Source: Aliidiomarina sedimenti (lineage in GTDB: Bacteria; Pseudomonadota; Gammaproteobacteria; Enterobacterales; Alteromonadaceae). From it: 64,000 nucleotides of DNA. Below are positions 1-64,000 of the stretch, piece by piece. Position 1 is the first letter of the stretch. Every line of letters begins with the position of its first letter. Both the position numbers and the translations under genes were made by a program. The DNA is taken from the NCBI RefSeq assembly GCF_003986955.1, contig NZ_PIPN01000001.1, positions 1 through 64,000 on the forward strand, in the 5' to 3' direction. The notes beneath the pieces were generated by a model. The model was not told the DNA's origin, made no database searches, and worked only from the letters and a program-made list of their open reading frames with translations.

Positions 1-127
1 GCGTCATTACAACGAGGAAAGACCTCACAGTTCACTGAATTATTTACCGCCAGCTGAGTACGCAAAACAGGTGGCATAAAAACTGAAATCTCATTGAAAA
101 TGTGGTGTTATTTCAGGGGAAAGGTCA
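1..127 (+). mobile_element. Right end of an IS3-family insertion sequence
   Basis: The window opens inside the last codons of an IS3-type transposase, followed by about 48 bp of non-coding DNA. It ends at GGGGAAAGGTCA (116-127). Read inward this is TGACCTTTCCCC, which resembles the TGACC-type terminal inverted repeats of the IS407/IS2 branch of IS3 elements. The left end lies outside the window, so the family rests on the transposase C-terminus and this terminus. The target duplication cannot be checked. Confidence 0.8.
2..79 (+). CDS. IS3-family transposase OrfB, C-terminal 25 residues (partial)
   Basis: The reading frame starting at base 2 gives RHYNEERPHSSLNYLPPAEY and ends KQVA-stop at 77-79. 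The pattern YNxxRPHSSLxYxxPxE(F/Y) is the hallmark C-terminus of the DDE integrase domain in IS3-family OrfB transposases. The rest of the protein, with the catalytic acidic residues, lies upstream of the window. Whether the full element is intact cannot be judged from here. Confidence 0.85.
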   Translation, partial: RHYNEERPHSSLNYLPPAEYAKQVA

Positions 128-493
128 TATGGGGTTGCGTCATATCCAGATGTCTACGATGATTTATTTATTAAATTTTTAGTGTCAGTTATTTCGGCAC
201 CTTTTGCTTTTTTATATTTAATTATAAATTTTTTTAATTATTTTGTAGCTCCGAAGCATTGCACGCTGGACATTGAAAACGGGGTGTTATCTTTTGACCG
301 GAAACAGATGAAATTGACTCCTTCTCAAATCGTAAAAGTGACTTATATTTTCAGGCGATTTTCATTAGCTATTGTAGAGGGTAATAATAAGCTGATAAGA
401 ACGGGGGCAGTTTACACCGCTGATTTGAGTGTAGATGATATTGGTAGCTATTGTTGTGAATCTGATAGATTCCTTTTTTCAGAATATCATTAA
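128..493 (+). pseudogene. 3' remnant of a membrane-protein gene apparently interrupted by the IS element
   Basis: An open frame runs without a stop from the IS boundary (128) to the TAA at 491-493. It reads YGVASYPDVYDDLFIKFLV just before the hydrophobic stretch SVISAPFAFLYLIINFF. The only initiators are internal (a GTG at 182), with no convincing ribosome-binding site. The simplest reading is that the coding sequence continued upstream and was cut by the IS. What remains is one transmembrane helix followed by about 75 residues rich in beta-type sequence. Base composition is clearly more AT-rich than neighbouring genes, suggesting acquired DNA. No family is recognised. A short functional protein starting at GTG 182 (103 aa) is possible but less likely. 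Confidence 0.55.
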
Positions 494-635
494 TGAATTG
501 ATCGTAAAGTTACTAGATTAATAAGGTTAATTGAAAACATGGGATGCTTTCAGGAAGAGTAGGGTTAGTGGCCCTGCGTTGCGGGGTCTCAAATGATAAG
601 CAGTTATCTTAAAATGCCCAATTCAATGGAGTTTG

Positions 636-872
636 TTATCCCTGTTGTAGCGGACGACCCTCGGTCTTAGGCAGCTTACGCATCAGCATCAGGAAAAATA
701 ACGCATAGACATTCACCAATGGTATGACGCACAAGATGATAACGCTGATGCTTAAGCGGTTTTTTATTTTAGCGGTAAGGACCGCCAGAGGTGAAATTAT
801 AACCAGGCACGTCATCAGCAATACCAGAAGAGGTGAAAGATCACCGGTTCTCATTAGCTCTATAATCATCAT
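636..872 (-). CDS. Small two-helix membrane protein, hypothetical
   Basis: About 78 residues. Two strongly hydrophobic segments are visible (LSPLLVLLMTCLVIISPLAV and SISVIILCVIPLVNVYALFF), separated by a short basic turn (AKIKNRL), and the tail is basic. The open frame reaches back to a TTG at 893, but the double ATG at 872/869 is preferred because an AAGG and a GGAG lie just upstream. It lies about 70 bp downstream of the next minus-strand membrane protein gene and could share its transcript. No family recognised. Confidence 0.5.
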   Translation of the reverse strand: MMIIELMRTGDLSPLLVLLMTCLVIISPLAVLTAKIKNRLSISVIILCVIPLVNVYALFFLMLMRKLPKTEGRPLQQG

Positions 873-940
873 TACCTTGTTACTCCGGCTCAATGTGGAG
901 ATGTGATTGCATCTTCCGGTTGTACATGGTCGCCTTTCAG

Positions 941-1285
941 TTACCCGCCCAGGCTAACTGCAATAATCCCATAGAGGATAAGGCCGATCAGTAATAAATA
1001 GACGACACTAAGCAATAGGTTTGCAGTGAACACGGTTAACCATAGTGGTTGGGTAAAGCCATGCTCGCGTCGTTGTTCTGCCTTTAATAACTTGAATGTT
1101 GAAGGCAGTGTCAGGATCATGCTCGCTATGGTCAGGGGAACACAAATCACCACGTAGATCAGTCCAACAAAAAGGGCGGTGTAGGTATTGTTCACAACCT
1201 CTGGGCTAAACTGACTGCCGACAAGATTAAAGCATAGAACTGCTGAGAGTGCTGTAATTACACCCCAAACCTGACGTTTTTTCAT
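941..1285 (-). CDS. Small three- to four-helix membrane protein, hypothetical
   Basis: 114 residues. An N-terminal hydrophobic helix (about residues 7-25) is followed by helices at about 35-60 and 82-110. A charged cytoplasmic-looking loop (KLLKAEQRREHGF) lies between the second and third. It starts at an ATG preceded on the minus strand by AGGCAACC. It is probably the first gene of a two-gene unit with the smaller membrane protein downstream. I do not recognise the family, and nothing in the sequence points to a substrate or partner. Confidence 0.6.
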   Translation of the reverse strand: MKKRQVWGVITALSAVLCFNLVGSQFSPEVVNNTYTALFVGLIYVVICVPLTIASMILTLPSTFKLLKAEQRREHGFTQPLWLTVFTANLLLSVVYLLLIGLILYGIIAVSLGG

Positions 1286-1388
1286 GGTTGCCTATGCCTT
1301 TATGGTCTTATAGATACTTATCCTACCTTCTTTTTATAAAATGTTCAGGTAGAAATTGACCAGGCTGGCAGCAATTGCAGGAGGTGTT

Positions 1389-1419
1389 GTGCCCTCCACT
1401 TTTCGGAAGAGGAGGGCAC
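1389..1419 (-). terminator. Perfect 9-bp hairpin downstream of yebG
   Basis: GTGCCCTCC (1389-1397) pairs exactly with GGAGGGCAC (1411-1419) around a 13-nt loop, just past the yebG stop. The strand that would follow the stem is not U-rich, so it is a weak intrinsic terminator at best, or a transcript-end stabiliser. Confidence 0.4.
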
Positions 1420-1435
1420 CAAGTTTATAGATTTA

Positions 1436-1750
1436 TTAGGCCGCTTTAGATTCTTTCTTTTTCGCGGCATCGTCGCCGGCGTCAGCGCTGGCATCGGCTT
1501 TCGGGGTTTTCTTTTTAGCTGGCTTTTTCGCGCCAAGGGCGATTAGCAATTGCTCGCGTTCGCGGGCGAGGAAAAATGCCATGTCCTCTACTTGCTTTTC
1601 ATCGGTGAGGGTTTCACTGCGCTCAAGCAGGGGGAATAGTTCTTCCACCATGTCCAGCATTTTGTCGTGTGCGTCGGCTTCCGACTTACTGTTAAATGTC
1701 ATCTTTTGTTCTCCGTCTCGCACTACTACATATTGCGTAATAACAGCCAT
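1436..1750 (-). CDS. yebG: YebG-family DNA-damage-inducible protein
   Basis: About 104 residues. The N-terminal half (MAVITQYVVVRDGEQKMTF, then SKSEADAHDKMLD) matches the E. coli YebG family closely. YebG is a small SOS-regulated protein of uncertain biochemical role. The C-terminal third is a low-complexity Lys/Ala tail (AKKPAKKKTPKADAS and onward), longer and more basic than in E. coli and consistent with nucleic-acid contact. The ATG at 1750 is chosen over the one at 1756: GAGG sits 7 nt upstream of the former but only 1 nt from the latter, and 1750 gives the family's MAV start. A perfect LexA box lies about 65 bp upstream, so SOS control is well supported. Confidence 0.92.
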   Translation of the reverse strand: MAVITQYVVVRDGEQKMTFNSKSEADAHDKMLDMVEELFPLLERSETLTDEKQVEDMAFFLAREREQLLIALGAKKPAKKKTPKADASADAGDDAAKKKESKAA

Positions 1751-1814
1751 GGGCATTCCTCGTGGTGTGCTATGTATGGATTAAATTTGTTAGCACGGTG
1801 GTGCTCTTAATGTA

Positions 1815-1830
1815 CTGTTTATTTATACAG
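1815..1830 (-). promoter_or_regulatory. LexA (SOS) box upstream of yebG
   Basis: CTGTTTATTTATACAG fits the gammaproteobacterial LexA consensus CTG-N10-CAG with an AT-rich centre. It lies about 65 bp upstream of the yebG start, where an operator would overlap the promoter. yebG is a classical LexA target in enterics. Confidence 0.88.
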
Positions 1831-1897
1831 TTATTTACATTGAGAGGCAACCCTAACTGGTACGCATATTTAAAATTCCCCTGTGGGTGCAACGATG

Positions 1898-2419
1898 TCA
1901 ATCGTTGATAAAGCTCCTGTCAATTTCTTTCAAACTTGCTGCGGCGCCTTTACAGATAACATTGAACGAGCCGTCGGTGCCAAGAACGACGGCACCGACA
2001 TCTTCGACGGATGCCTGACCCGCTGTGCGAACGGCGGCCATCACGTCGTCTTTGGTAACGCGTTCGCGGTGCATGGTTTTTTCTAAGTAGTTGCCCTGGT
2101 ACACCAGCAGGCTGGGTTCGGCGGCAATGACTTTGCGTACCCAGCGAGCGCGTACACTCGACCAGGTGACTATAAATTGCAATGCTATTAACAAGGCCAG
2201 GGCGAGGGCACCCTGTGCCAGCGAGACATCTTTACTCAACAAAATGGTGGCCAGAGTAGAGCCGAGGGCGACGGTCACAACCCAGTCGAAGGCATTCATT
2301 TTGGATAAGGTGCGTTTGCCGGCGATTCGCAGAAACAGCACCAGCGCGCAATAGGCGAGTACACCCACCACGAGTGTACGGAGTAAACTTTCCCAGCCGT
2401 CAAAAAACATCGCACTCAT
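1898..2419 (-). CDS. DUF421-family membrane protein (YetF/YrbG-like)
   Basis: 173 residues. Three transmembrane helices occupy about residues 10-85, including the family-typical ALVLFLRIAGKRTLSKMNAF and the motif DWVVTVALGSTLATILLS. A cytoplasmic domain follows, with SLLVYQGNYLEKTMHRERVT and a terminal beta-rich part (VEDVGAVVLGTDGSFNVI). This is the layout of DUF421 proteins, whose molecular function is not established, although some Bacillus members affect spore properties. The start codon shares one base with the stop of the upstream ybiI-like gene (TGATG), so the two are almost certainly translationally coupled. Confidence 0.85.
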   Translation of the reverse strand: MSAMFFDGWESLLRTLVVGVLAYCALVLFLRIAGKRTLSKMNAFDWVVTVALGSTLATILLSKDVSLAQGALALALLIALQFIVTWSSVRARWVRKVIAAEPSLLVYQGNYLEKTMHRERVTKDDVMAAVRTAGQASVEDVGAVVLGTDGSFNVICKGAAASLKEIDRSFIND

Positions 2420-2685
2420 CAGCGCAACTGACTATCTTTACTACCGCGGCGGTTAAACGACGATGAGGTTTTATTGTCTTTGTCGAGCGCGGTCTGGCAT
2501 TCAATGCATAACCGCACACCGGGCAACGCCTCGCGCCGGGCCTGAGGAATAGGCTCATCGCATTCAGCACAAAAGTGCAGGCTCTCGCCCGCCGGTATCT
2601 GACTACGTGCCTGCTTTACACTGTCTTCCGTGCTTGCATCAATTTGATCCTGTACTGCCCCATCTCGGGACCATCCGCCAGCCAT
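2419..2685 (-). CDS. ybiI: YbiI-like DksA/TraR-type zinc-finger protein
   Basis: 88 residues. It contains a C4 zinc finger of the DksA/TraR type: CAECDEPIPQARREALPGVR followed by LCIEC. The N-terminus MAGGW and the C-terminal NRRGSKDSQLR are near-identical to E. coli YbiI. Unlike DksA it has no long coiled coil reaching the RNA polymerase secondary channel, so a DksA-like transcriptional role should not be assumed. It is the first gene of a two-gene unit with the DUF421 protein, and its stop overlaps the next start. Confidence 0.88.
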   Translation of the reverse strand: MAGGWSRDGAVQDQIDASTEDSVKQARSQIPAGESLHFCAECDEPIPQARREALPGVRLCIECQTALDKDNKTSSSFNRRGSKDSQLR

Positions 2686-2821
2686 GTTAAACCTCCACTT
2701 ACTTAAGGCGCGTTATGACTGTAAGTGTAGCTTAATTAGCTACCGAGAGGGGTAACCCCTGCCTATGGACGGAGCACTGCAGGAATATCAACTCGGGCAT
2801 GGGGGAAAGTGGGGTATTCGT

Positions 2822-2851
2822 GGTCACTAAAATGTCATGTTACTGACATAA
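2822..2851 (+). promoter_or_regulatory. Pho-box-like tandem repeat upstream of the phytase-like gene
   Basis: Three GTCA/GACA cores occur at exactly 11-bp steps: GTCA at 2823, GTCA at 2834 and GACA at 2845. The last two form ATGTCAT-GTTA-CTGACAT, close to the PhoB half-sites CTGTCAT separated by 4 bp. The block ends about 50 bp before the start codon, where PhoB would activate a promoter lacking a good -35. Read directly from the sequence; PhoB binding is inferred. Confidence 0.68.
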
Positions 2852-2898
2852 ATGATGCGTAGCCTACTTGGCTTTATTAATAGCGATACGAGTAAACT

Positions 2899-4305
2899 AT
2901 GCATTTACGCCCTTTATCTTTGATGTTGATTGCGCTGTGTACCACTTCAGTTGGTATTGTCGCGTGTTCGGGCTCTAACCAGCAGGCTGCGCATGACGAC
3001 ACAGTACTGACCAGTAAAACCCCGTATCAGCCGCGTCAGGATGTGTCAGCCTACACGCCTGTTCCAGCTGGGTACCAGATTGTAATGTTGCAGCATGTAG
3101 CACGTCATGGCTCGCGTGGATTGTCCAGCGCGGATGACGACGACTTGATGCTGCAGTTGTGGCAGCAGGCAGAGGCGGAAGATGCGTTGACCAGCTTAGG
3201 TGAGCAACTTAAGTCGGCCTTAGATGCGATGCTGAATGTACATAAGCGCTTAGGGTACGGTGAAATCAGCACCTTAGGCCGGCAGGAACATGCACAAATG
3301 GCGAGCCGCATCGTACAGCGACATGAGGACCTTTTCAGTGCTGAGGTTGATCCTGACCGTTCGATTCTGGTAACTCATTCAGGCCGCTCCCGCGCCGCGC
3401 AAAGTGGCGAAGCCTTTGTTGCGCAACTAGTCGCCGAGCAACCCCATTTGGCAGCACGTATTCAGCCTGCCTATGCGAGCCCTGAGACGGTATATTTTCA
3501 CAAAGCAGAGGGCTCAGAGGGGTATGACGACTATCGTGACAACGACCCTCGACTGGTCGCGGCAATGGCGCAGATAGAAGCCGGCGACAAAACTCGCCGG
3601 GTCGCCGAAGAGGCCCTTAGCCGTTTATTCACTGATGACTTTGTCGCACGGTTGCAAGCCGGGCAATACAGTTTTAGCGCTCACGCGGATGATGAAGATC
3701 AGATTAATGACGAGCTGGATGCGTTATTTGCTCTGCATGGTTTGTACAGCATCGCCCCTAATTTGACGGCGGATGCTGATATCGATATGACCCCGTTTTT
3801 GCTGCCTGAGCATGCAAGTTGGCTTGCGTATGTTGACGATGCAGATTCGTTTTATGGGCGAGGTCCGGGCTTTGTGGGTGAGGATATTACATATCGTGCC
3901 GCGGATGCTTTGTTTATGGAAATGTTTGCACAAATAGACGAATTCCAACGGGCATCATCGTCAGCGCCTCTGGCAAGTCTGCGATTTACTCATGCCCAGG
4001 TAACTATGCCCATCGCGACCTGGTTGCAGCTGGCTGATACAGAGAACTCTGTGGAGCCGGACACGCTTTATACCTACGAAACAAACCCGTGGCGGGCAGC
4101 AGTCATCTCGCCGATGTCAGCCAATGTGCAATGGGAAATATACGCCACTGACATGGACTCCGAGTTACTGGTGCGGATGCTGCACAACGAGGCCGAAGTT
4201 CCTTTTCCTGCTGAGTGTTCGGCGCTTGAATCAGGTTCCTATTTTTACCCATACAGCGAAATAAAGCGTTGTTTGGGCGAAATTCATAATTTAGAGTTTA
4301 ACTAA
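2899..4305 (+). CDS. Histidine acid phosphatase lipoprotein, MINPP/phytase-like
   Basis: 468 residues. It begins with a lipoprotein signal (LIALCTTSVGIVAC, lipobox cysteine at residue 23). The branch-2 histidine phosphatase signature follows at about residue 70: QHVARHGSRG, where the histidine is the phospho-acceptor. Family members of this type (multiple inositol-polyphosphate phosphatases and relatives) strip phosphate from phytate and similar esters. The C-terminal motif is normally HAE, but here it reads RFTHAQVTMP, so the usual proton-donor glutamate is a glutamine. The C-terminal MLHNEAEVPFP with two late cysteines is typical of MINPP-like proteins. Upstream Pho-box-like repeats and the TonB receptor gene downstream support phosphate scavenging at the cell surface or in the periplasm. 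Exact substrate unproven. Confidence 0.82.
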   Translation: MHLRPLSLMLIALCTTSVGIVACSGSNQQAAHDDTVLTSKTPYQPRQDVSAYTPVPAGYQIVMLQHVARHGSRGLSSADDDDLMLQLWQQAEAEDALTSLGEQLKSALDAMLNVHKRLGYGEISTLGRQEHAQMASRIVQRHEDLFSAEVDPDRSILVTHSGRSRAAQSGEAFVAQLVAEQPHLAARIQPAYASPETVYFHKAEGSEGYDDYRDNDPRLVAAMAQIEAGDKTRRVAEEALSRLFTDDFVARLQAGQYSFSAHADDEDQINDELDALFALHGLYSIAPNLTADADIDMTPFLLPEHASWLAYVDDADSFYGRGPGFVGEDITYRAADALFMEMFAQIDEFQRASSSAPLASLRFTHAQVTMPIATWLQLADTENSVEPDTLYTYETNPWRAAVISPMSANVQWEIYATDMDSELLVRMLHNEAEVPFPAECSALESGSYFYPYSEIKRCLGEIHNLEFN

Positions 4306-4315
4306 CCATCAAGTC

Positions 4316-4348
4316 AGGGTGACTCCCACGGAGTCACCCTGTTTATTT
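4316..4348 (+). terminator. Rho-independent terminator after the phosphatase gene
   Basis: A perfect 11-bp stem, AGGGTGACTCC (4316-4326) with GGAGTCACCCT (4330-4340), has a CAC loop and is followed by GTTTATTT. It separates the phosphatase from the receptor gene, so the latter probably has its own promoter. Confidence 0.85.
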
Positions 4349-4365
4349 CATAAATATGGCTAAAA

Positions 4366-4404
4366 CGTCACAATATCGTCATTGAATTTAGCCCTGATTG
4401 TCAT
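4366..4404 (+). promoter_or_regulatory. Pho-box-like repeats upstream of the TonB-dependent receptor
   Basis: GTCA cores occur at 4367, 4378 and 4400, spaced 11 and 22 bp and thus on the same helical face. The sequence is CGTCAC-AATA-TCGTCAT followed by TTGTCAT. Individual half-sites match CTGTCAT less well than those upstream of the phosphatase, but the shared 11-bp period argues for common PhoB control. Confidence 0.5.
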
Positions 4405-4460
4405 ATTTCCTGCCTACCATGACCTCCCATCTGTAACTAAATCAACCAGATGGAAAATCC

Positions 4461-7310
4461 ATGTTGTTACACACTAAAACAAGAAAAAATATTCTCGCGC
4501 TAACCATCGCTGCAATTATCGCAGCAGGCAACGGTGTTGCTTTTGCAGGGCAAAGCGCTGGCAACTTCACTCTGATCTCAGCGTCGGCCAAGGACATAAG
4601 CAGTCAGGCTATTCGCGGCGAAATTTCAAACCCAGGTGGTCAGTTCGTAGCGGGTGCAATTGTTCGTCTGCAAGGCACTAACCGTGAAGTAACCACTGAC
4701 CGACAGGGGCGTTTCCGCTTTGATGGTCTTGAAGTTGGTCATTACCAGTTAGTGGTCGATTATCTGGGGTACGAAAACCAGCTTATCGATGCACAGGTCA
4801 GCGCGCAGGGTGGTCAGTTTCTTAGTGTGATACTTGATCAACAGGAGCCGGCGCAACAGGCAGAAGGGATTGAACGTATTCAGGTGATTGGAGGTCGGGG
4901 TGGCCAGGCGCGTGCACTGAATGCGCAACGCTCTGCTGACAATATCAAATCTGTGGTGTCATCTGACTATTTAGGCCGCTTCCCGGACAATAACGTCGCT
5001 GAGTCGATGCAACGCCTGCCAGGCGCTTCTATTCAGCGCGACCAGGGCGAGGGCCGTTACGTCAACGTGCGTGGTGCCCCGCTCGAGTTTGCTAACGTCT
5101 CCGTCAATGGCGTTGTATTGCCTTCCCCAGATGGCGGCACTCGTGCAATTGATTTAGATACTATTCCCGCGGACGTCATATCTGCACTGGAGCTAACCAA
5201 AGCAATCACCCCAGATATGGATGCTGATGCTATTGCCGGGAATATCAATATTGTTACTCAAGGTGCTCTGGACAGTCGCGGTCGGGTCTTGCGTGGTCAC
5301 TTAGGGCTGGGTCAGAACGAAAAGGGCAGCGGCGATGCTTACCGGGGCGGGATTACCTTTGGTGATCGTATCGGCAACCAGGACAACCTGGGTGTGTTGT
5401 TCTCACTCAATCACAGTGAAACCAACCGGGTCACTGATAATATCGAACATAGCTGGGTGTTGCAGGATAATGGTGCCTACATACCGGAAACGACCGAGTT
5501 CAAGGACTATGAAGTGCAGCGAATTCGCAGCGGTGCAACCGGGCGTGTAGATTTCCGGCCGACTGATAATACGCATTTATACGTATCTCATACCTACTCA
5601 CGTTTCGAAGACAGTGAATACCGTGACACGATCGAAATTTCATGGGATGAGTTTACTCCGGATTCGGATTCGCTGTCTGGGGTATCGGGACGTACAACTT
5701 TTGATAACGAACTGCGTAATCGTACCGTTGTAAACACCATTAATAGCACCGTGCTTGGCGGACGTCACCACTTTGACCGGGCAACTCTGGAGTTTTCTGC
5801 GGCCTATTCTACTGGCGAGCAGAGATACCCGGATCGGAACTATCTGGTTTACCGCGAAACATCACGACCTGCGATGGCCTATGATTTCAGCAACCCGGAT
5901 TTACCGACTTTTGAAATTCTTGATGGTGAAAATAACGTAGTGCAGGACAACTTTGATTTTCCGTTGGAAGATTATGAGTTTCGTCGCTATGAGCGCCGCT
6001 TTGGTGATGCCGAGGAAACCGAGCAGGCCTATAACATCGATTTAAGCCTGCCAACCACATGGGGCAGTGCGTATGTGGTTAATAAGGTCGGTGCCAAGAT
6101 ACGTCTAAAAGATAAAATGAATGATGAATCCAGACGACGTAACGGCGAAGGTGCTGGCGCCCCTGATTACTCTGAACTGGTGATTGACTCTCGTTCACAG
6201 CCTTTTGGCGGCTACTACAACAACGGCTTTAAGATGGTCCGTGACTTTGTCGGTGAGTACGGGTCATTGTTTGAAACTGACGATTACCAGTTGCTTACAG
6301 CGGCTTCAGTAACCGCAAACTATGACGCAGAAGAAGACACCTACGCAGCCTATGCAATGAGCACCATGGAGTGGGAACAAACTACCCTGTTACTGGGTAT
6401 GCGTGCCGAACGGACTGAAACCTCTGGCCAGGCGAATGAATTTGATGAGGATACGGAGCAGGCTGAAGCTGTTTTTGCCAGCAATTCTTACACCAAATTA
6501 TTCCCCAGCGCACATCTGCGTCATGAACTGGATAGTGGCGTTATTCTGCGGGCAGCCTATAGCACCGGTCTGAGCCGGCCAAACTTTGCTGATCTGGTGC
6601 CATACTTTATTGTTGAAGACCGTGCGTCGGGCCAGGGAACGCTGGACATTGGTAATACCGATCTCGACCCAACCTATGCGCACAATTTTGACTTAATGGC
6701 TGAATATTACATCGAGCCGCTGGGTTTAATTTCCACCGGAGTGTTCTACAAAGACCTCACTGACCCAATTTTCAAAGCGCGTTCAACCGTAGCGGACGGT
6801 GAATTTGCAGGCTTTGATCTGGTCCGCCCGGAGAACGGCGAGTCCGGTAAACTATATGGTTTTGAAGTGAACTGGCAGCAGTCACTCAACTTCTTACCTG
6901 GTGCCTGGTCGGGGCTGGGCTTTATCGCTAACTACACCTACACCGATTCGGAAGCGGATTTACCATTTGGAATTGGTACGACTCAGCTCGCCGGCACCAG
7001 TAAGCATAGCTATAACGTTGGTTTGCAATACGATACTCAGCGCTTTAGTTCGCAACTGGCATACAACTACCGTTCTGAGTATGTTGATTCTTTTGACACT
7101 GCAGACCCGTCGTTGAACATATTCTGGGATGGTCGTGGCACGCTCGACTTTAGCGCCAACTTTGTAGTCACCGACAATTTCTCGGTGTTCGCTGAAGCAA
7201 CAAACCTGACTGACAGCAAGGCCATCCGCTTTCAGGGCGAACGCAGCCGGGTCTATGAACACGAGCAGTTCGGTCGTGCCTACATGGTAGGTCTGCGCGC
7301 TAACTTCTAA
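4461..7310 (+). CDS. TonB-dependent outer-membrane receptor
   Basis: 949 residues. After a cleavable signal peptide (LALTIAAIIAAGNGVAFAG) comes a carboxypeptidase-regulatory-like beta-sandwich at about residues 50-130 (RGEISNPGGQFVAGAIVRLQ). A TonB plug follows at about 150-265 (DNIKSVVSSDYLGRFPDNNV, then DMDADAIAGNINIVTQGA). A 22-strand-type barrel runs to the C-terminal aromatic F (YMVGLRANF). This TBDR class imports larger ligands across the outer membrane using TonB energy. Its position directly behind a phytase-like lipoprotein, with similar upstream GTCA repeats, suggests uptake of an organic phosphate or its products. That substrate assignment is inference from context. Confidence 0.9.
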   Translation: MLLHTKTRKNILALTIAAIIAAGNGVAFAGQSAGNFTLISASAKDISSQAIRGEISNPGGQFVAGAIVRLQGTNREVTTDRQGRFRFDGLEVGHYQLVVDYLGYENQLIDAQVSAQGGQFLSVILDQQEPAQQAEGIERIQVIGGRGGQARALNAQRSADNIKSVVSSDYLGRFPDNNVAESMQRLPGASIQRDQGEGRYVNVRGAPLEFANVSVNGVVLPSPDGGTRAIDLDTIPADVISALELTKAITPDMDADAIAGNINIVTQGALDSRGRVLRGHLGLGQNEKGSGDAYRGGITFGDRIGNQDNLGVLFSLNHSETNRVTDNIEHSWVLQDNGAYIPETTEFKDYEVQRIRSGATGRVDFRPTDNTHLYVSHTYSRFEDSEYRDTIEISWDEFTPDSDSLSGVSGRTTFDNELRNRTVVNTINSTVLGGRHHFDRATLEFSAAYSTGEQRYPDRNYLVYRETSRPAMAYDFSNPDLPTFEILDGENNVVQDNFDFPLEDYEFRRYERRFGDAEETEQAYNIDLSLPTTWGSAYVVNKVGAKIRLKDKMNDESRRRNGEGAGAPDYSELVIDSRSQPFGGYYNNGFKMVRDFVGEYGSLFETDDYQLLTAASVTANYDAEEDTYAAYAMSTMEWEQTTLLLGMRAERTETSGQANEFDEDTEQAEAVFASNSYTKLFPSAHLRHELDSGVILRAAYSTGLSRPNFADLVPYFIVEDRASGQGTLDIGNTDLDPTYAHNFDLMAEYYIEPLGLISTGVFYKDLTDPIFKARSTVADGEFAGFDLVRPENGESGKLYGFEVNWQQSLNFLPGAWSGLGFIANYTYTDSEADLPFGIGTTQLAGTSKHSYNVGLQYDTQRFSSQLAYNYRSEYVDSFDTADPSLNIFWDGRGTLDFSANFVVTDNFSVFAEATNLTDSKAIRFQGERSRVYEHEQFGRAYMVGLRANF

Positions 7311-7380
7311 TAGCTGGCGAGAGCGTACAGGCAGTTGAGTACACGCTGCATTTAAGTTCGAATGAGAGTAGCAGCAGTAA

Positions 7381-7423
7381 AACAGGCTCCAGGTTCTGCA
7401 TGACCTGGAGCCTGTTCCTTGTT
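7381..7423 (+). terminator. Rho-independent terminator after the TonB receptor gene
   Basis: A perfect 13- to 14-bp stem, ACAGGCTCCAGGT (7382-7394) with ACCTGGAGCCTGT (7403-7415), has an 8-nt loop and is followed by TCCTTGTTT. Confidence 0.85.
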
Positions 7424-7469
7424 TATAGGCCTCTGCATACAGTAGGCTATAGGTATCTTAGGATATGAA

Positions 7470-8006
7470 GTGTGCCAACAAAATAATATGACACAGAAAC
7501 TTTTTATGGTCTACCTGGGTGGCAGCACGCCGGGAGCGAATATCGAACTGCATGATATTCGATTTGTGATTGCGACTACAATTGAACAGTCTTACCCGCA
7601 ATTAAAACGGCAATGGTTCGGCGACAAAAAAAGCGTTCATATGGACAGCTATCTACACGTGCACCATGTGGATGGTTATCGCATTGAACTGTCCGAACAG
7701 CCTGTAGCCCAGTCTCACCGACTTTACTTCGTCAATTTTGGTGGTTATTTCCCCGCGCAGATGGCCGAGCTTCATGACTTTACTCTGGTGGTTGCAGGTT
7801 CGCCTGCTGAGGCTAAAGAGCTGGCTAGAGCAAAAGTCGTAAACGCAGGGCTGGCAGGCGCGGAGCAACTGCATAAAGACGATTTACTGGCTGTCGATGA
7901 CTGTCTGGCACTGGATTTAATTGATGGCTACTATCTCGACTTACAGCGTGATGGGGAAAGCCAGCCTTTAGAACCTGACTGGATGGGCTACCAACCGTTA
8001 CCCTGA
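7470..8006 (+). CDS. DUF1543-family protein with internal duplication
   Basis: 178 residues, soluble, with no signal peptide. Two related modules are visible: MVYLGGSTPGANIELHD at about residues 10-26 and FVNFGGYFPAQMAELHD at about 86-102. Each is followed by a strand (RFVIA, TLVVA) and a helix. The repeated GG...ELHD...V pattern is the mark of DUF1543 proteins, whose function is unknown. The GTG at 7470 has AGGA 6 nt upstream; the ATG at 7488 gives the more family-like start (MTQKLF) but lacks a ribosome site, so the start is uncertain by six residues. It stands alone between two strong stop/operator regions. Confidence 0.75.
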   Translation: MCQQNNMTQKLFMVYLGGSTPGANIELHDIRFVIATTIEQSYPQLKRQWFGDKKSVHMDSYLHVHHVDGYRIELSEQPVAQSHRLYFVNFGGYFPAQMAELHDFTLVVAGSPAEAKELARAKVVNAGLAGAEQLHKDDLLAVDDCLALDLIDGYYLDLQRDGESQPLEPDWMGYQPLP

Positions 8007-8048
8007 TGCCGTCTGCCGGCCTCCCACGAACTAAGTTAAGCAAAAGTC

Positions 8049-8068
8049 ATGTTAAAAATATTTGACAT
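8049..8068. promoter_or_regulatory. Palindromic operator candidate 1 of the XRE operon
   Basis: ATGTTAAAAATATTTGACAT is an imperfect palindrome flanked by C and G, sharing ATGTTAA...ACAT with a second site 45 bp downstream. It lies upstream of the membrane-protein/XRE pair, where an autoregulatory operator would be expected. Confidence 0.55.
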
Positions 8069-8093
8069 GGCTTTTAACGAGGCTATGCTATTC

Positions 8094-8113
8094 ATGTTAA
8101 GTATTTTTAACAT
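8094..8113. promoter_or_regulatory. Palindromic operator candidate 2 of the XRE operon
   Basis: ATGTTAAGTATTTTTAACAT has perfect 7-bp arms (ATGTTAA/TTAACAT) and is closely related to the site at 8049-8068. The pair (centres 45 bp apart) brackets the likely promoter. Confidence 0.6.
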
Positions 8114-8163
8114 TAAGGGCATGTTTGCTTATCAGCGCTAACGAATGAATGGAGAGCACAAAG

Positions 8164-8586
8164 ATGGCATTTCAAGAGAAATCAGCCTGGATTATGCTGG
8201 GCATACTGCTGGTGTTGGCGGCCGGCTACTTTATTCAGGTAGGGCAACTTTCAGCGGCTGCGGGTGAAGTTATAAATCCGCAATTGGCAGCGGTGGTTAA
8301 ATTTACTGTCGCGATTATTGTCTGGTCAGTCATTAGCCATGTCGCCTTAGCGCTGTTTTGGCCGAAAGATGCACAGCAAAAACTGGATGAACGCGAGCGC
8401 CGTATTCATGACAGAGCAGGGCATTTGTCGGGCCTGGTGCTGGGCTTTGGTCTGGTCACAGCACTCGGCTACTTCCTTGTTATAGGAAATGCCAACGTGT
8501 TGTTCTACATGGGGTTTGCGTCGCTTATTCTGAGTCAGCTTAGCGAGTATGTGTTCCGTATTTTCAATTATCGACGTTCATTTTAG
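8164..8586 (+). CDS. Four-helix inner-membrane protein paired with an XRE regulator
   Basis: About 140 residues. Four hydrophobic segments are visible: AWIMLGILLVLAAGYFI, AVVKFTVAIIVWSVISHVAL, HLSGLVLGFGLVTALGYFLV and a C-terminal one around FYMGFASLILSQ. A strongly charged loop (DAQQKLDERERRIHDRAGH) lies between helices 2 and 3. This layout resembles small membrane proteins commonly encoded just before an XRE-type regulator; function unknown. The ATG at 8164 is preferred to 8149 because GGAGAG lies 7 nt before it. The next gene starts 8 nt after the stop, and two palindromes upstream probably control both. Confidence 0.7.
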   Translation: MAFQEKSAWIMLGILLVLAAGYFIQVGQLSAAAGEVINPQLAAVVKFTVAIIVWSVISHVALALFWPKDAQQKLDERERRIHDRAGHLSGLVLGFGLVTALGYFLVIGNANVLFYMGFASLILSQLSEYVFRIFNYRRSF

Positions 8587-8594
8587 GGAGCATG

Positions 8595-8813
8595 ATGGCT
8601 ACTACTCTGCCGATACGAAACCAGGTTAAGGCAATGCGCGAAGCGCACGGCAACATGACTCAGGCTGAGCTTGGCGATGCCGTCGGCGTGACCCGCCAGA
8701 CAGTGGCCGCGATTGAGCAGCGCCGCTACTCTCCGTCACTGGAAACTGCGTTTCGGATGGCCAGTGTATTTGGTTGCCGGCTGGACGATCTATTTGAATA
8801 CGAAGGCGATTAA
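8595..8813 (+). CDS. XRE-family helix-turn-helix transcriptional regulator
   Basis: About 72 residues, essentially one HTH_3 domain. TQAELGDAVGVTRQTVAAIE holds the two HTH helices, followed by the family-typical PSLETAFRMASVFGCRLDDLF. This compact YozG/YvaO-like type normally represses or activates its own operon. Two ATGs stand in tandem after AGGGAG; the second (8595) has the better spacing. The palindromes at 8049-8068 and 8094-8113 are the obvious candidate binding sites. It is probably co-transcribed with the membrane protein before it, whose signal or target is unknown. Confidence 0.88.
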   Translation: MATTLPIRNQVKAMREAHGNMTQAELGDAVGVTRQTVAAIEQRRYSPSLETAFRMASVFGCRLDDLFEYEGD

Positions 8814-8850
8814 CGCTACACGACGCTCACTGAACCATCAGACAACGACG

Positions 8851-9681
8851 TCATCGTTCAATGAGGTGGCGCAGCGTCGGTTCGATATGCACCTGAAGGC
8901 GTAAGTCGGCAATATCATCGGCGCGGGTCTTGCCAATATTAAGCAGTGCCAGCGGTTGTTGTGCCTGATGGGCCTGACGTGCAAAGCGAAAACCGGAAAA
9001 GACCATCAGCGACGAACCAATCACCAACAGACCGCGGCTGTTAGCCAGCGCCTGCTGCGCTTGTTCGACCCGGGCACGGGGTACATTGTCGCCAAAATAG
9101 ACCACATCAGGCTTAAGAATACCGCCACATGCCGTGCAATCAGGCACCAGAAAGTCACTGAAGTCCCCTTCAAGATGTGAATCACCGTCAGCCCCTACCT
9201 CCGGGGTCATGTCCGCATAGTGGGTGTTGAGCGCCAGGCAGCGTTCGTGCATGTGCAGACGCGGGCTTCTCTGGCCGCATTCCATACACAGCATAGCGTT
9301 GGCGTCACCATGTAAGTCAATCACCTGGCTCCCGCCCGCGCGTTGATGCAGGCCATCGACGTTTTGCGTGATAATGGTTCCGACGAGCCCCTGTTGTTGC
9401 CAGGTCGCCAACGCTGTATGCGCTGAATTTGGTTTGGCCCGGTATAAAGTCGGCCAGCCATGCAGGCTGCGCGCCCAGTATCGTTGCCGCGCTGGGGCAC
9501 TGCTCATAAATTCCTGGTGCTGCATCGGTGGTGCTTTTTTCCACGCGCCCTGGCTGTCGCGATAATCCGGAATACCGGAATCAGTGCTGATCCCAGCGCC
9601 GGTGAGTACGGTCAACGGCTCTTGCTGGCGCAGTAAATGGAACAGTTCGTCCGCCGCCTCGGCGATAGTGTTTATATGCAT
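8851..9681 (-). CDS. Sir2-family NAD-dependent protein deacylase
   Basis: 276 residues, a complete sirtuin. The NAD-binding GAGIS motif appears as TGAGISTDSGIPDYRDSQG (about 26-44), the catalytic TQNVDGLHQRAG near 105 and the histidine in IDLHGDA. Four zinc cysteines are present (CMEC near 132, CTAC near 182), and GGILKPDVVYFGDNVP and GSSLMVFSG complete the fold. The PDYRDSQG form and a long insert between the cysteine pairs place it nearer class II (SIRT4-like) bacterial sirtuins than short E. coli CobB. It removes acyl groups from lysines with NAD consumption; targets cannot be read from context. It is convergent with the XRE gene. Confidence 0.92.
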   Translation of the reverse strand: MHINTIAEAADELFHLLRQQEPLTVLTGAGISTDSGIPDYRDSQGAWKKAPPMQHQEFMSSAPARQRYWARSLHGWPTLYRAKPNSAHTALATWQQQGLVGTIITQNVDGLHQRAGGSQVIDLHGDANAMLCMECGQRSPRLHMHERCLALNTHYADMTPEVGADGDSHLEGDFSDFLVPDCTACGGILKPDVVYFGDNVPRARVEQAQQALANSRGLLVIGSSLMVFSGFRFARQAHQAQQPLALLNIGKTRADDIADLRLQVHIEPTLRHLIER

Positions 9682-9825
9682 ACCATCTCACTTCATGCTG
9701 GCTCTGAGTTTTTTTCATAGTGCCAAGCATAGGCGTAAGTTTGAAGCTTTTTGCCTGGTTTGGTTGCCAGACCGGTGTAAACGACTGCATGATAGAGCAA
9801 TTATTTGACAACATTGAGTCAGGCC

Positions 9826-11331
9826 ATGAACTTTTCAAAGATAAAATTTCCGGCAGTTGCTGCATTCGCTTTGAGCGTTGGAGCTACTGCCAGCGCTGGT
9901 ATAGCGAATGCCAGTGAGGATAAAACCGATGCCACGTTGGATGCATACGCAGCCGGTTATATTAGTAATTTTGTCTGTAGTGCAGTGTTTAACTCCGCTA
10001 GCAATAGTGCAGACAATGGCCCCAGCGTTAATAAAACACTGGAGCAGATAACCGAACATGAGTTAACCGGTATCTATGACGTCGTGGAAACGAGAATCCA
10101 TGATTTGTTAGAGCGAGGGGCGTTGACCATTGACGACGACACCCGCTCGGTGTCTGTCGCTTATGCGTCGGATTCGGCCGCACAAGGCATGCCACCGCGG
10201 TTAAGTGTCTGGCGCCCGGCGCTCGGCTGTGTCGACTTGCCGGTCGGCGCAGAGGCGGAGGCGGCAGCTCATGTCGACGGCCTGATGGGGGACTTAGCCA
10301 CAACCCAACACCCGGCAACGGACTCCGGCGAACCCTGGCAAACGCATGCGGATCTGAATGGCACATCGGGTAATGCTGAGCTTGATCAGGTGGTCGAGTT
10401 GGCCTTTAGTGATCACTATGGGTCTGGTGCGCGAACCTCTGCGGTCCTTATTGCAAGCCCGGATGACATCCTTAGCGAGCATTACCTTGATGGCTTTACC
10501 CCAACGACATCCCAACGCACCTGGTCGGTGGCCAAAAGTATCGGAGCGAGTGTGGTCGGGGCTGCCGTGCAGCAGGATCTTGTCGATGTTAACGACGAAG
10601 CAGGCCTTGCCGCCTGGTCGCATCCGGCTGACCCACGCCAGCGAATTACTCTTCAGCATTTGCTTCATATGAGCTCTGGCCTGGACAGTAATCAGGCAGG
10701 CAACCGCACTGACCGTATTTACATTGGTGGCGGCACAGTGGCTGACCAGGCGGTTGGTAACTCGCTGGAAAGCATTCCCGGTCAGCGCTGGAAGTATGCC
10801 AACAACGACACCATGCTGGCGTTACGGTCACTGCGCGAACGTTTTGAATCAGTTCAGGATTACCTGGCGTTTCCGTTCACAGCAGTGCTGCATAAAATAG
10901 GTATGCGACATACGTATCTGGAAGCCGACTGGCAGGGCGATTTCATTTTGTCGTCTCAGGTATGGACCACGTCACGTGACTTAGCGCGTCTGGGAGTTTT
11001 GCATTTACAGCAGGGGCAATGGAATGGTGAGCAAATCCTGCCGCAGGACTGGCTGCAGTATGTTTCGACCCCGTCACCAGCACAGCCTCCCACTCCAAAT
11101 AGTCGCGGCGATGTGGTGCCTGGTTATGGAGCCCAGTGGTGGCTGTTCAATGACCGTATAAGCGGCATACCGGATGACACCATCGCCGCACGCGGTAACC
11201 GTGGACAATTCCTGATTATCGTCCCAGGCGAGGATCTGGTTATCGTGCGCCGCGGCTACGACATTGCCGGTGAACCAGGCTTCGATGAGATTCAGTTTAC
11301 CCGGGACGTACTGGCGGCGTTGGGCAAATAA
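9826..11331 (+). CDS. Exported serine hydrolase, beta-lactamase (class C) fold
   Basis: About 501 residues. A signal peptide is visible (FPAVAAFALSVGATASAGIANA). The active-site SxxK is in TWSVAKSIGAS (serine nucleophile, near residue 245), and a Tyr-x-Asn motif is in WKYANNDTML. Downstream come GYGAQWWLFN and RGNRGQFLIIVPGEDLVIV, typical of the final strands of beta-lactamase/6-aminohexanoate-dimer-hydrolase-type enzymes. These act in the periplasm on esters, amides or peptides; the substrate is not predictable, and a true beta-lactamase role is not implied. A TTG at 9805 is also open, but the ATG at 9826 gives a clean signal peptide. Confidence 0.85.
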   Translation: MNFSKIKFPAVAAFALSVGATASAGIANASEDKTDATLDAYAAGYISNFVCSAVFNSASNSADNGPSVNKTLEQITEHELTGIYDVVETRIHDLLERGALTIDDDTRSVSVAYASDSAAQGMPPRLSVWRPALGCVDLPVGAEAEAAAHVDGLMGDLATTQHPATDSGEPWQTHADLNGTSGNAELDQVVELAFSDHYGSGARTSAVLIASPDDILSEHYLDGFTPTTSQRTWSVAKSIGASVVGAAVQQDLVDVNDEAGLAAWSHPADPRQRITLQHLLHMSSGLDSNQAGNRTDRIYIGGGTVADQAVGNSLESIPGQRWKYANNDTMLALRSLRERFESVQDYLAFPFTAVLHKIGMRHTYLEADWQGDFILSSQVWTTSRDLARLGVLHLQQGQWNGEQILPQDWLQYVSTPSPAQPPTPNSRGDVVPGYGAQWWLFNDRISGIPDDTIAARGNRGQFLIIVPGEDLVIVRRGYDIAGEPGFDEIQFTRDVLAALGK

Positions 11332-11341
11332 CTCAGAAAAA

Positions 11342-11399
11342 GAAGTGCAACTTCTGTTAAGCGTGGACAGTCGGCAAAGCTTACAGAAGTTGCTCTTCG
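11342..11399. terminator. Long inverted repeat between convergent genes
   Basis: GCAACTTCTGTTAAGC (11347-11362) pairs with GCTTACAGAAGTTGC (11379-11393), with one bulged base. The arms extend outward through GAAG/CTTC with a mismatch, giving about 20 bp of stem. It sits between two converging genes and is probably a shared transcript-end structure, although neither side has a good U-tract. Confidence 0.5.
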
Positions 11400-11431
11400 A
11401 GCTTCATTTATTACTTTAACCAGCAGGCTTT

Positions 11432-12280
11432 CTAATTGTAGCTGCTAAGGCTGGCTATAAACTTGCTGAGCTCACGTTGAAAACGCTCGGGAGCAACGTG
11501 GAAGGTGTCGGCGTGGGTGCCATCTTCAACAATGTATAGCTGGGACCCCGGGTGATTTGAAGCCGCGTAAAGCTGCTCACCCATCGACACCGGTATATTG
11601 CTGTCGTTCTCTCCATGAATAACCAGAAGTGGCTTGTTCAGCAAACTGACAGCACTGGTGTTGTCGAAACTGATAGCCTGGTCGACATCAACGCTGGCGA
11701 GCCTGCCTAGAGTATTACGCTGGCGAAAAACCTCAATCATTTCACTGTCCGTGGTCACTGCACCCTCAAGAACAATACCCTGAACCCGTGGCTCCTGGCT
11801 AATGTCCATTGCCATCACAGAGCCAAGCGAGAGCCCGTAGACAATAACATCGGACTCGGCAGGCAGCGCATTGATAATGCTGCTGGCATCGTCACGCATG
11901 GCACTAAAGCTGGCGTCGCCGCTACTCAGGCCGAAACCCTGGTAATCAATCGCGATGATGTTGTAATTTAATTCGGCGAGACTTTGCAGTAGCCCAAACC
12001 AGGGCTGCAGGGTCATGTTCAGTGCATTACCATGCAGCACCAGTATGGTTGGCTGGTTTGGCTCACGCTCCAGGGTCAGTGTATGCAGCTGTTCGCCGCT
12101 CTCGGTTGCTGTAAAAGACTCCTGATACCCCGATTGCCCGGTAAGCAGGGCTAAATTGTCCGGGTCAATGTCGCTGCTGGGTGAAACTATCATCTGTTCG
12201 GTGACGGTAACTGAGCAGGCGGACAGCAACATAGCAGCGACAGCCAGTGCCGCCGCTTTACTACCAGATATGTATGCCAT
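11432..12280 (-). CDS. Alpha/beta-hydrolase lipoprotein
   Basis: 282 residues. A lipoprotein signal ends in the lipobox LLSAC (cysteine 22). An alpha/beta-hydrolase fold follows: oxyanion segment VLHGNALNMTLQPW, nucleophile elbow YGLSLGSVMA (GxSxG), a late acid region (LLVIHGENDSNIPV) and the catalytic histidine in EDGTHADTFH. This resembles the BEM46/serine-aminopeptidase-like hydrolases. The substrate is unknown; periplasmic or outer-membrane location is inferred from the lipobox. It follows the DUF885 gene by 42 bp on the same strand, so an operon is likely. Confidence 0.85.
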   Translation of the reverse strand: MAYISGSKAAALAVAAMLLSACSVTVTEQMIVSPSSDIDPDNLALLTGQSGYQESFTATESGEQLHTLTLEREPNQPTILVLHGNALNMTLQPWFGLLQSLAELNYNIIAIDYQGFGLSSGDASFSAMRDDASSIINALPAESDVIVYGLSLGSVMAMDISQEPRVQGIVLEGAVTTDSEMIEVFRQRNTLGRLASVDVDQAISFDNTSAVSLLNKPLLVIHGENDSNIPVSMGEQLYAASNHPGSQLYIVEDGTHADTFHVAPERFQRELSKFIASLSSYN

Positions 12281-12322
12281 TGATTAAGTTCCTTTTACTG
12301 GGTTGTATGCATAACGATTGCT

Positions 12323-14137
12323 TTATTCGGCTAACTCACTGTCTATCCATTGCTGCACTTTACGCTCGAGCATCGGCAGCGGCATAGCGCCACCTCCGAG
12401 TACCGCGTCATGAAAGCCGCGAATATCGAAGTCGTCGCCCAATGCGGCTTCTGCCTCACGGCGTAACTGCTGGATTTTTATCATGCCAATTTTAAATGAC
12501 GTCGCCTGACCCGGCAGAGTCATGTAGCGTTCGATTTCGGTTTGGATGGCGCCTGCTGAGACCGGGGTCGTGGTAGCGAAGTAGTCGATTGCTTGCTGGC
12601 GGGTCCAGCCTTTGCTGTGCAAGCCGGTATCGACCACTAAGCGTACCGCTCGCCAGAGTTCGGTGACCAGTTGTCCAAATTCAGAATAAGGGTCCTGATA
12701 GCCGCCCATTTCTTTGGCTAGCCATTCGGCATACAATGCCCATCCTTCGGTATAGACAGTAAACCGAGCCTGAGTACGAAAGTTAGCAATATCAGAGGCC
12801 TGCTGAGCCACCGAGATTTGTTGATGATGGCCAGGAACCCCCTCATGGTAGGCAATTGCTTCCAGCTCATTCTTTGCCATGGCCTGCATATCAATCAGGT
12901 GGGCGTAAAAAATTCCCGGACGTCCATTGTGTGGTGACCCGCGCATGTAATGCTGTGGAGCGCCGGCCTGTTCGCGGTAGGCTTCGACCCGGCGAACTTC
13001 TAACTCTATTTCAGGCAACAAACCAAAAAACTCTGGCATTTGCTCGTTCATCGTTGCCAGGTAGTCACGCGCCTGCTGCAGATAGGCTTCACGACCCTGG
13101 TCCGTATTTGGATAAAAAAACTGCTCGTCTTCGCGGAAGAACTGAAAGAAAGCGTCCAGATCACCCTCAAATCCAACTCGTTTACGGACATCCTCCATTT
13201 CAGCGGTAAGGCGGGCGACTTCGTCGAGGCCGATCTGATGGATCTGGTCGGCATTCAGATCCGTGGTGGTATAAAACCACAACAGGTATTCATAGTAGGC
13301 ATCACCGCCCTGATGGCGGCTAATGCCTTCGGGGTTCTCAAGCGTATTCGGCAAATCGTCCTGTAACCAGCTAATTAAATTTTGATACGCAGGATAGAGT
13401 GCGTCGGTCAGGGCCGCTTGGGTATCTTCAAGCAATAAATCGGCACCACGCTCGTTGACACTATTCGTCTCGAGCAAATTAGCGACCTTAGTTTGCGCAT
13501 CCTGCCAAATCGGCGAGTCAGAACCTTCCTCAAATGGCACACCTGTTATCACGCCTTCGGCCTGTCGAATGACTTCATTGTAGGCAAAACGGGGAGGGCG
13601 TAATCCTTGCTCGGCTCGTTGCTGTGCTATTTCAACCAGCTCGTTGATACGCCCGGCAATAGCGCGAATACGTTTATTGTAGTCGCCCATATCCTGCATC
13701 GAGCGCACCTCGTGACTGCCAATTAAGACCTGCGGCAAGGTCGACTGTGGGCCTATCATTTGCTCAAACACATATTCTAACTGACGGAATTCCGCGCCAC
13801 GCTGCATTTGTTCATACTGGTATGCCCACAGATCATATGAGAGTTTCTCGTCGTCACTGAGCTGGTCGTAATCGAACATCCGCTGCATTTGTTCGACGCT
13901 GGAACCTTTCCATTCCAGCTGCTCGACAAATGCCGCATCAGAAACTTCGTCTATCTCGCCATGACGCGAGTGATCGCCACTACGTGACAATTGCACCGGG
14001 CTAAATTCAAGTTGACGCGCATATTGCTGATCCAGCCATTCGGTCAGCGTTATTTCATCGCTGGCAGATTCCGGGGTGCCGCACGCTGATACAAACACAG
14101 CGACTAGCGCGATGCCAATTGAGCTCAGGTAACGCAT
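12323..14137 (-). CDS. DUF885-family putative metallopeptidase, lipoprotein
   Basis: 604 residues. The signal ends in a lipobox (AVFVSAC, cysteine 19). The body has DUF885 features: helical architecture, the repeated acidic-helix motif LEDTQAALTDALYPAYQNLI and the zinc-site motif YHEGVPGHHQQ near residue 430. Late signatures RFTVYTEGWALYAEWLA and LPGQATSFKIG complete the pattern. The HEGxPGHH helix resembles the HExxH helix of M32/M3-like peptidases, and several marine homologues are annotated as exported peptidases or hydrolases. It probably acts on peptides in the periplasm. It is upstream of, and likely co-transcribed with, the lipoprotein hydrolase. Confidence 0.88.
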   Translation of the reverse strand: MRYLSSIGIALVAVFVSACGTPESASDEITLTEWLDQQYARQLEFSPVQLSRSGDHSRHGEIDEVSDAAFVEQLEWKGSSVEQMQRMFDYDQLSDDEKLSYDLWAYQYEQMQRGAEFRQLEYVFEQMIGPQSTLPQVLIGSHEVRSMQDMGDYNKRIRAIAGRINELVEIAQQRAEQGLRPPRFAYNEVIRQAEGVITGVPFEEGSDSPIWQDAQTKVANLLETNSVNERGADLLLEDTQAALTDALYPAYQNLISWLQDDLPNTLENPEGISRHQGGDAYYEYLLWFYTTTDLNADQIHQIGLDEVARLTAEMEDVRKRVGFEGDLDAFFQFFREDEQFFYPNTDQGREAYLQQARDYLATMNEQMPEFFGLLPEIELEVRRVEAYREQAGAPQHYMRGSPHNGRPGIFYAHLIDMQAMAKNELEAIAYHEGVPGHHQQISVAQQASDIANFRTQARFTVYTEGWALYAEWLAKEMGGYQDPYSEFGQLVTELWRAVRLVVDTGLHSKGWTRQQAIDYFATTTPVSAGAIQTEIERYMTLPGQATSFKIGMIKIQQLRREAEAALGDDFDIRGFHDAVLGGGAMPLPMLERKVQQWIDSELAE

Positions 14138-14294
14138 TGTTTTTACCTTATTTTAATAACCTGATCCCATACTGCCGAGAAAGTCACGTGTTGTAAATCA
14201 GAGCCTGCTATGAAGGGTGGCAACTTGCGTGATCGGCAATTGATAACCATAGTTAGAGGACAAATTCGTTGAACTTCCGTAACTAAGGTGGACT

Positions 14295-14732
14295 ATGACC
14301 ATTTTTGAAGAACTGAGACTCGACCACGATAAACAACGCCATTTGCTGGATAAGTTAATGCAGACCTCAGGCGACGAAGAAGAACGTAAGGAAGGTTTTA
14401 TTCAGTTAAAACGTCAGTTGGAGCAGCATGCGCTGGCGGAGGAACGGTTTTTCTATAAGCCACTGATTGATCATGACAGCACCGTCGAATTGTCGCGGCA
14501 TGGCATGGCCGAACATCACGAAATCGATGAACTGGTTGAAGAACTGGAAGCGACCGATATGTCGTCGTCGGCCTGGATAGCGACCCTGAAGAAACTCGAT
14601 CATAAAGTTCGCCATCACTTAGAAGACGAGGAGCAGGGCTTTTTCCAACAGGCTGGCAAGGTGTTAGCTGAGAGGGACAAAACACATTTGGCTAAAGCGT
14701 ATCGCCAAAATATGGAAAATGAAGGAATTTAA
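14295..14732 (+). CDS. Hemerythrin-domain (HHE) protein
   Basis: 145 residues forming one four-helix HHE bundle. Metal-ligand positions are visible in LRLDHDKQRHLLD, QHALAEERFFYKPL, HGMAEHHEIDELV and HKVRHHLEDEEQGFF, giving the His/Glu/His/His-Glu spacing expected for a di-iron site. Soluble bacterial relatives bind oxygen or iron or respond to oxidative and nitrosative stress. There is no signal peptide, so it is cytoplasmic. It starts at an ATG after CTAAGGTGG and is transcribed alone; the next gene converges on it with a 12-bp gap. Confidence 0.9.
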   Translation: MTIFEELRLDHDKQRHLLDKLMQTSGDEEERKEGFIQLKRQLEQHALAEERFFYKPLIDHDSTVELSRHGMAEHHEIDELVEELEATDMSSSAWIATLKKLDHKVRHHLEDEEQGFFQQAGKVLAERDKTHLAKAYRQNMENEGI

Positions 14733-14744
14733 CCAGTTAGTGGA

Positions 14745-15245
14745 TTATTCCATCGCTTCCAGATAGCTCTCAATTGCCGACTGTAAATCACCCACGATTG
14801 GAATGAAAGTTTGCCGTGTGGCGACATCCTGCAGGGTTTTTGATTCAGATTGCAGTTTCTTAACCAGGGTTAACTGACGTTCACGCATACTAAGTAGCTC
14901 GCGAGCGCCATGCAGTGCTCGCGGCTCTATTTGCGCTACTACCAGCAATGCATGGACTTCGGCCTGGAGGTCGAGAACGCTTTTATGACCACGCTGGAAT
15001 TCAGAGTAGGTCGTTTTTAACTGAGTGAGATTAAGTACCGGCTCGTTCAGTAGTTCTTCTAATTTTTGTGAATTACTGAGTAAGTTACGAATATCGCCGT
15101 TTTTTTGCAGCATACGAACGGTCGCCTGGTAGCGAGCGTATGGCCGCATGTCGTGCTTCGAACCATGCGAATTTCGCCAGTGCAGACCAGCAAAAACAGC
15201 TGCTGTGGTGGCCGCTATTGCAATATAAAACGTAAGAAACAGCAT
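14745..15245 (-). CDS. Membrane-anchored coiled-coil protein, hypothetical
   Basis: 166 residues. A single N-terminal transmembrane helix (FYIAIAATTAAVFAGLHW) is followed by an entirely helical, charged domain of heptad character (for example LRNLLS-like NLLSNSQKLEELLNEPVL and LLSMRERQLTLVKKLQSESK). No enzymatic motif is visible and no family is recognised. It lies 108 bp beyond the curlin-repeat gene's stop on the opposite side of the coding order. A shared function with the curlin proteins is possible but unsupported beyond adjacency. Confidence 0.6.
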   Translation of the reverse strand: MLFLTFYIAIAATTAAVFAGLHWRNSHGSKHDMRPYARYQATVRMLQKNGDIRNLLSNSQKLEELLNEPVLNLTQLKTTYSEFQRGHKSVLDLQAEVHALLVVAQIEPRALHGARELLSMRERQLTLVKKLQSESKTLQDVATRQTFIPIVGDLQSAIESYLEAME

Positions 15246-15353
15246 AGAAACGACATGTCCTTATTTTCTGGTGCCGTGTAGGAATTCCATTCTGCCAGTA
15301 AGACTCTGAAATTTCATTTATTTTTTCAGCCTGGCCGCGGAGCCGAGAAGGAA

Positions 15354-16214
15354 CTAGCGCTGAGTTATGATGGCTATATTCCCCCGCCCAGTCTGCTGAA
15401 CACGGATGATGCTATCAGAACTTTGCTGGTATCCGTGGATCTGATTGAAGCTTCCGCTTTGAATTAAACTGACGTTGCCATTCATTCCCGTCATTTGAAA
15501 GGCGGTCTCCCCTCCGATACCGCCGATCAGGTTTGCACTGCCACGCTGTTGCACTTCAAGGTAGTTATTTTCCCCTAACATCAGCAATGCCAGACTATTG
15601 AGTTCCCCCTGCTGTTGCAGCGACACCTGATTGGTTGACTGAGATTGCTGCAAGGTTAGCGCGCTGGTCGCAGGCGCTGGCAAGGTGCTGTTGAGCAGGC
15701 TTTGCTCGAGTTGGTAGCCTTGCAAGGTTTGTGAACTCATGCTCTCTACCAGCTCCATTAAAGCCGAGGGGGCGGCTCGCTCACTGGGCGTTGGTTGTGG
15801 CGGTTCGATGGTCGCCAGTTGGCTGATTTCGTTGTCATCAAGAATACGAACTTGATGTGCTGCGGGTACTTCAGGGGGAGCGGGTTCACTGGCGACCAGA
15901 CTTTGGTCCGACGTTACCGGTTCATGCCATAGAAAAGCAGGCACCTGGTGGCCTGGTGAGCTGGGCTGATCCAGTGGCACTAATGGTGCGTATCCCTGAG
16001 GACGGCGACGTGGCCAGCGGCCGAGAAACGGACGCACGCCAGCCAGCGCCAGAGGCGGACGGTTAAACGGATAACGGATAGACGACACAGGCACGTTGTC
16101 TGCAAGCTCGGCAGTTGGTTGTGTATTCTGGCGAGCTGAGTAAACAAGCAACCCGACAACTAAAATGCTTAGGGCTGCCGCTGTCGCGCCCAGTATTTTT
16201 ATAGTAAATTTCAT
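15354..16214 (-). CDS. Curlin-repeat protein with N-terminal membrane segment (minor-subunit/nucleator-like)
   Basis: About 286 residues. It starts with a hydrophobic segment (TIKILGATAAALSILVVGLL). About 150 residues rich in Pro, Arg and Ala follow (for example FNRPPLALAGVRPFLGRW). The last 100 residues are Gln/Asn/Gly curlin-type repeats: NYLEVQQRGSANLIGGIGG, VSLIQSGSFNQIHGYQQS, IIRVQQTGRGNIAIITQ. The C-terminal cassette closely parallels the end of the larger curlin protein at 17721-18893, suggesting a partner in one fibre. E. coli CsgB nucleates CsgA similarly but lacks the long linker. The open frame extends 33 codons upstream, but the ATG at 16214 gives the membrane segment at the N-terminus. 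Whether that segment is cleaved (after VYSA) is uncertain. Confidence 0.72.
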   Translation of the reverse strand: MKFTIKILGATAAALSILVVGLLVYSARQNTQPTAELADNVPVSSIRYPFNRPPLALAGVRPFLGRWPRRRPQGYAPLVPLDQPSSPGHQVPAFLWHEPVTSDQSLVASEPAPPEVPAAHQVRILDDNEISQLATIEPPQPTPSERAAPSALMELVESMSSQTLQGYQLEQSLLNSTLPAPATSALTLQQSQSTNQVSLQQQGELNSLALLMLGENNYLEVQQRGSANLIGGIGGETAFQMTGMNGNVSLIQSGSFNQIHGYQQSSDSIIRVQQTGRGNIAIITQR

Positions 16215-16430
16215 TGTGTTGCTACGTCCCTGAATCGTATGCAGGCCAACTATGTATGTGGCGTTAACTGGTATAGTAATTGGCTTATGCGCATACCGAT
16301 ATGGCCATTTCATCCTAATTATGGACTGAAATTTTCAGCTCAAACTCGATAAATCAGATAGTTAGTTGAGTTCTATATGAAATGCTGTAGGGCATCAGGG
16401 TTATAACTTACTTAAAGAGGAAGAACGCAA

Positions 16431-17276
16431 ATGGCAGAATCTACCTATGTACCGCCGAAAGTCTGGCAACAGGACAGTGAAAGCGGGGGTAAATTTGCCT
16501 CCATTAACCGGCCAAAGGCTGGCGCAACTCACGACAAGACGTTGCCGCAGGGAAAGCATCCATTGCAACTCTATTCGCTGGCGACTCCAAATGGGGTCAA
16601 GGTGACGGTAATGCTTGAAGAGCTTCTGGAAGCGGGTATTGCTGAGGCTGAATACGATGCGTATTTGATCAATATTATGGAAGGTGAGCAGTTTAGTAGC
16701 GGCTTTGTCGACGTAAATCCGAACTCTAAAATTCCGGCATTAATGGACCATAGCACGCAGCCGCCGACCCGGTTATTTGAATCCGGCTCAATTCTGTTGT
16801 ACCTGGCAGAGAAGTTTAATGCATTTCTCCCAGCGGAGCAGGCGCAGCGAACCGAGTGTTTAAACTGGCTGTTCTGGCAAATGGGCAGTGCGCCGCTGTT
16901 AGGCGGTGGTTTCGGTCATTTTTACGCATACGCGCCGGAGAAGTACGAGTACCCGATAAACCGCTACACCATGGAAGTGAAACGGCAACTGGATGTACTT
17001 GATCGTCAGTTGGCTGAACAAACTTACATAGCCGGTGATACATACAGCATTGCTGATATCGCTATCTGGCCGTGGTATGGCGCTCTGGTGATGAATGAAG
17101 TATACGAGGCGGCTGAATTCCTGGATGCAAAGTCGTATCCAAATGTGTTGCGCTGGGCCAGAATGATAGCCGAACGCCCGGCGGTTCAGCGCGGGCGGAA
17201 GGTAAACCGGACCTGGGGTGAAGCAGAGGAGCAGGTGCATGAACGTCACAGTGCTGAGGACTTTCAACGCGGCTGA
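16431..17276 (+). CDS. yghU: Glutathione S-transferase, YghU type
   Basis: 281 residues, very close to E. coli YghU throughout. The N-terminal thioredoxin-like domain contains LQLYSLATPNGVKVTVMLEE, VNPNSKIPALMDH and ESGSILLYLAEKF; the helical C-domain has GGGFGHFYAYAPEKYEYPIN and IADIAIWPWYGALV. YghU/YfcG enzymes bind two glutathiones and show disulfide-bond reductase activity. The protein is cytoplasmic. The ATG follows AAAGAGGAAG. It is transcribed divergently from the curlin-repeat gene at 15354-16214, and its own terminator follows the stop. It is probably a housekeeping redox gene rather than part of the curlin system. Confidence 0.95.
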   Translation: MAESTYVPPKVWQQDSESGGKFASINRPKAGATHDKTLPQGKHPLQLYSLATPNGVKVTVMLEELLEAGIAEAEYDAYLINIMEGEQFSSGFVDVNPNSKIPALMDHSTQPPTRLFESGSILLYLAEKFNAFLPAEQAQRTECLNWLFWQMGSAPLLGGGFGHFYAYAPEKYEYPINRYTMEVKRQLDVLDRQLAEQTYIAGDTYSIADIAIWPWYGALVMNEVYEAAEFLDAKSYPNVLRWARMIAERPAVQRGRKVNRTWGEAEEQVHERHSAEDFQRG

Positions 17277-17317
17277 TTAAATAGCCGACGAGAGCCGGTC
17301 AATACAGACCCGAATTT

Positions 17318-17360
17318 AATACCCTTACCCAGAGCGAGTTTCGGGTGAGGGTATTTAAAT
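17318..17360 (+). terminator. Rho-independent terminator after yghU
   Basis: AATACCCTTACCC (17318-17330) pairs with GGGTGAGGGTATT (17343-17355) with one G-U pair and a 12-nt loop, followed by TAAATT. It closes the yghU transcript. Confidence 0.75.
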
Positions 17361-17720
17361 TAAAAACTCTTATAAATCAGAAGAATAGCCTTATGAGCTG
17401 TTTTTTACTGCTTGATCTATAGGGCATTAACAGTCCATTTGGGTTAGACAATTGCAAGTAAACCTCCTCTGGTTCTACTTCTAACCTATTAAAAACTAAT
17501 ACCTTTCTTGAGCATGCGTTACTCTCCTGTAAATATCATGTCGCCCTAAATTACGATTGTCGCAGGCAGTGGTGAGCCTACACTGAGTCAGTGAACGACG
17601 ATGCTGGTAAGTATCTGAATTCAGGTCTGACATTCAATGGTTGAGTGTCAGGAATAGGTTGATACGCATACTAATAATAAAACGTCGGTCAGCCTGATTT
17701 TAATAAAGAAGGCTCTTATC
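17361..17720 (+). promoter_or_regulatory. 360-bp leader/promoter region of the curlin gene
   Basis: No coding sequence is seen here. The region is AT-rich at its left and holds a 10-bp palindrome CTGAATTCAG (17615-17624). Directly after it is a hairpin, CTGACATTCAA (17627-17637) with TTGAGTGTCAG (17641-17651), one G-U pair and a TGG loop. These lie 70-105 bp before the curlin start codon. They could be operator sites or a 5' leader structure. Long leaders are usual for curli-type genes, but no specific regulator can be named. Confidence 0.45.
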
Positions 17721-18893
17721 ATGTCTACTCTAACAATCAAAAAATCAGTATTAGCGTTAGCCGTTTCAGTTGCAATTTGCGGTGTCGCTTCAGCAAACCA
17801 GACAGACTTAACACAGGACGGATCGCAAAATACGGCGCTGATTACTCAGATCGGTGCCGCCCAGTCTGTTGTGGCATCTCAAATCGGTGTGATGAATGAT
17901 TTGGATTTTACTCAGGCAGGTATTGGAAGCTCGCTTGACGCGTTACAGGACGGGTACGATAACCAGGCAGTTACCTGGCAGGAAGGTGACGACAACAGTC
18001 TTGACCTGACTCAGCTAGGCGCCGGTGCTGGTAACCGTATTGATTACTTTGCTCAAGGAAGTAATAACTACGGGTCGCTGTTCCAGTCGGGTTCGAACGA
18101 TATCCAGGCTGAGGTGTATGGCGATTATAACGGCGTTAGTGCAGAGCAGCACGGCAGTAATAACCAGGTTGAAACCTTGCTTGAAAACAGCAATAACAGC
18201 CTGAACGCCTATCAAAGTGGTGATGGCAACCAAAGCCTGAGCTACGTTAGCGTCGCTAACGACACCGCGATTGATACCTGGCAAAGCGGTCAGAATAACT
18301 ATGCCAGTGTTGATGTCTACACCCGTTTAAACGGCTCAAACTCAACCTTCAATACCTTCTATATTGAACAGGATGGTAATCAGAACATCGCTGAAGTGGT
18401 CCTTCGCGGCGATGACAATTTCATCAGTGCGGCACAGTATGGTTCGGACAACGAAACCTATGTTGATCAGATCTATCACCACAGCACCTATATTGACAGT
18501 GTGCAGGAAGGTACCAGCAACTATCTGGATATTTCCGTTGCTGGCAATGACAACCAGTACATAGGGTCTCAGTGGGGTGACGAAAATAGCGCTGAAGTTG
18601 AGTTTTCATCACGCCACAACGATGTTCAGGCCGAGCAATTTGGTGAACTGAACAGCCTCACCTTGCTGGTTTCTAATATTCGCAATACGGCCAGCTTTGG
18701 CCAGTATGGTTCCAGCAATACCATTCAGGGTATCGGTGGTGGCGCCTTTGAAGTGGGCGGCGAATGGGGTGACGTTGACCTGGTGCAGGTGGGTAGCAAT
18801 AACCTGATCCAGGGCCACCAGCTGTCGGATAACAGCAGCATGAGCATTGCCCAGCTGGGTACTGCTAACTATGCGCAGGTGACTCAGAACTAG
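17721..18893 (+). CDS. Curlin-repeat amyloid-type secreted protein (major-subunit-like)
   Basis: 390 residues. A Sec signal peptide ends near residue 25 (VAICGVASA-NQ). Everything after it consists of imperfect curlin-like repeats of about 22 residues, built on Q-x-G-x-x-N and spaced glutamines (LFQSGSNDIQAEVYGDYN, AEQHGSNNQVET, YIEQDGNQNIAEVV, QVGSNNLIQGHQ). The composition is rich in N, Q, G, S and acidic residues with no cysteine in the mature part. It is about 2.5 times the length of E. coli CsgA. It probably forms an extracellular amyloid fibre. No csgD, csgE, csgF or csgG homologue is in the window, so the export pore must be encoded elsewhere. Its last 80 residues share a cassette with the protein at 15354-16214. 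Confidence 0.8.
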   Translation: MSTLTIKKSVLALAVSVAICGVASANQTDLTQDGSQNTALITQIGAAQSVVASQIGVMNDLDFTQAGIGSSLDALQDGYDNQAVTWQEGDDNSLDLTQLGAGAGNRIDYFAQGSNNYGSLFQSGSNDIQAEVYGDYNGVSAEQHGSNNQVETLLENSNNSLNAYQSGDGNQSLSYVSVANDTAIDTWQSGQNNYASVDVYTRLNGSNSTFNTFYIEQDGNQNIAEVVLRGDDNFISAAQYGSDNETYVDQIYHHSTYIDSVQEGTSNYLDISVAGNDNQYIGSQWGDENSAEVEFSSRHNDVQAEQFGELNSLTLLVSNIRNTASFGQYGSSNTIQGIGGGAFEVGGEWGDVDLVQVGSNNLIQGHQLSDNSSMSIAQLGTANYAQVTQN

Positions 18894-18910
18894 TCTGACT
18901 ACCTGAAAGA

Positions 18911-18948
18911 AAAACCCCGGAACCTGAGTCCCGGGGTTTTTTATTTTT
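18911..18948 (+). terminator. Strong rho-independent terminator after the curlin gene
   Basis: AAAACCCCGG (18911-18920) pairs with CCGGGGTTTT (18931-18940) around a 10-nt loop, followed by TTATTTTTTT. It can also serve egtD from the other strand. Confidence 0.9.
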
Positions 18949-18972
18949 TTCGCGCCTCCGGGTCAGGAGGGA

Positions 18973-19929
18973 CTAATTTTGAGCCAGCACCACCGAAAAC
19001 ATCCTGTCAGGTGCATGCCACCATTCCACGGCTTGCCAGCCAGCCTTTTCAAGCAAGCTTTCGAATTCGTTCTGGTGGTACTTGTAGGAGTTCTCGGTAT
19101 GAATCGTTTCTCCGTCTGCAAAGTGAATTTCACGCCCCGCGACGTCGACACGTTGTTCCCGGGTGGCCACCAGGTGCATCTCAACGCGGCCTAAATCAGA
19201 ATTGTAAAAAGCACGGTGTGCAAAATGGTCGGGTTGGAAATTCGCATCCAGTTCACGGTTTATACGTACCAGCAGATTCTTATTAAATGCAGCGGTAACC
19301 CCTTTGCTGTCGTTGTACGCCATTTGCAGTACATCATTTGGTTTTTTGGTATCGACCCCTAACAGCATATATTGGCCCTGGCCAAGGGTCTGTCCGGCGT
19401 TCTGCAGAAAGTGGGTCGCATCGGCGGGGGAGAAGTTGCCGATCGTTGAACCCGGGAAAAAGCCCATGCGCTTGTCGTCACTGGCTGGTAACCGCAGTGC
19501 TTCTGTGAAATCACCTTCCACCGCGGTGACCTCGAGATGCGGATAGCGTGCTTTTAAATTAGTACTGGCCAGAGCAAGGTGGTCGCCAGATATGTCAATC
19601 GCGATGAAGCGGCTGATTGCGCTAATGTTGTCCAGCAGGGGTTTCACTTTATGCAACGACCCAGCGCCGAATTCAATCACTTCTAACGGATGACGAAAGC
19701 GCTGAGCGAGCGATTCGGCGACCGCAGGGAGCATGGTCATCTCACATGCGTAGGGGTAGTACTCATCCAGCTGGCAAATTTGATCGAAGAGGTGAGATCC
19801 GCGCGCATCATAGAAATACTTTGGGGATAGTTGCTTTTGCGGCTGGCTCAGTCCGGCTAAAACATCGGTTAAAAATGTGTCGGCCTGAGGCACTGCGGGG
19901 TCATTGCTTTGGGTCGGTAAACTGCTCAT
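18973..19929 (-). CDS. egtD: L-histidine N-alpha-methyltransferase EgtD (ergothioneine synthesis)
   Basis: 318 residues, the usual EgtD length. It starts with the DUF2260-type region (LSPKYFYDARGSHLFDQIC, then LDEYYPYACEM). The SAM-binding motif EFGAGSLHKVKPLL lies near residue 85, GFFPGSTIGNFSPADA near 155, and the substrate-binding C-terminus contains NSYKYHQNEFESLLEKAGW. EgtD trimethylates histidine to hercynine, the first step of ergothioneine biosynthesis. Its ATG directly abuts the TAG of egtB (TAGATG), so the two genes are co-translated. egtA, egtC and egtE homologues are absent nearby, so the C-S lyase step must be done by another gene product. Confidence 0.92.
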   Translation of the reverse strand: MSSLPTQSNDPAVPQADTFLTDVLAGLSQPQKQLSPKYFYDARGSHLFDQICQLDEYYPYACEMTMLPAVAESLAQRFRHPLEVIEFGAGSLHKVKPLLDNISAISRFIAIDISGDHLALASTNLKARYPHLEVTAVEGDFTEALRLPASDDKRMGFFPGSTIGNFSPADATHFLQNAGQTLGQGQYMLLGVDTKKPNDVLQMAYNDSKGVTAAFNKNLLVRINRELDANFQPDHFAHRAFYNSDLGRVEMHLVATREQRVDVAGREIHFADGETIHTENSYKYHQNEFESLLEKAGWQAVEWWHAPDRMFSVVLAQN

Positions 19930-21186
19930 CTATACCTCGTTATCGAGAGTCATTGCCAGCCGTACACCACTAAATTGCCAGCGTTGATAAGGGTGGAAAA
20001 AGTTACGATAGCTACTGCGGATTTGCGCAGCCGGGGTCGCGCAGGAACCTCCTCGCAGAACCATTTGGTTGATCATGAATTTACTATTGTATTCGGCGAG
20101 CGCGCCTTGCGCCGGGGTAAAACCGGGGTAGGGAAGGAAAGCGCTATGAGTCCATTCCCAAAGGGTCCCAAAGAGCTGTTGCAAACCGCTCTGCGCTGGC
20201 ATAGCAGGATGGTGCGCAGTGTCCACAGTCAGAAACTGTCCCTGCGCCTTCGTGTTAGCGGGTTGCGCTGTTGCCGCCTGTTCCCATTCGGCTTCAGTTG
20301 GCAGGCGCGCACCGGCATAACGCGCATAGGCGTCTGCCTCGAAATAGCTGACATGGCAAACCGGCTCATCCAGGGCCACCGGGTGGCGACCGCGAAAGCT
20401 GAACTGATACCACTGGTTATCCTTTTTGAACCAATACAGGGGCGCCTGCCATTGCTCTTGCTGGCATAGGGCCCAGCCTTCTGACAGCCACAGTTCAGGG
20501 CGCTGATAACCGCCGTCTTTAATAAATTGCATCCACTGGCGGTTGCTCACCAGCTGGTTTGCGAGGGCGAAGGGCGCGTTATAAACCTGGTGCTGGGGGC
20601 GTTCACAATCGTAAGCAAAGCTATCATCGCTGCCATTGTCAGTGGCATGCCCAATGTGCACCAAGCCCCCGTCAAATTCCGTGTAACCGTCGTCGCTAAC
20701 CTGGGGTCGCTTTACCGCAGAGTCAGCGACTAAACCGTCGGCATAGGGATTAAGCGACAGCGCGTGTTTAATATCTGTCAGAATCAATTCCTGATGCTGC
20801 ATTTCATGATGTAATCCTATGGTCAGGACAGATTTAAGGCTGGCAGGGAGGGTCGCAAGCAACTCATCCATCTGCTCGTCGACGTAACGGCGGTAGTCGA
20901 TGACTTCATTCAGCCCGGGTCGCGACAACAAGCCGCGTTGCGGCCTGGGGTGACGTTCACCTACGGCATCGTAATAGGAATTGAAGAGGTACCTGAAGTG
21001 CGGGTTGAATACTTGATAACCAGGTAAATGAGGCTGTAACAGAAAGGTTTCAAAGAACCAGGTTGTGTGAGCCAGATGCCATTTGGTCGGGCTGGCGTCC
21101 GCCATCGACTGTAGCATCATATCTTCGGCCGAAAGTCCCTTTGTCAGCGCCAGAGTTTGTTCCCTGACTGAACGATAATTCAACAT
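19930..21186 (-). CDS. egtB: Ergothioneine sulfoxide synthase EgtB
   Basis: 418 residues. The N-terminal DinB-like domain carries the iron-binding histidines in SPTKWHLAHTTWFFETF and the HxxxHxE motif in GLHHEMQHQELILTDI. The C-terminal formylglycine-generating-enzyme-type domain contains CHVSYFEADAYARYAGARLP, TLWEWTHSAFLPYPGF, VLRGGSCATPAAQIRSSYRN and a final WQFSGVRLA. EgtB joins hercynine to a thiol (gamma-glutamylcysteine or cysteine) with oxygen, making the sulfoxide intermediate. It is first in a two-gene operon with egtD. OvoA is excluded because no methyltransferase is fused, and the adjacent EgtD favours ergothioneine over selenoneine. Confidence 0.9.
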   Translation of the reverse strand: MLNYRSVREQTLALTKGLSAEDMMLQSMADASPTKWHLAHTTWFFETFLLQPHLPGYQVFNPHFRYLFNSYYDAVGERHPRPQRGLLSRPGLNEVIDYRRYVDEQMDELLATLPASLKSVLTIGLHHEMQHQELILTDIKHALSLNPYADGLVADSAVKRPQVSDDGYTEFDGGLVHIGHATDNGSDDSFAYDCERPQHQVYNAPFALANQLVSNRQWMQFIKDGGYQRPELWLSEGWALCQQEQWQAPLYWFKKDNQWYQFSFRGRHPVALDEPVCHVSYFEADAYARYAGARLPTEAEWEQAATAQPANTKAQGQFLTVDTAHHPAMPAQSGLQQLFGTLWEWTHSAFLPYPGFTPAQGALAEYNSKFMINQMVLRGGSCATPAAQIRSSYRNFFHPYQRWQFSGVRLAMTLDNEV

Positions 21187-21287
21187 CAGTACTGCCTGCG
21201 GTTAAGAATCACTGGAAGTTCGTTTTCAACCATAGACGGAGAAGCCAGTTTTGTCGAAACTGACTTCATCCGCCAATGCGCAACACC

Positions 21288-24200
21288 CTAGTCCTGAGCG
21301 GCTGTCAGTTCCTCCTGCAGACGTTTGCCTTCATCGGCACGGGGTTTGGTAAACCGGGCAATACCGAGGTAAAGCACAGGGGTCAAATAGAGGGTAAAGA
21401 GTACCGCAATGGTAAGACCGCCAAACACAACCCAGCCGATGGCGCTGCGCGCTTCAGCGCCCGCGCCAGAGGCGAGAATCAAGGGCAGGGCACCTAATAG
21501 GGTGGACACCAGGGTCATCATAATTGGCCGTAAACGAATACGGGCTGCTTCTTCGATGGCCTGGCGTACCTCGTAGCCGCGGTCGCGCAGCTGATCAGCA
21601 AACTCGACAAGTAAAATCGCATTCTTGGCGAGTAGCCCGATAAGCATGACCAGACCAATTTGTGAGTAAATATTGATGCTGTTACCGGTTATAAAGAGCG
21701 CGAACAGGGCGGCTGCCAAACCAAACGGTACGGTCAGCATGACTACGATGGCACTGTTGATACTTTCAAACTGGGCCGCCAGCACTAAAAATACGATGAT
21801 CAAGGCGAGTATGTAGGTGAGGGTCACTTCCCGTGCGGTTTCTTCAAAGGTTAAGGCGTCACCAAGGAAGACCAGGCCGATTCCTTCAGGTAGTTCGGCC
21901 CGGCTCAGCTCGCGAATGCTTTCTACTGCGCGCTGAATAGGCAGTGTACTGGGCAGGTCAAAACTGACTTCAATGGCCCGCCGTTGTACGTGTCGTTCAA
22001 GCTCCGCCGCTACGCCTTCCTCGGTGATAGACGCCAGCGCTGATAAGGCAACCAATTCGCCGCTGCGGGCTCGCAGATACAGGTTGCTGAGGTCGCTGGG
22101 GTCATTAACCTGGCTACGGTTGGCCTGCAGAATAATAGGAACTGCCTGGTCGCCGATATTCAAATCGGCGAGGTCATCACCGTTTATGGCCACGCGCAGA
22201 GTTGTCGAAATATCGGATAGTTCGACCCCTAAGTCTTCTGCTCTGCGTCGGTCGATATTAACCCGTAACTGCGGCTGGGTGGGCTGATAGGAAATTTGGC
22301 CGTTGCCCAGTTCGGGGAGTTCTTCTTCGATACGTTGCGAGAAGTCGCGGGCAGCCTGATAAATTTGCTGGTAATCGTTGCCGGTCAGGGCGAACTCAAT
22401 ACCACCCCCACCGGGGCCACGCATATTAAGGCTGTTGGCGCCGAAAGCTCTGCCTGGAGCGCCTGGAATAGCGCCCAACGGCCCACGGATTTCGTTAATA
22501 ATTTCCTGTTGCGAGCGCGGCCGCTCACTCCAGTCGGTTAGCGGAACCGTAATGAAGACCCGGTTTGGATCCCACTGACCGACCACGGTATATAAGCTTT
22601 CGATTTCGCCGTCCTCAAGATACGGCAGCAGAATTTCTTCCATCCGATCGGCCTGACGCTGCATAAAGGGCAGGCCTGCGCCGTCTGGCCCCTGCGCCAT
22701 AATCCGGATCATACCGCGGTCTTCAGGGGGTAACAGTTCGTTGTCGATGACGCGATAGACACTGCCGGCACCAATGGCAAGCACCAAACAACCGAGCAGG
22801 ACCCACCATGCGTGATTCAGTGCGATGTGCAAGGTGCGCCCGTAGCTGTCGATTAAGCGAGTACCAAAGCGGGCGAGAACGCTTTCTCTGCCCTTACTGA
22901 GTGGCAGGCGCGCGGTCAGTGCAGGGACTAATGACAAGGCGACAAAGGATGAAATAATCACTGCTGCCGCCAGTACGCCGCCAAACTCACGGAACAGCCG
23001 ACCTGCAGTCGAAGGTAGAAAGGCAATTGGCACAAACACAGCGGCCAGTACTGCGGTTGTTGCCACCACCGCGAAGAATACTTCGCGGGTGCCAACCACG
23101 GCGGCAGCACGTGAGCCCAGACCTGACGCACGGCGACGCTGAATATTTTCGGTGACCACAATGGCGTCATCAACAATAAGGCCGGTTGCCAGCACCAACG
23201 CCAGCAACGTAAGAATATTAATCGAGAAGCCCAGTAACCAGATAGCCGCGACAGCACCAACCAAGGACACCGGAATCGCCACGGCGGGGATGACGGTGGC
23301 CCGCCAAGAACCAATAAACAGGCGTAAGGTAAAGATAACCAGCACAATGGTGAATGCCAGCGAGGTTACGACCTGCTGTACCGAGTCCTTGATAAATACC
23401 GCGTCATCAGTGGTGACCTGCATCTGCAGTTCAGGAAATCGCTCGCGCACGTCGCCAAGGACCCGAGAGACTTCATTGGAAATTTCAATCGTATTTGAAC
23501 CAGCCTGACGAATGACACTGATACCAATAACAGTTCGCCCATCCAGGCGCACCATGCTGGTGGCGTCAGCCGGCGAAAAGTAAACATCAGCAACATCACC
23601 AACGCGGGTATCGCCGGTAATGACAATATCAGCGAGTTGTTCGGCAGTTACTGAGCTGGCATCGGCTCGCACAATAATTTGCTGGTCAGTATTGCGTAAG
23701 CTCCCTGCCGGCACATCAAAAGGAGCCTGGCGTAAGACATCGGCAACCTGGCTGGCGGTGAGATCATAACTATTCAGCCGCAGCGGATCTAACATCACCC
23801 GGGCGACGCGCTCGCGGGCACCATCGAGCTGGACATCAGCAACCCCGGGGATATTCAGAAACAGGGGAGCCAGATCAGTTTCAATGCGCTCAGTCATGGT
23901 TTCAAGATCGAGGCGGTCACTGGAAATCGAAATGGCGACGACCGGGCGTGAATCACTGTCGGCTTTGATAATTGACAACCGCTCCACACCATCTGGCAAG
24001 TCACGCTGTATCTGGGCAATGGCTTCACGGGTTTCATTGGCGGCGTTATCGATATTCACCCCAGCGCGGAACTGGACCACAATGCGGGTACTGTCTTCTT
24101 CACTCGAAGAGTAGATGGCATGCACACCGCTGACCCGGGCCGCGGCGCCTTCCAAGCGAGAGGTTACTTCGGTGTCCATGGTTTCCGGGGCTGCACCGGG

Positions 24201-24392
24201 GAAGCTGGCGCTGACGGTGAGCATCGGCATATCGACATCCGGCAACTCACGCACTTCGGTTCCGTTTAAGGCGGCAAAACCGGCGATGATAATCAGTAAA
24301 TTGAGGACAATAATGAGAACAGGTCGCCGGATCGACAGGGTCGGAAGGTCAGAATGACTCGAATAGAGGGAGCTGTCGTTGTCTGCACTCAT
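21288..24392 (-). CDS. RND-family multidrug efflux permease (HAE-1 type)
   Basis: 1034 residues, full length. It has twelve transmembrane helices in the usual 1+5+1+5 arrangement and two large periplasmic loops. The proton-relay helix 4 has the classical double aspartate (LALVLATGLIVDDAIVVTEN). Other family marks are SFPGAAPETMDTEVTSRLE near residue 50, AVVATTAVLAAVFVPIAFLP, and IGLVMLIGLLAKNAILLVEF with RLRPIMMTLVSTLLGALPL in the second half. It pumps hydrophobic compounds outward using the proton gradient, together with the adaptor encoded just upstream (4-bp overlap, ATGA). No outer-membrane TolC-like gene is adjacent. A Fur-box-like site lies upstream of the operon. Confidence 0.93.
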   Translation of the reverse strand: MSADNDSSLYSSHSDLPTLSIRRPVLIIVLNLLIIIAGFAALNGTEVRELPDVDMPMLTVSASFPGAAPETMDTEVTSRLEGAAARVSGVHAIYSSSEEDSTRIVVQFRAGVNIDNAANETREAIAQIQRDLPDGVERLSIIKADSDSRPVVAISISSDRLDLETMTERIETDLAPLFLNIPGVADVQLDGARERVARVMLDPLRLNSYDLTASQVADVLRQAPFDVPAGSLRNTDQQIIVRADASSVTAEQLADIVITGDTRVGDVADVYFSPADATSMVRLDGRTVIGISVIRQAGSNTIEISNEVSRVLGDVRERFPELQMQVTTDDAVFIKDSVQQVVTSLAFTIVLVIFTLRLFIGSWRATVIPAVAIPVSLVGAVAAIWLLGFSINILTLLALVLATGLIVDDAIVVTENIQRRRASGLGSRAAAVVGTREVFFAVVATTAVLAAVFVPIAFLPSTAGRLFREFGGVLAAAVIISSFVALSLVPALTARLPLSKGRESVLARFGTRLIDSYGRTLHIALNHAWWVLLGCLVLAIGAGSVYRVIDNELLPPEDRGMIRIMAQGPDGAGLPFMQRQADRMEEILLPYLEDGEIESLYTVVGQWDPNRVFITVPLTDWSERPRSQQEIINEIRGPLGAIPGAPGRAFGANSLNMRGPGGGGIEFALTGNDYQQIYQAARDFSQRIEEELPELGNGQISYQPTQPQLRVNIDRRRAEDLGVELSDISTTLRVAINGDDLADLNIGDQAVPIILQANRSQVNDPSDLSNLYLRARSGELVALSALASITEEGVAAELERHVQRRAIEVSFDLPSTLPIQRAVESIRELSRAELPEGIGLVFLGDALTFEETAREVTLTYILALIIVFLVLAAQFESINSAIVVMLTVPFGLAAALFALFITGNSINIYSQIGLVMLIGLLAKNAILLVEFADQLRDRGYEVRQAIEEAARIRLRPIMMTLVSTLLGALPLILASGAGAEARSAIGWVVFGGLTIAVLFTLYLTPVLYLGIARFTKPRADEGKRLQEELTAAQD

Positions 24393-25426
24393 GCGTCATT
24401 TTCCATAGTCTGTGAACGCACGGCCTGGCCTTCGCGAACGTTCTGAACACCTTCGGTAATCAGGGTCTGACCTTGCTCCAGTTCACCGTCGACCAACACG
24501 CGACTCCGCGTGCGCTGTTTAATCTGCACATCGACCCGCTCTGCGCGACCGTCGGTTACGCGCCATACATAGGGACTGGTTGGCCCCCACATCAAAGCGG
24601 CTTCCGGAATGCTGGCATAGGCTTCACCCTCGGTTTGCAGGCTTACTCTGAAACTGGTGCCAGGCCGATAGCTGTCGTTGGCATTGTCAATTAAGGCACG
24701 GATGCGAATAGTGCGATTTTCAACGTCCAGCCGGGAGTCAATTTGTGCTACCTGAGCGTCGATTTCGGTGCCCTGTTGTTGCCAGGGGCTGACTCGCAAT
24801 ACGGCTTCTCTCTGTAGTAAATCCAGGGCGCTTTCGGGTGCCCGGAAATCGATATAAAGCTGGTCACGGTGGTCCAGGGTGGTGATCGCCGTTTGCTCGT
24901 TGATCCGATCGCCGACTTCAACATCAGTAATGCCAACCACGCCGTTAAACGGGGCTCTTACCTTGCGGTCCTCAAACTCGGTTTCTGCTTCGGTCAGCTG
25001 GACTTGCAGCAGGTCTCGCACGGTTACCGCATCGTCCAGCTCACTTTGGGGAATGGCCTGTTGCTCCCGGCTTCGGGTGAGACGGTCCACGGTACGTTCA
25101 GCATCCGCCAGTTGGATACGTGCGCGGTCCAGCGCAACCTGCTGGCGGCGGGCGTCCATCTGCACCAAAACATCACCTTTGTTGACTCTGCTTCCAGGCA
25201 CAATGTTGACCTCAGTAACCCGGTCAGCAACGGCTGGATAAAGAATCACTGAGCGTAACGCCTGCGCAGTGCCGACCGCTTCGACCCGTTGCGTTTGCTG
25301 CTCAAAACGCAATGTTTCAGTCACCACCAATGCCTGGTCGTCAGACTGAGCGATTACGGGGCTGCTAAATAGCCAGCTAAGGGTAAAGCAGAAAACCAGT
25401 GCATAGCGAAATTTTGAGTAGTCCAT
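24389..25426 (-). CDS. RND efflux periplasmic adaptor (membrane-fusion protein)
   Basis: 345 residues. An N-terminal signal peptide (ALVFCFTLSWLFSSPVIAQ) is followed by the lipoyl half (AVADRVTEVNIVPGSRVNKG and DVLVQMDARRQQ), an alpha-hairpin of heptad character (about 95-140), the second lipoyl half (VRAPFNGVVGITDVEVGDRI) and beta-barrel and membrane-proximal domains. It bridges the inner-membrane permease to an outer-membrane channel. It is the first gene of the efflux operon, and its stop overlaps the permease start. The 204-bp region upstream, shared with a divergent small secreted protein gene, contains a Fur-box-like palindrome, suggesting iron-responsive expression. Confidence 0.92.
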   Translation of the reverse strand: MDYSKFRYALVFCFTLSWLFSSPVIAQSDDQALVVTETLRFEQQTQRVEAVGTAQALRSVILYPAVADRVTEVNIVPGSRVNKGDVLVQMDARRQQVALDRARIQLADAERTVDRLTRSREQQAIPQSELDDAVTVRDLLQVQLTEAETEFEDRKVRAPFNGVVGITDVEVGDRINEQTAITTLDHRDQLYIDFRAPESALDLLQREAVLRVSPWQQQGTEIDAQVAQIDSRLDVENRTIRIRALIDNANDSYRPGTSFRVSLQTEGEAYASIPEAALMWGPTSPYVWRVTDGRAERVDVQIKQRTRSRVLVDGELEQGQTLITEGVQNVREGQAVRSQTMENDA

Positions 25427-25504
25427 CAGCGGTCCGTGGTTGTCTTTGTTGTGTAGGTATACGGAAGAATGTCGAAAAAGATTAGTCCGTTACTGATCTC
25501 TAGT

Positions 25505-25519
25505 TGATAATTATTCTCA
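25505..25519. promoter_or_regulatory. Fur-box-like 7-1-7 palindrome
   Basis: TGATAATTATTCTCA matches the 7-1-7 Fur consensus TGATAAT-N-ATTATCA at 13 of 14 positions, within the wider palindrome GTTGATAATTATTCTCAAC. It lies about 80 bp upstream of the efflux operon start (minus strand) and 110 bp upstream of the plus-strand gene at 25631, so it could repress either or both under iron sufficiency. Confidence 0.68.
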
Positions 25520-25630
25520 ACTAAGCCCTACGGTGTCAACCGTTAAAGGAGTCGGGAGAGACTAAAAATTACTTGTATTTTTCTAATGGTGAGCGTACTT
25601 TTATTGTAGTAGAAGTAGGGAGTTAGCTCC

Positions 25631-25924
25631 ATGAGTCGTATCCGCACTCTGTTCATGTTTTTGTTTGTTGGCGGGCTGTTTACCAGCGTTCCGCTGCAGA
25701 GTGTTGCCTCCATTGATGGGTATCACGATGTTGCACATGAACATCTGAGTCTGCTGCAGTCGCAGGATTTTGAGGGCGACGACCCGGAGTACTTATTAGT
25801 TAGTTCCCTGCCACTAGCGCCTGTCAGCCCAGAGTCTGGGTTCTCGCGGACGTCGCCGGTTCAGGCCATCCCTGTTTATGCCCCTTACTATTCCAGAGCG
25901 CCTCCTGCTCGACTGAATTTCTAA
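25631..25924 (+). CDS. Small secreted protein, hypothetical
   Basis: 97 residues. A clear Sec signal peptide (TLFMFLFVGGLFTSVPLQSVAS) is followed by a short acidic region (QDFEGDDPEYLL) and a Pro/Ser/Tyr-rich tail (IPVYAPYYSRAPPARLNF) with no cysteine. It is not recognised as a family and is probably disordered. It is divergent from the RND efflux operon and shares the Fur-box-containing intergenic region. The CBS gene starts 40 bp downstream on the same strand and could be co-transcribed. Confidence 0.6.
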   Translation: MSRIRTLFMFLFVGGLFTSVPLQSVASIDGYHDVAHEHLSLLQSQDFEGDDPEYLLVSSLPLAPVSPESGFSRTSPVQAIPVYAPYYSRAPPARLNF

Positions 25925-25964
25925 ACCATTTTTCCCGGTCTTTTGAAATTTCAGGAGGGTTCTT

Positions 25965-26549
25965 ATGAGCCACTATACAAGTTTAAGCTGGGCTGCAATG
26001 CCAGCACAGCTGCCGTTAGCCAAATTAAATGCCCGCACTAAGTTAAGCTGGAACGAACCCGCACGGATGGTGCTGGATAATTTTTCCGACCAGGACCCGC
26101 TGCATGTGCACACGTCGACCAAACTGAAACATGCTGATGCCATTATGGACGGCGCGGGCGCTCGTTATATATGTGTCTTTGACCACCAGCAGCGACTTAC
26201 CGGTGTACTAGCATTGCGCGATTTGCATGGCCGTCAGGCTGTGCGGCTGGCAAAGGAGCTGAGCATTGCCCACGATGACCTCAGCGTCGATTATTTGATG
26301 AAACCAATCAGCCAGCTACCGTTAATCACCTACCAGCAACTTGAACGGGCGCGGATAGGGGATGTGGTTGCCACCTTACAAAAGAGCGGCCAGGACTTTC
26401 TGCTGGTGCAGGAGGAAGGCCAGATCGTCGGTCTGGTGTCATCATTAAATATCGTCGAGCGTACGGGGGAATCGGTTCAGGTGCGACACCACGTGGAATC
26501 CTTCGTCGATATACTGCATGCGATAAAACACAGTGATGACATTGAGTAA
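25965..26549 (+). CDS. CBS-domain pair protein
   Basis: 194 residues, soluble. Two CBS motifs are visible. The first, at about residues 38-88, includes HVHTSTKLKHADAIMDGAGA, YICVFDHQQRLTGVLALRDL. The second, at about 105-165, includes VDYLMKPISQLPLITYQQLE and FLLVQEEGQIVGLVSSLNIV. CBS pairs bind adenine nucleotides or related ligands as energy or ion sensors. No catalytic domain is attached, so it is probably a regulatory subunit; the partner is unknown. The ATG follows CAGGAGGGTTCTT, a strong ribosome site. Its own terminator follows. Confidence 0.85.
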   Translation: MSHYTSLSWAAMPAQLPLAKLNARTKLSWNEPARMVLDNFSDQDPLHVHTSTKLKHADAIMDGAGARYICVFDHQQRLTGVLALRDLHGRQAVRLAKELSIAHDDLSVDYLMKPISQLPLITYQQLERARIGDVVATLQKSGQDFLLVQEEGQIVGLVSSLNIVERTGESVQVRHHVESFVDILHAIKHSDDIE

Positions 26550-26556
26550 CACTTCG

Positions 26557-26585
26557 AAAAGGCCAGCATTTGCTGGCCTTTTTTC
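26557..26585 (+). terminator. Rho-independent terminator after the CBS gene
   Basis: AAGGCCAGCA (26559-26568) pairs with TGCTGGCCTT (26571-26580) around a 2-nt loop as written (four or more when terminal pairs open), followed by TTTT. Confidence 0.85.
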
Positions 26586-26618
26586 TATACTCAACAGCAA
26601 AAGGAAACAGGAGGCATT

Positions 26619-27917
26619 ATGCAGGTACCCAAGATTGTTGTGGTCGGCGGTGGCGCAGGGGGGTTAGAGCTGGTAACCCGTTTAGGCAGCCAGCTCGGAA
26701 AGTCAGGCAAAGCAGAGATTACTTTGATTGACCGCGCCGCAACCCATGTCTGGAAACCTTTGTATCATGAACTTGCGACTGGTGTACTGAACTCGAATCT
26801 GGATGAAGTTTCGTTTCAGGGCCATGCAAAAAATCACCACTATCGTTTTGTCCGCGGCAGTTTGCAGTCCCTCGACAGAGAACGTCAGGCGGTAACGCTG
26901 GCGCCTCTATTAGACGAGGACGGGGCCGAAATACTTCCGCAACGAGAGCTGGGGTATGATTATCTGGTGCTGGCGGTCGGTAGCGTGGCCAACGACTTCT
27001 CAATTGAAGGGGTGGGGCAGCATTGTCACTTTATTGATACCGCCGAGCAGGCAGAATCCTTTCGCAAGGCGATGCTCAATACATTTTTACGCATTAATGA
27101 TGCCAGTAGCAATGAACAGCGCGAGGTTTCAATCGGTATTGTCGGTGGCGGAGCGACCGGGGTGGAGCTCGCTGCAGAGTTAACCAAAGCGTCCGATATG
27201 CTGCACAATTACGGCTATACCGACCTTGAGCACAGCAGACTGAATATTCAGATTATAGAAATGGCAGAACGCATTCTGCCGCCGCTGAGTGAGAAGGTGA
27301 GTCAGCGGGTGCATAAAGAACTGGAAAAGTTAGGGGTAAGGCTGCACACCGAGACCTCAATAAAAAAAGCCACAGCCGAGGGCTTATATACCAATGATGA
27401 TGACTTCATTGCCACCGATCTGAGCGTCTGGGCCGCGGGTATCAAAGCCCCGCCGTTTCTTTCTGAGCTTGGTTTAAGCTGCAACAAAAACAACACGCTG
27501 AATGTATCCGCAGCGATGCAAAGTGTCGATGACGAACGTATATTTGCCTTTGGCGACTGTGCTTATTGCCCTCAGGGCGAGGACAGCGCGGTGCCGCCCC
27601 GGGCGCAGGCGGCGCACCAACAGGCTAAGCATTTGGCGGGCAATATAAAACGCTGTTTAAATGGTGAGGCACTGACCGACTTTGTCTATCAGGACCGCGG
27701 ATCATTGGTCTCTTTAGCCGATTATGACGCGGTCGGCAGTCTGATGGGGGGACTGGCGCGGCGTGGTGTGTTTATTGAAGGGATCATGGCACGGCTGGCG
27801 TATTCGTCCTTATACCGTATGCACCAAATGACCATTCACGGGGTGACCAAAACCAGCCTGACCATGGTCGCTGACAGCTTTAACTATTACCTCAAGCCGA
27901 GAATGAAGTTGCACTGA
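26619..27917 (+). CDS. ndh: Type II NADH:quinone dehydrogenase
   Basis: 432 residues. Two Rossmann folds are visible: the FAD-binding VVVGGGAGGLELVTRLG at the N-terminus and the NADH-binding IGIVGGGATGVELAAELTK near residue 170. Further family marks are HVWKPLYHELATG, the ATG-like YDYLVLAVGSVAN, and the second FAD contact RIFAFGDCAYC near 305. The C-terminal third (RGVFIEGIMARLAYSSLYRM) contains the amphipathic membrane-attachment region. It oxidises NADH and passes electrons to the quinone pool without pumping protons, on the cytoplasmic face of the inner membrane. The ATG follows ACAGGAGGC. Confidence 0.93.
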   Translation: MQVPKIVVVGGGAGGLELVTRLGSQLGKSGKAEITLIDRAATHVWKPLYHELATGVLNSNLDEVSFQGHAKNHHYRFVRGSLQSLDRERQAVTLAPLLDEDGAEILPQRELGYDYLVLAVGSVANDFSIEGVGQHCHFIDTAEQAESFRKAMLNTFLRINDASSNEQREVSIGIVGGGATGVELAAELTKASDMLHNYGYTDLEHSRLNIQIIEMAERILPPLSEKVSQRVHKELEKLGVRLHTETSIKKATAEGLYTNDDDFIATDLSVWAAGIKAPPFLSELGLSCNKNNTLNVSAAMQSVDDERIFAFGDCAYCPQGEDSAVPPRAQAAHQQAKHLAGNIKRCLNGEALTDFVYQDRGSLVSLADYDAVGSLMGGLARRGVFIEGIMARLAYSSLYRMHQMTIHGVTKTSLTMVADSFNYYLKPRMKLH

Positions 27918-27999
27918 TTTCATTTGTGTTACCTCAGGTTCATTTGCATCGGAAAAGCATGCATAATAGCGTCAGGTCTAATTAATTTGGGTACTGATT

Positions 28000-28692
28000 A
28001 TGTTTGCACGAATAGGGTCGGCCGCAATGCTGACTGTTTCATTGGTATTTTCTGGCGCGTTATGGGCCTCTGGTGACGACAATGAGCAGACAGCACCTCC
28101 TGTAGTGGTTGAAGAGGCATCTGCAAACGAAGAATTGCAAAATGAAGATCTGCAAGAGACGCAGGAGCAGGATGGGGAAACGGCTGACAGCGCCGATGCC
28201 CCGGTCGTGGTAACGGAACCACCAGCGACGAAACAGAGTTTTGTAGTTTACATTATGCGTCACGCCGAGAAGGAAGACAGCGAACTTGACCCTGAATTGA
28301 CCCGCGACGGCTACCGCCGTGCAGATGGTTTAGCGCAAATGCTAAGCCAGGCAGATATCGAAGCTATCTACAGCACCTATTATCGGCGCAGTGTCAGTAC
28401 GGCACTGCCTTTAGCCAGAGCTTTGTCGGTGCCGATTCAGTTTTACAAGGCTGATGCCAGCGAGCAACTGCTGCAAAAAATTGAAGAGGAGGCGGTTAAC
28501 GCCTTGGTGATCGGCCACAGCAACACAGTGCCGGACCTGTTACAGGGGATGGGTGCCACTGGAGACGAACTGCCTGAACAAATGAGTGAAGAACAGTACG
28601 GTGACCTGTTTCAGCTTTTTATCGATAGTGATAACGAAACACCAGTGCGCACTATTAGCCTGGTAGCCCCGTTAATTCTGGACGCTCGCTAA
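28000..28692 (+). CDS. Exported histidine phosphatase (SixA/phosphoglycerate-mutase-like)
   Basis: 230 residues. A signal peptide (AMLTVSLVFSGALWAS) is followed by an acidic Glu/Gln/Asp-rich linker (about 25-75). The branch-1 histidine phosphatase domain follows: catalytic YIMRHAEKEDSELDP, LTRDGYRRADGLAQML, YSTYYRRSVSTALPLARAL and the second histidine in ALVIGHSNTVPDLL. Cytoplasmic SixA dephosphorylates histidine-phosphorylated proteins, but this protein appears to be exported, so another phosphoester substrate is likely. Its stop overlaps by 4 bp the stop of the convergent diguanylate cyclase gene. Confidence 0.87.
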   Translation: MFARIGSAAMLTVSLVFSGALWASGDDNEQTAPPVVVEEASANEELQNEDLQETQEQDGETADSADAPVVVTEPPATKQSFVVYIMRHAEKEDSELDPELTRDGYRRADGLAQMLSQADIEAIYSTYYRRSVSTALPLARALSVPIQFYKADASEQLLQKIEEEAVNALVIGHSNTVPDLLQGMGATGDELPEQMSEEQYGDLFQLFIDSDNETPVRTISLVAPLILDAR

Positions 28693-29621
28693 CTGCTTTC
28701 AGCCTGTGCGACTGCCTGATTACGGCCTTTTTGCTTGGCTTCAATCAGGGCGTCATCAGCCTGGCTGTATAGGTTTTCGAAGTTATCGGCGGTCGCTGAA
28801 CTAAAGGCAATGCCGAACGAGCAACGGATGCAGACGTCAAATTCTTTATCAGCCACTTCAATATGAAGTGGCTTTTTTTGTAGTGCTTTACGGATACGCG
28901 CGGTGACATCGAGTGCAGCTTTGCCTGTAGCGCCGCGCAAAAACAGAGCGAATTCGTCACCGCCTATGCGCGCTAGCGTGTCCCCAGGGCGGATATGCTG
29001 AGAGAAAATCTCAGTCAGTCGGACTAAAGACTGGTCCCCGGTGGGATGTCCAAAGTCGTCATTGATTTGCTTGAAATGGTCAATATCTATAAGGATAAGG
29101 CAGGCCGGATCGCGCTGAACCTGTTCAAAATGATTTTCGATAGCGGTAACGAACGCACGGCGGTTAAAGACACCAGTGAGTGCATCGGTATTGGCCAGGC
29201 GCCGCAATTTGCGCTGCTCCTGAGTGAGATCGTTGGTGCGATCAACCAGGTCGGTAATATCGACCCCATGCATAAAGAGATAGCCTGCGGTGTCACAGGT
29301 TTCGCTGACCATGTACCAGCGTCCGTCAGTTGTGTCGAGCTGGAAACGCCGGTGCGGGGCACTACGCCGTTTGGTCTGTGCATGTTGCAGCCAGTCGTCG
29401 ACGCAGTCTGTTTCGATTAGCGGCCCGCGTTGGGCGTTGAAACAGTCACGAATAATCTCAGCAAAGCTTAGTTTACGCTGGTCACGGCTGGACAGGTTGA
29501 ACAGGTTGCGCAAGCGGGCATTTGCGTAAAGTAGTATGTCGTCGGGTGAAAACCAGCCGAACAAATCGTCACTTCGCTCGAAGTAAACCTGGAGGTGTTC
29601 ATGAGATGGCAGTTTATGCAT
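28689..29621 (-). CDS. PAS-GGDEF diguanylate cyclase
   Basis: About 310 residues. A PAS-type sensor domain lies at about 10-130 (LFGWFSPDDILLYANARLRN). A short coiled linker (TNDLTQEQRKLRRLANTDAL) leads into a complete GGDEF domain, with TGVFNRRAF, LILIDIDHFKQINDDFGHPT and the active-site loop ARIGGDEFALF. RPGD five residues before the GGDEF motif fits the RxxD inhibitory site. It should make cyclic di-GMP from two GTP and respond to product feedback. No transmembrane segment is seen. An upstream ATG at 29690 is open, but the ATG at 29621 has GGTGAG upstream and the PAS domain begins just after it. Confidence 0.88.
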   Translation of the reverse strand: MHKLPSHEHLQVYFERSDDLFGWFSPDDILLYANARLRNLFNLSSRDQRKLSFAEIIRDCFNAQRGPLIETDCVDDWLQHAQTKRRSAPHRRFQLDTTDGRWYMVSETCDTAGYLFMHGVDITDLVDRTNDLTQEQRKLRRLANTDALTGVFNRRAFVTAIENHFEQVQRDPACLILIDIDHFKQINDDFGHPTGDQSLVRLTEIFSQHIRPGDTLARIGGDEFALFLRGATGKAALDVTARIRKALQKKPLHIEVADKEFDVCIRCSFGIAFSSATADNFENLYSQADDALIEAKQKGRNQAVAQAESS

Positions 29622-29790
29622 GATTGTAATCTCACCAATGTTTGCATTAAGTATACGTAATAATTCGCGACGCTGCGGTAAAAAGTTCATTAGCGCGTAA
29701 AACTTCTGTAAACCAGGCTGACGGACGCGTCATAAAGACTCAGAATTCTCTTCTATCAGGATCAGGGTTAATTCATTAGATGAGAGTTGA

Positions 29791-30513
29791 ATGCGCTACC
29801 AAATTTATGTCCTTAACCGGGCAGACGAAAAAACACGTTTAGAACATTTTCGTATCCAGGCTGGTCGACTACGCCAGTCTTTTGTTCGTATTGAAGCAAT
29901 GGGTAGTCAGGATGTGCAGGAAAGCGCTGACTACGCCCGCTATGACCAGAATCTCAATACCCAGCAGTATTACCGCTCAATGACGACCAGTGAAATAGCG
30001 ACGTACCTGAATCACCGTATGGCCTGGCAACGGATGGTCGATGATGACCTCGACTTCGCTATTGTGCTGGAAGACGATGTATTGCTGGCCAATAGCTTTT
30101 CCTACCTGCCACGCACCATCGCGCAACTGGAGGAGACATGGCACGTACTTAAATTAGCGGAACCTTATGCACGAGTCAAAAGTAAGGGCATTGAGCGTTG
30201 CGGGGCGTCCACTCTGGTTCGCTACCCGCATATTCCGTTAGGAACCAGCGCCTATGTAATTACCCGGGATGCCGCGGAAACCATGCTTAACTGGAGTGAA
30301 AGTTTCTTCCGGCCACTGGATGTGGATTTCCAGTGGGCCTGGCAGCCGGGCCTGAAGGTTCGCGGTATCCGGCCTTATCCAGTGCAGATTAGTCATCGCT
30401 TAGGCCGTCTTGAAAAGCCTGTGGCACTGATGAAAAAGCATCAGGTTCGGCGCCTGGTCGCATTTAAAGAAGGCCTGAAGTATCGCTGGCAACGGCGGAT
30501 GCAGGACAACTAG
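29791..30513 (+). CDS. Glycosyltransferase family 25 (LPS/glycan)
   Basis: 240 residues. It begins directly with the GT25 core (MRYQIYVLNRADEKTRLEHF). SEIATYLNHRMAWQRMVDD near residue 70 and the metal-binding acidic motif AIVLEDDVLL near 90 follow, then LGTSAYVITRDAAETML and the conserved DVDFQWAW. Bacterial GT25 enzymes add galactose or similar sugars to lipooligosaccharide cores. The C-terminus is basic (MKKHQVRRLVAFKEGLKYRW), suggesting membrane-surface contact. It is a single-gene unit with its own terminator; the acceptor is unknown. Confidence 0.87.
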   Translation: MRYQIYVLNRADEKTRLEHFRIQAGRLRQSFVRIEAMGSQDVQESADYARYDQNLNTQQYYRSMTTSEIATYLNHRMAWQRMVDDDLDFAIVLEDDVLLANSFSYLPRTIAQLEETWHVLKLAEPYARVKSKGIERCGASTLVRYPHIPLGTSAYVITRDAAETMLNWSESFFRPLDVDFQWAWQPGLKVRGIRPYPVQISHRLGRLEKPVALMKKHQVRRLVAFKEGLKYRWQRRMQDN

Positions 30514-30541
30514 CCATTGGCTTTAACACCTGAACTCAAGC

Positions 30542-30568
30542 AAAAAGCCCCGCAGTCGGGGCTTTTTT
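30542..30568. terminator. Bidirectional terminator between GT25 and tesB
   Basis: AAAAAGCCCCG (30542-30552) pairs with CGGGGCTTTTT (30557-30567) around a CAGT loop, with A- and T-runs on both sides, so it can stop both converging genes. Confidence 0.9.
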
Positions 30569-30580
30569 GGTTGGCACGCG

Positions 30581-31441
30581 TCAGGATCGTTTACGGATAA
30601 CGCCTTCCTGCATGGTTGATGCAACCAGGGTACCGGCCCGGTTGAAAACCTGGCCGCGCACCAGCCCGCGGGCGTTGGACGCGCTCGGGCTATCAATGGC
30701 ATACAGTAACCAGTCATCCATGCGGAAATCACGATGAAACCACATCGCATGATCGATGGTCGCCATCTGCATTTTTGGTGAGGCGAAGCTTAATCCATGC
30801 GGTTGCAACGCGGTCGGTAGAAAATTGAAATCTGAAGCATAAGCAAGCAGGTACTTGTGAATGCGCAGATCATCTGGCATGTCGCCATTTGCCTTGATCC
30901 AAACGTAGCGCTTAGCTTCTGTTTTCTGTGGGTTGAACGGATTGTAGTCAGTGACAAAACGCATCAGGATTGGTTTGTCACTGGTAAATTTAGTCCGCAA
31001 CGGCTCTGGAATAAGATCGGCGTGGGCACGGTGAACGTCAAGGTCAGAGACCAACCCTTCAGGTCCCGGTACATCTGGCATCTCAGCCTGGTGTTCAATG
31101 CCGTCTTCTGCACTCTGGAAAGATGCGGTCATATAAAAAATAGGCTTACCATATTGAATGGCCTGCACTCGGCGGGTCGAAAAACTCTTACCGTCGCGAA
31201 TATTTTCCACATCGTAGACAATGGGTTTATGGGCATCTCCGGGACGTAGAAAATAGCTGTGCAGTGAATGGACCTGACGGGATTCCTCAAGCGTTTTCTT
31301 TGCCGCACAGAGCGCCTGACCCATCACCTGGCCGCCAAATAGCGCAGCAAAACCTAAGTCCTGGCTCTGCCCGCGATAGAGGCCTTCTTCAATGGTTTCC
31401 AGTTCCAGTAAATTCAGTAAGTCGTTGAGTACCTGGCTCAT
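30581..31441 (-). CDS. tesB: Acyl-CoA thioesterase II TesB
   Basis: About 286 residues, matching E. coli TesB in length and sequence. The start [20 protein letters not shown], then [48 protein letters not shown] and the double-hotdog C-half ([21 protein letters not shown]-like [21 protein letters not shown]) are all present. It hydrolyses medium- and long-chain acyl-CoAs to free fatty acid and CoA in the cytoplasm. The open frame extends to 31531, but homology places the start at 31441. Confidence 0.95.
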
Positions 31442-31659
31442 TGTGATACGTTTCCTTGTGCACAGTTTGCGTGAATGAAAGCAGTTTATCAGAACACCTG
31501 GTCTGATGTGAGTAGCACGGAGAGTATCCATGTAAATTTCCTGAATACTCTCTATTTAGCCTGCAACTATTGAGAAAAGCAGGATTTTTTCTATAGTTAA
31601 AGAACACTGATGGTCCCGTTGGATCACAAGAACAAGAAGTAATATCTGAGGAGAGGGTT

Positions 31660-34332
31660 ATGGCAAGTCAAGACAGTCTCGGCACATTGAGTTCGCTCGA
31701 GGTAGGGGAAGCCACTTACCATTACTACAGCCTGCCTAAAGCAGCAGAAAAGCTGGGGGATATCAAAAAATTACCAGTCTCATTAAAAGTGCTGTTAGAG
31801 AATCTATTGCGTTTCGAGGATGGAGATACCGTCACTCGCGATGACTTGCAGGCCATGGTTGACTGGCTTGGCAGCCGTTCCTCAACGCGTGAAATCGCCT
31901 ACCGTCCTGCGCGGGTATTGATGCAGGACTTTACCGGGGTGCCTGCGGTAGTTGACCTCGCTGCGATGCGTGATGCAGTGGCTAAAGCGGGGTTAAATGC
32001 AGACAAGATAAACCCATTGTCGGCGGTCGATCTGGTGATCGACCATTCGGTTATGGTGGATAAATTTGGTTCGCCACAAGCCTTTGAAAAGAATGTTGAA
32101 ATTGAAATGGAGCGTAATAAAGAGCGTTACCAGTTTCTTCGCTGGGGGCAGAAAGCCTTCGATAATTTCCGCGTGGTACCACCAGGCACCGGTATTTGCC
32201 ATCAGGTTAACCTTGAGTACCTGGCTAAAGCCGTGTGGACTAAAGAAGAAGATGGCAAGACATTTGCCTACCCGGACACGCTGGTTGGAACTGATTCGCA
32301 TACCACAATGATCAACGGCCTCGGCGTGCTCGGTTGGGGCGTGGGCGGCATTGAAGCAGAAGCCGCCATGCTTGGTCAGCCGGTCTCAATGCTGATCCCT
32401 GAAGTGGTCGGGTTCCGCCTTAGCGGTAAATTAAGCGAGGGCGTAACGGCGACTGACCTGGTCCTGACTGTAACCCAGATGCTTCGTGCGCAAGGGGTGG
32501 TGGGCAAGTTCGTTGAATTTTACGGTCCTGGTTTAGCGGATTTACCGCTCGCTGACCGTGCCACCATCGCCAATATGGCACCTGAATATGGCGCTACCTG
32601 TGGCTTCTTCCCGGTCGATGAAGAAACCCTGACCTACATGCGCCTGACCGGTCGTGACGAAGAGCAGATTGATCTGGTGAAAGCTTACTCACAGGCGCAG
32701 GGCACCTGGCGCGACGATTCGGTAGAACCGGAATTTACCGAAACTCTTGAATTGAATATGGCCGATGTCGAGCCGTCGTTAGCGGGGCCGAAGCGTCCGC
32801 AGGACCGTGTCTCGCTAAGTGGCCTCAACGATGCGTTTGAATTGCTGATGGAATCGTCCGGGGTCAGTACCTCAGATGAAACTAAGGTGCCGATTGAAGG
32901 CAGCGACCAGACATTAACTCATGGTGACGTGGTTATTGCTGCGATAACCTCCTGTACCAATACTTCAAACCCCAGTGTAATGATGGCCGCAGGACTGGTC
33001 GCGAAGAAAGCGCTGGAAAAAGGCCTGCAAAGTAAGCCCTGGGTAAAAACATCGTTGGCACCCGGCTCGAAAGTGGTGACTGATTACCTTGCGGCAGCAG
33101 GTTTGGACCAGTACCTGGATGAACTGGGTTTTGACCTGGTTGGCTACGGCTGCACTACCTGTATTGGTAACTCAGGCCCGTTACCGGATGAAATCAGTAA
33201 AGCGGTTGATGAGGGCGACTTGATCGTGTCGTCGGTGTTGTCAGGTAACCGTAACTTTGAAGGCCGTATTCACCCGCAAGTGAAAGCCAACTGGCTGGCG
33301 TCACCACCGCTGGTGGTGGCATACGCGCTGGCTGGATCGACGCGTCTTGATTTGAGTAAAGATCCACTGGGTGAAGATAAAGACGGCAATCCAGTCTATC
33401 TGAAAGATGTCTGGCCGACTGAGGCAGAAATTGCCGAGCAGGTGAAACTGGTCGCCAGTGATATGTTCCGTAAAGAATACGGTGCGACGCTATTTGAAGG
33501 GGATGAACACTGGCAGAGCCTGAATATCCCGGATAGCCTTACCTACGAGTGGCAGGATGACTCCACCTATGTCGCCAACCCACCATTCTTCGAAGGCATC
33601 GACAAGCCACTCAAGGCACAGGAAGATGTGACAGACGCCTATGTGCTGGCACGTTTTGGCGACTCGATCACCACCGACCATATTTCGCCGGCCGGCGCCA
33701 TCAAACCAAGTGCTCCGGCAGGTGAGTACCTGCAAAGCAAAGGGGTTGCAATTAAAGACTTCAACTCCTACGGGTCGCGTCGCGGTAATCACGAAGTGAT
33801 GATGCGCGGTACCTTTGCCAACATCCGGATTCGTAACCTGATGGTCGAAGGCAGTGAAGGTGGGGTCACACGCCATGTGCCCAGTGGTGATGAAATGTCG
33901 ATCTATGACGCAGCCATGCGCTATCAGGAAGAGAAAACACCACTGGTGATTTTAGCGGGCAAAGAGTACGGCACCGGGTCCAGTCGCGACTGGGCAGCGA
34001 AAGGTACGCGCTTACTTGGCGTACGAGCCGTGATTGCACGAAGCTTTGAACGTATTCACCGCTCCAACCTGGTTGGCATGGGCGTACTGCCGCTGCAATT
34101 TAAGGACGGCGAAAGTGCAGATAGCCTTGGCTTAACCGGCGAAGAGAAAATTTCGCTGAGCGGCACCCGGGACATTAAAGCGGGTCAAAGCGTGCAGGCA
34201 ACAGCCAAGCGCAGCAATGGTGAAGAGATTTCTTTTGAGCTGCTTTGCCGCATAGATACTGCCAATGAAGTTGAGTACTACAAGAACGGTGGTATTTTGC
34301 ACTATGTGTTGCGTCAGCTAATCGCAGCGTAA
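31660..34332 (+). CDS. acnA: Aconitate hydratase A
   Basis: 890 residues, full-length AcnA/IRP type. The three 4Fe-4S cysteines lie in AAITSCTNTSNPSVM and GYGCTTCIGNSGPLPDE (near residue 435 and 500). Other marks are DFTGVPAVVDLAAMRDA, GTDSHTTMINGLGVLGWGVG and, in the swivel domain, FNSYGSRRGNHEVMMRGTFAN and the substrate-binding YGTGSSRDWAAKG. It interconverts citrate and isocitrate in the TCA cycle. It starts after a strong ribosome site (GAGGAGAGGGTT-ATG), is monocistronic, and is closed by a terminator. Confidence 0.97.
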   Translation: MASQDSLGTLSSLEVGEATYHYYSLPKAAEKLGDIKKLPVSLKVLLENLLRFEDGDTVTRDDLQAMVDWLGSRSSTREIAYRPARVLMQDFTGVPAVVDLAAMRDAVAKAGLNADKINPLSAVDLVIDHSVMVDKFGSPQAFEKNVEIEMERNKERYQFLRWGQKAFDNFRVVPPGTGICHQVNLEYLAKAVWTKEEDGKTFAYPDTLVGTDSHTTMINGLGVLGWGVGGIEAEAAMLGQPVSMLIPEVVGFRLSGKLSEGVTATDLVLTVTQMLRAQGVVGKFVEFYGPGLADLPLADRATIANMAPEYGATCGFFPVDEETLTYMRLTGRDEEQIDLVKAYSQAQGTWRDDSVEPEFTETLELNMADVEPSLAGPKRPQDRVSLSGLNDAFELLMESSGVSTSDETKVPIEGSDQTLTHGDVVIAAITSCTNTSNPSVMMAAGLVAKKALEKGLQSKPWVKTSLAPGSKVVTDYLAAAGLDQYLDELGFDLVGYGCTTCIGNSGPLPDEISKAVDEGDLIVSSVLSGNRNFEGRIHPQVKANWLASPPLVVAYALAGSTRLDLSKDPLGEDKDGNPVYLKDVWPTEAEIAEQVKLVASDMFRKEYGATLFEGDEHWQSLNIPDSLTYEWQDDSTYVANPPFFEGIDKPLKAQEDVTDAYVLARFGDSITTDHISPAGAIKPSAPAGEYLQSKGVAIKDFNSYGSRRGNHEVMMRGTFANIRIRNLMVEGSEGGVTRHVPSGDEMSIYDAAMRYQEEKTPLVILAGKEYGTGSSRDWAAKGTRLLGVRAVIARSFERIHRSNLVGMGVLPLQFKDGESADSLGLTGEEKISLSGTRDIKAGQSVQATAKRSNGEEISFELLCRIDTANEVEYYKNGGILHYVLRQLIAA

Positions 34333-34345
34333 ACTTAAACGAACA

Positions 34346-34379
34346 GCAAGGCAGGCTTCGACCTGCCTTGCGTCGTTTT
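34346..34379 (+). terminator. Rho-independent terminator after acnA
   Basis: GCAAGGCAGG (34346-34355) pairs with CCTGCCTTGC (34362-34371) around CTTCGA, followed by GTCGTTTT. It separates acnA from the next operon. Confidence 0.88.
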
Positions 34380-34452
34380 CAGGCTGCACGATTTGTTGAA
34401 CAAATGTAACCAGCTTGATAGCCTGAAGGCTTTTATTCGCGAGCGGTATGCC

Positions 34453-34932
34453 ATGCAAAAACTGCTATTTGGAATCCTCGTCGTGATGAGCACTTTGGGC
34501 TCAGGCCTTCTGCTATCCGGCGCCGCGCTCGCTGACACCGCTCAATCCGGGTTAACATTGCAGGGGCCGGATAAGGTTCGCGAGGGGTACTTTCAGCTCC
34601 GTGTGGATGGCGTTGCGGAGGAGGATACCTTTGTTATTGAGCTTGCGTCCTCCGCGCAGTTTGCAACGGTTGAAAACACCTTTGCTCCCTTAGGCGCCTT
34701 TCGCCAGCTATCCCTTAGCGGTTTCGATGATGGCCGTTATTACTTCCGTGCCGTCCATTCCGGGACGGGTGAATACAGCAATATTCACCAACTGGATGTG
34801 GTTCATTACCCGCTGTGGCAGGCATTAAGTCTGTTTGTCCTTGGGGCACTGCTCTTTATCAGCCTGCTTGTGACCATGCTGATACTGACCCGGCGAGCCG
34901 CTCGCAATCACAAGGAGCCTCGTCATGGATGA
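34453..34932 (+). CDS. Exported beta-domain protein with C-terminal transmembrane helix (operon gene 1)
   Basis: About 159 residues. A signal peptide (FGILVVMSTLGSGLLLSGAALA) is followed by an extracytoplasmic domain of about 90 residues with fibronectin-III-like strand pattern (VIELASSAQFATVENTFAPL, DDGRYYFRAVHSGTGEYSNI). A C-terminal transmembrane helix (LFVLGALLFISLLVTMLIL) with a basic tail completes it. It would be held on the periplasmic side of the inner membrane. The ATG at 34453 is chosen over 34393 because it places the signal peptide at the N-terminus. The gene overlaps the following symporter gene by 8 bp, so an accessory or sensing role for the transporter is plausible. No family firmly recognised. 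Confidence 0.65.
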   Translation: MQKLLFGILVVMSTLGSGLLLSGAALADTAQSGLTLQGPDKVREGYFQLRVDGVAEEDTFVIELASSAQFATVENTFAPLGAFRQLSLSGFDDGRYYFRAVHSGTGEYSNIHQLDVVHYPLWQALSLFVLGALLFISLLVTMLILTRRAARNHKEPRHG

Positions 34933-36352
34933 ATTTGCCCTCGATGCCCGGGTCGGGTTTGCCATCATTGTCGTATTCGGACTAGCCTGGATAACCTTTG
35001 GCTGGTTTCTCGGGCGCAAGACCACTACCCATGAAGAATTCGCTTTGGCGGGACGCAACGTTGGGTTTGCATTTGCCTCCGCTACGGCGATGGCAACCTG
35101 GGTTACCAGCAACACCACTCTGGTTGCGCCGGAACTGACATTCCAGTTCGGTTTGTGGGGGATGGTGGGGTATTCGTTCGCCGCCCTCGGACTTATTTTG
35201 TTTGCGCCGATTTCAGCCCGAATTAAAACCTTGCTGCCAAATGGATATACCAGTGGGGATTTTATCCGTCTGCGCTTTGGTTTTACCGCCTGGTGTTTCT
35301 TCATGGTGATTTCGTTTGTCTATGCGCTGGGTTGGTTAGTGAGCCTGGGAATGGCCGGGGGGATTTTGCTGCAGGCGCTGAGCGGCCTTGATTATCACAT
35401 CGGAATGTCGGCGATTTTATTTATTTGCGTACTCTACACCCTGTTTGGCGGGTTACGCGCTGTGATTGCCACCGACTTTATTCAGGCACTGATTATTATC
35501 ACCGGTGTGGTTCTGGTCGCGGTGTTATTGCTGACCAATGTCGGCATGCCTGAGATCCACCAGAACCTTGCAGATCACCATCCGCGACTGCTCGACCTGC
35601 TATTCCCGGCCGCCATTATGTTTTTATTTAATAATATCTTTTTTGGGTTAGGGGAAATCTTCCATTCCAACGTGTGGTGGTCAAGAGCCCTCGCATTTAA
35701 ACAGAAAGTTGCGTTCAGAGCCTTTTTAACCGGTGGCCTGTTATGGCTCCCCATCCCGATTGTGACTGGTTTCGTCGCTTTGGCGGCACCGCAGTTGGGA
35801 ATTTTTCCCTCCAGTCCGGATATGGTCGGGCCGACGGTGGCCGCTGCGGTACTCGGCACCGCGGGCGCCGTGGTGGTTTTTATTGTGGTTTTTTCGGCGC
35901 TGGCATCGAGCCTGGATTCACTGCTTGCTGCGACCTCAGACTTGTTAACCCGCGATATTTATCACAAACACCTTAACCGAAAAGCCAACGATAAAACCTT
36001 GTTTCGTGCCAATCGCATCGCCATTGCCGGACTCGGCGTCGTGACCTGGATTCTGTGTTTGCCACAAATTACCACGCTGGCCGCGTTGTTGAATTTCACC
36101 GGTGCCTTTGTCGCCAGCACGATCTGGCCCATTGTAGTCGGTCTTTATCAGCCACGGCTGGAAGGCAAATATGCGGCCGGGGCAATGGCGGCGGGCACGT
36201 TATGCGGCCTGGCTGGTTACTTTTTGATTGGTTTTTACGTCGCCGCGCTGACTGCATGTCTGGTCTCAGCGGTGATAACAGCGATTGGCGTCTATATGAG
36301 TAAAAACCATTTTGACTGGGATCTGTTAAATGAGAAGGAGCACACAGAATGA
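34925..36352 (+). CDS. Sodium:solute symporter (SSS) family transporter (operon gene 2)
   Basis: 475 residues, about 12-13 transmembrane helices. Family marks are the N-terminal FGWFLGRKTTTHEEFALAGR, ATAMATWVTSNTTLVAPE, the loop TSGDFIRLRFG, LYTLFGGLRAVIATDFIQAL near residue 180, and FSALASSLDSLLAATSDLLT with DIY near 340. SSS proteins import sugars, amino acids, carboxylates or ureides with sodium. The substrate is not predictable from sequence; the downstream carbamoyltransferase and amidotransferase point to an amino acid or ureido compound (inference). A strong AAGGAG precedes the ATG. Its stop overlaps a 39-codon gene (ATGA). Confidence 0.87.
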   Translation: MDEFALDARVGFAIIVVFGLAWITFGWFLGRKTTTHEEFALAGRNVGFAFASATAMATWVTSNTTLVAPELTFQFGLWGMVGYSFAALGLILFAPISARIKTLLPNGYTSGDFIRLRFGFTAWCFFMVISFVYALGWLVSLGMAGGILLQALSGLDYHIGMSAILFICVLYTLFGGLRAVIATDFIQALIIITGVVLVAVLLLTNVGMPEIHQNLADHHPRLLDLLFPAAIMFLFNNIFFGLGEIFHSNVWWSRALAFKQKVAFRAFLTGGLLWLPIPIVTGFVALAAPQLGIFPSSPDMVGPTVAAAVLGTAGAVVVFIVVFSALASSLDSLLAATSDLLTRDIYHKHLNRKANDKTLFRANRIAIAGLGVVTWILCLPQITTLAALLNFTGAFVASTIWPIVVGLYQPRLEGKYAAGAMAAGTLCGLAGYFLIGFYVAALTACLVSAVITAIGVYMSKNHFDWDLLNEKEHTE

Positions 36353-36468
36353 TCTCCTTAACGGCATTAACCCTGATGGTATGGGCAGCAACCATTGCAG
36401 GTGCTTTAGTACCTGTGGTGCTGCTGGCGCTATTTTTTATTGACTACAAAGCAAAGACGATCTGGTGA
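36349..36468 (+). CDS. 39-residue membrane peptide between symporter and carbamoyltransferase (operon gene 3)
   Basis: The reading frame MISLTALTLMVWAATIAGAL... ends ...FIDYKAKTIW. One long hydrophobic helix covers about residues 4-31, with a short basic cytoplasmic-looking tail. Its ATG overlaps the symporter stop (ATGA) and has GAAGGAG about 10 nt upstream. The carbamoyltransferase ATG follows 4 bp after its stop, so it sits in an unbroken chain of coupled genes. Small single-helix partners are known for some SSS transporters (for example those encoded with acetate and pantothenate symporters); such a role here is inference. It is shorter than usual annotation cut-offs. Confidence 0.6.
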   Translation: MISLTALTLMVWAATIAGALVPVVLLALFFIDYKAKTIW

Positions 36469-36472
36469 CTAT

Positions 36473-37543
36473 ATGAATGTAAGTGATGCCTCGTTTGACC
36501 GCGAGAGGCCTGATGTATACGGAGATGCACATCCTAAAGCGCTACTGCGAAGCGTCCAGGAAGATGGCGACTATCTGGTAAAACTGTCCAACCAGCATAT
36601 TGTGTCGTCGGATCAGTTTTCGCGGGATACCCTGATCCAGCTGTTCCGCCTGGCGGCCAAGTATGAGAGCAATCCGACCCGGTTCCGTTCGCCGCTGCAG
36701 GGAAAGATCCTCATCAGCGCCTTCTATGAACCAAGCACCCGCACCCGGCTGTCGTTTGAAAGCGCCTGGCACCGCTTGGGCGGCGATATTATGTCAATTA
36801 CCGACCGTTCCACCACCGGGATCGCAAAAGGTGAGTGTCTGGATGATGTCGCGGAAATGTTCAACAACTATGGCGACTGCGTGGTGCTGCGCGATAATAA
36901 CGGCGAGTCATTGGAAAAAATGATGGATACACTGCGTATTCCGATCGTCAACGCGGGGAATGGACGCGATGAACATCCGACTCAGGCGATGGCGGATCTG
37001 TATGCGATCTTCAAATGGCGTCCTGAGCTGCTCGCGGCAGAGGTGCCTGAAGAGCGCAGAATTCGTATTGGGGTGATAGGTATACCGGGGCGCATGCGCA
37101 CGGTGCGAAGCTTGTTAAAGAGCCTTGCGGTGTTTCATACCAGCATCAAAGAAGTGGTCATTATCCATGATGGCAGTGATGACGAGGGGCTGTTTGACCC
37201 CGGGCAGCGTGAAGAGCTTGAGGAGCGCGGGTTAACTATACGCCTGGCGAATGAGCTCGACGAGGTGCTACCGACGCTGGATGTAACCTATATCAACGCC
37301 ATTGCCTGGGAAGGCGACGGTTTTGAAACCTATGGGAAGAAATTCATTTTGAATGCCGACTCGCCGCTTAAGCAGGACGGTATCATTTTGCATCCTTTGG
37401 CGCGTGGCGAAGAGCTGGCCAAGGATCTCGATAATACGTCGCACAACTGGTACTTCAGCCAGGCGCGTGGGGCGGTATTTTTACGCATGGCACTGTTAAC
37501 CTGCATGGTAGAGCGTGCAGAACGTGTCATTGATGTAGTTTGA
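36473..37543 (+). CDS. Aspartate/ornithine-carbamoyltransferase-family enzyme with altered acceptor site (operon gene 4)
   Basis: 356 residues, against about 310 for E. coli PyrB. The carbamoyl-phosphate pocket is intact: FYEPSTRTRLSFESAWHRLG (STRTR), the lysine in GIAKGECLDD, the arginine in CVVLRDNN, and NAGNGRDEHPTQAMADLY (HPTQ). The arginine of the RTV motif is kept (GRMRTVRSL). However, the segment aligned with E. coli YMTRVQKE, whose Arg229 and Gln231 hold aspartate, reads YINAIAWE, and HPLPR reads HPLAR. The chemistry is therefore probably carbamoyl transfer to an amine other than aspartate. It has a 35-residue N-terminal extension and lies between the membrane-peptide gene and an asparagine-synthase-like gene. 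Calling it pyrB would be misleading. Confidence 0.8.
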   Translation: MNVSDASFDRERPDVYGDAHPKALLRSVQEDGDYLVKLSNQHIVSSDQFSRDTLIQLFRLAAKYESNPTRFRSPLQGKILISAFYEPSTRTRLSFESAWHRLGGDIMSITDRSTTGIAKGECLDDVAEMFNNYGDCVVLRDNNGESLEKMMDTLRIPIVNAGNGRDEHPTQAMADLYAIFKWRPELLAAEVPEERRIRIGVIGIPGRMRTVRSLLKSLAVFHTSIKEVVIIHDGSDDEGLFDPGQREELEERGLTIRLANELDEVLPTLDVTYINAIAWEGDGFETYGKKFILNADSPLKQDGIILHPLARGEELAKDLDNTSHNWYFSQARGAVFLRMALLTCMVERAERVIDVV

Positions 37544-37560
37544 CAGAGGACTGAACCCGT

Positions 37561-39576
37561 ATGTGCGGAATTGCAGGTGTTTTTTACAACCAACCTAAAC
37601 ACATGATTGAGCCACAAGTCTTAGTCAATATGGCGGCCATTATGCACCACCGTGGCCCTGATGGATTCGGTTATAAAACCATAGCCGGGCAGGGCGTTGG
37701 TTTTTCCCATGCTCGTTTGTCCATTATCGATTTGGTCGGTGACCGCGGTCGGCAACCGTTTTTATCGGACGACAAACGTTTGATGCTGGCCCATAACGGC
37801 GAGTTCTATGACTTTAAACGTATCCGGGCGCAGTTAACGGCTGAAGGAGCCCGCTTTAATACCAAGAGTGATTCTGAAATTATCATGCAGCTGTATCCGC
37901 GGTTTGGCATGCAAGGCATGTTGCCCCATTTACGGGGTGAGTTTGCGTTCTCTCTGTATGATCAGGAAGAAGATACCCTGTTTCTGGTGCGCGACCGCTT
38001 TGGGGTTAAGCCGTTGTACTACACCCAAACTGAAAAAGGCATTGTGTTCGGTTCTGAGCTGAAAACCATTTTTGCCCATCCGGAAGTGCCACGCAAATTC
38101 TCAGATGAGGGTGTTTACCATCAGCTGATTCAGACCATGGTGCCCGGTACCACTGCGTTTGAAGGCATTCGTCAGGTGATGCCCGGGCATGTGGTCAGTG
38201 TTAAACGGGTCAACGGTAAGTTACATATCGAAGAGAGCAAATACTGGGACATGGAGTTTCCCCTTGAACATGAACATGACAAAGACGACAAACGTGCTGA
38301 CGAGTACGTTGAAGGGGTTCGCCGGGAGTTGTTAGAAGCGGTTCAACACCGTCTGACTGCTGATGTACCTGTGGGGTGCTATTTGTCGGGGGGCATTGAT
38401 TCGTGCTCGATACTTGGGCTATCGGCTGCAGCCAGTCAGGAGCCGGTGAAAGCCTTCACCATTGGTTTCGATTCAGCAGCCTATGATGAAACGCCAATAG
38501 CCCGCGAAATGGCCGAGGCCACGGACGCTGACCATCATGTGATGACGCTTGATTCGAATGACCTTTATGATCACTTTGAAACTACGCTCTGGCATACCGA
38601 GCGCACCATCTATAACACCCTGGGTGTGGCAAAATACCTGATGAGCCAGCAGGTTCGTGATGTTGGCTACAAGGTGGTGATGACTGGCGAAGGTGCTGAT
38701 GAATTATTCGCTGGTTATCCGTCATTCCGCAAAGATCTGTTTATGTACGGACTGGACCATCTGCCACCGGAAGAGCGTGCTAACTGGCAGGCGATGCTGG
38801 AAAAGAACAACAAGCTATTCAAAGGTGCCATGCTGGCACGGGAAGAATTTGTCAGCGATGCTTTCGTAGCTAAAATGGGCTTTACCCCCAGTTGCTTGCA
38901 ACCCTGGCTGTCCTGCAGCGGTTTTGCAGATAAGCTGCTGGCAAAAGATCGGCGCCAACGGATGCAGGGCTATGACGCTGGTAAGGCGATTGCTGATACC
39001 CTGGATGCGGACATGCTGGCAGAACGGCATCCGCTCGATAAAGCCCAGTATGTGTGGACTAAAACCATGCTCGAAGGGCAGATCCTGACCTGGGGTGGTG
39101 ACCGGGTTGATATGGCAAACTCGATGGAAGCGCGGCCAGCATTTTTGGACCATAAACTGGCCGAATACGCATTTAAGATCCCGCCTCATTTACGCATTCG
39201 CGAGAACAAAGAGAAGTGGGTCTTGCGTGAGGCAATGAAAGGGCTGTTGCCGGAAACTCTGTATAAACGCGAGAAATTCGCGTTTATGGCACCTCCGGCA
39301 CATACCGATCCAAAAAAATGGGCTGCTATGCGAGCCTTAGCGAAAAAATACCTCAACAAAGAGTCTGTTGAAGAGGCGGGTTTGCTCGATCACGATGAAG
39401 TCAATGCGCTGTTTGCATTGCATGATGCGGATGATGCGCCGGCAGAGCTGCAGGTGCAACTGGACGCGGTGATTAACCATATGCTGGGGGTTCAGATCCT
39501 GCACAAGCAGTTTGTCGCAACGGATCTGCCAGCAAAAGCCGCAGCACGGGCTGACGAACTTGGTTGGCACGCTTAA
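37561..39576 (+). CDS. Asparagine-synthase (glutamine-hydrolysing) family amidotransferase (operon gene 5)
   Basis: 671 residues, longer than E. coli AsnB (554). The class-II glutaminase domain begins with the catalytic cysteine (MCGIAGVFYNQ), followed by MHHRGPDGFGY, ARLSIIDLVGDRGRQPF and HNGEFYDF. The synthetase domain has the pyrophosphate loop CYLSGGIDSCSILGLS near residue 280, FTIGFDSAAYDETPIARE and VVMTGEGADELFAGYPSFRK. The C-terminal third contains DRVDMANSMEARPAFLDHKL. These enzymes activate a carboxylate with ATP and amidate it using glutamine ammonia. Position 17 bp behind the carbamoyltransferase suggests the two act on one metabolite rather than on ordinary aspartate. A terminator follows. 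Confidence 0.88.
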   Translation: MCGIAGVFYNQPKHMIEPQVLVNMAAIMHHRGPDGFGYKTIAGQGVGFSHARLSIIDLVGDRGRQPFLSDDKRLMLAHNGEFYDFKRIRAQLTAEGARFNTKSDSEIIMQLYPRFGMQGMLPHLRGEFAFSLYDQEEDTLFLVRDRFGVKPLYYTQTEKGIVFGSELKTIFAHPEVPRKFSDEGVYHQLIQTMVPGTTAFEGIRQVMPGHVVSVKRVNGKLHIEESKYWDMEFPLEHEHDKDDKRADEYVEGVRRELLEAVQHRLTADVPVGCYLSGGIDSCSILGLSAAASQEPVKAFTIGFDSAAYDETPIAREMAEATDADHHVMTLDSNDLYDHFETTLWHTERTIYNTLGVAKYLMSQQVRDVGYKVVMTGEGADELFAGYPSFRKDLFMYGLDHLPPEERANWQAMLEKNNKLFKGAMLAREEFVSDAFVAKMGFTPSCLQPWLSCSGFADKLLAKDRRQRMQGYDAGKAIADTLDADMLAERHPLDKAQYVWTKTMLEGQILTWGGDRVDMANSMEARPAFLDHKLAEYAFKIPPHLRIRENKEKWVLREAMKGLLPETLYKREKFAFMAPPAHTDPKKWAAMRALAKKYLNKESVEEAGLLDHDEVNALFALHDADDAPAELQVQLDAVINHMLGVQILHKQFVATDLPAKAAARADELGWHA

Positions 39577-39631
39577 CCGCTGCAAGACATCTGTTCGAAA
39601 TAGTCGTTGAAAACATTTGTCGAACACATGG

Positions 39632-39657
39632 AAAAAGCCCCGCGAGGGGCTTTTTTT
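39632..39657 (+). terminator. Rho-independent terminator closing the five-gene operon
   Basis: AAAAAGCCCC (39632-39641) pairs with GGGGCTTTTT (39646-39655) around a GCGA tetraloop and continues into a T-run. Confidence 0.92.
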
Positions 39658-39700
39658 GTGCCTTTAGAGCGCTATTCATGGATCGACTTTTCTTTTTAAG

Positions 39701-39746
39701 TGTTACGGTATAACATACCAAGTGAAATGTTATATCATAACCAATC
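39701..39746 (+). promoter_or_regulatory. Two Zur-box-like sites upstream of the AztD-like gene
   Basis: GAAATGTTATATCATAACC (39724-39742) matches the left arm and centre of the enteric Zur consensus GAAATGTTATA-N-TATAACATTTC. Over 22 scored positions, 18 match. A second site, TGTTACGGTATAACA (39701-39715), matches the core TGTTATA-N-TATAACA except for two bases. Centres are 27 bp apart and about 75-105 bp before the start codon. Confidence 0.7.
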
Positions 39747-39812
39747 AGCAAGTCTGTGTGCTCCGATTGTTTGGTATGACCCGTTCACCAACTACAAAAA
39801 GAGATAACCTCA

Positions 39813-41129
39813 ATGATAACGACTATTTCCTTTCATCCCGCGAAGCTGGCTGTGGCAATCAGTGCGGTTCTGCTGCTGGCGGCCTGTGAAGAAACCAGTA
39901 TTCAGCCAATCGAGCATGATGAAGACCATGACCATGCGGATGACCACGAGCATGAGGACAGTGCCACTGGCCGTCTGATTTTCATGGAATACGGTGAGGA
40001 TGCAACGCGTGCTTTTGTCTATGACCTCGAGGCCAATGAATTACTGGAATCGTTTGATCTGCAAAGCCCAGGGCGTTTGCTTGCAAGTCCGGATTATCGC
40101 TATGCAGTTGCCATTCAGCGCGATGCCGGGGTAACCCGCTTTGTAGACAGCGGCTATGAAACTGAACCTCATGGCGATCATGCACATTACAATGAGCTGG
40201 CTCCGGCATTATCTGGTTTCACTTTGGCAGGAGAGCGCCCGACTCATTACGATTTTTATCATCACCGGGGAGCGCTTTTTTATGATGGAGCTGAGGGGAT
40301 CGCCTCTAAAATTGAGGTTTTTTCGGACCAGAGTATTGTCGAGGAACAAGTACTGGCGGAGCTGGAGTTAAGCAGTTCGATGCATGGTGCTGCTGAAATC
40401 CGTGAAGATTATTTGTTCACCGCCAATCGCAGCGACGCAACCGCGACAGGTTTGCCCGATTCGGTTGAAGTCTACGAGCGTCATTCTGATCACTTCGATT
40501 TCGTCCAGGGGTTTGAAAATGAGTGTGTAGATTTACATGGCAGCGCGCTGAATGAACAGCATGTAGCCTTTGGCTGCGGTGATGGCGTGTTGCTGCTGTC
40601 TGAAGCTGAAGATGGCAGCTTCGTGAGTGAGAAACTAAGCATGCCGGAAACGCTCGGAGGTCGTGTCGGATCACTGTGGGGACATGAAGAGAGCCCGTAT
40701 TTTATCGGCAGTGCAGGGCAGAACATGGTATTGATCGACACGTCGACTGGGGAAAGCTGGCAGCTTGACTGGAAAGTTGACGAGGCGCGGGAATTTGGCT
40801 CTGTTGCGTTTAACTATACAGGCGATCGCTTTGCTGTTCTCGACACTGCAGGCGACATGACTATTTTCCGTTTACGCGAGCAGGGCCATGAGAGTTATCC
40901 GTTTGAGTTGCAAAGTCAGTTCACGGTGGTGTCTGATACTCATGAAATGGCGCTTGCTATGACAGTGAACCAGGTTAACCACCAGGCGTATATTGCTGAC
41001 CCGGGGCATCAGCGAATTACTGTGGTTGATTTACATGATGGCGAAGTGGTAGAGCAGCGTGACTTAGATGTGGAGCCGGGTAGCTTAATTTGGACTGGGT
41101 TTACCTCTGAAGAATCTCACGATCATTAA
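39813..41129 (+). CDS. aztD: AztD-like periplasmic zinc metallochaperone, lipoprotein
   Basis: 438 residues. The signal sequence has a lipobox-like LLLAAC (cysteine near residue 26). A His/Asp-rich metal-binding stretch follows at once (HDEDHDHADDHEHED). The remainder is a beta-propeller-type repeat protein (for example GRLIFMEYGEDATRAFVYDL, LLASPDYRYAVAIQRDAG, AFNYTG-like VAFNYTGDRFAVLDTAGD, AYIADPGHQRITVVDLHDG) with inner histidines such as SSSMHGAAEIR and CVDLHGSALNEQHVAFGC. This is the architecture of AztD, which passes zinc to the AztC binding protein of an ABC importer. No aztABC genes are adjacent. The Zur-box-like sites upstream strengthen the zinc assignment. Confidence 0.78.
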   Translation: MITTISFHPAKLAVAISAVLLLAACEETSIQPIEHDEDHDHADDHEHEDSATGRLIFMEYGEDATRAFVYDLEANELLESFDLQSPGRLLASPDYRYAVAIQRDAGVTRFVDSGYETEPHGDHAHYNELAPALSGFTLAGERPTHYDFYHHRGALFYDGAEGIASKIEVFSDQSIVEEQVLAELELSSSMHGAAEIREDYLFTANRSDATATGLPDSVEVYERHSDHFDFVQGFENECVDLHGSALNEQHVAFGCGDGVLLLSEAEDGSFVSEKLSMPETLGGRVGSLWGHEESPYFIGSAGQNMVLIDTSTGESWQLDWKVDEAREFGSVAFNYTGDRFAVLDTAGDMTIFRLREQGHESYPFELQSQFTVVSDTHEMALAMTVNQVNHQAYIADPGHQRITVVDLHDGEVVEQRDLDVEPGSLIWTGFTSEESHDH

Positions 41130-41162
41130 GCGTTGAGCTAGCTAAATTCTGACACCTTTAAT

Positions 41163-41188
41163 AAAAAAGCCCCGCAAGGGGCTTTTTT
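41163..41188. terminator. Bidirectional terminator between aztD-like and csiV genes
   Basis: AAAAAAGCCCC (41163-41173) pairs with GGGGCTTTTTT (41178-41188) around GCAA. A/T runs on both sides let it serve both converging transcripts. Confidence 0.92.
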
Positions 41189-41200
41189 GTTTTGAAGTGA

Positions 41201-42457
41201 CTAGCGTCTGGACGATAAGTCGGTGCGGCGTATCTGCACCAGGATGCCAAAGTTGGGGTGGTCGAAGTAGTGCGTTTCGTGGCTGATAACCCGACGCAGT
41301 TGATTAAAGTAATAGCCACGTAAGAAGCTTGCGGCGGCTTCTTCCTGACGTAAAGCTGCATTGGCTTGTGCTTCCAGCGAGGTAGCCTGCAACGGAACCT
41401 GGACTTCCTCGCGCAGATTGAATTCGCCGTCAATGTGTAAGTAATTGCCAACCAGATAGATGTGCATCAGCCCGTCGAACTCCCACACGTCCTGCGGCAG
41501 ATTAGCAGAAGGATTAGCTGGTCGTTCTGGTAATCCCGCCGTTTGTCGGTCGGGGCGGCTAAACGGTGTCTGACCTTGTTCAATCAGGTTCAATAAACTT
41601 TGAATCCGTTCTAACGGAGCATTTTGTTGTTGTAACAAATAGTTGGGGTTGTCGCTACGGTCGGCGACGACGCGATCAAAATCATGGGCAAATCCAAGGT
41701 AATCGTACTCGCTGGTGTAGTTTTGGCCGCCAAATAAGCGGATCTTACGGCCCTGGTTGCGGCTGTAAACGGGCTGGCGCCAACTGGTGTGAAGCAAGGT
41801 AGACTTACCTCGTTGGCGCTCCAGTTGTTGGCGTAGTGAGTTTAGCTCAAAGCTCTCAGTTGGCATCAGGAAAGGCGACTCTGTGCTGTAGATGTCGCCA
41901 CCTTCACCATTGATTTGCTGCGCGGCCACTTCGCGTATTTCAGCGCGTGGCGAGCCCGCCGCTCCGCTAATACCGAATGCGCCGGTGATCAGAGCCTCTT
42001 CAATCGAGTCTCTGCACAGTGACATCTTCTGGCGCTGGCCAGTAATGAATGCAGGTTCGCTGAGAATGCGTAAACGCTGGACAACTTCAAACCAGTGATT
42101 TTCGTCGTCTTCTGTACAGGTGGGAATGATTTCCAGCGCGGGTGCCAGTTGGTCACGGCGATAGTCGTTGAGCAGGTCGAGGTGATTCTGTAAAGGAACA
42201 GGCCGGATTTGCAGCGGAAAGTATTCCTCATCGGCATGGCGCTGTGGATCCTGCTTAAAAACCAGCACCTCAACCTCAAACCAGCGTAAATCAGCGCCAG
42301 GCTGATCATCCGCATGTGCTGTAGCGCTGATTAACAGAGCACTGGCACAGAGAGTTGTTAAGCATGTGCTGAAGCCGCGCTTGGCGAAACCAAAAGAAAG
42401 CCAGCTGCGGCGAACTGACCTGGTCAAAGAAGATGCTGTACGTCGCTGTGCGTTCAA
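41201..42457 (-). CDS. csiV: CsiV-family periplasmic protein
   Basis: 418 residues. A basic N-terminus and signal peptide (FSTCLTTLCASALLISATAHA) are followed by the family opening RWFEVEVLVFKQDPQRHADE. Later come DVWEFDGLMHIYLVGNYLHI and a C-terminal GYYFNQLRRVISHETHYFDH, then FGILVQIRR. CsiV in Vibrio is a septal peptidoglycan-binding protein that works with CrvA; in many gammaproteobacteria the gene follows mfd, as here (26-bp gap, same strand). The role in this organism is inferred from family membership and position. The start at 42457 leaves a rather long n-region, so a start some codons further in is possible. Confidence 0.78.
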   Translation of the reverse strand: MNAQRRTASSLTRSVRRSWLSFGFAKRGFSTCLTTLCASALLISATAHADDQPGADLRWFEVEVLVFKQDPQRHADEEYFPLQIRPVPLQNHLDLLNDYRRDQLAPALEIIPTCTEDDENHWFEVVQRLRILSEPAFITGQRQKMSLCRDSIEEALITGAFGISGAAGSPRAEIREVAAQQINGEGGDIYSTESPFLMPTESFELNSLRQQLERQRGKSTLLHTSWRQPVYSRNQGRKIRLFGGQNYTSEYDYLGFAHDFDRVVADRSDNPNYLLQQQNAPLERIQSLLNLIEQGQTPFSRPDRQTAGLPERPANPSANLPQDVWEFDGLMHIYLVGNYLHIDGEFNLREEVQVPLQATSLEAQANAALRQEEAAASFLRGYYFNQLRRVISHETHYFDHPNFGILVQIRRTDLSSRR

Positions 42458-42483
42458 TCCTGTTTCCTCGTACCTGGTGGTTA

Positions 42484-45400
42484 TTAAGCGGCGGTTAACT
42501 GCTGAAGTACTGACTGTATCAGCTTTACCCGTGAATGAGTATCTTCCACACCCTGCTTGACTTTAAGCCGGGTCGGACCGTCCATGGCAAAGGTCGCCGG
42601 GTCTTGCTGCAGCATTTGAATAATGACCGCTGGGTCGACCTTAGCGTCCTGATTAAATTCAATATGCCCGCCCTGGGGACCGATCTCAATTTTACGTACG
42701 CCGATGGGTTCTGCACGCAGCCGGATCTCGCTGACCCGAATGAGATTTTTAGCCGCGTCAGGAAGCAGGCCAAAGCGGTCAATCATTTCAATCTGCAAAT
42801 CCTCCAGTTCAGCCTCTGAGCGTGCTCCGGCGATGCGTTTATACAGGCTAAGGCGCGTGTTGACATCGGCAATGTAATCGCTCGGCAGCAGGGCCGGGAT
42901 GCGCAGTTCAATTTCCGTTTGTTGTTTAAGCAGCAGGTCAATACTAGGTTCTTTACCTGCCTTGAGCGCTTCAACCGCTTCTTCCAGCATATCCATGTAG
43001 AGTGTAAAACCAATACTTTCAATCTGACCGCTCTGGTCATCGCCAAGTAATTCTCCGGCACCGCGAATTTCCAGGTCGTGGGTCGCAAGCACAAAGCCGG
43101 CACCGAGGTCTTCCAGTTGCGCGATCGCTTCTAGCCGTTTCACTGCGTCTTTGGTCATCCGCTTCGGATGCGGTGTCAGCAGGTAGGCATAGGCTTGATG
43201 ATGTGAACGACCGACACGACCACGCAGCTGATGTAGCTGGGCCAGGCCAAGGTGGTCAGCACGGTCCATAATGATGGTATTGGCGCTTGGAATGTCGATA
43301 CCTGTTTCAATAATGGTCGTACATACCAGTACGTTAAAGCGTTGATGATAGAAGTCAGCCATGATGCGTTCAAGTTCACGCTCGTTCATTTGACCGTGCG
43401 CCGTGGTAACGCGCGCTTCAGGAACCAGCTCGGTGAGCATTTCTGCCGTACGCTGAATACTTTCCACGTTGTTATGGAGAAAATAGACCTGACCGCCGCG
43501 CAGAACTTCACGCAGAATCGCCTCGCGCACGGTTGCCTTGTCAAATTCGCGGACAAATGTCTTCACTGCCAGCCGCTTGGCTGGCGGTGTTGAGATAATA
43601 GACAAGTCACGAATACCGTTCATCGCCATGTTGAGTGTGCGAGGAATTGGGGTCGCGGTCAGGGTAAGAATGTCCACTTCTGCACGCAGACGCTTAACCT
43701 GCTCCTTTTGACGCACGCCGAAACGGTGTTCTTCGTCTACCACCAACAGGCCTAAGTCATGAAACTTAATGTCTTTCTGGAGTAATTTATGAGTGCCGAT
43801 AACGATATCGACTTTGCCAGCCTCGAGGTCAGCCAGCACATCGAGGGTTTGTTTGGCAGTTCTAAAGCGGGACAGTACCTCGACCCGCACCGGCCAGTCG
43901 GCAAAACGGTCGCGGAAGTTCTCATAATGTTGCTGCGCCAACAGGGTGGTGGGCACTAACACGGCCACCTGTTTGTTGTCGTTGATGGCGGTAAATGCTG
44001 CGCGCATGGCAACTTCTGTTTTACCGAAACCAACATCACCACAGACCAGTCTGTCCATAGCCCGCGGCGCCTGCATGTCGGCGAGAACAGCGTGAATTGC
44101 CTGCAGCTGATCATCGGTTTCGGTAAATGGAAAGCCATCGGCAAAGCGTGCATGGTCGCTGTCACTAACCTGAAAGGCATAGCCTGGTTTGGATTCGCGT
44201 TTTGCGTACACCGCGAGCAGCTCGGCGGCAACATCGCGGACACGCTCTGCGGCTCGGCGTTTGGCTTTCTCCCAGGTATCGTTGCCCAGTTTGTTCAGTG
44301 GTGCGCTTGATTCTTCGCCGCCACTGTAACGGCTGATGAGGTGCAGTGCTGCGACTGGCACGAATAACTTGGATTGCTGGGCGTATTCGATACACAAAAA
44401 TTCGGTGGCGGTGCCACCTGCATCCAGCGTCGTCAGACCCTGGTAGCGACCAACGCCGTGGTCGAGGTGAACCACCGGCTGTCCAATCGACAGCTCAGCC
44501 AGATTTTTAATTAAGGCATCGGCAGATCCCGCCTGGCGGCTGTCCTGACGGCGGCGTTGCGCGATCTTGGCGCCGAGTAATTCACTTTCAGTAATAAACC
44601 ACAGGCTTTGTTCGGGGTCGCGGGCATAAAATGAATGTGCGACCGAACTAACCACAATGCCAGAATCGATATCTGCGTGGATAAAGTCGCTAAAATTTTT
44701 GACCACCTGGGGATGAATACCAGCCCGTCCTAGCAGTTCGAGCAAACTCTCGCGCCGGCCTGCCGATTCGACGGCAAAAAGAACACGTTCGCCTTTTTCC
44801 TGTGCTTTTTTATACAGGCTGCGGATCCGCGCCAGAGGGTCGTCGGCTTTATGCTCAATTTGAATCTCGGTCACTGCCTTGGTGGCAAACTGAACAGGCC
44901 CTGGTTGGCGGGTCCCTTCCGGCACGCCAAGGCGGATACGCGGGCGGCGTTTAAACTCAGCGTTTAGCTCTTCGCTGCGGATAAATAGCTGGCCAGGCGG
45001 AAGCAAGGGCCGGTTTTTATCCCAGCGACGGTCGTCATAGCGGTAATCAATATCCCGCCAGAGTTGCTCCATCTGCTTTTGCAAATCACCTTGGGTAACC
45101 AACAGGATATCGTCCGGAAGGTAGTCAAATAAGGTCGCAGTAGAGTCAAAGAATAAAGGCAGGTAGTATTCAATACCGGCAGGCAAACTGCCCTGGCTGA
45201 CCTGCTGATAGACCGATTCTCGCGCTGTGGAAGCGTCAAATTGCTCACGGTACTGACGCCGGAAAGTTTCGATACCGGCGTCTGCAGTTGGGAATTCATG
45301 TGCTGGCAGCAAATGGATGCGTTCAACCGGGGCTGCGGAGCGTTGGCTGTCGACATCGAACGGGCGGATGCTATCAATGTCATCATCAAAATAATCAATT

Positions 45401-45957
45401 CGAAAAGGCTCGGTCGCGCCCATCGGGAATAAATCAATAATCGACCCACGCACACTGTACTCGCCATGTTCCATCACCTGGTTTACAAAGCGATAGCCAG
45501 CCTGTTCAAGTTGTGCGCGAAATTTCTCCAGCGGCTTGTTATCACCGGGTTGCAGAATAAAGGCCTGGCCTTGCACGTAGGACGGCGGGGCGATGCGGTG
45601 GAGCAGGGTATTTAAGGAAACAATCAGAATACCCTGTTCGCTCTCGGGCAATGTTGCCAGCACCCGTAAACGTTCGGAAATAATATCCTGGTGTGGCGAG
45701 AAGGTGTCGTAGGGTAAAGTTTCCCAGTCTGGAAATACGCTGATATACGGCGCCAGGCGGGGCGTGAAGAAGCGAATTTCCTGTTCCAGCCGATACGCAG
45801 CAGGGGCGTCAGCAGTGACCAGTAAGATCCGGCGCGGTTCCCGCTCTGCCAGAGAAGCCAGGGCGAGTGCGCTGCTACTGCCTTCTAACTGGCGCCAGGT
45901 TTTATCTTGCTCGTTGGCCGGCACTGCGTCGGCCTGAAATACAGAAATTGCTGCCAT
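42484..45957 (-). CDS. mfd: Transcription-repair coupling factor Mfd
   Basis: 1157 residues, full length. N-terminal UvrB-homology domains lie at about 1-330 (DTFSPHQDIISERLRVLATL). The RNA-polymerase-interacting domain includes VVHLDHGVGRYQGL near residue 500. The translocase has Walker A in VCGDVGFGKTEVAMRAAF near 650, the DEEH box in LLVVDEEHRFGVRQKEQ, TATPIPRTLNMAM and the RecG-like TRG motif. The C-terminal regulatory domain contains DMLEEAVEALK. Mfd removes stalled RNA polymerase and recruits UvrA for transcription-coupled repair. It is first of a two-gene unit with csiV. Confidence 0.97.
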   Translation of the reverse strand: MAAISVFQADAVPANEQDKTWRQLEGSSSALALASLAEREPRRILLVTADAPAAYRLEQEIRFFTPRLAPYISVFPDWETLPYDTFSPHQDIISERLRVLATLPESEQGILIVSLNTLLHRIAPPSYVQGQAFILQPGDNKPLEKFRAQLEQAGYRFVNQVMEHGEYSVRGSIIDLFPMGATEPFRIDYFDDDIDSIRPFDVDSQRSAAPVERIHLLPAHEFPTADAGIETFRRQYREQFDASTARESVYQQVSQGSLPAGIEYYLPLFFDSTATLFDYLPDDILLVTQGDLQKQMEQLWRDIDYRYDDRRWDKNRPLLPPGQLFIRSEELNAEFKRRPRIRLGVPEGTRQPGPVQFATKAVTEIQIEHKADDPLARIRSLYKKAQEKGERVLFAVESAGRRESLLELLGRAGIHPQVVKNFSDFIHADIDSGIVVSSVAHSFYARDPEQSLWFITESELLGAKIAQRRRQDSRQAGSADALIKNLAELSIGQPVVHLDHGVGRYQGLTTLDAGGTATEFLCIEYAQQSKLFVPVAALHLISRYSGGEESSAPLNKLGNDTWEKAKRRAAERVRDVAAELLAVYAKRESKPGYAFQVSDSDHARFADGFPFTETDDQLQAIHAVLADMQAPRAMDRLVCGDVGFGKTEVAMRAAFTAINDNKQVAVLVPTTLLAQQHYENFRDRFADWPVRVEVLSRFRTAKQTLDVLADLEAGKVDIVIGTHKLLQKDIKFHDLGLLVVDEEHRFGVRQKEQVKRLRAEVDILTLTATPIPRTLNMAMNGIRDLSIISTPPAKRLAVKTFVREFDKATVREAILREVLRGGQVYFLHNNVESIQRTAEMLTELVPEARVTTAHGQMNERELERIMADFYHQRFNVLVCTTIIETGIDIPSANTIIMDRADHLGLAQLHQLRGRVGRSHHQAYAYLLTPHPKRMTKDAVKRLEAIAQLEDLGAGFVLATHDLEIRGAGELLGDDQSGQIESIGFTLYMDMLEEAVEALKAGKEPSIDLLLKQQTEIELRIPALLPSDYIADVNTRLSLYKRIAGARSEAELEDLQIEMIDRFGLLPDAAKNLIRVSEIRLRAEPIGVRKIEIGPQGGHIEFNQDAKVDPAVIIQMLQQDPATFAMDGPTRLKVKQGVEDTHSRVKLIQSVLQQLTAA

Positions 45958-46017
45958 GAATGATAATGCACACGATCAATGCTGGAAAAGTCGCTAGTGT
46001 AGCAAAAAGCGTTCTGT

Positions 46018-46623
46018 TTAGGGCTTATTTGCACGCTCGCTTGCACGTTTTTTTAATAGCCGGGTTTGGGCATGCAATGCGGCACGTACCATCAGCTCCT
46101 GGTCTTCCTCGCGTAAACGGCGAAACAGGACAGTCACCTGGTAACCATCTTCATTCTGCTCGCAGTCGATAATCTCGCCGTAACCGAAAATGGCAGCCGA
46201 TTCTGCACTCAGAAATAGTTTTAGCTGAACAAGCTGCCCTGGTTCAAATGGCTCGCTGGAATAGAAACCAATGCCGGCGCCACCGTATTCGTACGCCTGA
46301 TAGCGGCACTCGGGGTCGTCTTCATAACGTAGCAGGTAGCCGAGCAGCGCATTCAGTTTTTGATTCTGCTGGGTGAGTATATTCAGAATCGCCTGGCCAG
46401 GTTCGCCGAGCGAACGGATTTGTTGCCAGGCAGTCTGATCCCTTTGCTGCAGTTCAGCTGCCATGCGAAAGACCAGGGGCAACTCACTAAGGAATACCTC
46501 TTCATCTGGCAGACCTGTCCGGTCGTCCAATGGAATTACATTGATATCGAGTGCTTCTTTAATCGCGAAGTACTCGGCGTATTCGTCACGCGCCTGTTGC
46601 AGATGGTCAGTCGAAGTTGTCAT
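46018..46623 (-). CDS. PilZ-like domain protein
   Basis: 201 residues, soluble. The N-terminal half is a helical region (LSELPLVFRMAAELQQRDQT). The C-terminal half fits a PilZ barrel: YQAYEYGGAGIGFYSSEPF, GQLVQLKLFLSAES, and VTVLFRRLREEDQELMVR. The usual RxxxR arginines are not obvious, and the (D/N)xSxxG motif is degenerate (GGAGIGF), so cyclic di-GMP binding is doubtful. The same kind of gene lies beside lolC in related marine gammaproteobacteria. It is divergent from lolC, with which it shares a 92-bp promoter region. Possibly a structural or degenerate PilZ regulator. Confidence 0.7.
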   Translation of the reverse strand: MTTSTDHLQQARDEYAEYFAIKEALDINVIPLDDRTGLPDEEVFLSELPLVFRMAAELQQRDQTAWQQIRSLGEPGQAILNILTQQNQKLNALLGYLLRYEDDPECRYQAYEYGGAGIGFYSSEPFEPGQLVQLKLFLSAESAAIFGYGEIIDCEQNEDGYQVTVLFRRLREEDQELMVRAALHAQTRLLKKRASERANKP

Positions 46624-46715
46624 TTGTTACTCGTTTGCCAGTTGTGCCATGGGCTTATTGTCTTTATGCTTTCACACTTTACTTTAGCAAACCAGACTTG
46701 AACAGGCGCAATCAT

Positions 46716-47951
46716 ATGTTTCAGCCCGCTCCGTTGTTTTTAGGCGTGCGCTACAGCCGCAGTAGTCAGGGCTCCGCGTTTACCCGCTTCATTAACCGTT
46801 TCTCTTTGCTCGGGATTATGATTGGAGTAGCGGCGCTTATTGTGGTGACATCGGTTATGAACGGCTTTGAAAATGAGCTGAAAAATCGCATTCTCGGTGT
46901 CGTCCCTCAGGTCACTGTCAGTGCTACAGCCAGCACAGGTATGGCCGACTGGCAGGCCCAGCGGGCAGCGCTGGAATTGCCTGAATCGGTTTTACACAGC
47001 AGTCCTTATGTGCAGATTGAAGGTCTGGTACAGGGGCGGGGTCAGTTGAATGCCGTTATGTTGCAAGGGCTTTACCCGGAATTTGAAGGCGACCACAATG
47101 TCGTGACGCGACATATGGTGCGCGGTAGCTTAGACAATCTTGAAGCGGGCGAATACGGCATTATTCTGGGGCGTCCGCTGGCCAATCGGCTGGATGTTCA
47201 GGTTGGTGAGCAGGTCCGCATTGTCGCCGCTGCAGGCGGCCAGTTTACCCCAGTCGGGGTAATGCCGGCTCAGCGTATGTTCCGCGTCGTCGGCCAATTT
47301 GAGTTAGGGGCAGAGATAGATCGCCAGCTGGTACTGATGCACGGCGATGATCTGGCGCGCTTATTGCGCTTCTCTGAAGGGCATGTCAGTGGAATACGAC
47401 TTTACCTTGATGATGCATTCCGAGCTGAACAGGTTGCTGCCGAGCTCGCGCCACAGGTGAATGAGGAAAGTCGCATCGGACAGTGGACCGAGCGCTACGG
47501 GCGGTTATTTGCTGCGGTACGCATGGAGAAAGGGATGATGCTCTTTATGCTGACGCTGGTGGTGGCGGTTGCGGCTTTTAACGTGGTCTCCGCGCTGGTT
47601 ATGGTGATTCACGATAAACGCTATGACATTGCCATTTTACAGACTCAGGGGCTGTCGCGTCCTGCGGTCTTTGCCATGTTGCTGGTGCAGGGGGCTTACA
47701 ACGGGATCATAGGAACCCTGCTTGGGGTGTTGATTGGTCTCTTGCTTTGTCTGCTGCTGAACCCGCTGTTGGATGCCTTTGGCGTCGGTATCATGGCCTA
47801 CACCGACGGTGCTGGCTTACCCATAGTGATTGAACCATGGCAGGTCACCGGCATTGCGCTACTGGCGCTTGTATTAACCCTTTTCGCTACTATTTACCCA
47901 GCCTGGCGCGCTGCGGCTATTAAGCCCGCGCAGGCCCTTCGTTACGAGTAA
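46716..47951 (+). CDS. lolC: Lipoprotein-releasing system permease LolC
   Basis: About 411 residues. The N-terminal helix is preceded by the LolC-typical MFQPAPLFLGVRYSRSSQGS. The periplasmic domain (about 45-265) contains GVVPQVTVSATAS and the Hook-like GGQFTPVGVMPAQRMFRVVG. Three C-terminal helices include AVAAFNVVSALVMVIHDKRY and TLFATIYPAWRAAAIKPAQA, ending in ALRYE. With LolD and LolE it extracts outer-membrane lipoproteins from the inner membrane and hands them to LolA through LolC. The open frame extends to 46617, but the ATG at 46716 matches E. coli LolC (MYQPVALFIG). Confidence 0.95.
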   Translation: MFQPAPLFLGVRYSRSSQGSAFTRFINRFSLLGIMIGVAALIVVTSVMNGFENELKNRILGVVPQVTVSATASTGMADWQAQRAALELPESVLHSSPYVQIEGLVQGRGQLNAVMLQGLYPEFEGDHNVVTRHMVRGSLDNLEAGEYGIILGRPLANRLDVQVGEQVRIVAAAGGQFTPVGVMPAQRMFRVVGQFELGAEIDRQLVLMHGDDLARLLRFSEGHVSGIRLYLDDAFRAEQVAAELAPQVNEESRIGQWTERYGRLFAAVRMEKGMMLFMLTLVVAVAAFNVVSALVMVIHDKRYDIAILQTQGLSRPAVFAMLLVQGAYNGIIGTLLGVLIGLLLCLLLNPLLDAFGVGIMAYTDGAGLPIVIEPWQVTGIALLALVLTLFATIYPAWRAAAIKPAQALRYE

Positions 47952-47954
47952 CCG

Positions 47955-48641
47955 ATGATGACTAATTTGCTTCAATGTAACCATATCAGTAAAACCTTTA
48001 CCGACGGTGAGCAACAGGTCAATGTGCTGCAGGACGTCAGTTTTTCACTTGCTGCTGGCGATATGATGGCAATTGTCGGGTCCTCGGGCTCAGGAAAAAG
48101 CACGCTGCTGCATATTCTCGGCAGTCTGGATACCGCGACAGCGGGCGAAGTGGTGATGCAGGGCCAGCCGTTGAGCAGTTTGAAAGAGCGTCAGCGAGCC
48201 AAATGGCGCAACCAGAAGCTCGGTTTTATTTACCAGTTTCATCATCTTCTCGGTGAATTTTCGGCGCTGGAAAATGTGGCGATGCCGTTGTTGATTGGTG
48301 GCATGAATCCAGCAAAGGCCAAACAACAGGCGGCTGAGCTGCTTGATCGCGTCGGCTTGGCGCATCGTATGACGCACGCGCCGGCAAAGCTATCCGGCGG
48401 CGAGCGACAGCGGGTTGCGATCGCCCGCGCCTTGGTCAATCAGCCGGCCCTGGTACTTGCGGATGAACCGACCGGAAATCTTGATGAAACCACCGCGGAA
48501 ACCATTTACAGCCTGATGCTGGAACTCAATGAACAACTGAATACCGCATTCATTGTGGTCACCCATGACCAGCACCTGGCAAACCGGTTGCCGCGTCGCG
48601 CCATGCTGCATAACGGTCAGCTTGAGGAAACCCCACGATGA
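47955..48641 (+). CDS. lolD: Lipoprotein-releasing system ATPase LolD
   Basis: 228 residues, a single ABC ATPase domain. Walker A is in [20 protein letters not shown], the Q-loop and LolD-specific region in [20 protein letters not shown], the signature in [16 protein letters not shown], and Walker B in [13 protein letters not shown], with the H-loop in FIVVTHD. It powers LolCE. The gene starts 3 bp after the lolC stop at tandem ATGs (47955/47958; either could be used) and its stop overlaps lolE by 4 bp. Confidence 0.96.
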
Positions 48642-49885
48642 AGTTCGCTTTGCCCTGGTTGCTGGCACGGCGATTTCGTCGTAGCAAGCATAAAAACCGA
48701 TTCGTAAATTTCATTTCGGCGTCCTCTACTGCAGGCATTGCGCTCGGCTGCGCCGCCCTGATTGTATTGCTTTCGGTCATGAATGGTTTTCAGAAAGCAT
48801 TGGAAGAACAATTACTTAGCCTGGTGCCCCATGTTCAGTATGAAGCCGTGCGAGATGGCTTGCGTGACTGGCGCCAGGTGGTCGCAACCGCGGAAGAGCA
48901 TCCGCGGGTGATTGCGGCCGCGCCGCGGGTACTGATTAATGGCATGATCCAACAGGGGCGGGGCTTCAAAGGGGTTACTGCGCAGGCTATCGACCCTGAG
49001 CTTGAGCCCCGTGTATCCGGGCTGACGGACTATATCAGCAGTGAGGACTGGCAACGATTTATCAGTCAACCGCAGGGCATTTTACTGGGCTACGGACTTG
49101 CTGAATCGTTGGACCTGAAAGTGGGAGACCGGGTTAATTTACTGGTCCCGCAAATTGATAGTGATCGTCAGAGTTTACGTGCTCCACGACGGCTTAGCCT
49201 GGAGCTTGCCGGAACCTACCGCCTGGGAGGCGAGCTCGATTACCAGCAAGCGTATTTGCATTTAGAAGAAGGGCGCAAAGCTATGGGCCTGAGTAGCGAA
49301 GCGAATAGCGTACGGTTGCGCCTCGACGATGTCTATCAGGCTCCGGTGGTGGCCAGTCAAATTGCTGCTCAATTGTCCGAATATGCGTATATCAACGACT
49401 GGACACGCACAGAGGGACATCTCTACCGTGACATCCAGCTGGTGCGTAGCGTAATGTATCTGGTACTGGTCCTGGTATTGGCAGTCGCCAGTTTTAACAT
49501 CGTTTCGACCCTGGTGATGGTAGTTCAGGAAAAACGCTCGCAGATAGCCATTCTCAAGACCATGGGTGCAAATGACCAGATGATTATGCGCACGTTTGTC
49601 TTGCAGGGAACCTTAAATGGACTGATTGGGATCCTGATTGGTGCAGTGAGCGGCGTGCTCTTAGCATGGCAGTTGCCGACAATTTTAAAGATGCTGGAAA
49701 GCTGGTTCGCGTTTTCGCTGCTGGCGGACGATATTTACTTTGTCAGTTCTATTCCTATCGATGTGCAGTGGCTTGATGTGCTGCTGGTGGTAGGAGTCGC
49801 TCTGTTAACCAGTATGCTGGCAACCTTGTATCCGGCGTGGAAGGCGACCAAAGTAAATCCGGCACGAGCACTGGTAGGCGATTAA
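48638..49885 (+). CDS. lolE: Lipoprotein-releasing system permease LolE
   Basis: 415 residues with the same four-helix/large-periplasmic-loop layout as LolC. The N-terminus is [20 protein letters not shown], followed by [20 protein letters not shown]. The periplasmic part lacks the FTPxG Hook sequence seen in the LolC neighbour (here it reads [17 protein letters not shown]), which supports LolE rather than LolC. The C-terminal helices contain [40 protein letters not shown] and [20 protein letters not shown]. It binds the lipoprotein substrate in the LolCDE complex. Start codon overlaps the lolD stop (ATGA). Confidence 0.95.
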
Positions 49886-49909
49886 CCTCTGCTGGGTCAG
49901 CTCTGCTTA

Positions 49910-50464
49910 CTACTGCTCATTGCGCTGTTGCCGCTTACTGGCACGCAGGCGCTGGCGTTCGCGCCACGCTTTTATTGCCGCCTGGCGCCATAAAATCCGG
50001 ATAGTAATAAACGCCGATAAACTGGCCAACCCGCCTAATAACAAGCAGCCGAGCAGGAAGGGTGGGACTACGGTACCCAGGCTGGCAGCGAACCAGGCGA
50101 GAGAGGGCTCAAACAGGAACGGCTCGGACGGACGGCCAAGAATGAGCGCCCCAAGCTGATACGACGCATAAAATAAGGGGGGCATGGTAATGGGATTAGA
50201 TATCCAGACCAATGCCACCGACAGTGGAATGTTGGCGGAAAAGAAAATGGCCATTGCGGCGGCGATGATCATCTGAGCCGGGACAGGCAAAAAGGCGACG
50301 AACAAGCCGATGGCAAAAGCACGTGATGCCGAGCGTCGGTTAAGGTGCCATAAATTCGAGCGCTGTGCGACGCTACCAAACATGCGCACGGCTTTACTGC
50401 TGGCTATTTTCCTTGGGTCCGGCAAAAAGCGCTGAATTGTCTTTTTTGGCATGGATGCTGACAC
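49910..50464 (-). CDS. DUF2062-family membrane protein
   Basis: 184 residues. Two or three transmembrane segments are visible. A family signature lies near residues 35-95: SASRAFAIGLFVAFLPVPAQ, MIIAAAMAIFFSANIPLSVA and VWISNPITMPPLFYASYQLG. A later helix lies in VVPPFLLGCLLLGGLASLSA, and the tail is basic and arginine-rich. Members are widespread in proteobacteria with unknown function. It is divergent from comEC with an 18-bp gap and converges on lolE. Confidence 0.87.
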   Translation of the reverse strand: MSASMPKKTIQRFLPDPRKIASSKAVRMFGSVAQRSNLWHLNRRSASRAFAIGLFVAFLPVPAQMIIAAAMAIFFSANIPLSVALVWISNPITMPPLFYASYQLGALILGRPSEPFLFEPSLAWFAASLGTVVPPFLLGCLLLGGLASLSAFITIRILWRQAAIKAWRERQRLRASKRQQRNEQ

Positions 50465-50482
50465 CTACAACAGGTAACTACT

Positions 50483-52876
50483 ATGGATTGGTGGTTCACT
50501 GGCGTGCTGTTAGGCACGCTTTCATCAGCCTGGTTACAACCGGACTGGGCGCTATGGCCCTGGACCCTGCTTTCTATCGCTTTGTTCTGCTGGCTGAAAT
50601 CACCACTGGTAGCAGTTTCCGGTAGCGAAACGCGTTACCCGGCTTGGTTACGTTCGCTTTTGATTGTGACACTCGGCCTATTGTGCGGTATCCAGTGGTC
50701 CTTAATCAATGGCAAAGCGGCGCAAAGCTGGAATTTACCTGTTAAAGATTATCGACAGCCACTTCCCATTGCCCTTCGTGTAGACAGCATAGTCGAAGAG
50801 AACGAGTTACGCTGGCGCTTTACGGGCCGTTTGCTACAAGGGCCCGCAGACTGGCCTCAGGCGCAACCGGGACCGCAGCCGAGGATACAACTCGACTGGT
50901 ACGAGCCGCAGGGGCCTGTACCTCGGCTGGGTGAACTATGGCGCTTTGAGGTCCGCCTTCGACCGGCGGTCAGCAGCCTGAATCAGGGCGCTTTTAACTA
51001 CCAGGCTTACCTTCTGCGACACGGCGTGCGGGCGACTGGTTATATTACCGCGGGTAACAGATTATCTGCCGCGAGTTCGATCAATGCACGTGCTCGTCAG
51101 TCTCTGTATGATCAGTTTTCAGCGCGTCGGAGTGAGCTTAACCATGCCGATATCCTGATGGCGCTGGTGCTCGCCGAGCGGCAATGGATTAGTCAACAGA
51201 AATGGCAGTTGCTGCAACAGACCGGCGTTGCGCATCTGATGGCGATCTCAGGTTTACACCTTAGCATGGTTTTTGGCTTCACCTTGTTACTGTCGCGCGG
51301 GATTCTGGGGTTTTGCCTCTACCGGCTACCGGGAGCTTTCTCAGCGCGGTTAAATATACTGTATCTGGCTTTGCTGACCGCGTGGTTGGCGGCGCTTGGC
51401 TATGCCATGTTGGCGGGATTTGCGGTCGCCACCTTACGAGCCTTATTGTTAATCAGCCTGATGATTGCGTTGCGACTTGGGGCCAAACGCCTCAGTAGCC
51501 TGAGGCTCTTGCTGCGTGCGGTGGTTCTACTGCTGATTTTTGACCCGCTGGCGTTTCTTGATGCGGGTTTCTGGCTGTCGGTGGGGGCGGTGGCCGCTAT
51601 CTTTAGCTGGCTCTGGCGGCTGCCAGTTGCGCCTGTGCATGGCAGCCTGATTAGTCGATGGCGGCAGGGTCTGTTCCAGCTTAGTCGGCTTGAAGTGATG
51701 CTAACGCTTATGCTACTGCCGCTCTCGGTGGTGTTTTTTCAGGGGTTTTCCTGGCTGGCACCGCTGACCAATCTTCTAGTAGTGCCGGTTTTCAGTGTTG
51801 CTGTGCTGCCATTAACCTTACTTGCGGCACTGTTGTTTCCTCTGGCACCGACAATAGCGACGCTGTGCCTTCAGGTAAGCGATTGCATACTCCAGTTCGT
51901 ATGGTCGCTGTTGACCTGGATACAACCCGCGGCGTGGTGGCCTTTGGCAATGCCGGGGCTGGCCACGTTGTTCCTTGCGGGGATACTCTGCCGCTACAGC
52001 CTGTGGTCTGGGCAATTACAACAACTTGTACTTGCTGCATGCCTGGCCAGTTTGCTGTTGCTATATGGGCGGTATAGCTGGTGGCGAGAGAGTGACCCCA
52101 GGTTATGGTTGCATATGCTGGATGTCGGGCAGGGCAGTGCGCTGGTCATTGAACGAGCGGGTCGGGCGATGCTGGTTGATAGTGGTCCCGGGTTTGGCAT
52201 TGACGGGCATCTCAGCGACCGGGTTATTATTCCTTTCCTGCGTCGACGCGGTTTAACCCCTGATGTACTGGTACTAACCCACCGGCATCGCGATCATACT
52301 GGGGGTGCGCACGCATTGTTAGCCGCCTACCCGAAGATGACGGTGCTGGATACCGAAGGAGCATACTGGCCTTGCCAGTGGGGTCAGCAATGGCTTTGGC
52401 AAGATGTGCGTTTCATTGCGTTAGCGCCTCTGCCCGCGGCACCGGCTGATTTTTCCTACGGAGTTAACAACGAAAGCTGCGTTATTCAGCTTAGTTACCG
52501 GGGCACAAAGGTACTGTTACCCGGCGATATTGAACGAGTTGCCGAGTTTCGTCTGGTTCAGCGCTATGCTGACCGCTTACAAAGCGATGTGTTGTTGGTG
52601 CCTCATCATGGCTCAAACACCTCCAGTCATCATTTGTTTCTCGACGCGGTGAAACCACAGTGGGCATTGCTCAGTAGCGGTTATCTGAGTCGTTTTAATA
52701 TGCCCCATGCGGACGTGCTTGAACGTTTTAATAACGCCGGGGTGGCGCTGTATAGCAGTGCTGAAGAGGGACAGGTCTCAATGCTTTGGCGGCCATCAGA
52801 AGGTCAGCCAGCGCAGTGGAAGGTCTACACATACCGTCAGCATTATGGACGTTTTTGGTTCAATCAATTACCTTGA
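50483..52876 (+). CDS. comEC: DNA internalization protein ComEC/Rec2
   Basis: 797 residues. N-terminal helices and an OB-like DUF4131 region lie at about 1-200. The competence membrane domain includes the hallmark TGVAHLMAISGLHLSMVFGF near residue 250. The C-terminal metallo-beta-lactamase domain (about 540-770) contains LHMLDVGQGSALVIERAG, MLVDSGPGFGIDGH, LTHRHRDHTGGAHALLA and LVPHHGSNTSSHHLF, with the metal-binding HxHxDH intact. ComEC forms the inner-membrane channel for single-stranded DNA uptake and its MBL domain may degrade the other strand. The msbA gene starts 73 bp downstream, the usual gammaproteobacterial order. Confidence 0.95.
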   Translation: MDWWFTGVLLGTLSSAWLQPDWALWPWTLLSIALFCWLKSPLVAVSGSETRYPAWLRSLLIVTLGLLCGIQWSLINGKAAQSWNLPVKDYRQPLPIALRVDSIVEENELRWRFTGRLLQGPADWPQAQPGPQPRIQLDWYEPQGPVPRLGELWRFEVRLRPAVSSLNQGAFNYQAYLLRHGVRATGYITAGNRLSAASSINARARQSLYDQFSARRSELNHADILMALVLAERQWISQQKWQLLQQTGVAHLMAISGLHLSMVFGFTLLLSRGILGFCLYRLPGAFSARLNILYLALLTAWLAALGYAMLAGFAVATLRALLLISLMIALRLGAKRLSSLRLLLRAVVLLLIFDPLAFLDAGFWLSVGAVAAIFSWLWRLPVAPVHGSLISRWRQGLFQLSRLEVMLTLMLLPLSVVFFQGFSWLAPLTNLLVVPVFSVAVLPLTLLAALLFPLAPTIATLCLQVSDCILQFVWSLLTWIQPAAWWPLAMPGLATLFLAGILCRYSLWSGQLQQLVLAACLASLLLLYGRYSWWRESDPRLWLHMLDVGQGSALVIERAGRAMLVDSGPGFGIDGHLSDRVIIPFLRRRGLTPDVLVLTHRHRDHTGGAHALLAAYPKMTVLDTEGAYWPCQWGQQWLWQDVRFIALAPLPAAPADFSYGVNNESCVIQLSYRGTKVLLPGDIERVAEFRLVQRYADRLQSDVLLVPHHGSNTSSHHLFLDAVKPQWALLSSGYLSRFNMPHADVLERFNNAGVALYSSAEEGQVSMLWRPSEGQPAQWKVYTYRQHYGRFWFNQLP

Positions 52877-52949
52877 GGTCCCTGGCGCTGGTCACATGGC
52901 CTACCTTTCAGGTAAAATGCCGCAGTCTTTTTTTATATATGGCAAATGC

Positions 52950-54701
52950 ATGGATTCAAAAAAAGCAGTTCGACAACAAACATTCCGTCGCTTAGTAAAG
53001 TACCTGAGGCCGTACCGCCTGGCTTTTGCCGCAGCAGTTATCGGAATGATTGGGTATGCTGGCGTCGATACATTTTTCTTTTATCACATTGAAACCCTGA
53101 TAGACGACGGTCTTGGTCAGAGTAACCCGACCATTCTTCTCTATGGTGCGTTATTTGTGCCTTTTGTGTTCCTGTTGCGGGGCTTCTTTAACTTTATTTC
53201 GACTTACTTTTTAAGTTATGTCGGCTTTCGTATTGTGACGGTTATGCGGCAGCAGCTGTTTGAACATCTGATGCGGGTACCGGTGTCCTATCACGATAAG
53301 GTCTCGACCGGCGAACTGATTTCAAAGATCACCTACGACACCCAGCAATTGGCTGAAGCATGCAGCAAAGCGTTATTGACGTTAATACGTGAAGGAGCCT
53401 TTGTCATTGGCCTGCTAGGCCTGATGATTTATCACAGCTGGCAGTTGTCGATTGTATTTCTGTTGATTGGGCCGCTAATTGGCAAAGTCGTGTCTGTGGT
53501 TTCACGTCGTTTCCGTCAGGTGAGTAGCCGTATTCAGACCGCGATGGGTAATGTAACCACTACTGCCGAACAGATGATCAACGGGCATCAGGTAGTGGTG
53601 ATGTTCGAAGGGCAGAAGCGTGAAGCTGAGCGTTTCGATGAGATAAATAATGACACCCGTCAGCAGAATATGAAGCTGGTCAGCACCCGTGCTGTCAGTA
53701 CCTCTGTTATTCAGCTAATTGCGTCGCTGAGCCTGTCGATGGTTCTGGTTATCGCCAGCTTACCCACCATGCTGGATGACCTCACGCCGGGTGCATTTAC
53801 CGCCTTGCTGACCGCCATGATCATGTTGCTGCGTCCGCTTAAACAGCTGACCAACGTGAATGCAGATTTCCAGCGTGGTCTGGCGGCTGCGGCGAGTATT
53901 TTTGCGGTGCTCGATCAGAAAAAAGAAGTCGACACTGGCAAGCGGGTGCTGGACCGTGCGCAGGGTGAGATCCATTTCAAAGACGTCACCTTTAGCTACC
54001 CTGATACCGAAGAGCCAGCACTTAAGAATGTCAGCTTTTCGGTCAAGGCGGGCCATAGCGTGGCTTTGGTAGGGCGATCCGGCAGCGGTAAGTCGACCAT
54101 TTCTTCATTGCTGACGCGTTTTTATGACTATGAGACAGGCAGTATTGAACTGGATGGCCATGATATCCGCGAGTACACCTTAAAATCACTGCGTCGCCAG
54201 TTCGCCGTGGTGTCGCAAAGTGTCACCCTGTTTAACGATACCATTGCCAATAATATTGCCTACGGGGCTGCTGGCAATGTCAGTAAAGAGCGTATCGAAG
54301 AAGCCGTGCGCCTGGCCTATGTCAACGAATTTACCGATAGTCTGCCGAACGGACTGGATACCATGGCGGGTGAGAATGGTGTCATGCTGTCCGGTGGACA
54401 ACGGCAGCGTATTGCCATTGCCCGGGCGTTATTGCGGGATGCGCCAGTACTTATTCTGGATGAGGCAACCTCGGCGCTGGATACCGAATCAGAACGCCAT
54501 ATCCAACAGGCGCTGGACAACTTGCAGCAAAACAGAACCTCGCTGGTGATTGCGCATCGCCTGTCGACCATTGAGAATGCGGATGAAATACTAGTGATGG
54601 AACATGGCCGGGTGATCGAACGTGGTACCCATGATGATCTTGTGAGTCAGGGCGGCGCCTACGCTCAACTCCACAATATGCAGTTTGGTGGTTTGGAGTG
54701 A
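52950..54701 (+). CDS. msbA: Lipid A export ATP-binding/permease protein MsbA
   Basis: 583 residues, the E. coli MsbA length. The transmembrane domain of six helices begins after QTFRRLVKYLRPYRLAFAAA. The ABC domain has Walker A in VALVGRSGSGKSTISSLLTR near residue 375, the signature LSGGQRQRIAIARALL, Walker B in PVLILDEATSALD and SLVIAHRLSTIENAD. It flips lipid A core across the inner membrane. The open frame reaches back into comEC (52707), but the ATG at 52950 matches the family start; ATG 52917 is the other possibility. Its stop overlaps the lpxK GTG start by 4 bp. Confidence 0.96.
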   Translation: MDSKKAVRQQTFRRLVKYLRPYRLAFAAAVIGMIGYAGVDTFFFYHIETLIDDGLGQSNPTILLYGALFVPFVFLLRGFFNFISTYFLSYVGFRIVTVMRQQLFEHLMRVPVSYHDKVSTGELISKITYDTQQLAEACSKALLTLIREGAFVIGLLGLMIYHSWQLSIVFLLIGPLIGKVVSVVSRRFRQVSSRIQTAMGNVTTTAEQMINGHQVVVMFEGQKREAERFDEINNDTRQQNMKLVSTRAVSTSVIQLIASLSLSMVLVIASLPTMLDDLTPGAFTALLTAMIMLLRPLKQLTNVNADFQRGLAAAASIFAVLDQKKEVDTGKRVLDRAQGEIHFKDVTFSYPDTEEPALKNVSFSVKAGHSVALVGRSGSGKSTISSLLTRFYDYETGSIELDGHDIREYTLKSLRRQFAVVSQSVTLFNDTIANNIAYGAAGNVSKERIEEAVRLAYVNEFTDSLPNGLDTMAGENGVMLSGGQRQRIAIARALLRDAPVLILDEATSALDTESERHIQQALDNLQQNRTSLVIAHRLSTIENADEILVMEHGRVIERGTHDDLVSQGGAYAQLHNMQFGGLE

Positions 54702-55729
54702 GTGAGAAGGTAAACCGGCTTTGGTATAAGCGACATTTAAGTCCGTGGTTGTGGTGGTGTATCCCGCTAACCTGGTTTTTTATCCTGGTAAGTGGATTAC
54801 GCCGTTTGCTGTTCCGTTTGCGTCTCAGAAAGACGTATCAGGCCGATGTGCCGGTGATTGTGATTGGCAATATCAGCGTGGGGGGGACAGGTAAGACGCC
54901 CCTGACGATGGCTCTGGTGGAACTACTACAGGCGAATGGTTTCAAGCCTGGCATCGTGTCCCGCGGATATCGCGGCGAAGGACCCTTTCCGCAGCAGGTT
55001 AACGCTGACTCGAATCCGGCACAGGTGGGTGATGAACCTTATATGATGGCGGTTGTTACCGGGGTGCCGGTCGTGGTGGCGCCAAAACGTGCTGAGGCGG
55101 TAAAGATATTAACCGAGCAAAATGATGTCGATGTCGTTTTAAGTGATGACGGTTTACAACATTATCGTCTGGGCCGGGACATTGAGTTGGCTGTGGTTGA
55201 CGCGGCACGCGGGCTGGGGAATGGATGGCGAATGCCATGCGGGCCTTTACGCGAAGGCTGGCGACGGCTGAAACGAGCCGACCATGTGCTGATTAACGGA
55301 GCAAAAGACACTGAGCATGCGGCTAAGGTGTTGCCTAAGCTGGCTAAACATAAGCCGCCAGTCGCTATGCAAATTGCCGCGCAGGGCTGGCGACGGGTCA
55401 CTGATGGCAGTGAAATAGAAACCCCGGACGGTGAATCAGTGGTTGCTGTGGCAGGCATTGGTAATCCAAAGCGCTTTTTTAATTTGCTCAGTGGCGAAGG
55501 GCTGGACATCATGGAAACGCGGGTGTTTGATGATCACCATCATTTTAGTGCCAGTGATTTTTTCAATGTCAGTAACCTTTATCCGGTGGTAATGACCGAA
55601 AAAGACGCAGTGAAATGCCGCAGTTTTGCCCGACCGCATTGGTATTATCTGAAAGTGGCTGCGCAATTGCCTGAATCTTTTAATGCTGCGCTTATTCAAC
55701 AGATACGAGGCCTTAACAATGACCATTAA
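54698..55729 (+). CDS. lpxK: Tetraacyldisaccharide 4'-kinase LpxK
   Basis: 343 residues. An N-terminal membrane-anchor helix (PWLWWCIPLTWFFILVSGLR) is followed by the kinase core with the P-loop VIVIGNISVGGTGKTPLTMA near residue 57, GIVSRGYRGEGPFPQQV, and DVVLSDDGLQHYRLGRDIE near 145. It phosphorylates the 4' position of the lipid A disaccharide precursor at the inner membrane. It starts with GTG inside the msbA stop (GTGA) and overlaps the next small gene by 11 bp, indicating strong coupling. Confidence 0.96.
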   Translation: MSEKVNRLWYKRHLSPWLWWCIPLTWFFILVSGLRRLLFRLRLRKTYQADVPVIVIGNISVGGTGKTPLTMALVELLQANGFKPGIVSRGYRGEGPFPQQVNADSNPAQVGDEPYMMAVVTGVPVVVAPKRAEAVKILTEQNDVDVVLSDDGLQHYRLGRDIELAVVDAARGLGNGWRMPCGPLREGWRRLKRADHVLINGAKDTEHAAKVLPKLAKHKPPVAMQIAAQGWRRVTDGSEIETPDGESVVAVAGIGNPKRFFNLLSGEGLDIMETRVFDDHHHFSASDFFNVSNLYPVVMTEKDAVKCRSFARPHWYYLKVAAQLPESFNAALIQQIRGLNNDH

Positions 55730-55919
55730 TGCGAATCTACTGGCTATTCTTGCCTGCCCATCCTGCAAAGGTAAACTGGTGTGGAATGCAGAGAAAACTG
55801 AGCTGGTGTGTCGTGGTGAGCAACTGGCGTACCCGGTGAACGAAGGGATCCCAGCCTTACTTGCCGACGCGGCGCGTTCACTGAACAGCGAAGAAATGAA
55901 GAAGGTAGATAGTTTATGA
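55719..55919 (+). CDS. ycaR: Trm112-family zinc-ribbon protein (YcaR-like)
   Basis: 66 residues. It contains a Trm112p-type fold with a half zinc knuckle: [17 protein letters not shown] at the N-terminus, [20 protein letters not shown] and a short acidic tail. Only three cysteines remain (CPSC and a lone C later), as is common in the YcaR branch. It is encoded between lpxK and kdsB in most gammaproteobacteria; its role is not settled. The open frame starts at 55683, but [11 protein letters not shown] at 55719 is the conserved start. Its stop overlaps kdsB (ATGA). Confidence 0.9.
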
Positions 55920-56677
55920 GTTTTACCGTAGTTATCCCGGCACGCTACGACTCGTCCAGGTTACCTGGCAAGCCGCTGGCTGAGATAGCAGGCAAGCCGA
56001 TGATCCAGCATGTCTATGAACGGGCACTGGAAAGTGGTGCCGCGGAAGTGGTGGTCGCCACAGACGACCAGCGGATTAAAGAGGCGGTAAAAAGTTTCGG
56101 TGGTCACGCTATGATGACCTCCACCGAGCATCGCTCAGGGACCGAAAGACTGGCTGAAGTAATTGAGTTACTGGCGCTGGCCGATGACGAAGTGGTGGTC
56201 AATGTGCAGGGCGATGAGCCCCAGATCCCGCCTGAGATTATCCGGCAGGTGGCCGAGAACCTGGCTTCGCAGCGCAATGCGCCGATGGCGACACTGGCGG
56301 TACCGATGGAGTCGGTGGAAGATGTGTTTAACCCGAATACGGTCAAGGTAGTCCTCGATGGCAGTGGCTATGCGCTGTACTTTAGTCGTGCGCCTATCCC
56401 CTATGACCGTGAGCAGTTTATGGCGAAGCCGGACAGCAAGATTGAATTAGCGGACCATTACCTGCGCCATATTGGTATTTATGCCTATCGCGCTGGGTTT
56501 ATTCATCGCTATGCGGAATGGGACGCAAGCCCGGTCGAGCAGCTTGAGTCACTGGAGCAATTGCGGGTGCTTTGGTACGGTGAACGTATTCATGTGGCCC
56601 AGGCGATCATTGAGCCACCGGCCGGGATCGATACCCCGGATGATCTTGAGCGTATCAGACAGACCTTCAGCAAATAG
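55916..56677 (+). CDS. kdsB: 3-deoxy-manno-octulosonate cytidylyltransferase KdsB
   Basis: 253 residues, a typical KdsB. The nucleotide-binding start [60 protein letters not shown] and [20 protein letters not shown] are all present, with the Kdo-binding [12 protein letters not shown] and [12 protein letters not shown] later. It activates Kdo as CMP-Kdo for LPS inner-core synthesis. It is the last gene of the msbA-lpxK-ycaR-kdsB run, with a terminator 36 bp downstream. Confidence 0.97.
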
Positions 56678-56712
56678 CCTCTTGGTCATAACGATTGCAA
56701 TATGAAGCATAA

Positions 56713-56747
56713 AAAATGCCGCGCTCCATTGGAGTGCGGCATTTTTG
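56713..56747 (+). terminator. Rho-independent terminator after kdsB
   Basis: AAAATGCCGCGCTCC (56713-56727) pairs with GGAGTGCGGCATTTT (56731-56745) with one G-U pair and an ATT loop, then T. It can also act on the convergent gene at 56774. Confidence 0.88.
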
Positions 56748-56773
56748 TAGGGGTACCTTGCTAAATGGGCAGG

Positions 56774-58114
56774 CTAGCCCTGCATCGAATTATACTCGTC
56801 CTGCCAGAAAAACTTCTCTTCGCCGAATGCCGGTTTTAGATCGTTAAGCCAGGTCGCAGTTTCATCGAACTTAGCAAAGAACGGGCGTTGGACCCAGTCC
56901 GGATTGCGCGCCTGAATAAAACGCAGGACGAAGACTTTTTCGCCGTGAATTTCACTCACACCCTGAATTTCCACTTTGCCGGGGCCTGCCGACATGGATG
57001 GACCACGTACAGTGCGGGCAAGGCCTGAAACCTGTTTATACGCATCACGGAAAATTTCCCAGGTGCGATACAACGGCACTTCAAAATAGCGCTTAGCACC
57101 GGTGTCACGTTCAATGAACATGTAATAAGGAACCATTCCCAGACGAACCTGTTCCTGCCACATTTGCGCCCAGGCACCCGGGTCGTTATTCAGGTTATTA
57201 AGCAATGGCGCCTGGCAACGGATTTGCACACCGGTCGCACGCAGACGACGAATGGCTTCATGGCAGATTTCAGTCCCCATTTCCTGCGGGTGATTAAAAT
57301 GCGCCATAAACGACACATGCTTGCCAGCTTTCACCAGTTTTTCCAGCAGTGCCAGCAGTTCTTCCGCATCGGGGTCAGTGACAAACCGGTATGGCCAGAA
57401 GGTCAGCGATTTACTACCAATACGGACCGTCTGCACATGATCGAAGCGTGATTCAGTGAGTGGCTCAAGGTATTCACGTAACTTTTTAGTCCGCATTACC
57501 ATAGGGTCGCCGCCAGTCATCAGCAGGTCAGTGACTTCGTCGTGGGCAGCCAGGTAATTGTGCAACGACTCGGCGTCATTTGAATTCATCCGCATTGATT
57601 TGCCGACAAATTGCGCCCAGCGGAAGCAGAAGGTGCAGTAGGAATGACAGTACTGGCCCTGAGATGGGAAAAAGAGTACCGTTTCACGGTATTTGTGCTG
57701 CATACCGCGCAACGGTTCGCCGTCTATGGTCGGCACGTTCATTTCAACCTGACCAGCCGGGTGCGGATTCATTTCCGCGCGCAACTGTTCAGCCAGTTCG
57801 AAAATTTCCTGCGTGCTGCCGCCTTGTTTCATGAGATCCGCCATGCGGTCGTAGGCGCTTGGGTCGATCATTTCACGCTGCGGAAAAACCAGCTGAAAGA
57901 CTGGGTCATTTGGAACTTTATCCCAGTCAATCAGTTCGTTGAACACGTATTCGTTGACCCGAAAAGGCAATACGTTGGCAACCACTTTCATTTCAAACAG
58001 CATCTCTTTTGGAATGTGCTGCAATGCCTCGATCTTGTCGAGCTGGCGATGCTGGTACACCTTAAATTTGCGCGGCAGAAATTGTGGCGGTTGGACGTTA
58101 ACTACTTGCTGCAT
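56774..58114 (-). CDS. KamA-like radical SAM protein (lysine 2,3-aminomutase family)
   Basis: 446 residues. The radical SAM cluster motif CxxxCxxC lies in QYCHSYCTFCFRWAQFVG near residue 157. TDLLMTGGDPMVMRTKKLRE, VRIGSKSLTFWPYRFVTDPD, the substrate-region HFNHPQEMGTEICHEAIRRL and a possible PLP lysine in SMSAGPGKVEIQGV follow. This fits the aminomutase fold, but the cluster neighbourhood differs from the CTMYCRHCTRR of true lysine 2,3-aminomutases. It is also much longer than EpmB (about 340), so substrate and reaction are open. No acetyltransferase partner gene (ablB) is adjacent. It is monocistronic. Confidence 0.75.
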   Translation of the reverse strand: MQQVVNVQPPQFLPRKFKVYQHRQLDKIEALQHIPKEMLFEMKVVANVLPFRVNEYVFNELIDWDKVPNDPVFQLVFPQREMIDPSAYDRMADLMKQGGSTQEIFELAEQLRAEMNPHPAGQVEMNVPTIDGEPLRGMQHKYRETVLFFPSQGQYCHSYCTFCFRWAQFVGKSMRMNSNDAESLHNYLAAHDEVTDLLMTGGDPMVMRTKKLREYLEPLTESRFDHVQTVRIGSKSLTFWPYRFVTDPDAEELLALLEKLVKAGKHVSFMAHFNHPQEMGTEICHEAIRRLRATGVQIRCQAPLLNNLNNDPGAWAQMWQEQVRLGMVPYYMFIERDTGAKRYFEVPLYRTWEIFRDAYKQVSGLARTVRGPSMSAGPGKVEIQGVSEIHGEKVFVLRFIQARNPDWVQRPFFAKFDETATWLNDLKPAFGEEKFFWQDEYNSMQG

Positions 58115-58203
58115 AAATGCTTATCTTCCCCGTTTTTCGTTCGCGTAAGCGAAAGGATGATCCCGATAAAGGCGGCATAGTATACAGCAAACCGACCAGC
58201 ATA

Positions 58204-61200
58204 TCAGCCTTTGGCCGAAGCCCGTGCTCGCATTGAGCTAGCGCTGTATCGGACTACATTAATCCAGTGCGCGCGCCAGACTAAAAGTCGATGATAGGCG
58301 TGTGGCACGAAGTACAGACTGGTGAAGGTCGAAAACAGTAAGCCACTGATAATCGCGATGGCCATCGGCGCATAGGGTGGTCCGTCGCCACCGATTTGGG
58401 TAGTGCCCAGAGCCAGCGGCAGTAACCCTAACACCGTGGTACTGACCGTCATCATGATCGGGCGCACCCGCTGGTCTGCCGCAGCCATGATTGCATCTTC
58501 CAGTGCCAATTCAGGATAGAGCTGATTGATCCGGTCGACCAGCACAATACCGTTGTTAACCACCACACCCATTAAGATCAGCATGCCGATCATGACCATC
58601 ATGTCGAGGGATGTCGAGGTTATCCATAGCCCCCAGAATACTCCCGCTATGGCCAGCAACAACGAGCCAATCACCGCGTTGGGCAGCAGCAATGATTCAA
58701 ACAAGGCCGCCATCACCAAATAAATCAGGCACAGCGCGAGTAGCATATTGACCTGCATAACACTGCTGGTTTCTTCGAAATTACGAAATCCACCGTCCAG
58801 ACTCCAGCGATAGCCATCTGGCAGGTGTACCTGTTCCAGCACCTCCGTTAACGCAACACTCGCCTCCTGCATAGTCATCTCATTGAGGTTGGCACCAATG
58901 CGGACTGCCGTTTCCCGGTTCACCCGTCGGATGTCGGTAAGCCTGGGTTGCAGTTCGATGTCGGCGACCTGTTGCAGGGTAATCGGCTGGCCCTGGTATT
59001 GATGCACCACCAGTTCGCGAATGGCGCTGAGTGAGGTCTCAAGTTCGCGGTCATAGGTGAGGCGGATCCGCAGCTCACCGCTGGGGTCGTGACGAAACGA
59101 GCGCAACTGATCGCCTCTCAGTGCTGTGCTTAAAATGGCAGCCACCTCCTGGCTGGTAAGCCCCAGGCGGTGTAGCTGCGCGGCCTGTAATCTGATTTGC
59201 AGTTCCTGCTGAGTACTTTCAGCCTCGGAGCGCACGTCGGTAAGCCCCTCGATGCCGGCCAGTAAAGGAATCAGCTCGTCCGCCAGCGTTTGCAGTGTTG
59301 AAGTCGACGCTCCGGTCAGGGTGACACGGACTCCCTGATTGTTACCTTGCCAGCCAAACTGCGGTTCGCTGCGGACCAATAGCGGCCAGTTTTCGCGCAC
59401 CCGATTTTGGATCTCAGCCACTGACTGGCTTCGCTCCGGGTTTAGTAACAGCATCGAAAACGCATGGTTGGTCGCGAAGTAGGAATAAACATGGTCGATT
59501 TCAAATGCCTCTTTATGCTCGTATAGATAGGCCTCCATGCGCGCAACTTCCTGGCGGATTTCGTCAAGCCGGTACTGCCCGTTGAGATGGTAGTTGAGAA
59601 TAAGGCGGTCATTGTAGGCGACATCTGCCTGGTCACTACTGGTCTGGCTGAAAGGAAACAGGCTGGCAAGCAGAACGAGCAGCATTGCGAGGCTGGTTAC
59701 TTTTGGATGACGCTGACTCCAGCGCAGGGTCGACAAATAAAATGCCTTGATCCGGGCTTTACGGGGCTTTTCCTGCATAAGTCGCGAAGGAAGGCGACTA
59801 ATTAGTAAAGGAATTAATGTCTGCGAAACCAGGAGTGATGCCAGCAATGATATGCAAATGGCCACTGCAACATGTTCAAGAAGTACGGTGATTTCTATTT
59901 TGGCACCGAATACAGTGGGTAAAAAGACAATAGCAGTGGTCAGGGTGCCCGCAATCACGGCCAGGGCAACTTTGCTGATGCCACGCTCGGCGTCACCTTC
60001 CTGTTGAATACTTTCAGTGACCACCACGGCGTTGTCGACCAGCATACCAACCGCCAGCATCAGTCCCATCATCGACAGGATATTCAGGCTATAGCCAAGC
60101 AAGTACATCGCGGCGAGGGTTAGAAAGATGGCGACCGGCACAGAGACCACAACGATCAGGGTGGTAATGGCATGACGCAGATAGGCGTAGAGTACGATAA
60201 TTGACAACAAAGCGCCGAGCAATCCGGCCCACAGCAAATCATTGAGTGACGATTTAACGCTCGCGGCGGTGTCATCCATCAGCATCAGGTCAATATTGGC
60301 AAACTCAGGGTGCTGGCGCGCGGCTTCAACGACTTCCAGAGCGCGTGCAGACACGTCCACCAGATTCGCGGTCGATTCCTTGTACACGTTCATGCCAATT
60401 GCATAGGACTGATTAAAATGGCGGCCATCGCGACGACGGGGTAACTCGTAGTCGACATCGGCGACATCACTCAGGCGCAACTGAGAGGTTAACTGCAGTG
60501 CTCCAATGTCGTCGAGAGACTCGAACTGGCCAACCGGATTGACCAGTATCCGCTGCTGATCGTCGTCAAGATAGCCAGCGGTCAGAGTGAAATTGGCTTG
60601 TTGCAGGCGCTGGCGCAGCAACGCGGGGTCCACGTTCAAAGCCGCCATGTCGTCCCGGCGCAGACGGATAACAATATCCCGTTTGTCGACACCATAGAGC
60701 TCAACCCGGGAGACGCCAGCAACTCGCTCCATCGGTCGCTTCAGTGTGCGCTCGAGCAGATCCCAGGCGTACTGCAGGTCGATCTCGCTGCTGATGCGGA
60801 GCTGAAACACCGGCATGTCGTCGGTACTGAACTGAAAGACAAACACGCGCTCGACGTCAGCAGGTAACAGGTGACGCACACTGTCAATCTGCTCCCGGAC
60901 TTCAATATTGCGGGCATTAATATTTTCGTCCCAACGGAAGTCGAGCACGATATCGGTGCCGTTTTCGCGCGAAAAGGAGCGCATTTCGACAATACCGCTC
61001 ATGCCAGCCAGGGCTTCTTCGAGGGGGCGGGTAATGAGTCGTTCAACCTCCGCCGGGGAGGCATCCGGGTAGGGCACCTGAACCATAATCTGCGGAATGT
61101 CGACACCAGGAAATTTTTCCAATGGCAGCAGCCGGGTTGCCAGCATTCCGAGCACCAGCATGCTGAAAAACACCATGCAAACGGTGACCGGGCGACGTAG

Positions 61201-61245
61201 TGCCCAACGGGTTAAGGCTGCTGACGCTGAGTTAGTGGATGACAT
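58204..61245 (-). CDS. RND-family efflux permease (second of a tandem pair)
   Basis: About 1013 residues, full length. It starts with ALTRWALRRPVTVCMVFFSM, then VPYPDASPAEVERLITRPLE near residue 55. Helix 4 reads MGLMLAVGMLVDNAVVVTES, so the AcrB-type Asp-Asp pair is Asp-Asn. The second half has DGGFRNFEETSSVMQVNMLL, MLILMGVVVNNGIVLVDRIN and RVRPIMMTVSTTVLGLLPLA. It is a proton-driven exporter subunit. The start at 61245 is preferred to 61290 because GGGGAG lies 7 nt upstream. It overlaps the stop of the preceding RND permease gene by 14 bp, implying a paired (possibly heteromeric) permease. Confidence 0.9.
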   Translation of the reverse strand: MSSTNSASAALTRWALRRPVTVCMVFFSMLVLGMLATRLLPLEKFPGVDIPQIMVQVPYPDASPAEVERLITRPLEEALAGMSGIVEMRSFSRENGTDIVLDFRWDENINARNIEVREQIDSVRHLLPADVERVFVFQFSTDDMPVFQLRISSEIDLQYAWDLLERTLKRPMERVAGVSRVELYGVDKRDIVIRLRRDDMAALNVDPALLRQRLQQANFTLTAGYLDDDQQRILVNPVGQFESLDDIGALQLTSQLRLSDVADVDYELPRRRDGRHFNQSYAIGMNVYKESTANLVDVSARALEVVEAARQHPEFANIDLMLMDDTAASVKSSLNDLLWAGLLGALLSIIVLYAYLRHAITTLIVVVSVPVAIFLTLAAMYLLGYSLNILSMMGLMLAVGMLVDNAVVVTESIQQEGDAERGISKVALAVIAGTLTTAIVFLPTVFGAKIEITVLLEHVAVAICISLLASLLVSQTLIPLLISRLPSRLMQEKPRKARIKAFYLSTLRWSQRHPKVTSLAMLLVLLASLFPFSQTSSDQADVAYNDRLILNYHLNGQYRLDEIRQEVARMEAYLYEHKEAFEIDHVYSYFATNHAFSMLLLNPERSQSVAEIQNRVRENWPLLVRSEPQFGWQGNNQGVRVTLTGASTSTLQTLADELIPLLAGIEGLTDVRSEAESTQQELQIRLQAAQLHRLGLTSQEVAAILSTALRGDQLRSFRHDPSGELRIRLTYDRELETSLSAIRELVVHQYQGQPITLQQVADIELQPRLTDIRRVNRETAVRIGANLNEMTMQEASVALTEVLEQVHLPDGYRWSLDGGFRNFEETSSVMQVNMLLALCLIYLVMAALFESLLLPNAVIGSLLLAIAGVFWGLWITSTSLDMMVMIGMLILMGVVVNNGIVLVDRINQLYPELALEDAIMAAADQRVRPIMMTVSTTVLGLLPLALGTTQIGGDGPPYAPMAIAIISGLLFSTFTSLYFVPHAYHRLLVWRAHWINVVRYSASSMRARASAKG

Positions 61246-64000
61246 CGTATTGCTCCCCGGTAGAGAATGACTTGCGGTCAAAAATCGCATAGAGCACCGG
61301 AATAAAAACCAGGGTCAGGATGCTGGCGAAGAGCAACCCAAAAATAACAGTAACAGCCATGGGACTGCGCATTTCCGACCCCTCACCGGCACCGAGTGCG
61401 AGTGGTAACAAACCCAGAATGGTGGTTAAGGTGGTCATCATGATCGGGCGTAATCGTTGTTCCCCCGCTTGCTGGATAGCGGCCAGCCGGGCCACCCCCT
61501 GAGCACGCAACTGATTAATGCGGTCCACCAGGACGATGGCGTTGTTAACTACAATGCCGGCCAGCATGATCAAGCCAATAAAGACCACCACACTCAGATA
61601 GGTCCCGGTGAGCCATAAGCCCAGCACGGAGCCTGCCGCGGCTAAAGGCACACTGAACATGATTAACAGGGGGTGAGCAAAACTTTCAAACTGAGAAGCC
61701 ATGACCAGATACACCAGAAACACAGCCAGAGCCAAGGCCAGCATCAGGGATTTGTAAGCCTGTTGCTGACTTTCACTCTGTCCGCCTAAACGAGCGTCAA
61801 CACCAGCAGGTAAGGTCAGCTCGCTCAGTATCTGTTGAATGCGCTCACTGGCCTGGCCTAAATCGCCACTGCTCAGGCTAGCGCTGATCAGGGCAACGCG
61901 TTGCTGGGCAACCCGGGTGATTTCGCCCGGCCCTGTGCTTTGGGTAATATCGGCCACCGCGCGCAGGGGTAACTCGCGCTCAGCACCGGGGTTAATAATT
62001 AAGTTCTCGATAGCCTCGAGGCTGGTTCTGTCCTGTTCGGCCAGCCGCACCCGGATATCAATCTGGCGGTCATCCAGGTTGTATTGGGTGGCAACCCGGC
62101 CGCCTACTTGTAGCGCTAGCAATTCTGCGACCTGCGCGGCAGTCAATCCAACCTGACTGAGTCGGGCATGGTCAAAGTGGACTTCCAGCTCGGGCTGACC
62201 CGGGCGCAGGGTGGTTTGAATATCGCTGAACTGGGCATGGCTGCTCAGTGCCTCGCGCACCTGGTCGCTGGCTTGTGCCAGTTGTGACAGATTGTAACCG
62301 GACAATTCAATCACCAGCGGCTGTTCAATAGTAAAGAGTTCCGGTTGTGCAATGCGTCCGCTGACCCCGGGGTGGCGTTGCAGCGCCTCGCGCAGTTGCT
62401 GCTGAATATGCTGCTGCGCATCAGCCGCGGCGTCAGCTTGCAGGACCACTTGCAAACGACCCCAGTAGTCGCCACCCTGACTTGCATCAGGGTTCAGCAG
62501 ACTGCCGATCCCGGCAATGCTATAGCTGTAGGCGATAGCGGGATCTGTGAGTTGCTCTTGCAAACTGGTCAGCACCGCATCTGTTTGGCTGATATGGCTA
62601 CCGTGAGGAAGCTCGATATCAAAGTAGAATTCATGTTGTGCCATGTCGGGCATCAGTTCACTACCCAGTCTTGGCGTTAAAGCCAGGCAAAGACCAGCAA
62701 CCAGTGCAATCAGGGCGGCAACCGACTTTGGTCGGTTCAGGCTCGAACGTAGAATTGATTGGTAGCGGCTACTGCAAGCGTTAAACAGGTAATTGAAAGC
62801 CGCTAACAGGGGCTTGACCAATGCCTGGCTCAGGGCTGTTATGCCGCGACCAATAAAGCGCAGCGCTGCAATACAATAGACTGGCAACCAGAAACTAACT
62901 AGTCGCCATGGCAGGGTCAGCAACAGATAAGGTAGCCAGCGCCAGCCTCGTGGCCGTTTCACTGAAGCAGGGTCTGAGAAGCCAGCAGTCCCGGTGCTGC
63001 CTGGCTGGCGTGATGCAAGCATGGGAATCAGCGTGAGGGCTACCAATAATGAAGCGGCAAGGGCAAATGTAACCGTTAACGCCTGATCACGGAACAACTG
63101 GCCAGCAAGACCGACAACAAAAATTAACGGCACAAATACAGCCAGGGTGGTTAGTGTCGAGGCGGTAATGGCGGCGCTTACTTCGCGGGTGCCCTGATCA
63201 GCGGCCTGCTCGACACCGTCGCCGGCATCGCGGCGACGGGCAATATTTTCAAGTACCACAATGGCGTTGTCGACCAGAAGTCCAACCGCCAGTGCTATCC
63301 CCCCGAGCGACATAATATTGAGACTGACACTGGCCGCATGCATAAGCATAAACGCGGCAATAACCGACACCGGAATAGCCAGCGAGACAATTATAGTCGG
63401 CCATAGCCGTTGCAGGAAAAAGTAGATAACCAGCATCGCCAGAACGCCGCCAATCAGGGCATTATTCTTCACTTCGCTGACCGCACTTTCAATGAATGTT
63501 GACTGATCACTCACCAGTGTGAGCTGGTAGCCACGGGGTAACTCCTGATTGATCAGGTCGAGACGCTGGCGCACAGAGCTTGCCACCGCAACAGTATTGG
63601 CATCGCCTTCTTTGTAGAGTGATACTTCAACCGATTCGACTCCGTTAAGCCGGGTGATCGAGGTGCGATCTTTCGCCCCTGCGCTAACACTGGCGATATC
63701 TTTTAGTTGTATCAGACGGCCGTTGCGTGATGCGATATAGAGCGATTCAATTTCTTCCAGACTACGGAACTGATTGAGTGTCCGCACCAGATAGTCATAG
63801 CGTTCAGTTTCGACCCGTCCACCAGCCTGATTCAGGTTCTCTTCGCGCAAGCGGCGAACCAGCGTATTCATATCGATATCCAGGCGGGCCATCGCAGCCT
63901 GATCAACCTGGACCTGAATCTCGTCCTCAAGACCACCGCCAAAACGCACGGACGCCACGCCAGGAGTCGATTCGAGCAAGCGTTTGAGATCGTCGTCAGC
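61232..64000 (-). CDS. RND-family efflux permease, partial (5' end beyond the window)
   Basis: 922 codons are present; the frame is open through base 64000, so the N-terminal helix and first porter subdomain lie outside. The visible part begins in the first periplasmic loop (LLESTPGVASVRFGGGLEDE, then VRRLREENLNQAGGRVETER). Helix 4 is GIALAVGLLVDNAIVVLENI, again with Asp-Asn. A non-conserved insert at about residues 330-390 between helices 6 and 7 contains extra basic and hydrophobic residues. The second half has GGQSESQQQAYKSLMLALAL, IMLAGIVVNNAIVLVDRINQ and RLRPIMMTTLTTILGLLPLA. It is upstream of, and overlaps, the other permease; the adaptor gene is presumably further upstream. Confidence 0.9.
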   Translation of the reverse strand, partial: ADDDLKRLLESTPGVASVRFGGGLEDEIQVQVDQAAMARLDIDMNTLVRRLREENLNQAGGRVETERYDYLVRTLNQFRSLEEIESLYIASRNGRLIQLKDIASVSAGAKDRTSITRLNGVESVEVSLYKEGDANTVAVASSVRQRLDLINQELPRGYQLTLVSDQSTFIESAVSEVKNNALIGGVLAMLVIYFFLQRLWPTIIVSLAIPVSVIAAFMLMHAASVSLNIMSLGGIALAVGLLVDNAIVVLENIARRRDAGDGVEQAADQGTREVSAAITASTLTTLAVFVPLIFVVGLAGQLFRDQALTVTFALAASLLVALTLIPMLASRQPGSTGTAGFSDPASVKRPRGWRWLPYLLLTLPWRLVSFWLPVYCIAALRFIGRGITALSQALVKPLLAAFNYLFNACSSRYQSILRSSLNRPKSVAALIALVAGLCLALTPRLGSELMPDMAQHEFYFDIELPHGSHISQTDAVLTSLQEQLTDPAIAYSYSIAGIGSLLNPDASQGGDYWGRLQVVLQADAAADAQQHIQQQLREALQRHPGVSGRIAQPELFTIEQPLVIELSGYNLSQLAQASDQVREALSSHAQFSDIQTTLRPGQPELEVHFDHARLSQVGLTAAQVAELLALQVGGRVATQYNLDDRQIDIRVRLAEQDRTSLEAIENLIINPGAERELPLRAVADITQSTGPGEITRVAQQRVALISASLSSGDLGQASERIQQILSELTLPAGVDARLGGQSESQQQAYKSLMLALALAVFLVYLVMASQFESFAHPLLIMFSVPLAAAGSVLGLWLTGTYLSVVVFIGLIMLAGIVVNNAIVLVDRINQLRAQGVARLAAIQQAGEQRLRPIMMTTLTTILGLLPLALGAGEGSEMRSPMAVTVIFGLLFASILTLVFIPVLYAIFDRKSFSTGEQYDVIH

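Follow-up and report, generated by a model that had tools for sequence, protein, structure and literature searches.

A conserved carbamoyltransferase–amidotransferase cluster as candidate genes for the compatible solute carbamoyl-glutamine amide

We describe a five-gene operon of Aliidiomarina sedimenti that joins a divergent carbamoyltransferase to an amidotransferase of the asparagine-synthase superfamily. From sequence comparisons, we infer that the chemistry predicted for this enzyme pair matches that of an orphan compatible solute, carbamoyl-glutamine amide (CGA). At a rough probability of 0.72, the two enzymes make CGA, while a symporter encoded beside them, with its small partner proteins, probably takes CGA up. 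The operon lies in a 64,000-nucleotide stretch of DNA, hereafter called the window, and judging by its relatives it is a variant of a cluster with a wide distribution.

In the proposed pathway, the carbamoyltransferase would move a carbamoyl group from carbamoyl phosphate to the alpha-amine of glutamine, giving N-carbamoylglutamine. The AsnB-like enzyme would then activate the free alpha-carboxylate with ATP and amidate it with glutamine-derived ammonia. Together these steps would remove both charges and thus yield a neutral, nitrogen-rich solute. The sodium:solute symporter (SSS), aided by a 39-residue peptide and a periplasmic FN3-like protein, would recover CGA that has leaked out or is present in the environment. 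Where hydrolases are present, glutamine would be recovered: an isochorismatase-type enzyme could take off the 1-amide, and an M20 carbamoylase could cleave the carbamoyl group. We lean towards the broader reading that the full cluster (FN3-like protein, carbamoylase, amidase, symporter, micropeptide, carbamoyltransferase and amide synthetase) would form a complete system to make, recapture and recycle CGA, with the carbamoyltransferase acting as a glutamine alpha-N-carbamoyltransferase.

Operon architecture

The operon and its flanking signals comprise the following features of the window.

34346–34371, + strand: stem-loop 3' of acnA, likely the acnA terminator (10 pairs, fold z −3.9)
34453–34932, + strand: gene 1, 159-aa secreted FN3/Ig-like protein (open reading frame)
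34925–36352, + strand: gene 2, 475-aa sodium:solute symporter (open reading frame, PF00474)
36349–36468, + strand: gene 3, 39-aa one-helix membrane peptide (open reading frame, homologue conservation)
36473–37543, + strand: gene 4, 356-aa ATCase-fold carbamoyltransferase (PF02729, PF00185)
37561–39576, + strand: gene 5, 671-aa AsnB-like glutamine-dependent amidotransferase (PF00733, PF13522)
about 39627–39660, + strand: hairpin with a T run, operon terminator (−21.2 kcal/mol, z −5.8)

A first-pass annotation of this DNA had described five genes on the + strand, and all five open reading frames were located where it placed them. The tight junctions it reported follow from the coordinates: neighbouring genes overlap by 8 bp and then 4 bp at the first two junctions and stand 4 bp and 17 bp apart at the other two. 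Folding also bears out its terminators, one for acnA ahead of the operon and a strong one behind it; the latter hairpin was identified by its folding z-score and is absent from the list given by the pattern scan. That scan returned no sigma-70-like site in 34200–38542, either internal or before gene 1, and several weak terminator-like stems within genes (a total of 13, compared with 6.4 in shuffled sequence).

The window genome is very near Aliidiomarina soli by the sequence of this locus: carbamoyltransferase, amidotransferase and peptide are 100% identical (rounded), the symporter 99% and the gene 1 protein 94%. Directly after the operon, at 39813–41129, lies a lipoprotein-like gene whose product has a His/Asp/Glu-rich N-terminus and is, we assume, perhaps a periplasmic metal (zinc) chaperone.

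Linkage and distribution

The first-pass annotation had named separate occurrence of the genes in close relatives as the outcome that would speak against its proposal. We found conserved linkage instead, in 78 of the best 80 loci (of 576 relatives), and co-occurrence in 20 of 20 genomes. Among 369 genomes of the class, the carbamoyltransferase occurs in 23 (the window's own included) and the amidotransferase in 20, every one of which also carries the carbamoyltransferase (hypergeometric 3e-30). The assemblies account for the three genomes that have a carbamoyltransferase and no amidotransferase match: the contig of G090 stops at the carbamoyltransferase, that of G392 ends within the following gene, and in G297 that following gene is split in two frames. 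The pieces in G392 and G297 are 65–66% identical to the amidotransferase.

To characterize gene order we used named loci, taking from 576 confirmed relatives the best 80 by similarity to the protein of Ectothiorhodospira marismortui DSM 4180. This sample leans to the DSM 4180 lineage and includes many metagenome-assembled genomes (MAGs), and because the loci are related to one another they do not amount to 80 independent cases. The pair lies in one cluster on the same strand in 78 of these 80, with the amidotransferase directly downstream of the carbamoyltransferase in 71 and two hydrolase genes between them in seven. The exceptions are L088, where the contig ends, and the locus of Thiorhodospira sibirica (L083); that genome does encode the amidotransferase (65%), but apart from the carbamoyltransferase. 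In the seven loci with inserted hydrolases (L112, L114, L145, L149, L151, L153 and L154), the order is carbamoyltransferase, M20 gene, cysteine hydrolase, amidotransferase; six are from spirochaete MAGs, where misbinning is possible, and one is from an unassigned MAG.

Among the genomes closest to that of the window, the carbamoyltransferase occurs in 11 of 58: the window's own, 8 of 16 from the same genus and 2 of 17 from other genera of the family. The suggested search across Alteromonadales was too narrowly framed: in the rest of the order, none of 24 sampled genomes carries the gene. Carriers beyond the order include many other Gammaproteobacteria and some spirochaete MAGs. We take the named carriers to be mostly marine, hypersaline or soda-lake taxa.

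A separate family of carbamoyltransferases

The window genome encodes three OTCace proteins, one PyrB-like, one ArgF-like and, as the third, the operon carbamoyltransferase. The last was called divergent in the first-pass annotation, and aptly: 29 cluster members share 57–93% identity with one another, against 30–36% with E. coli PyrB and the genome's own PyrB, and 20–26% with ArgI and its own ArgF. By these identities the cluster carbamoyltransferase is a separate family. It scores 185.6 bits with TIGR00670 (PyrB; curated cut-off 236.95) and 84.9 bits with TIGR00658 (ornithine carbamoyltransferase; cut-off 280.85), below both. Its predicted structure (pLDDT 85, pTM 0.88) matches ATCases best (1ml4, E 4.7e-24). 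Of plasmid records, 139 match the carbamoyltransferase, every one at less than 60% identity; 15 of these reach at most 33.6%, and the annotated ones among the 15 are PyrB.

Active-site residues point to an unusual acceptor. In E. coli ATCase numbering, E50, S52, T53, R54, T55, R56, K84, R105, H134, Q137, R167, T168 and R296 are kept in 29 of 29 members. This includes all seven residues (S52, T53, R54, T55, R105, H134 and Q137) that we take to form the carbamoyl-phosphate site of ATCase. R229 and Q231, which presumably contact the side-chain carboxylate of aspartate, are replaced throughout, R229 by Ala (18) or Ser (11) and Q231 by Ala (26) or Ser (3). In addition, K232 is replaced by Trp, R234 by a gap and P268 by Ala. 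The SMG loop of ornithine carbamoyltransferase is missing, with INAIAW at that segment, and nearly all 29 members, DSM 4180 included, have Y-I-N-[AS]-I-[AS]-W as their pocket segment.

R167, which in ATCase presumably helps to hold the aspartate alpha-carboxylate, is Asn at the aligned position of OTCases. Its retention together with the loss of R229 and Q231 suggests that the carbamoyl acceptor is an alpha-amino acid with an uncharged side chain. The retained R167 is also why we place carbamoylation before amidation. These residues and the scores below both cut-offs rule out a spare ATCase or OTCase. We propose that the enzyme is an L-glutamine alpha-N-carbamoyltransferase, to our knowledge an activity with no assigned gene.

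The amidotransferase lies outside the AsnO clade

Gene 5 is, by its sequence features, a glutamine-dependent member of the asparagine-synthase superfamily. Its product scores 445.8 bits with TIGR01536 (cut-off 267.1), and its translation begins MCG (glutaminase Cys2) and contains an SGGIDS loop (SGGxDS, the PP-loop). We propose that it acts as an N-carbamoylglutamine amide synthetase.

Sagot et al. reportedly found in 2010 that N-acetylglutaminylglutamine amide (NAGGN), another glutamine-derived solute, is made by AsnO and Ngg. The window amidotransferase scores 316.1 bits with the NAGGN AsnO family (TIGR03104), and two of its cluster relatives 290.2 and 300.7, all below the cut-off of 570.1; its XrtA-family score is 403.3, below 816.9. 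A tree of 27 sequences unites all 19 cluster amidotransferases in one group (100/100) apart from Sinorhizobium AsnO, with which the window genome's second AsnB-type protein groups. We use only the unity of the 19, as long branches (E. coli AsnB, paralogues) may meet in this tree; an Asn_synthase paralogue of DSM 4180 (L178) was left out. A Sinorhizobium plasmid gene (L179) considered as the AsnO reference proved not to be AsnO, and true AsnO was used instead.

A NAGGN-type amidotransferase is encoded elsewhere in the window genome (G000:C3:336378-337406; L037:772-2559), with a TIGR03104 score of 842.4 bits and no acetyltransferase gene within 1.5 kb on either side. The genome thus probably holds both a NAGGN-type enzyme and the cluster amidotransferase, and may contain a second pathway to a neutral glutamine osmolyte, NAGGN. 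The five operon genes include no match to the GNAT acetyltransferase (Ngg) family. NAGGN synthesis by the operon is ruled out by the separate AsnO-type protein and by the position of the cluster enzyme in another clade.

The symporter and its small partners

The symporter passes the PF00474 cut-off (103.8 bits against 22.8) and falls below that of TIGR00813 (136 against 184). It is probably the importer of the solute. The preceding gene 1 encodes a protein with an N-terminal helix, an FN3/Ig-like domain and a C-terminal membrane helix (predicted structure pLDDT 90); its structural matches to FN3/Ig-like domains are weak, the best at E 1.2e-4. Neither this protein nor the 39-residue peptide matches any Pfam or NCBIfam family, with only chance-level hits up to E 10. 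Gene 1 is conserved as the opening gene of the cluster, and its product is perhaps a partner of the symporter.

Comparison of homologues indicates that the 39-residue peptide is a real gene product. It ends in D-x-K-x-K-x-x-W in the window genome and has six residues invariant across 13 homologues. Its dN/dS is 0.18–0.38 in those five of six comparisons in which dS was unsaturated, although these values are rough because dS is high. Across the named loci (best 80 of 576), where matches to the peptide and the FN3-like gene were accepted up to E 0.01, the peptide accompanies the symporter, except in the spirochaete locus L145, which has no peptide match. Loci that lack the symporter lack the peptide too, save that of Thiorhodospira sibirica (L083:9831-9950), which retains the micropeptide before the carbamoyltransferase despite loss of the symporter. 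The peptide is a candidate small subunit of the symporter.

Hydrolases and a channel gene in the extended cluster

In other lineages the operon adds an M20-type hydrolase and an isochorismatase-type cysteine hydrolase. To count its parts we used 67 loci (from the best 80 of 576) with long flanks, at least 4.5 kb upstream and at least 4 kb downstream. The symporter and the peptide each occur in 57 of these 67 loci, the FN3-like gene in 56, the M20 gene in 48 and the isochorismatase-type gene in 46. An MscS-type gene occurs in five, one of them weakly similar, and its product is perhaps a channel that serves as the release route of the solute. In L080–L082, L099, L144 and L056 (some Ectothiorhodospira and a few others), the MscS-type gene follows the amidotransferase.

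The M20 protein scores above cut-off with two groups, the hydantoinase/carbamoylase family and an allantoate amidohydrolase subfamily, and its next-best family, the N-carbamyl-L-glutamate amidohydrolase ErtE, lies below cut-off. By sequence, its closest solved structure is an N-carbamoyl-L-amino acid hydrolase, or L-carbamoylase (3n5f, E 1.4e-81). That its narrow name above cut-off is allantoate amidohydrolase, not carbamoylase, counts against the CGA reading. Distant similarity links the cysteine hydrolase to amidohydrolases that act on biuret, ureidoacrylate and N-carbamoylsarcosine. The two could be the tools wanted to dismantle a carbamoylated amino-acid amide.

Within the window's lineage, an M20 relative (44–48% identity) occurs in 8 of 10 genomes tested, with DSM 4180 left aside, and a close isochorismatase-type relative in only one of the 10 (G021, 56%). 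The window genome has its nearest M20 gene (45% identity) away from the operon and yielded no close isochorismatase-type partner. Two further genera of the family (L051:11106-12302 and L052:11270-12475) have an M20 gene next to the operon, in divergent orientation and with 48% identity to the cluster enzyme.

The CGA-producing species carries the enzyme pair

CGA was reportedly described by Galinski and Oren in 1991, in work said to have been done on the type strain. It is a glutamine whose amine bears a carbamoyl group and whose carboxylate is converted to an amide, according to PMC1224877, which is among the sources that describe it as an osmotic solute. It is reported from one species only, as a minor solute undetected by Raman. 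We found no gene assignment for CGA in the open-licence literature, in keeping with the first-pass view that the gene set belongs to an undescribed pathway.

We arrived at the producer through phototrophy, not similarity: reaction-centre genes occur in 2 of the 24 genomes that bear the family, both of one genus, and G377 is one of them. Its contig in the named scan is NZ_FOUO01000006.1, from a record labelled E. mobilis DSM 4180. FOUO00000000 is assigned in a table of PMC8877833 to the type strain E. marismortui DSM 4180, and DSM 4180T also appears under E. marismortui in PMC7824335. The first rank of the G377 protein is by construction, since it heads the alignment. Ectothiorhodospira marismortui DSM 4180, the type strain of the CGA species, thus carries the enzyme pair, in a locus (L076) that contains no symporter, peptide or FN3-like gene and is laid out as follows.

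7879–9165: M20 hydrolase
about 9162–9896: cysteine hydrolase
up to 11020: carbamoyltransferase
11068–13080: amidotransferase

DSM 4180 has three OTCace_N proteins. By motif, the other two are of the ornithine and aspartate types, and with these accounted for, the cluster enzyme is the candidate for a further carbamoylation. The amidation is less constrained, as five strong Asn_synthase matches, four besides the cluster amidotransferase, mean that another could perform it. Because CGA is known in one species, the link to the product rests on one organism, and as the DSM 4180 cluster has no symporter, CGA transport is deduced from linkage elsewhere.

Two options raised by the first-pass annotation gain a concrete form here. 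It had proposed modification of both the amine and the carboxylate of an amino-acid-like compound, which would be the chemistry of CGA. It had also listed a compatible solute among possible products, and the same two enzymes in the type strain of a CGA-making species point that way. PMC7824335 includes a genome survey that found no osmotic stress genes in Thiorhodospira sibirica and states that the species "magna" is without betaine synthesis; CGA is one of the solutes that the paper considers possible in such organisms. Both organisms carry the enzyme pair, with the two genes apart in T. sibirica.

Alternative readings

The same logic could serve another acceptor, an uncharged amino acid other than glutamine or a small peptide, in which case the window's lineage would make some other neutral solute. 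The visible change is the loss of ligands to a side-chain carboxylate, the residues do not single out glutamine, and at 62–66% identity to those of DSM 4180 the Idiomarina-group enzymes have room for a shift. However, the pocket segment is near-uniform across 29 members, DSM 4180 included, and CGA is the one known product of such chemistry in a carrier, so that we consider a different acceptor unlikely. CGA or a similar compound might also be mainly a store of nitrogen or carbamoyl groups. With four nitrogens per six carbons it would suit that role, and hydrolases that could release them occur in 48 and 46 of the 67 long-flank loci (from the best 80 of 576). Yet CGA is described as an osmotic solute, the named carriers are mostly marine, hypersaline or soda-lake taxa, and the MscS-type channel gene appears in 5 of the 67, one weakly similar. 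Storage as the main function is therefore a slimmer prospect still.

SSS relatives often import nutrients, and importer and hydrolases stand together in many clusters, as they would if the operon scavenged a carbamoylated or amidated nutrient that its enzymes mainly degrade. Against this, an ATP- and glutamine-dependent AsnB-type enzyme with Cys2 and PP-loop kept is a synthetase, and in the best 80 of 576 loci the synthetic genes are the constant core whereas hydrolases and symporter are lost in some lineages. We regard scavenging as very improbable. Automatic family names would by themselves fit a spare ATCase and a spare asparagine synthase joined by chance. The 20 of 20 co-occurrence, the linkage in 78 of the best 80 loci (of 576), the loss of R229 and Q231 in 29 of 29 members and the separate PyrB and ArgF of the window genome leave such a coincidence almost no credence.

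Implications

If the two enzymes do make CGA, genes could be assigned to a compatible solute that was described in 1991 and that the reviews consulted list without any. A compound known from one organism would become a marker readable from genomes, common among Gammaproteobacteria of marine, hypersaline and soda-lake habitats and among some spirochaetes. It would also offer a concrete answer for Thiorhodospira sibirica and similar organisms, given the missing osmotic stress genes. The ATCase fold would gain a new substrate class, and neutral glutamine osmolytes would have a second pathway of the AsnB type.

Comparison with known systems

The CGA system itself offers the most direct comparison: the producer's type strain has the same two enzymes, and the product requires one carbamoyl transfer and one amidation. 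Its cluster differs from that of the window in having two hydrolases and in lacking symporter, peptide and FN3-like gene. At the level of single enzymes, the carbamoyltransferase has its fold and carbamoyl-phosphate site in common with PyrB, but differs in its 30–36% identity, the loss of R229 and Q231, a shorter loop and the change of P268 to Ala. N-carbamoyl-L-amino acid hydrolases, ErtE and allantoate amidohydrolases belong to the same superfamily as the cluster M20 protein; unlike those hydrolases, it adjoins a synthesis pair, not genes for hydantoin, purine or ergothioneine breakdown.

By its logic, the nearest known system is NAGGN synthesis. There, too, a neutral osmolyte arises when an enzyme of the AsnB type converts the terminal carboxylate of an N-capped glutamine compound to an amide. 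The cap, partner enzyme and clade differ: NAGGN is an acetyl-capped dipeptide, whereas the cluster amidotransferase, which would act on a carbamoyl-capped glutamine, falls outside the AsnO clade.
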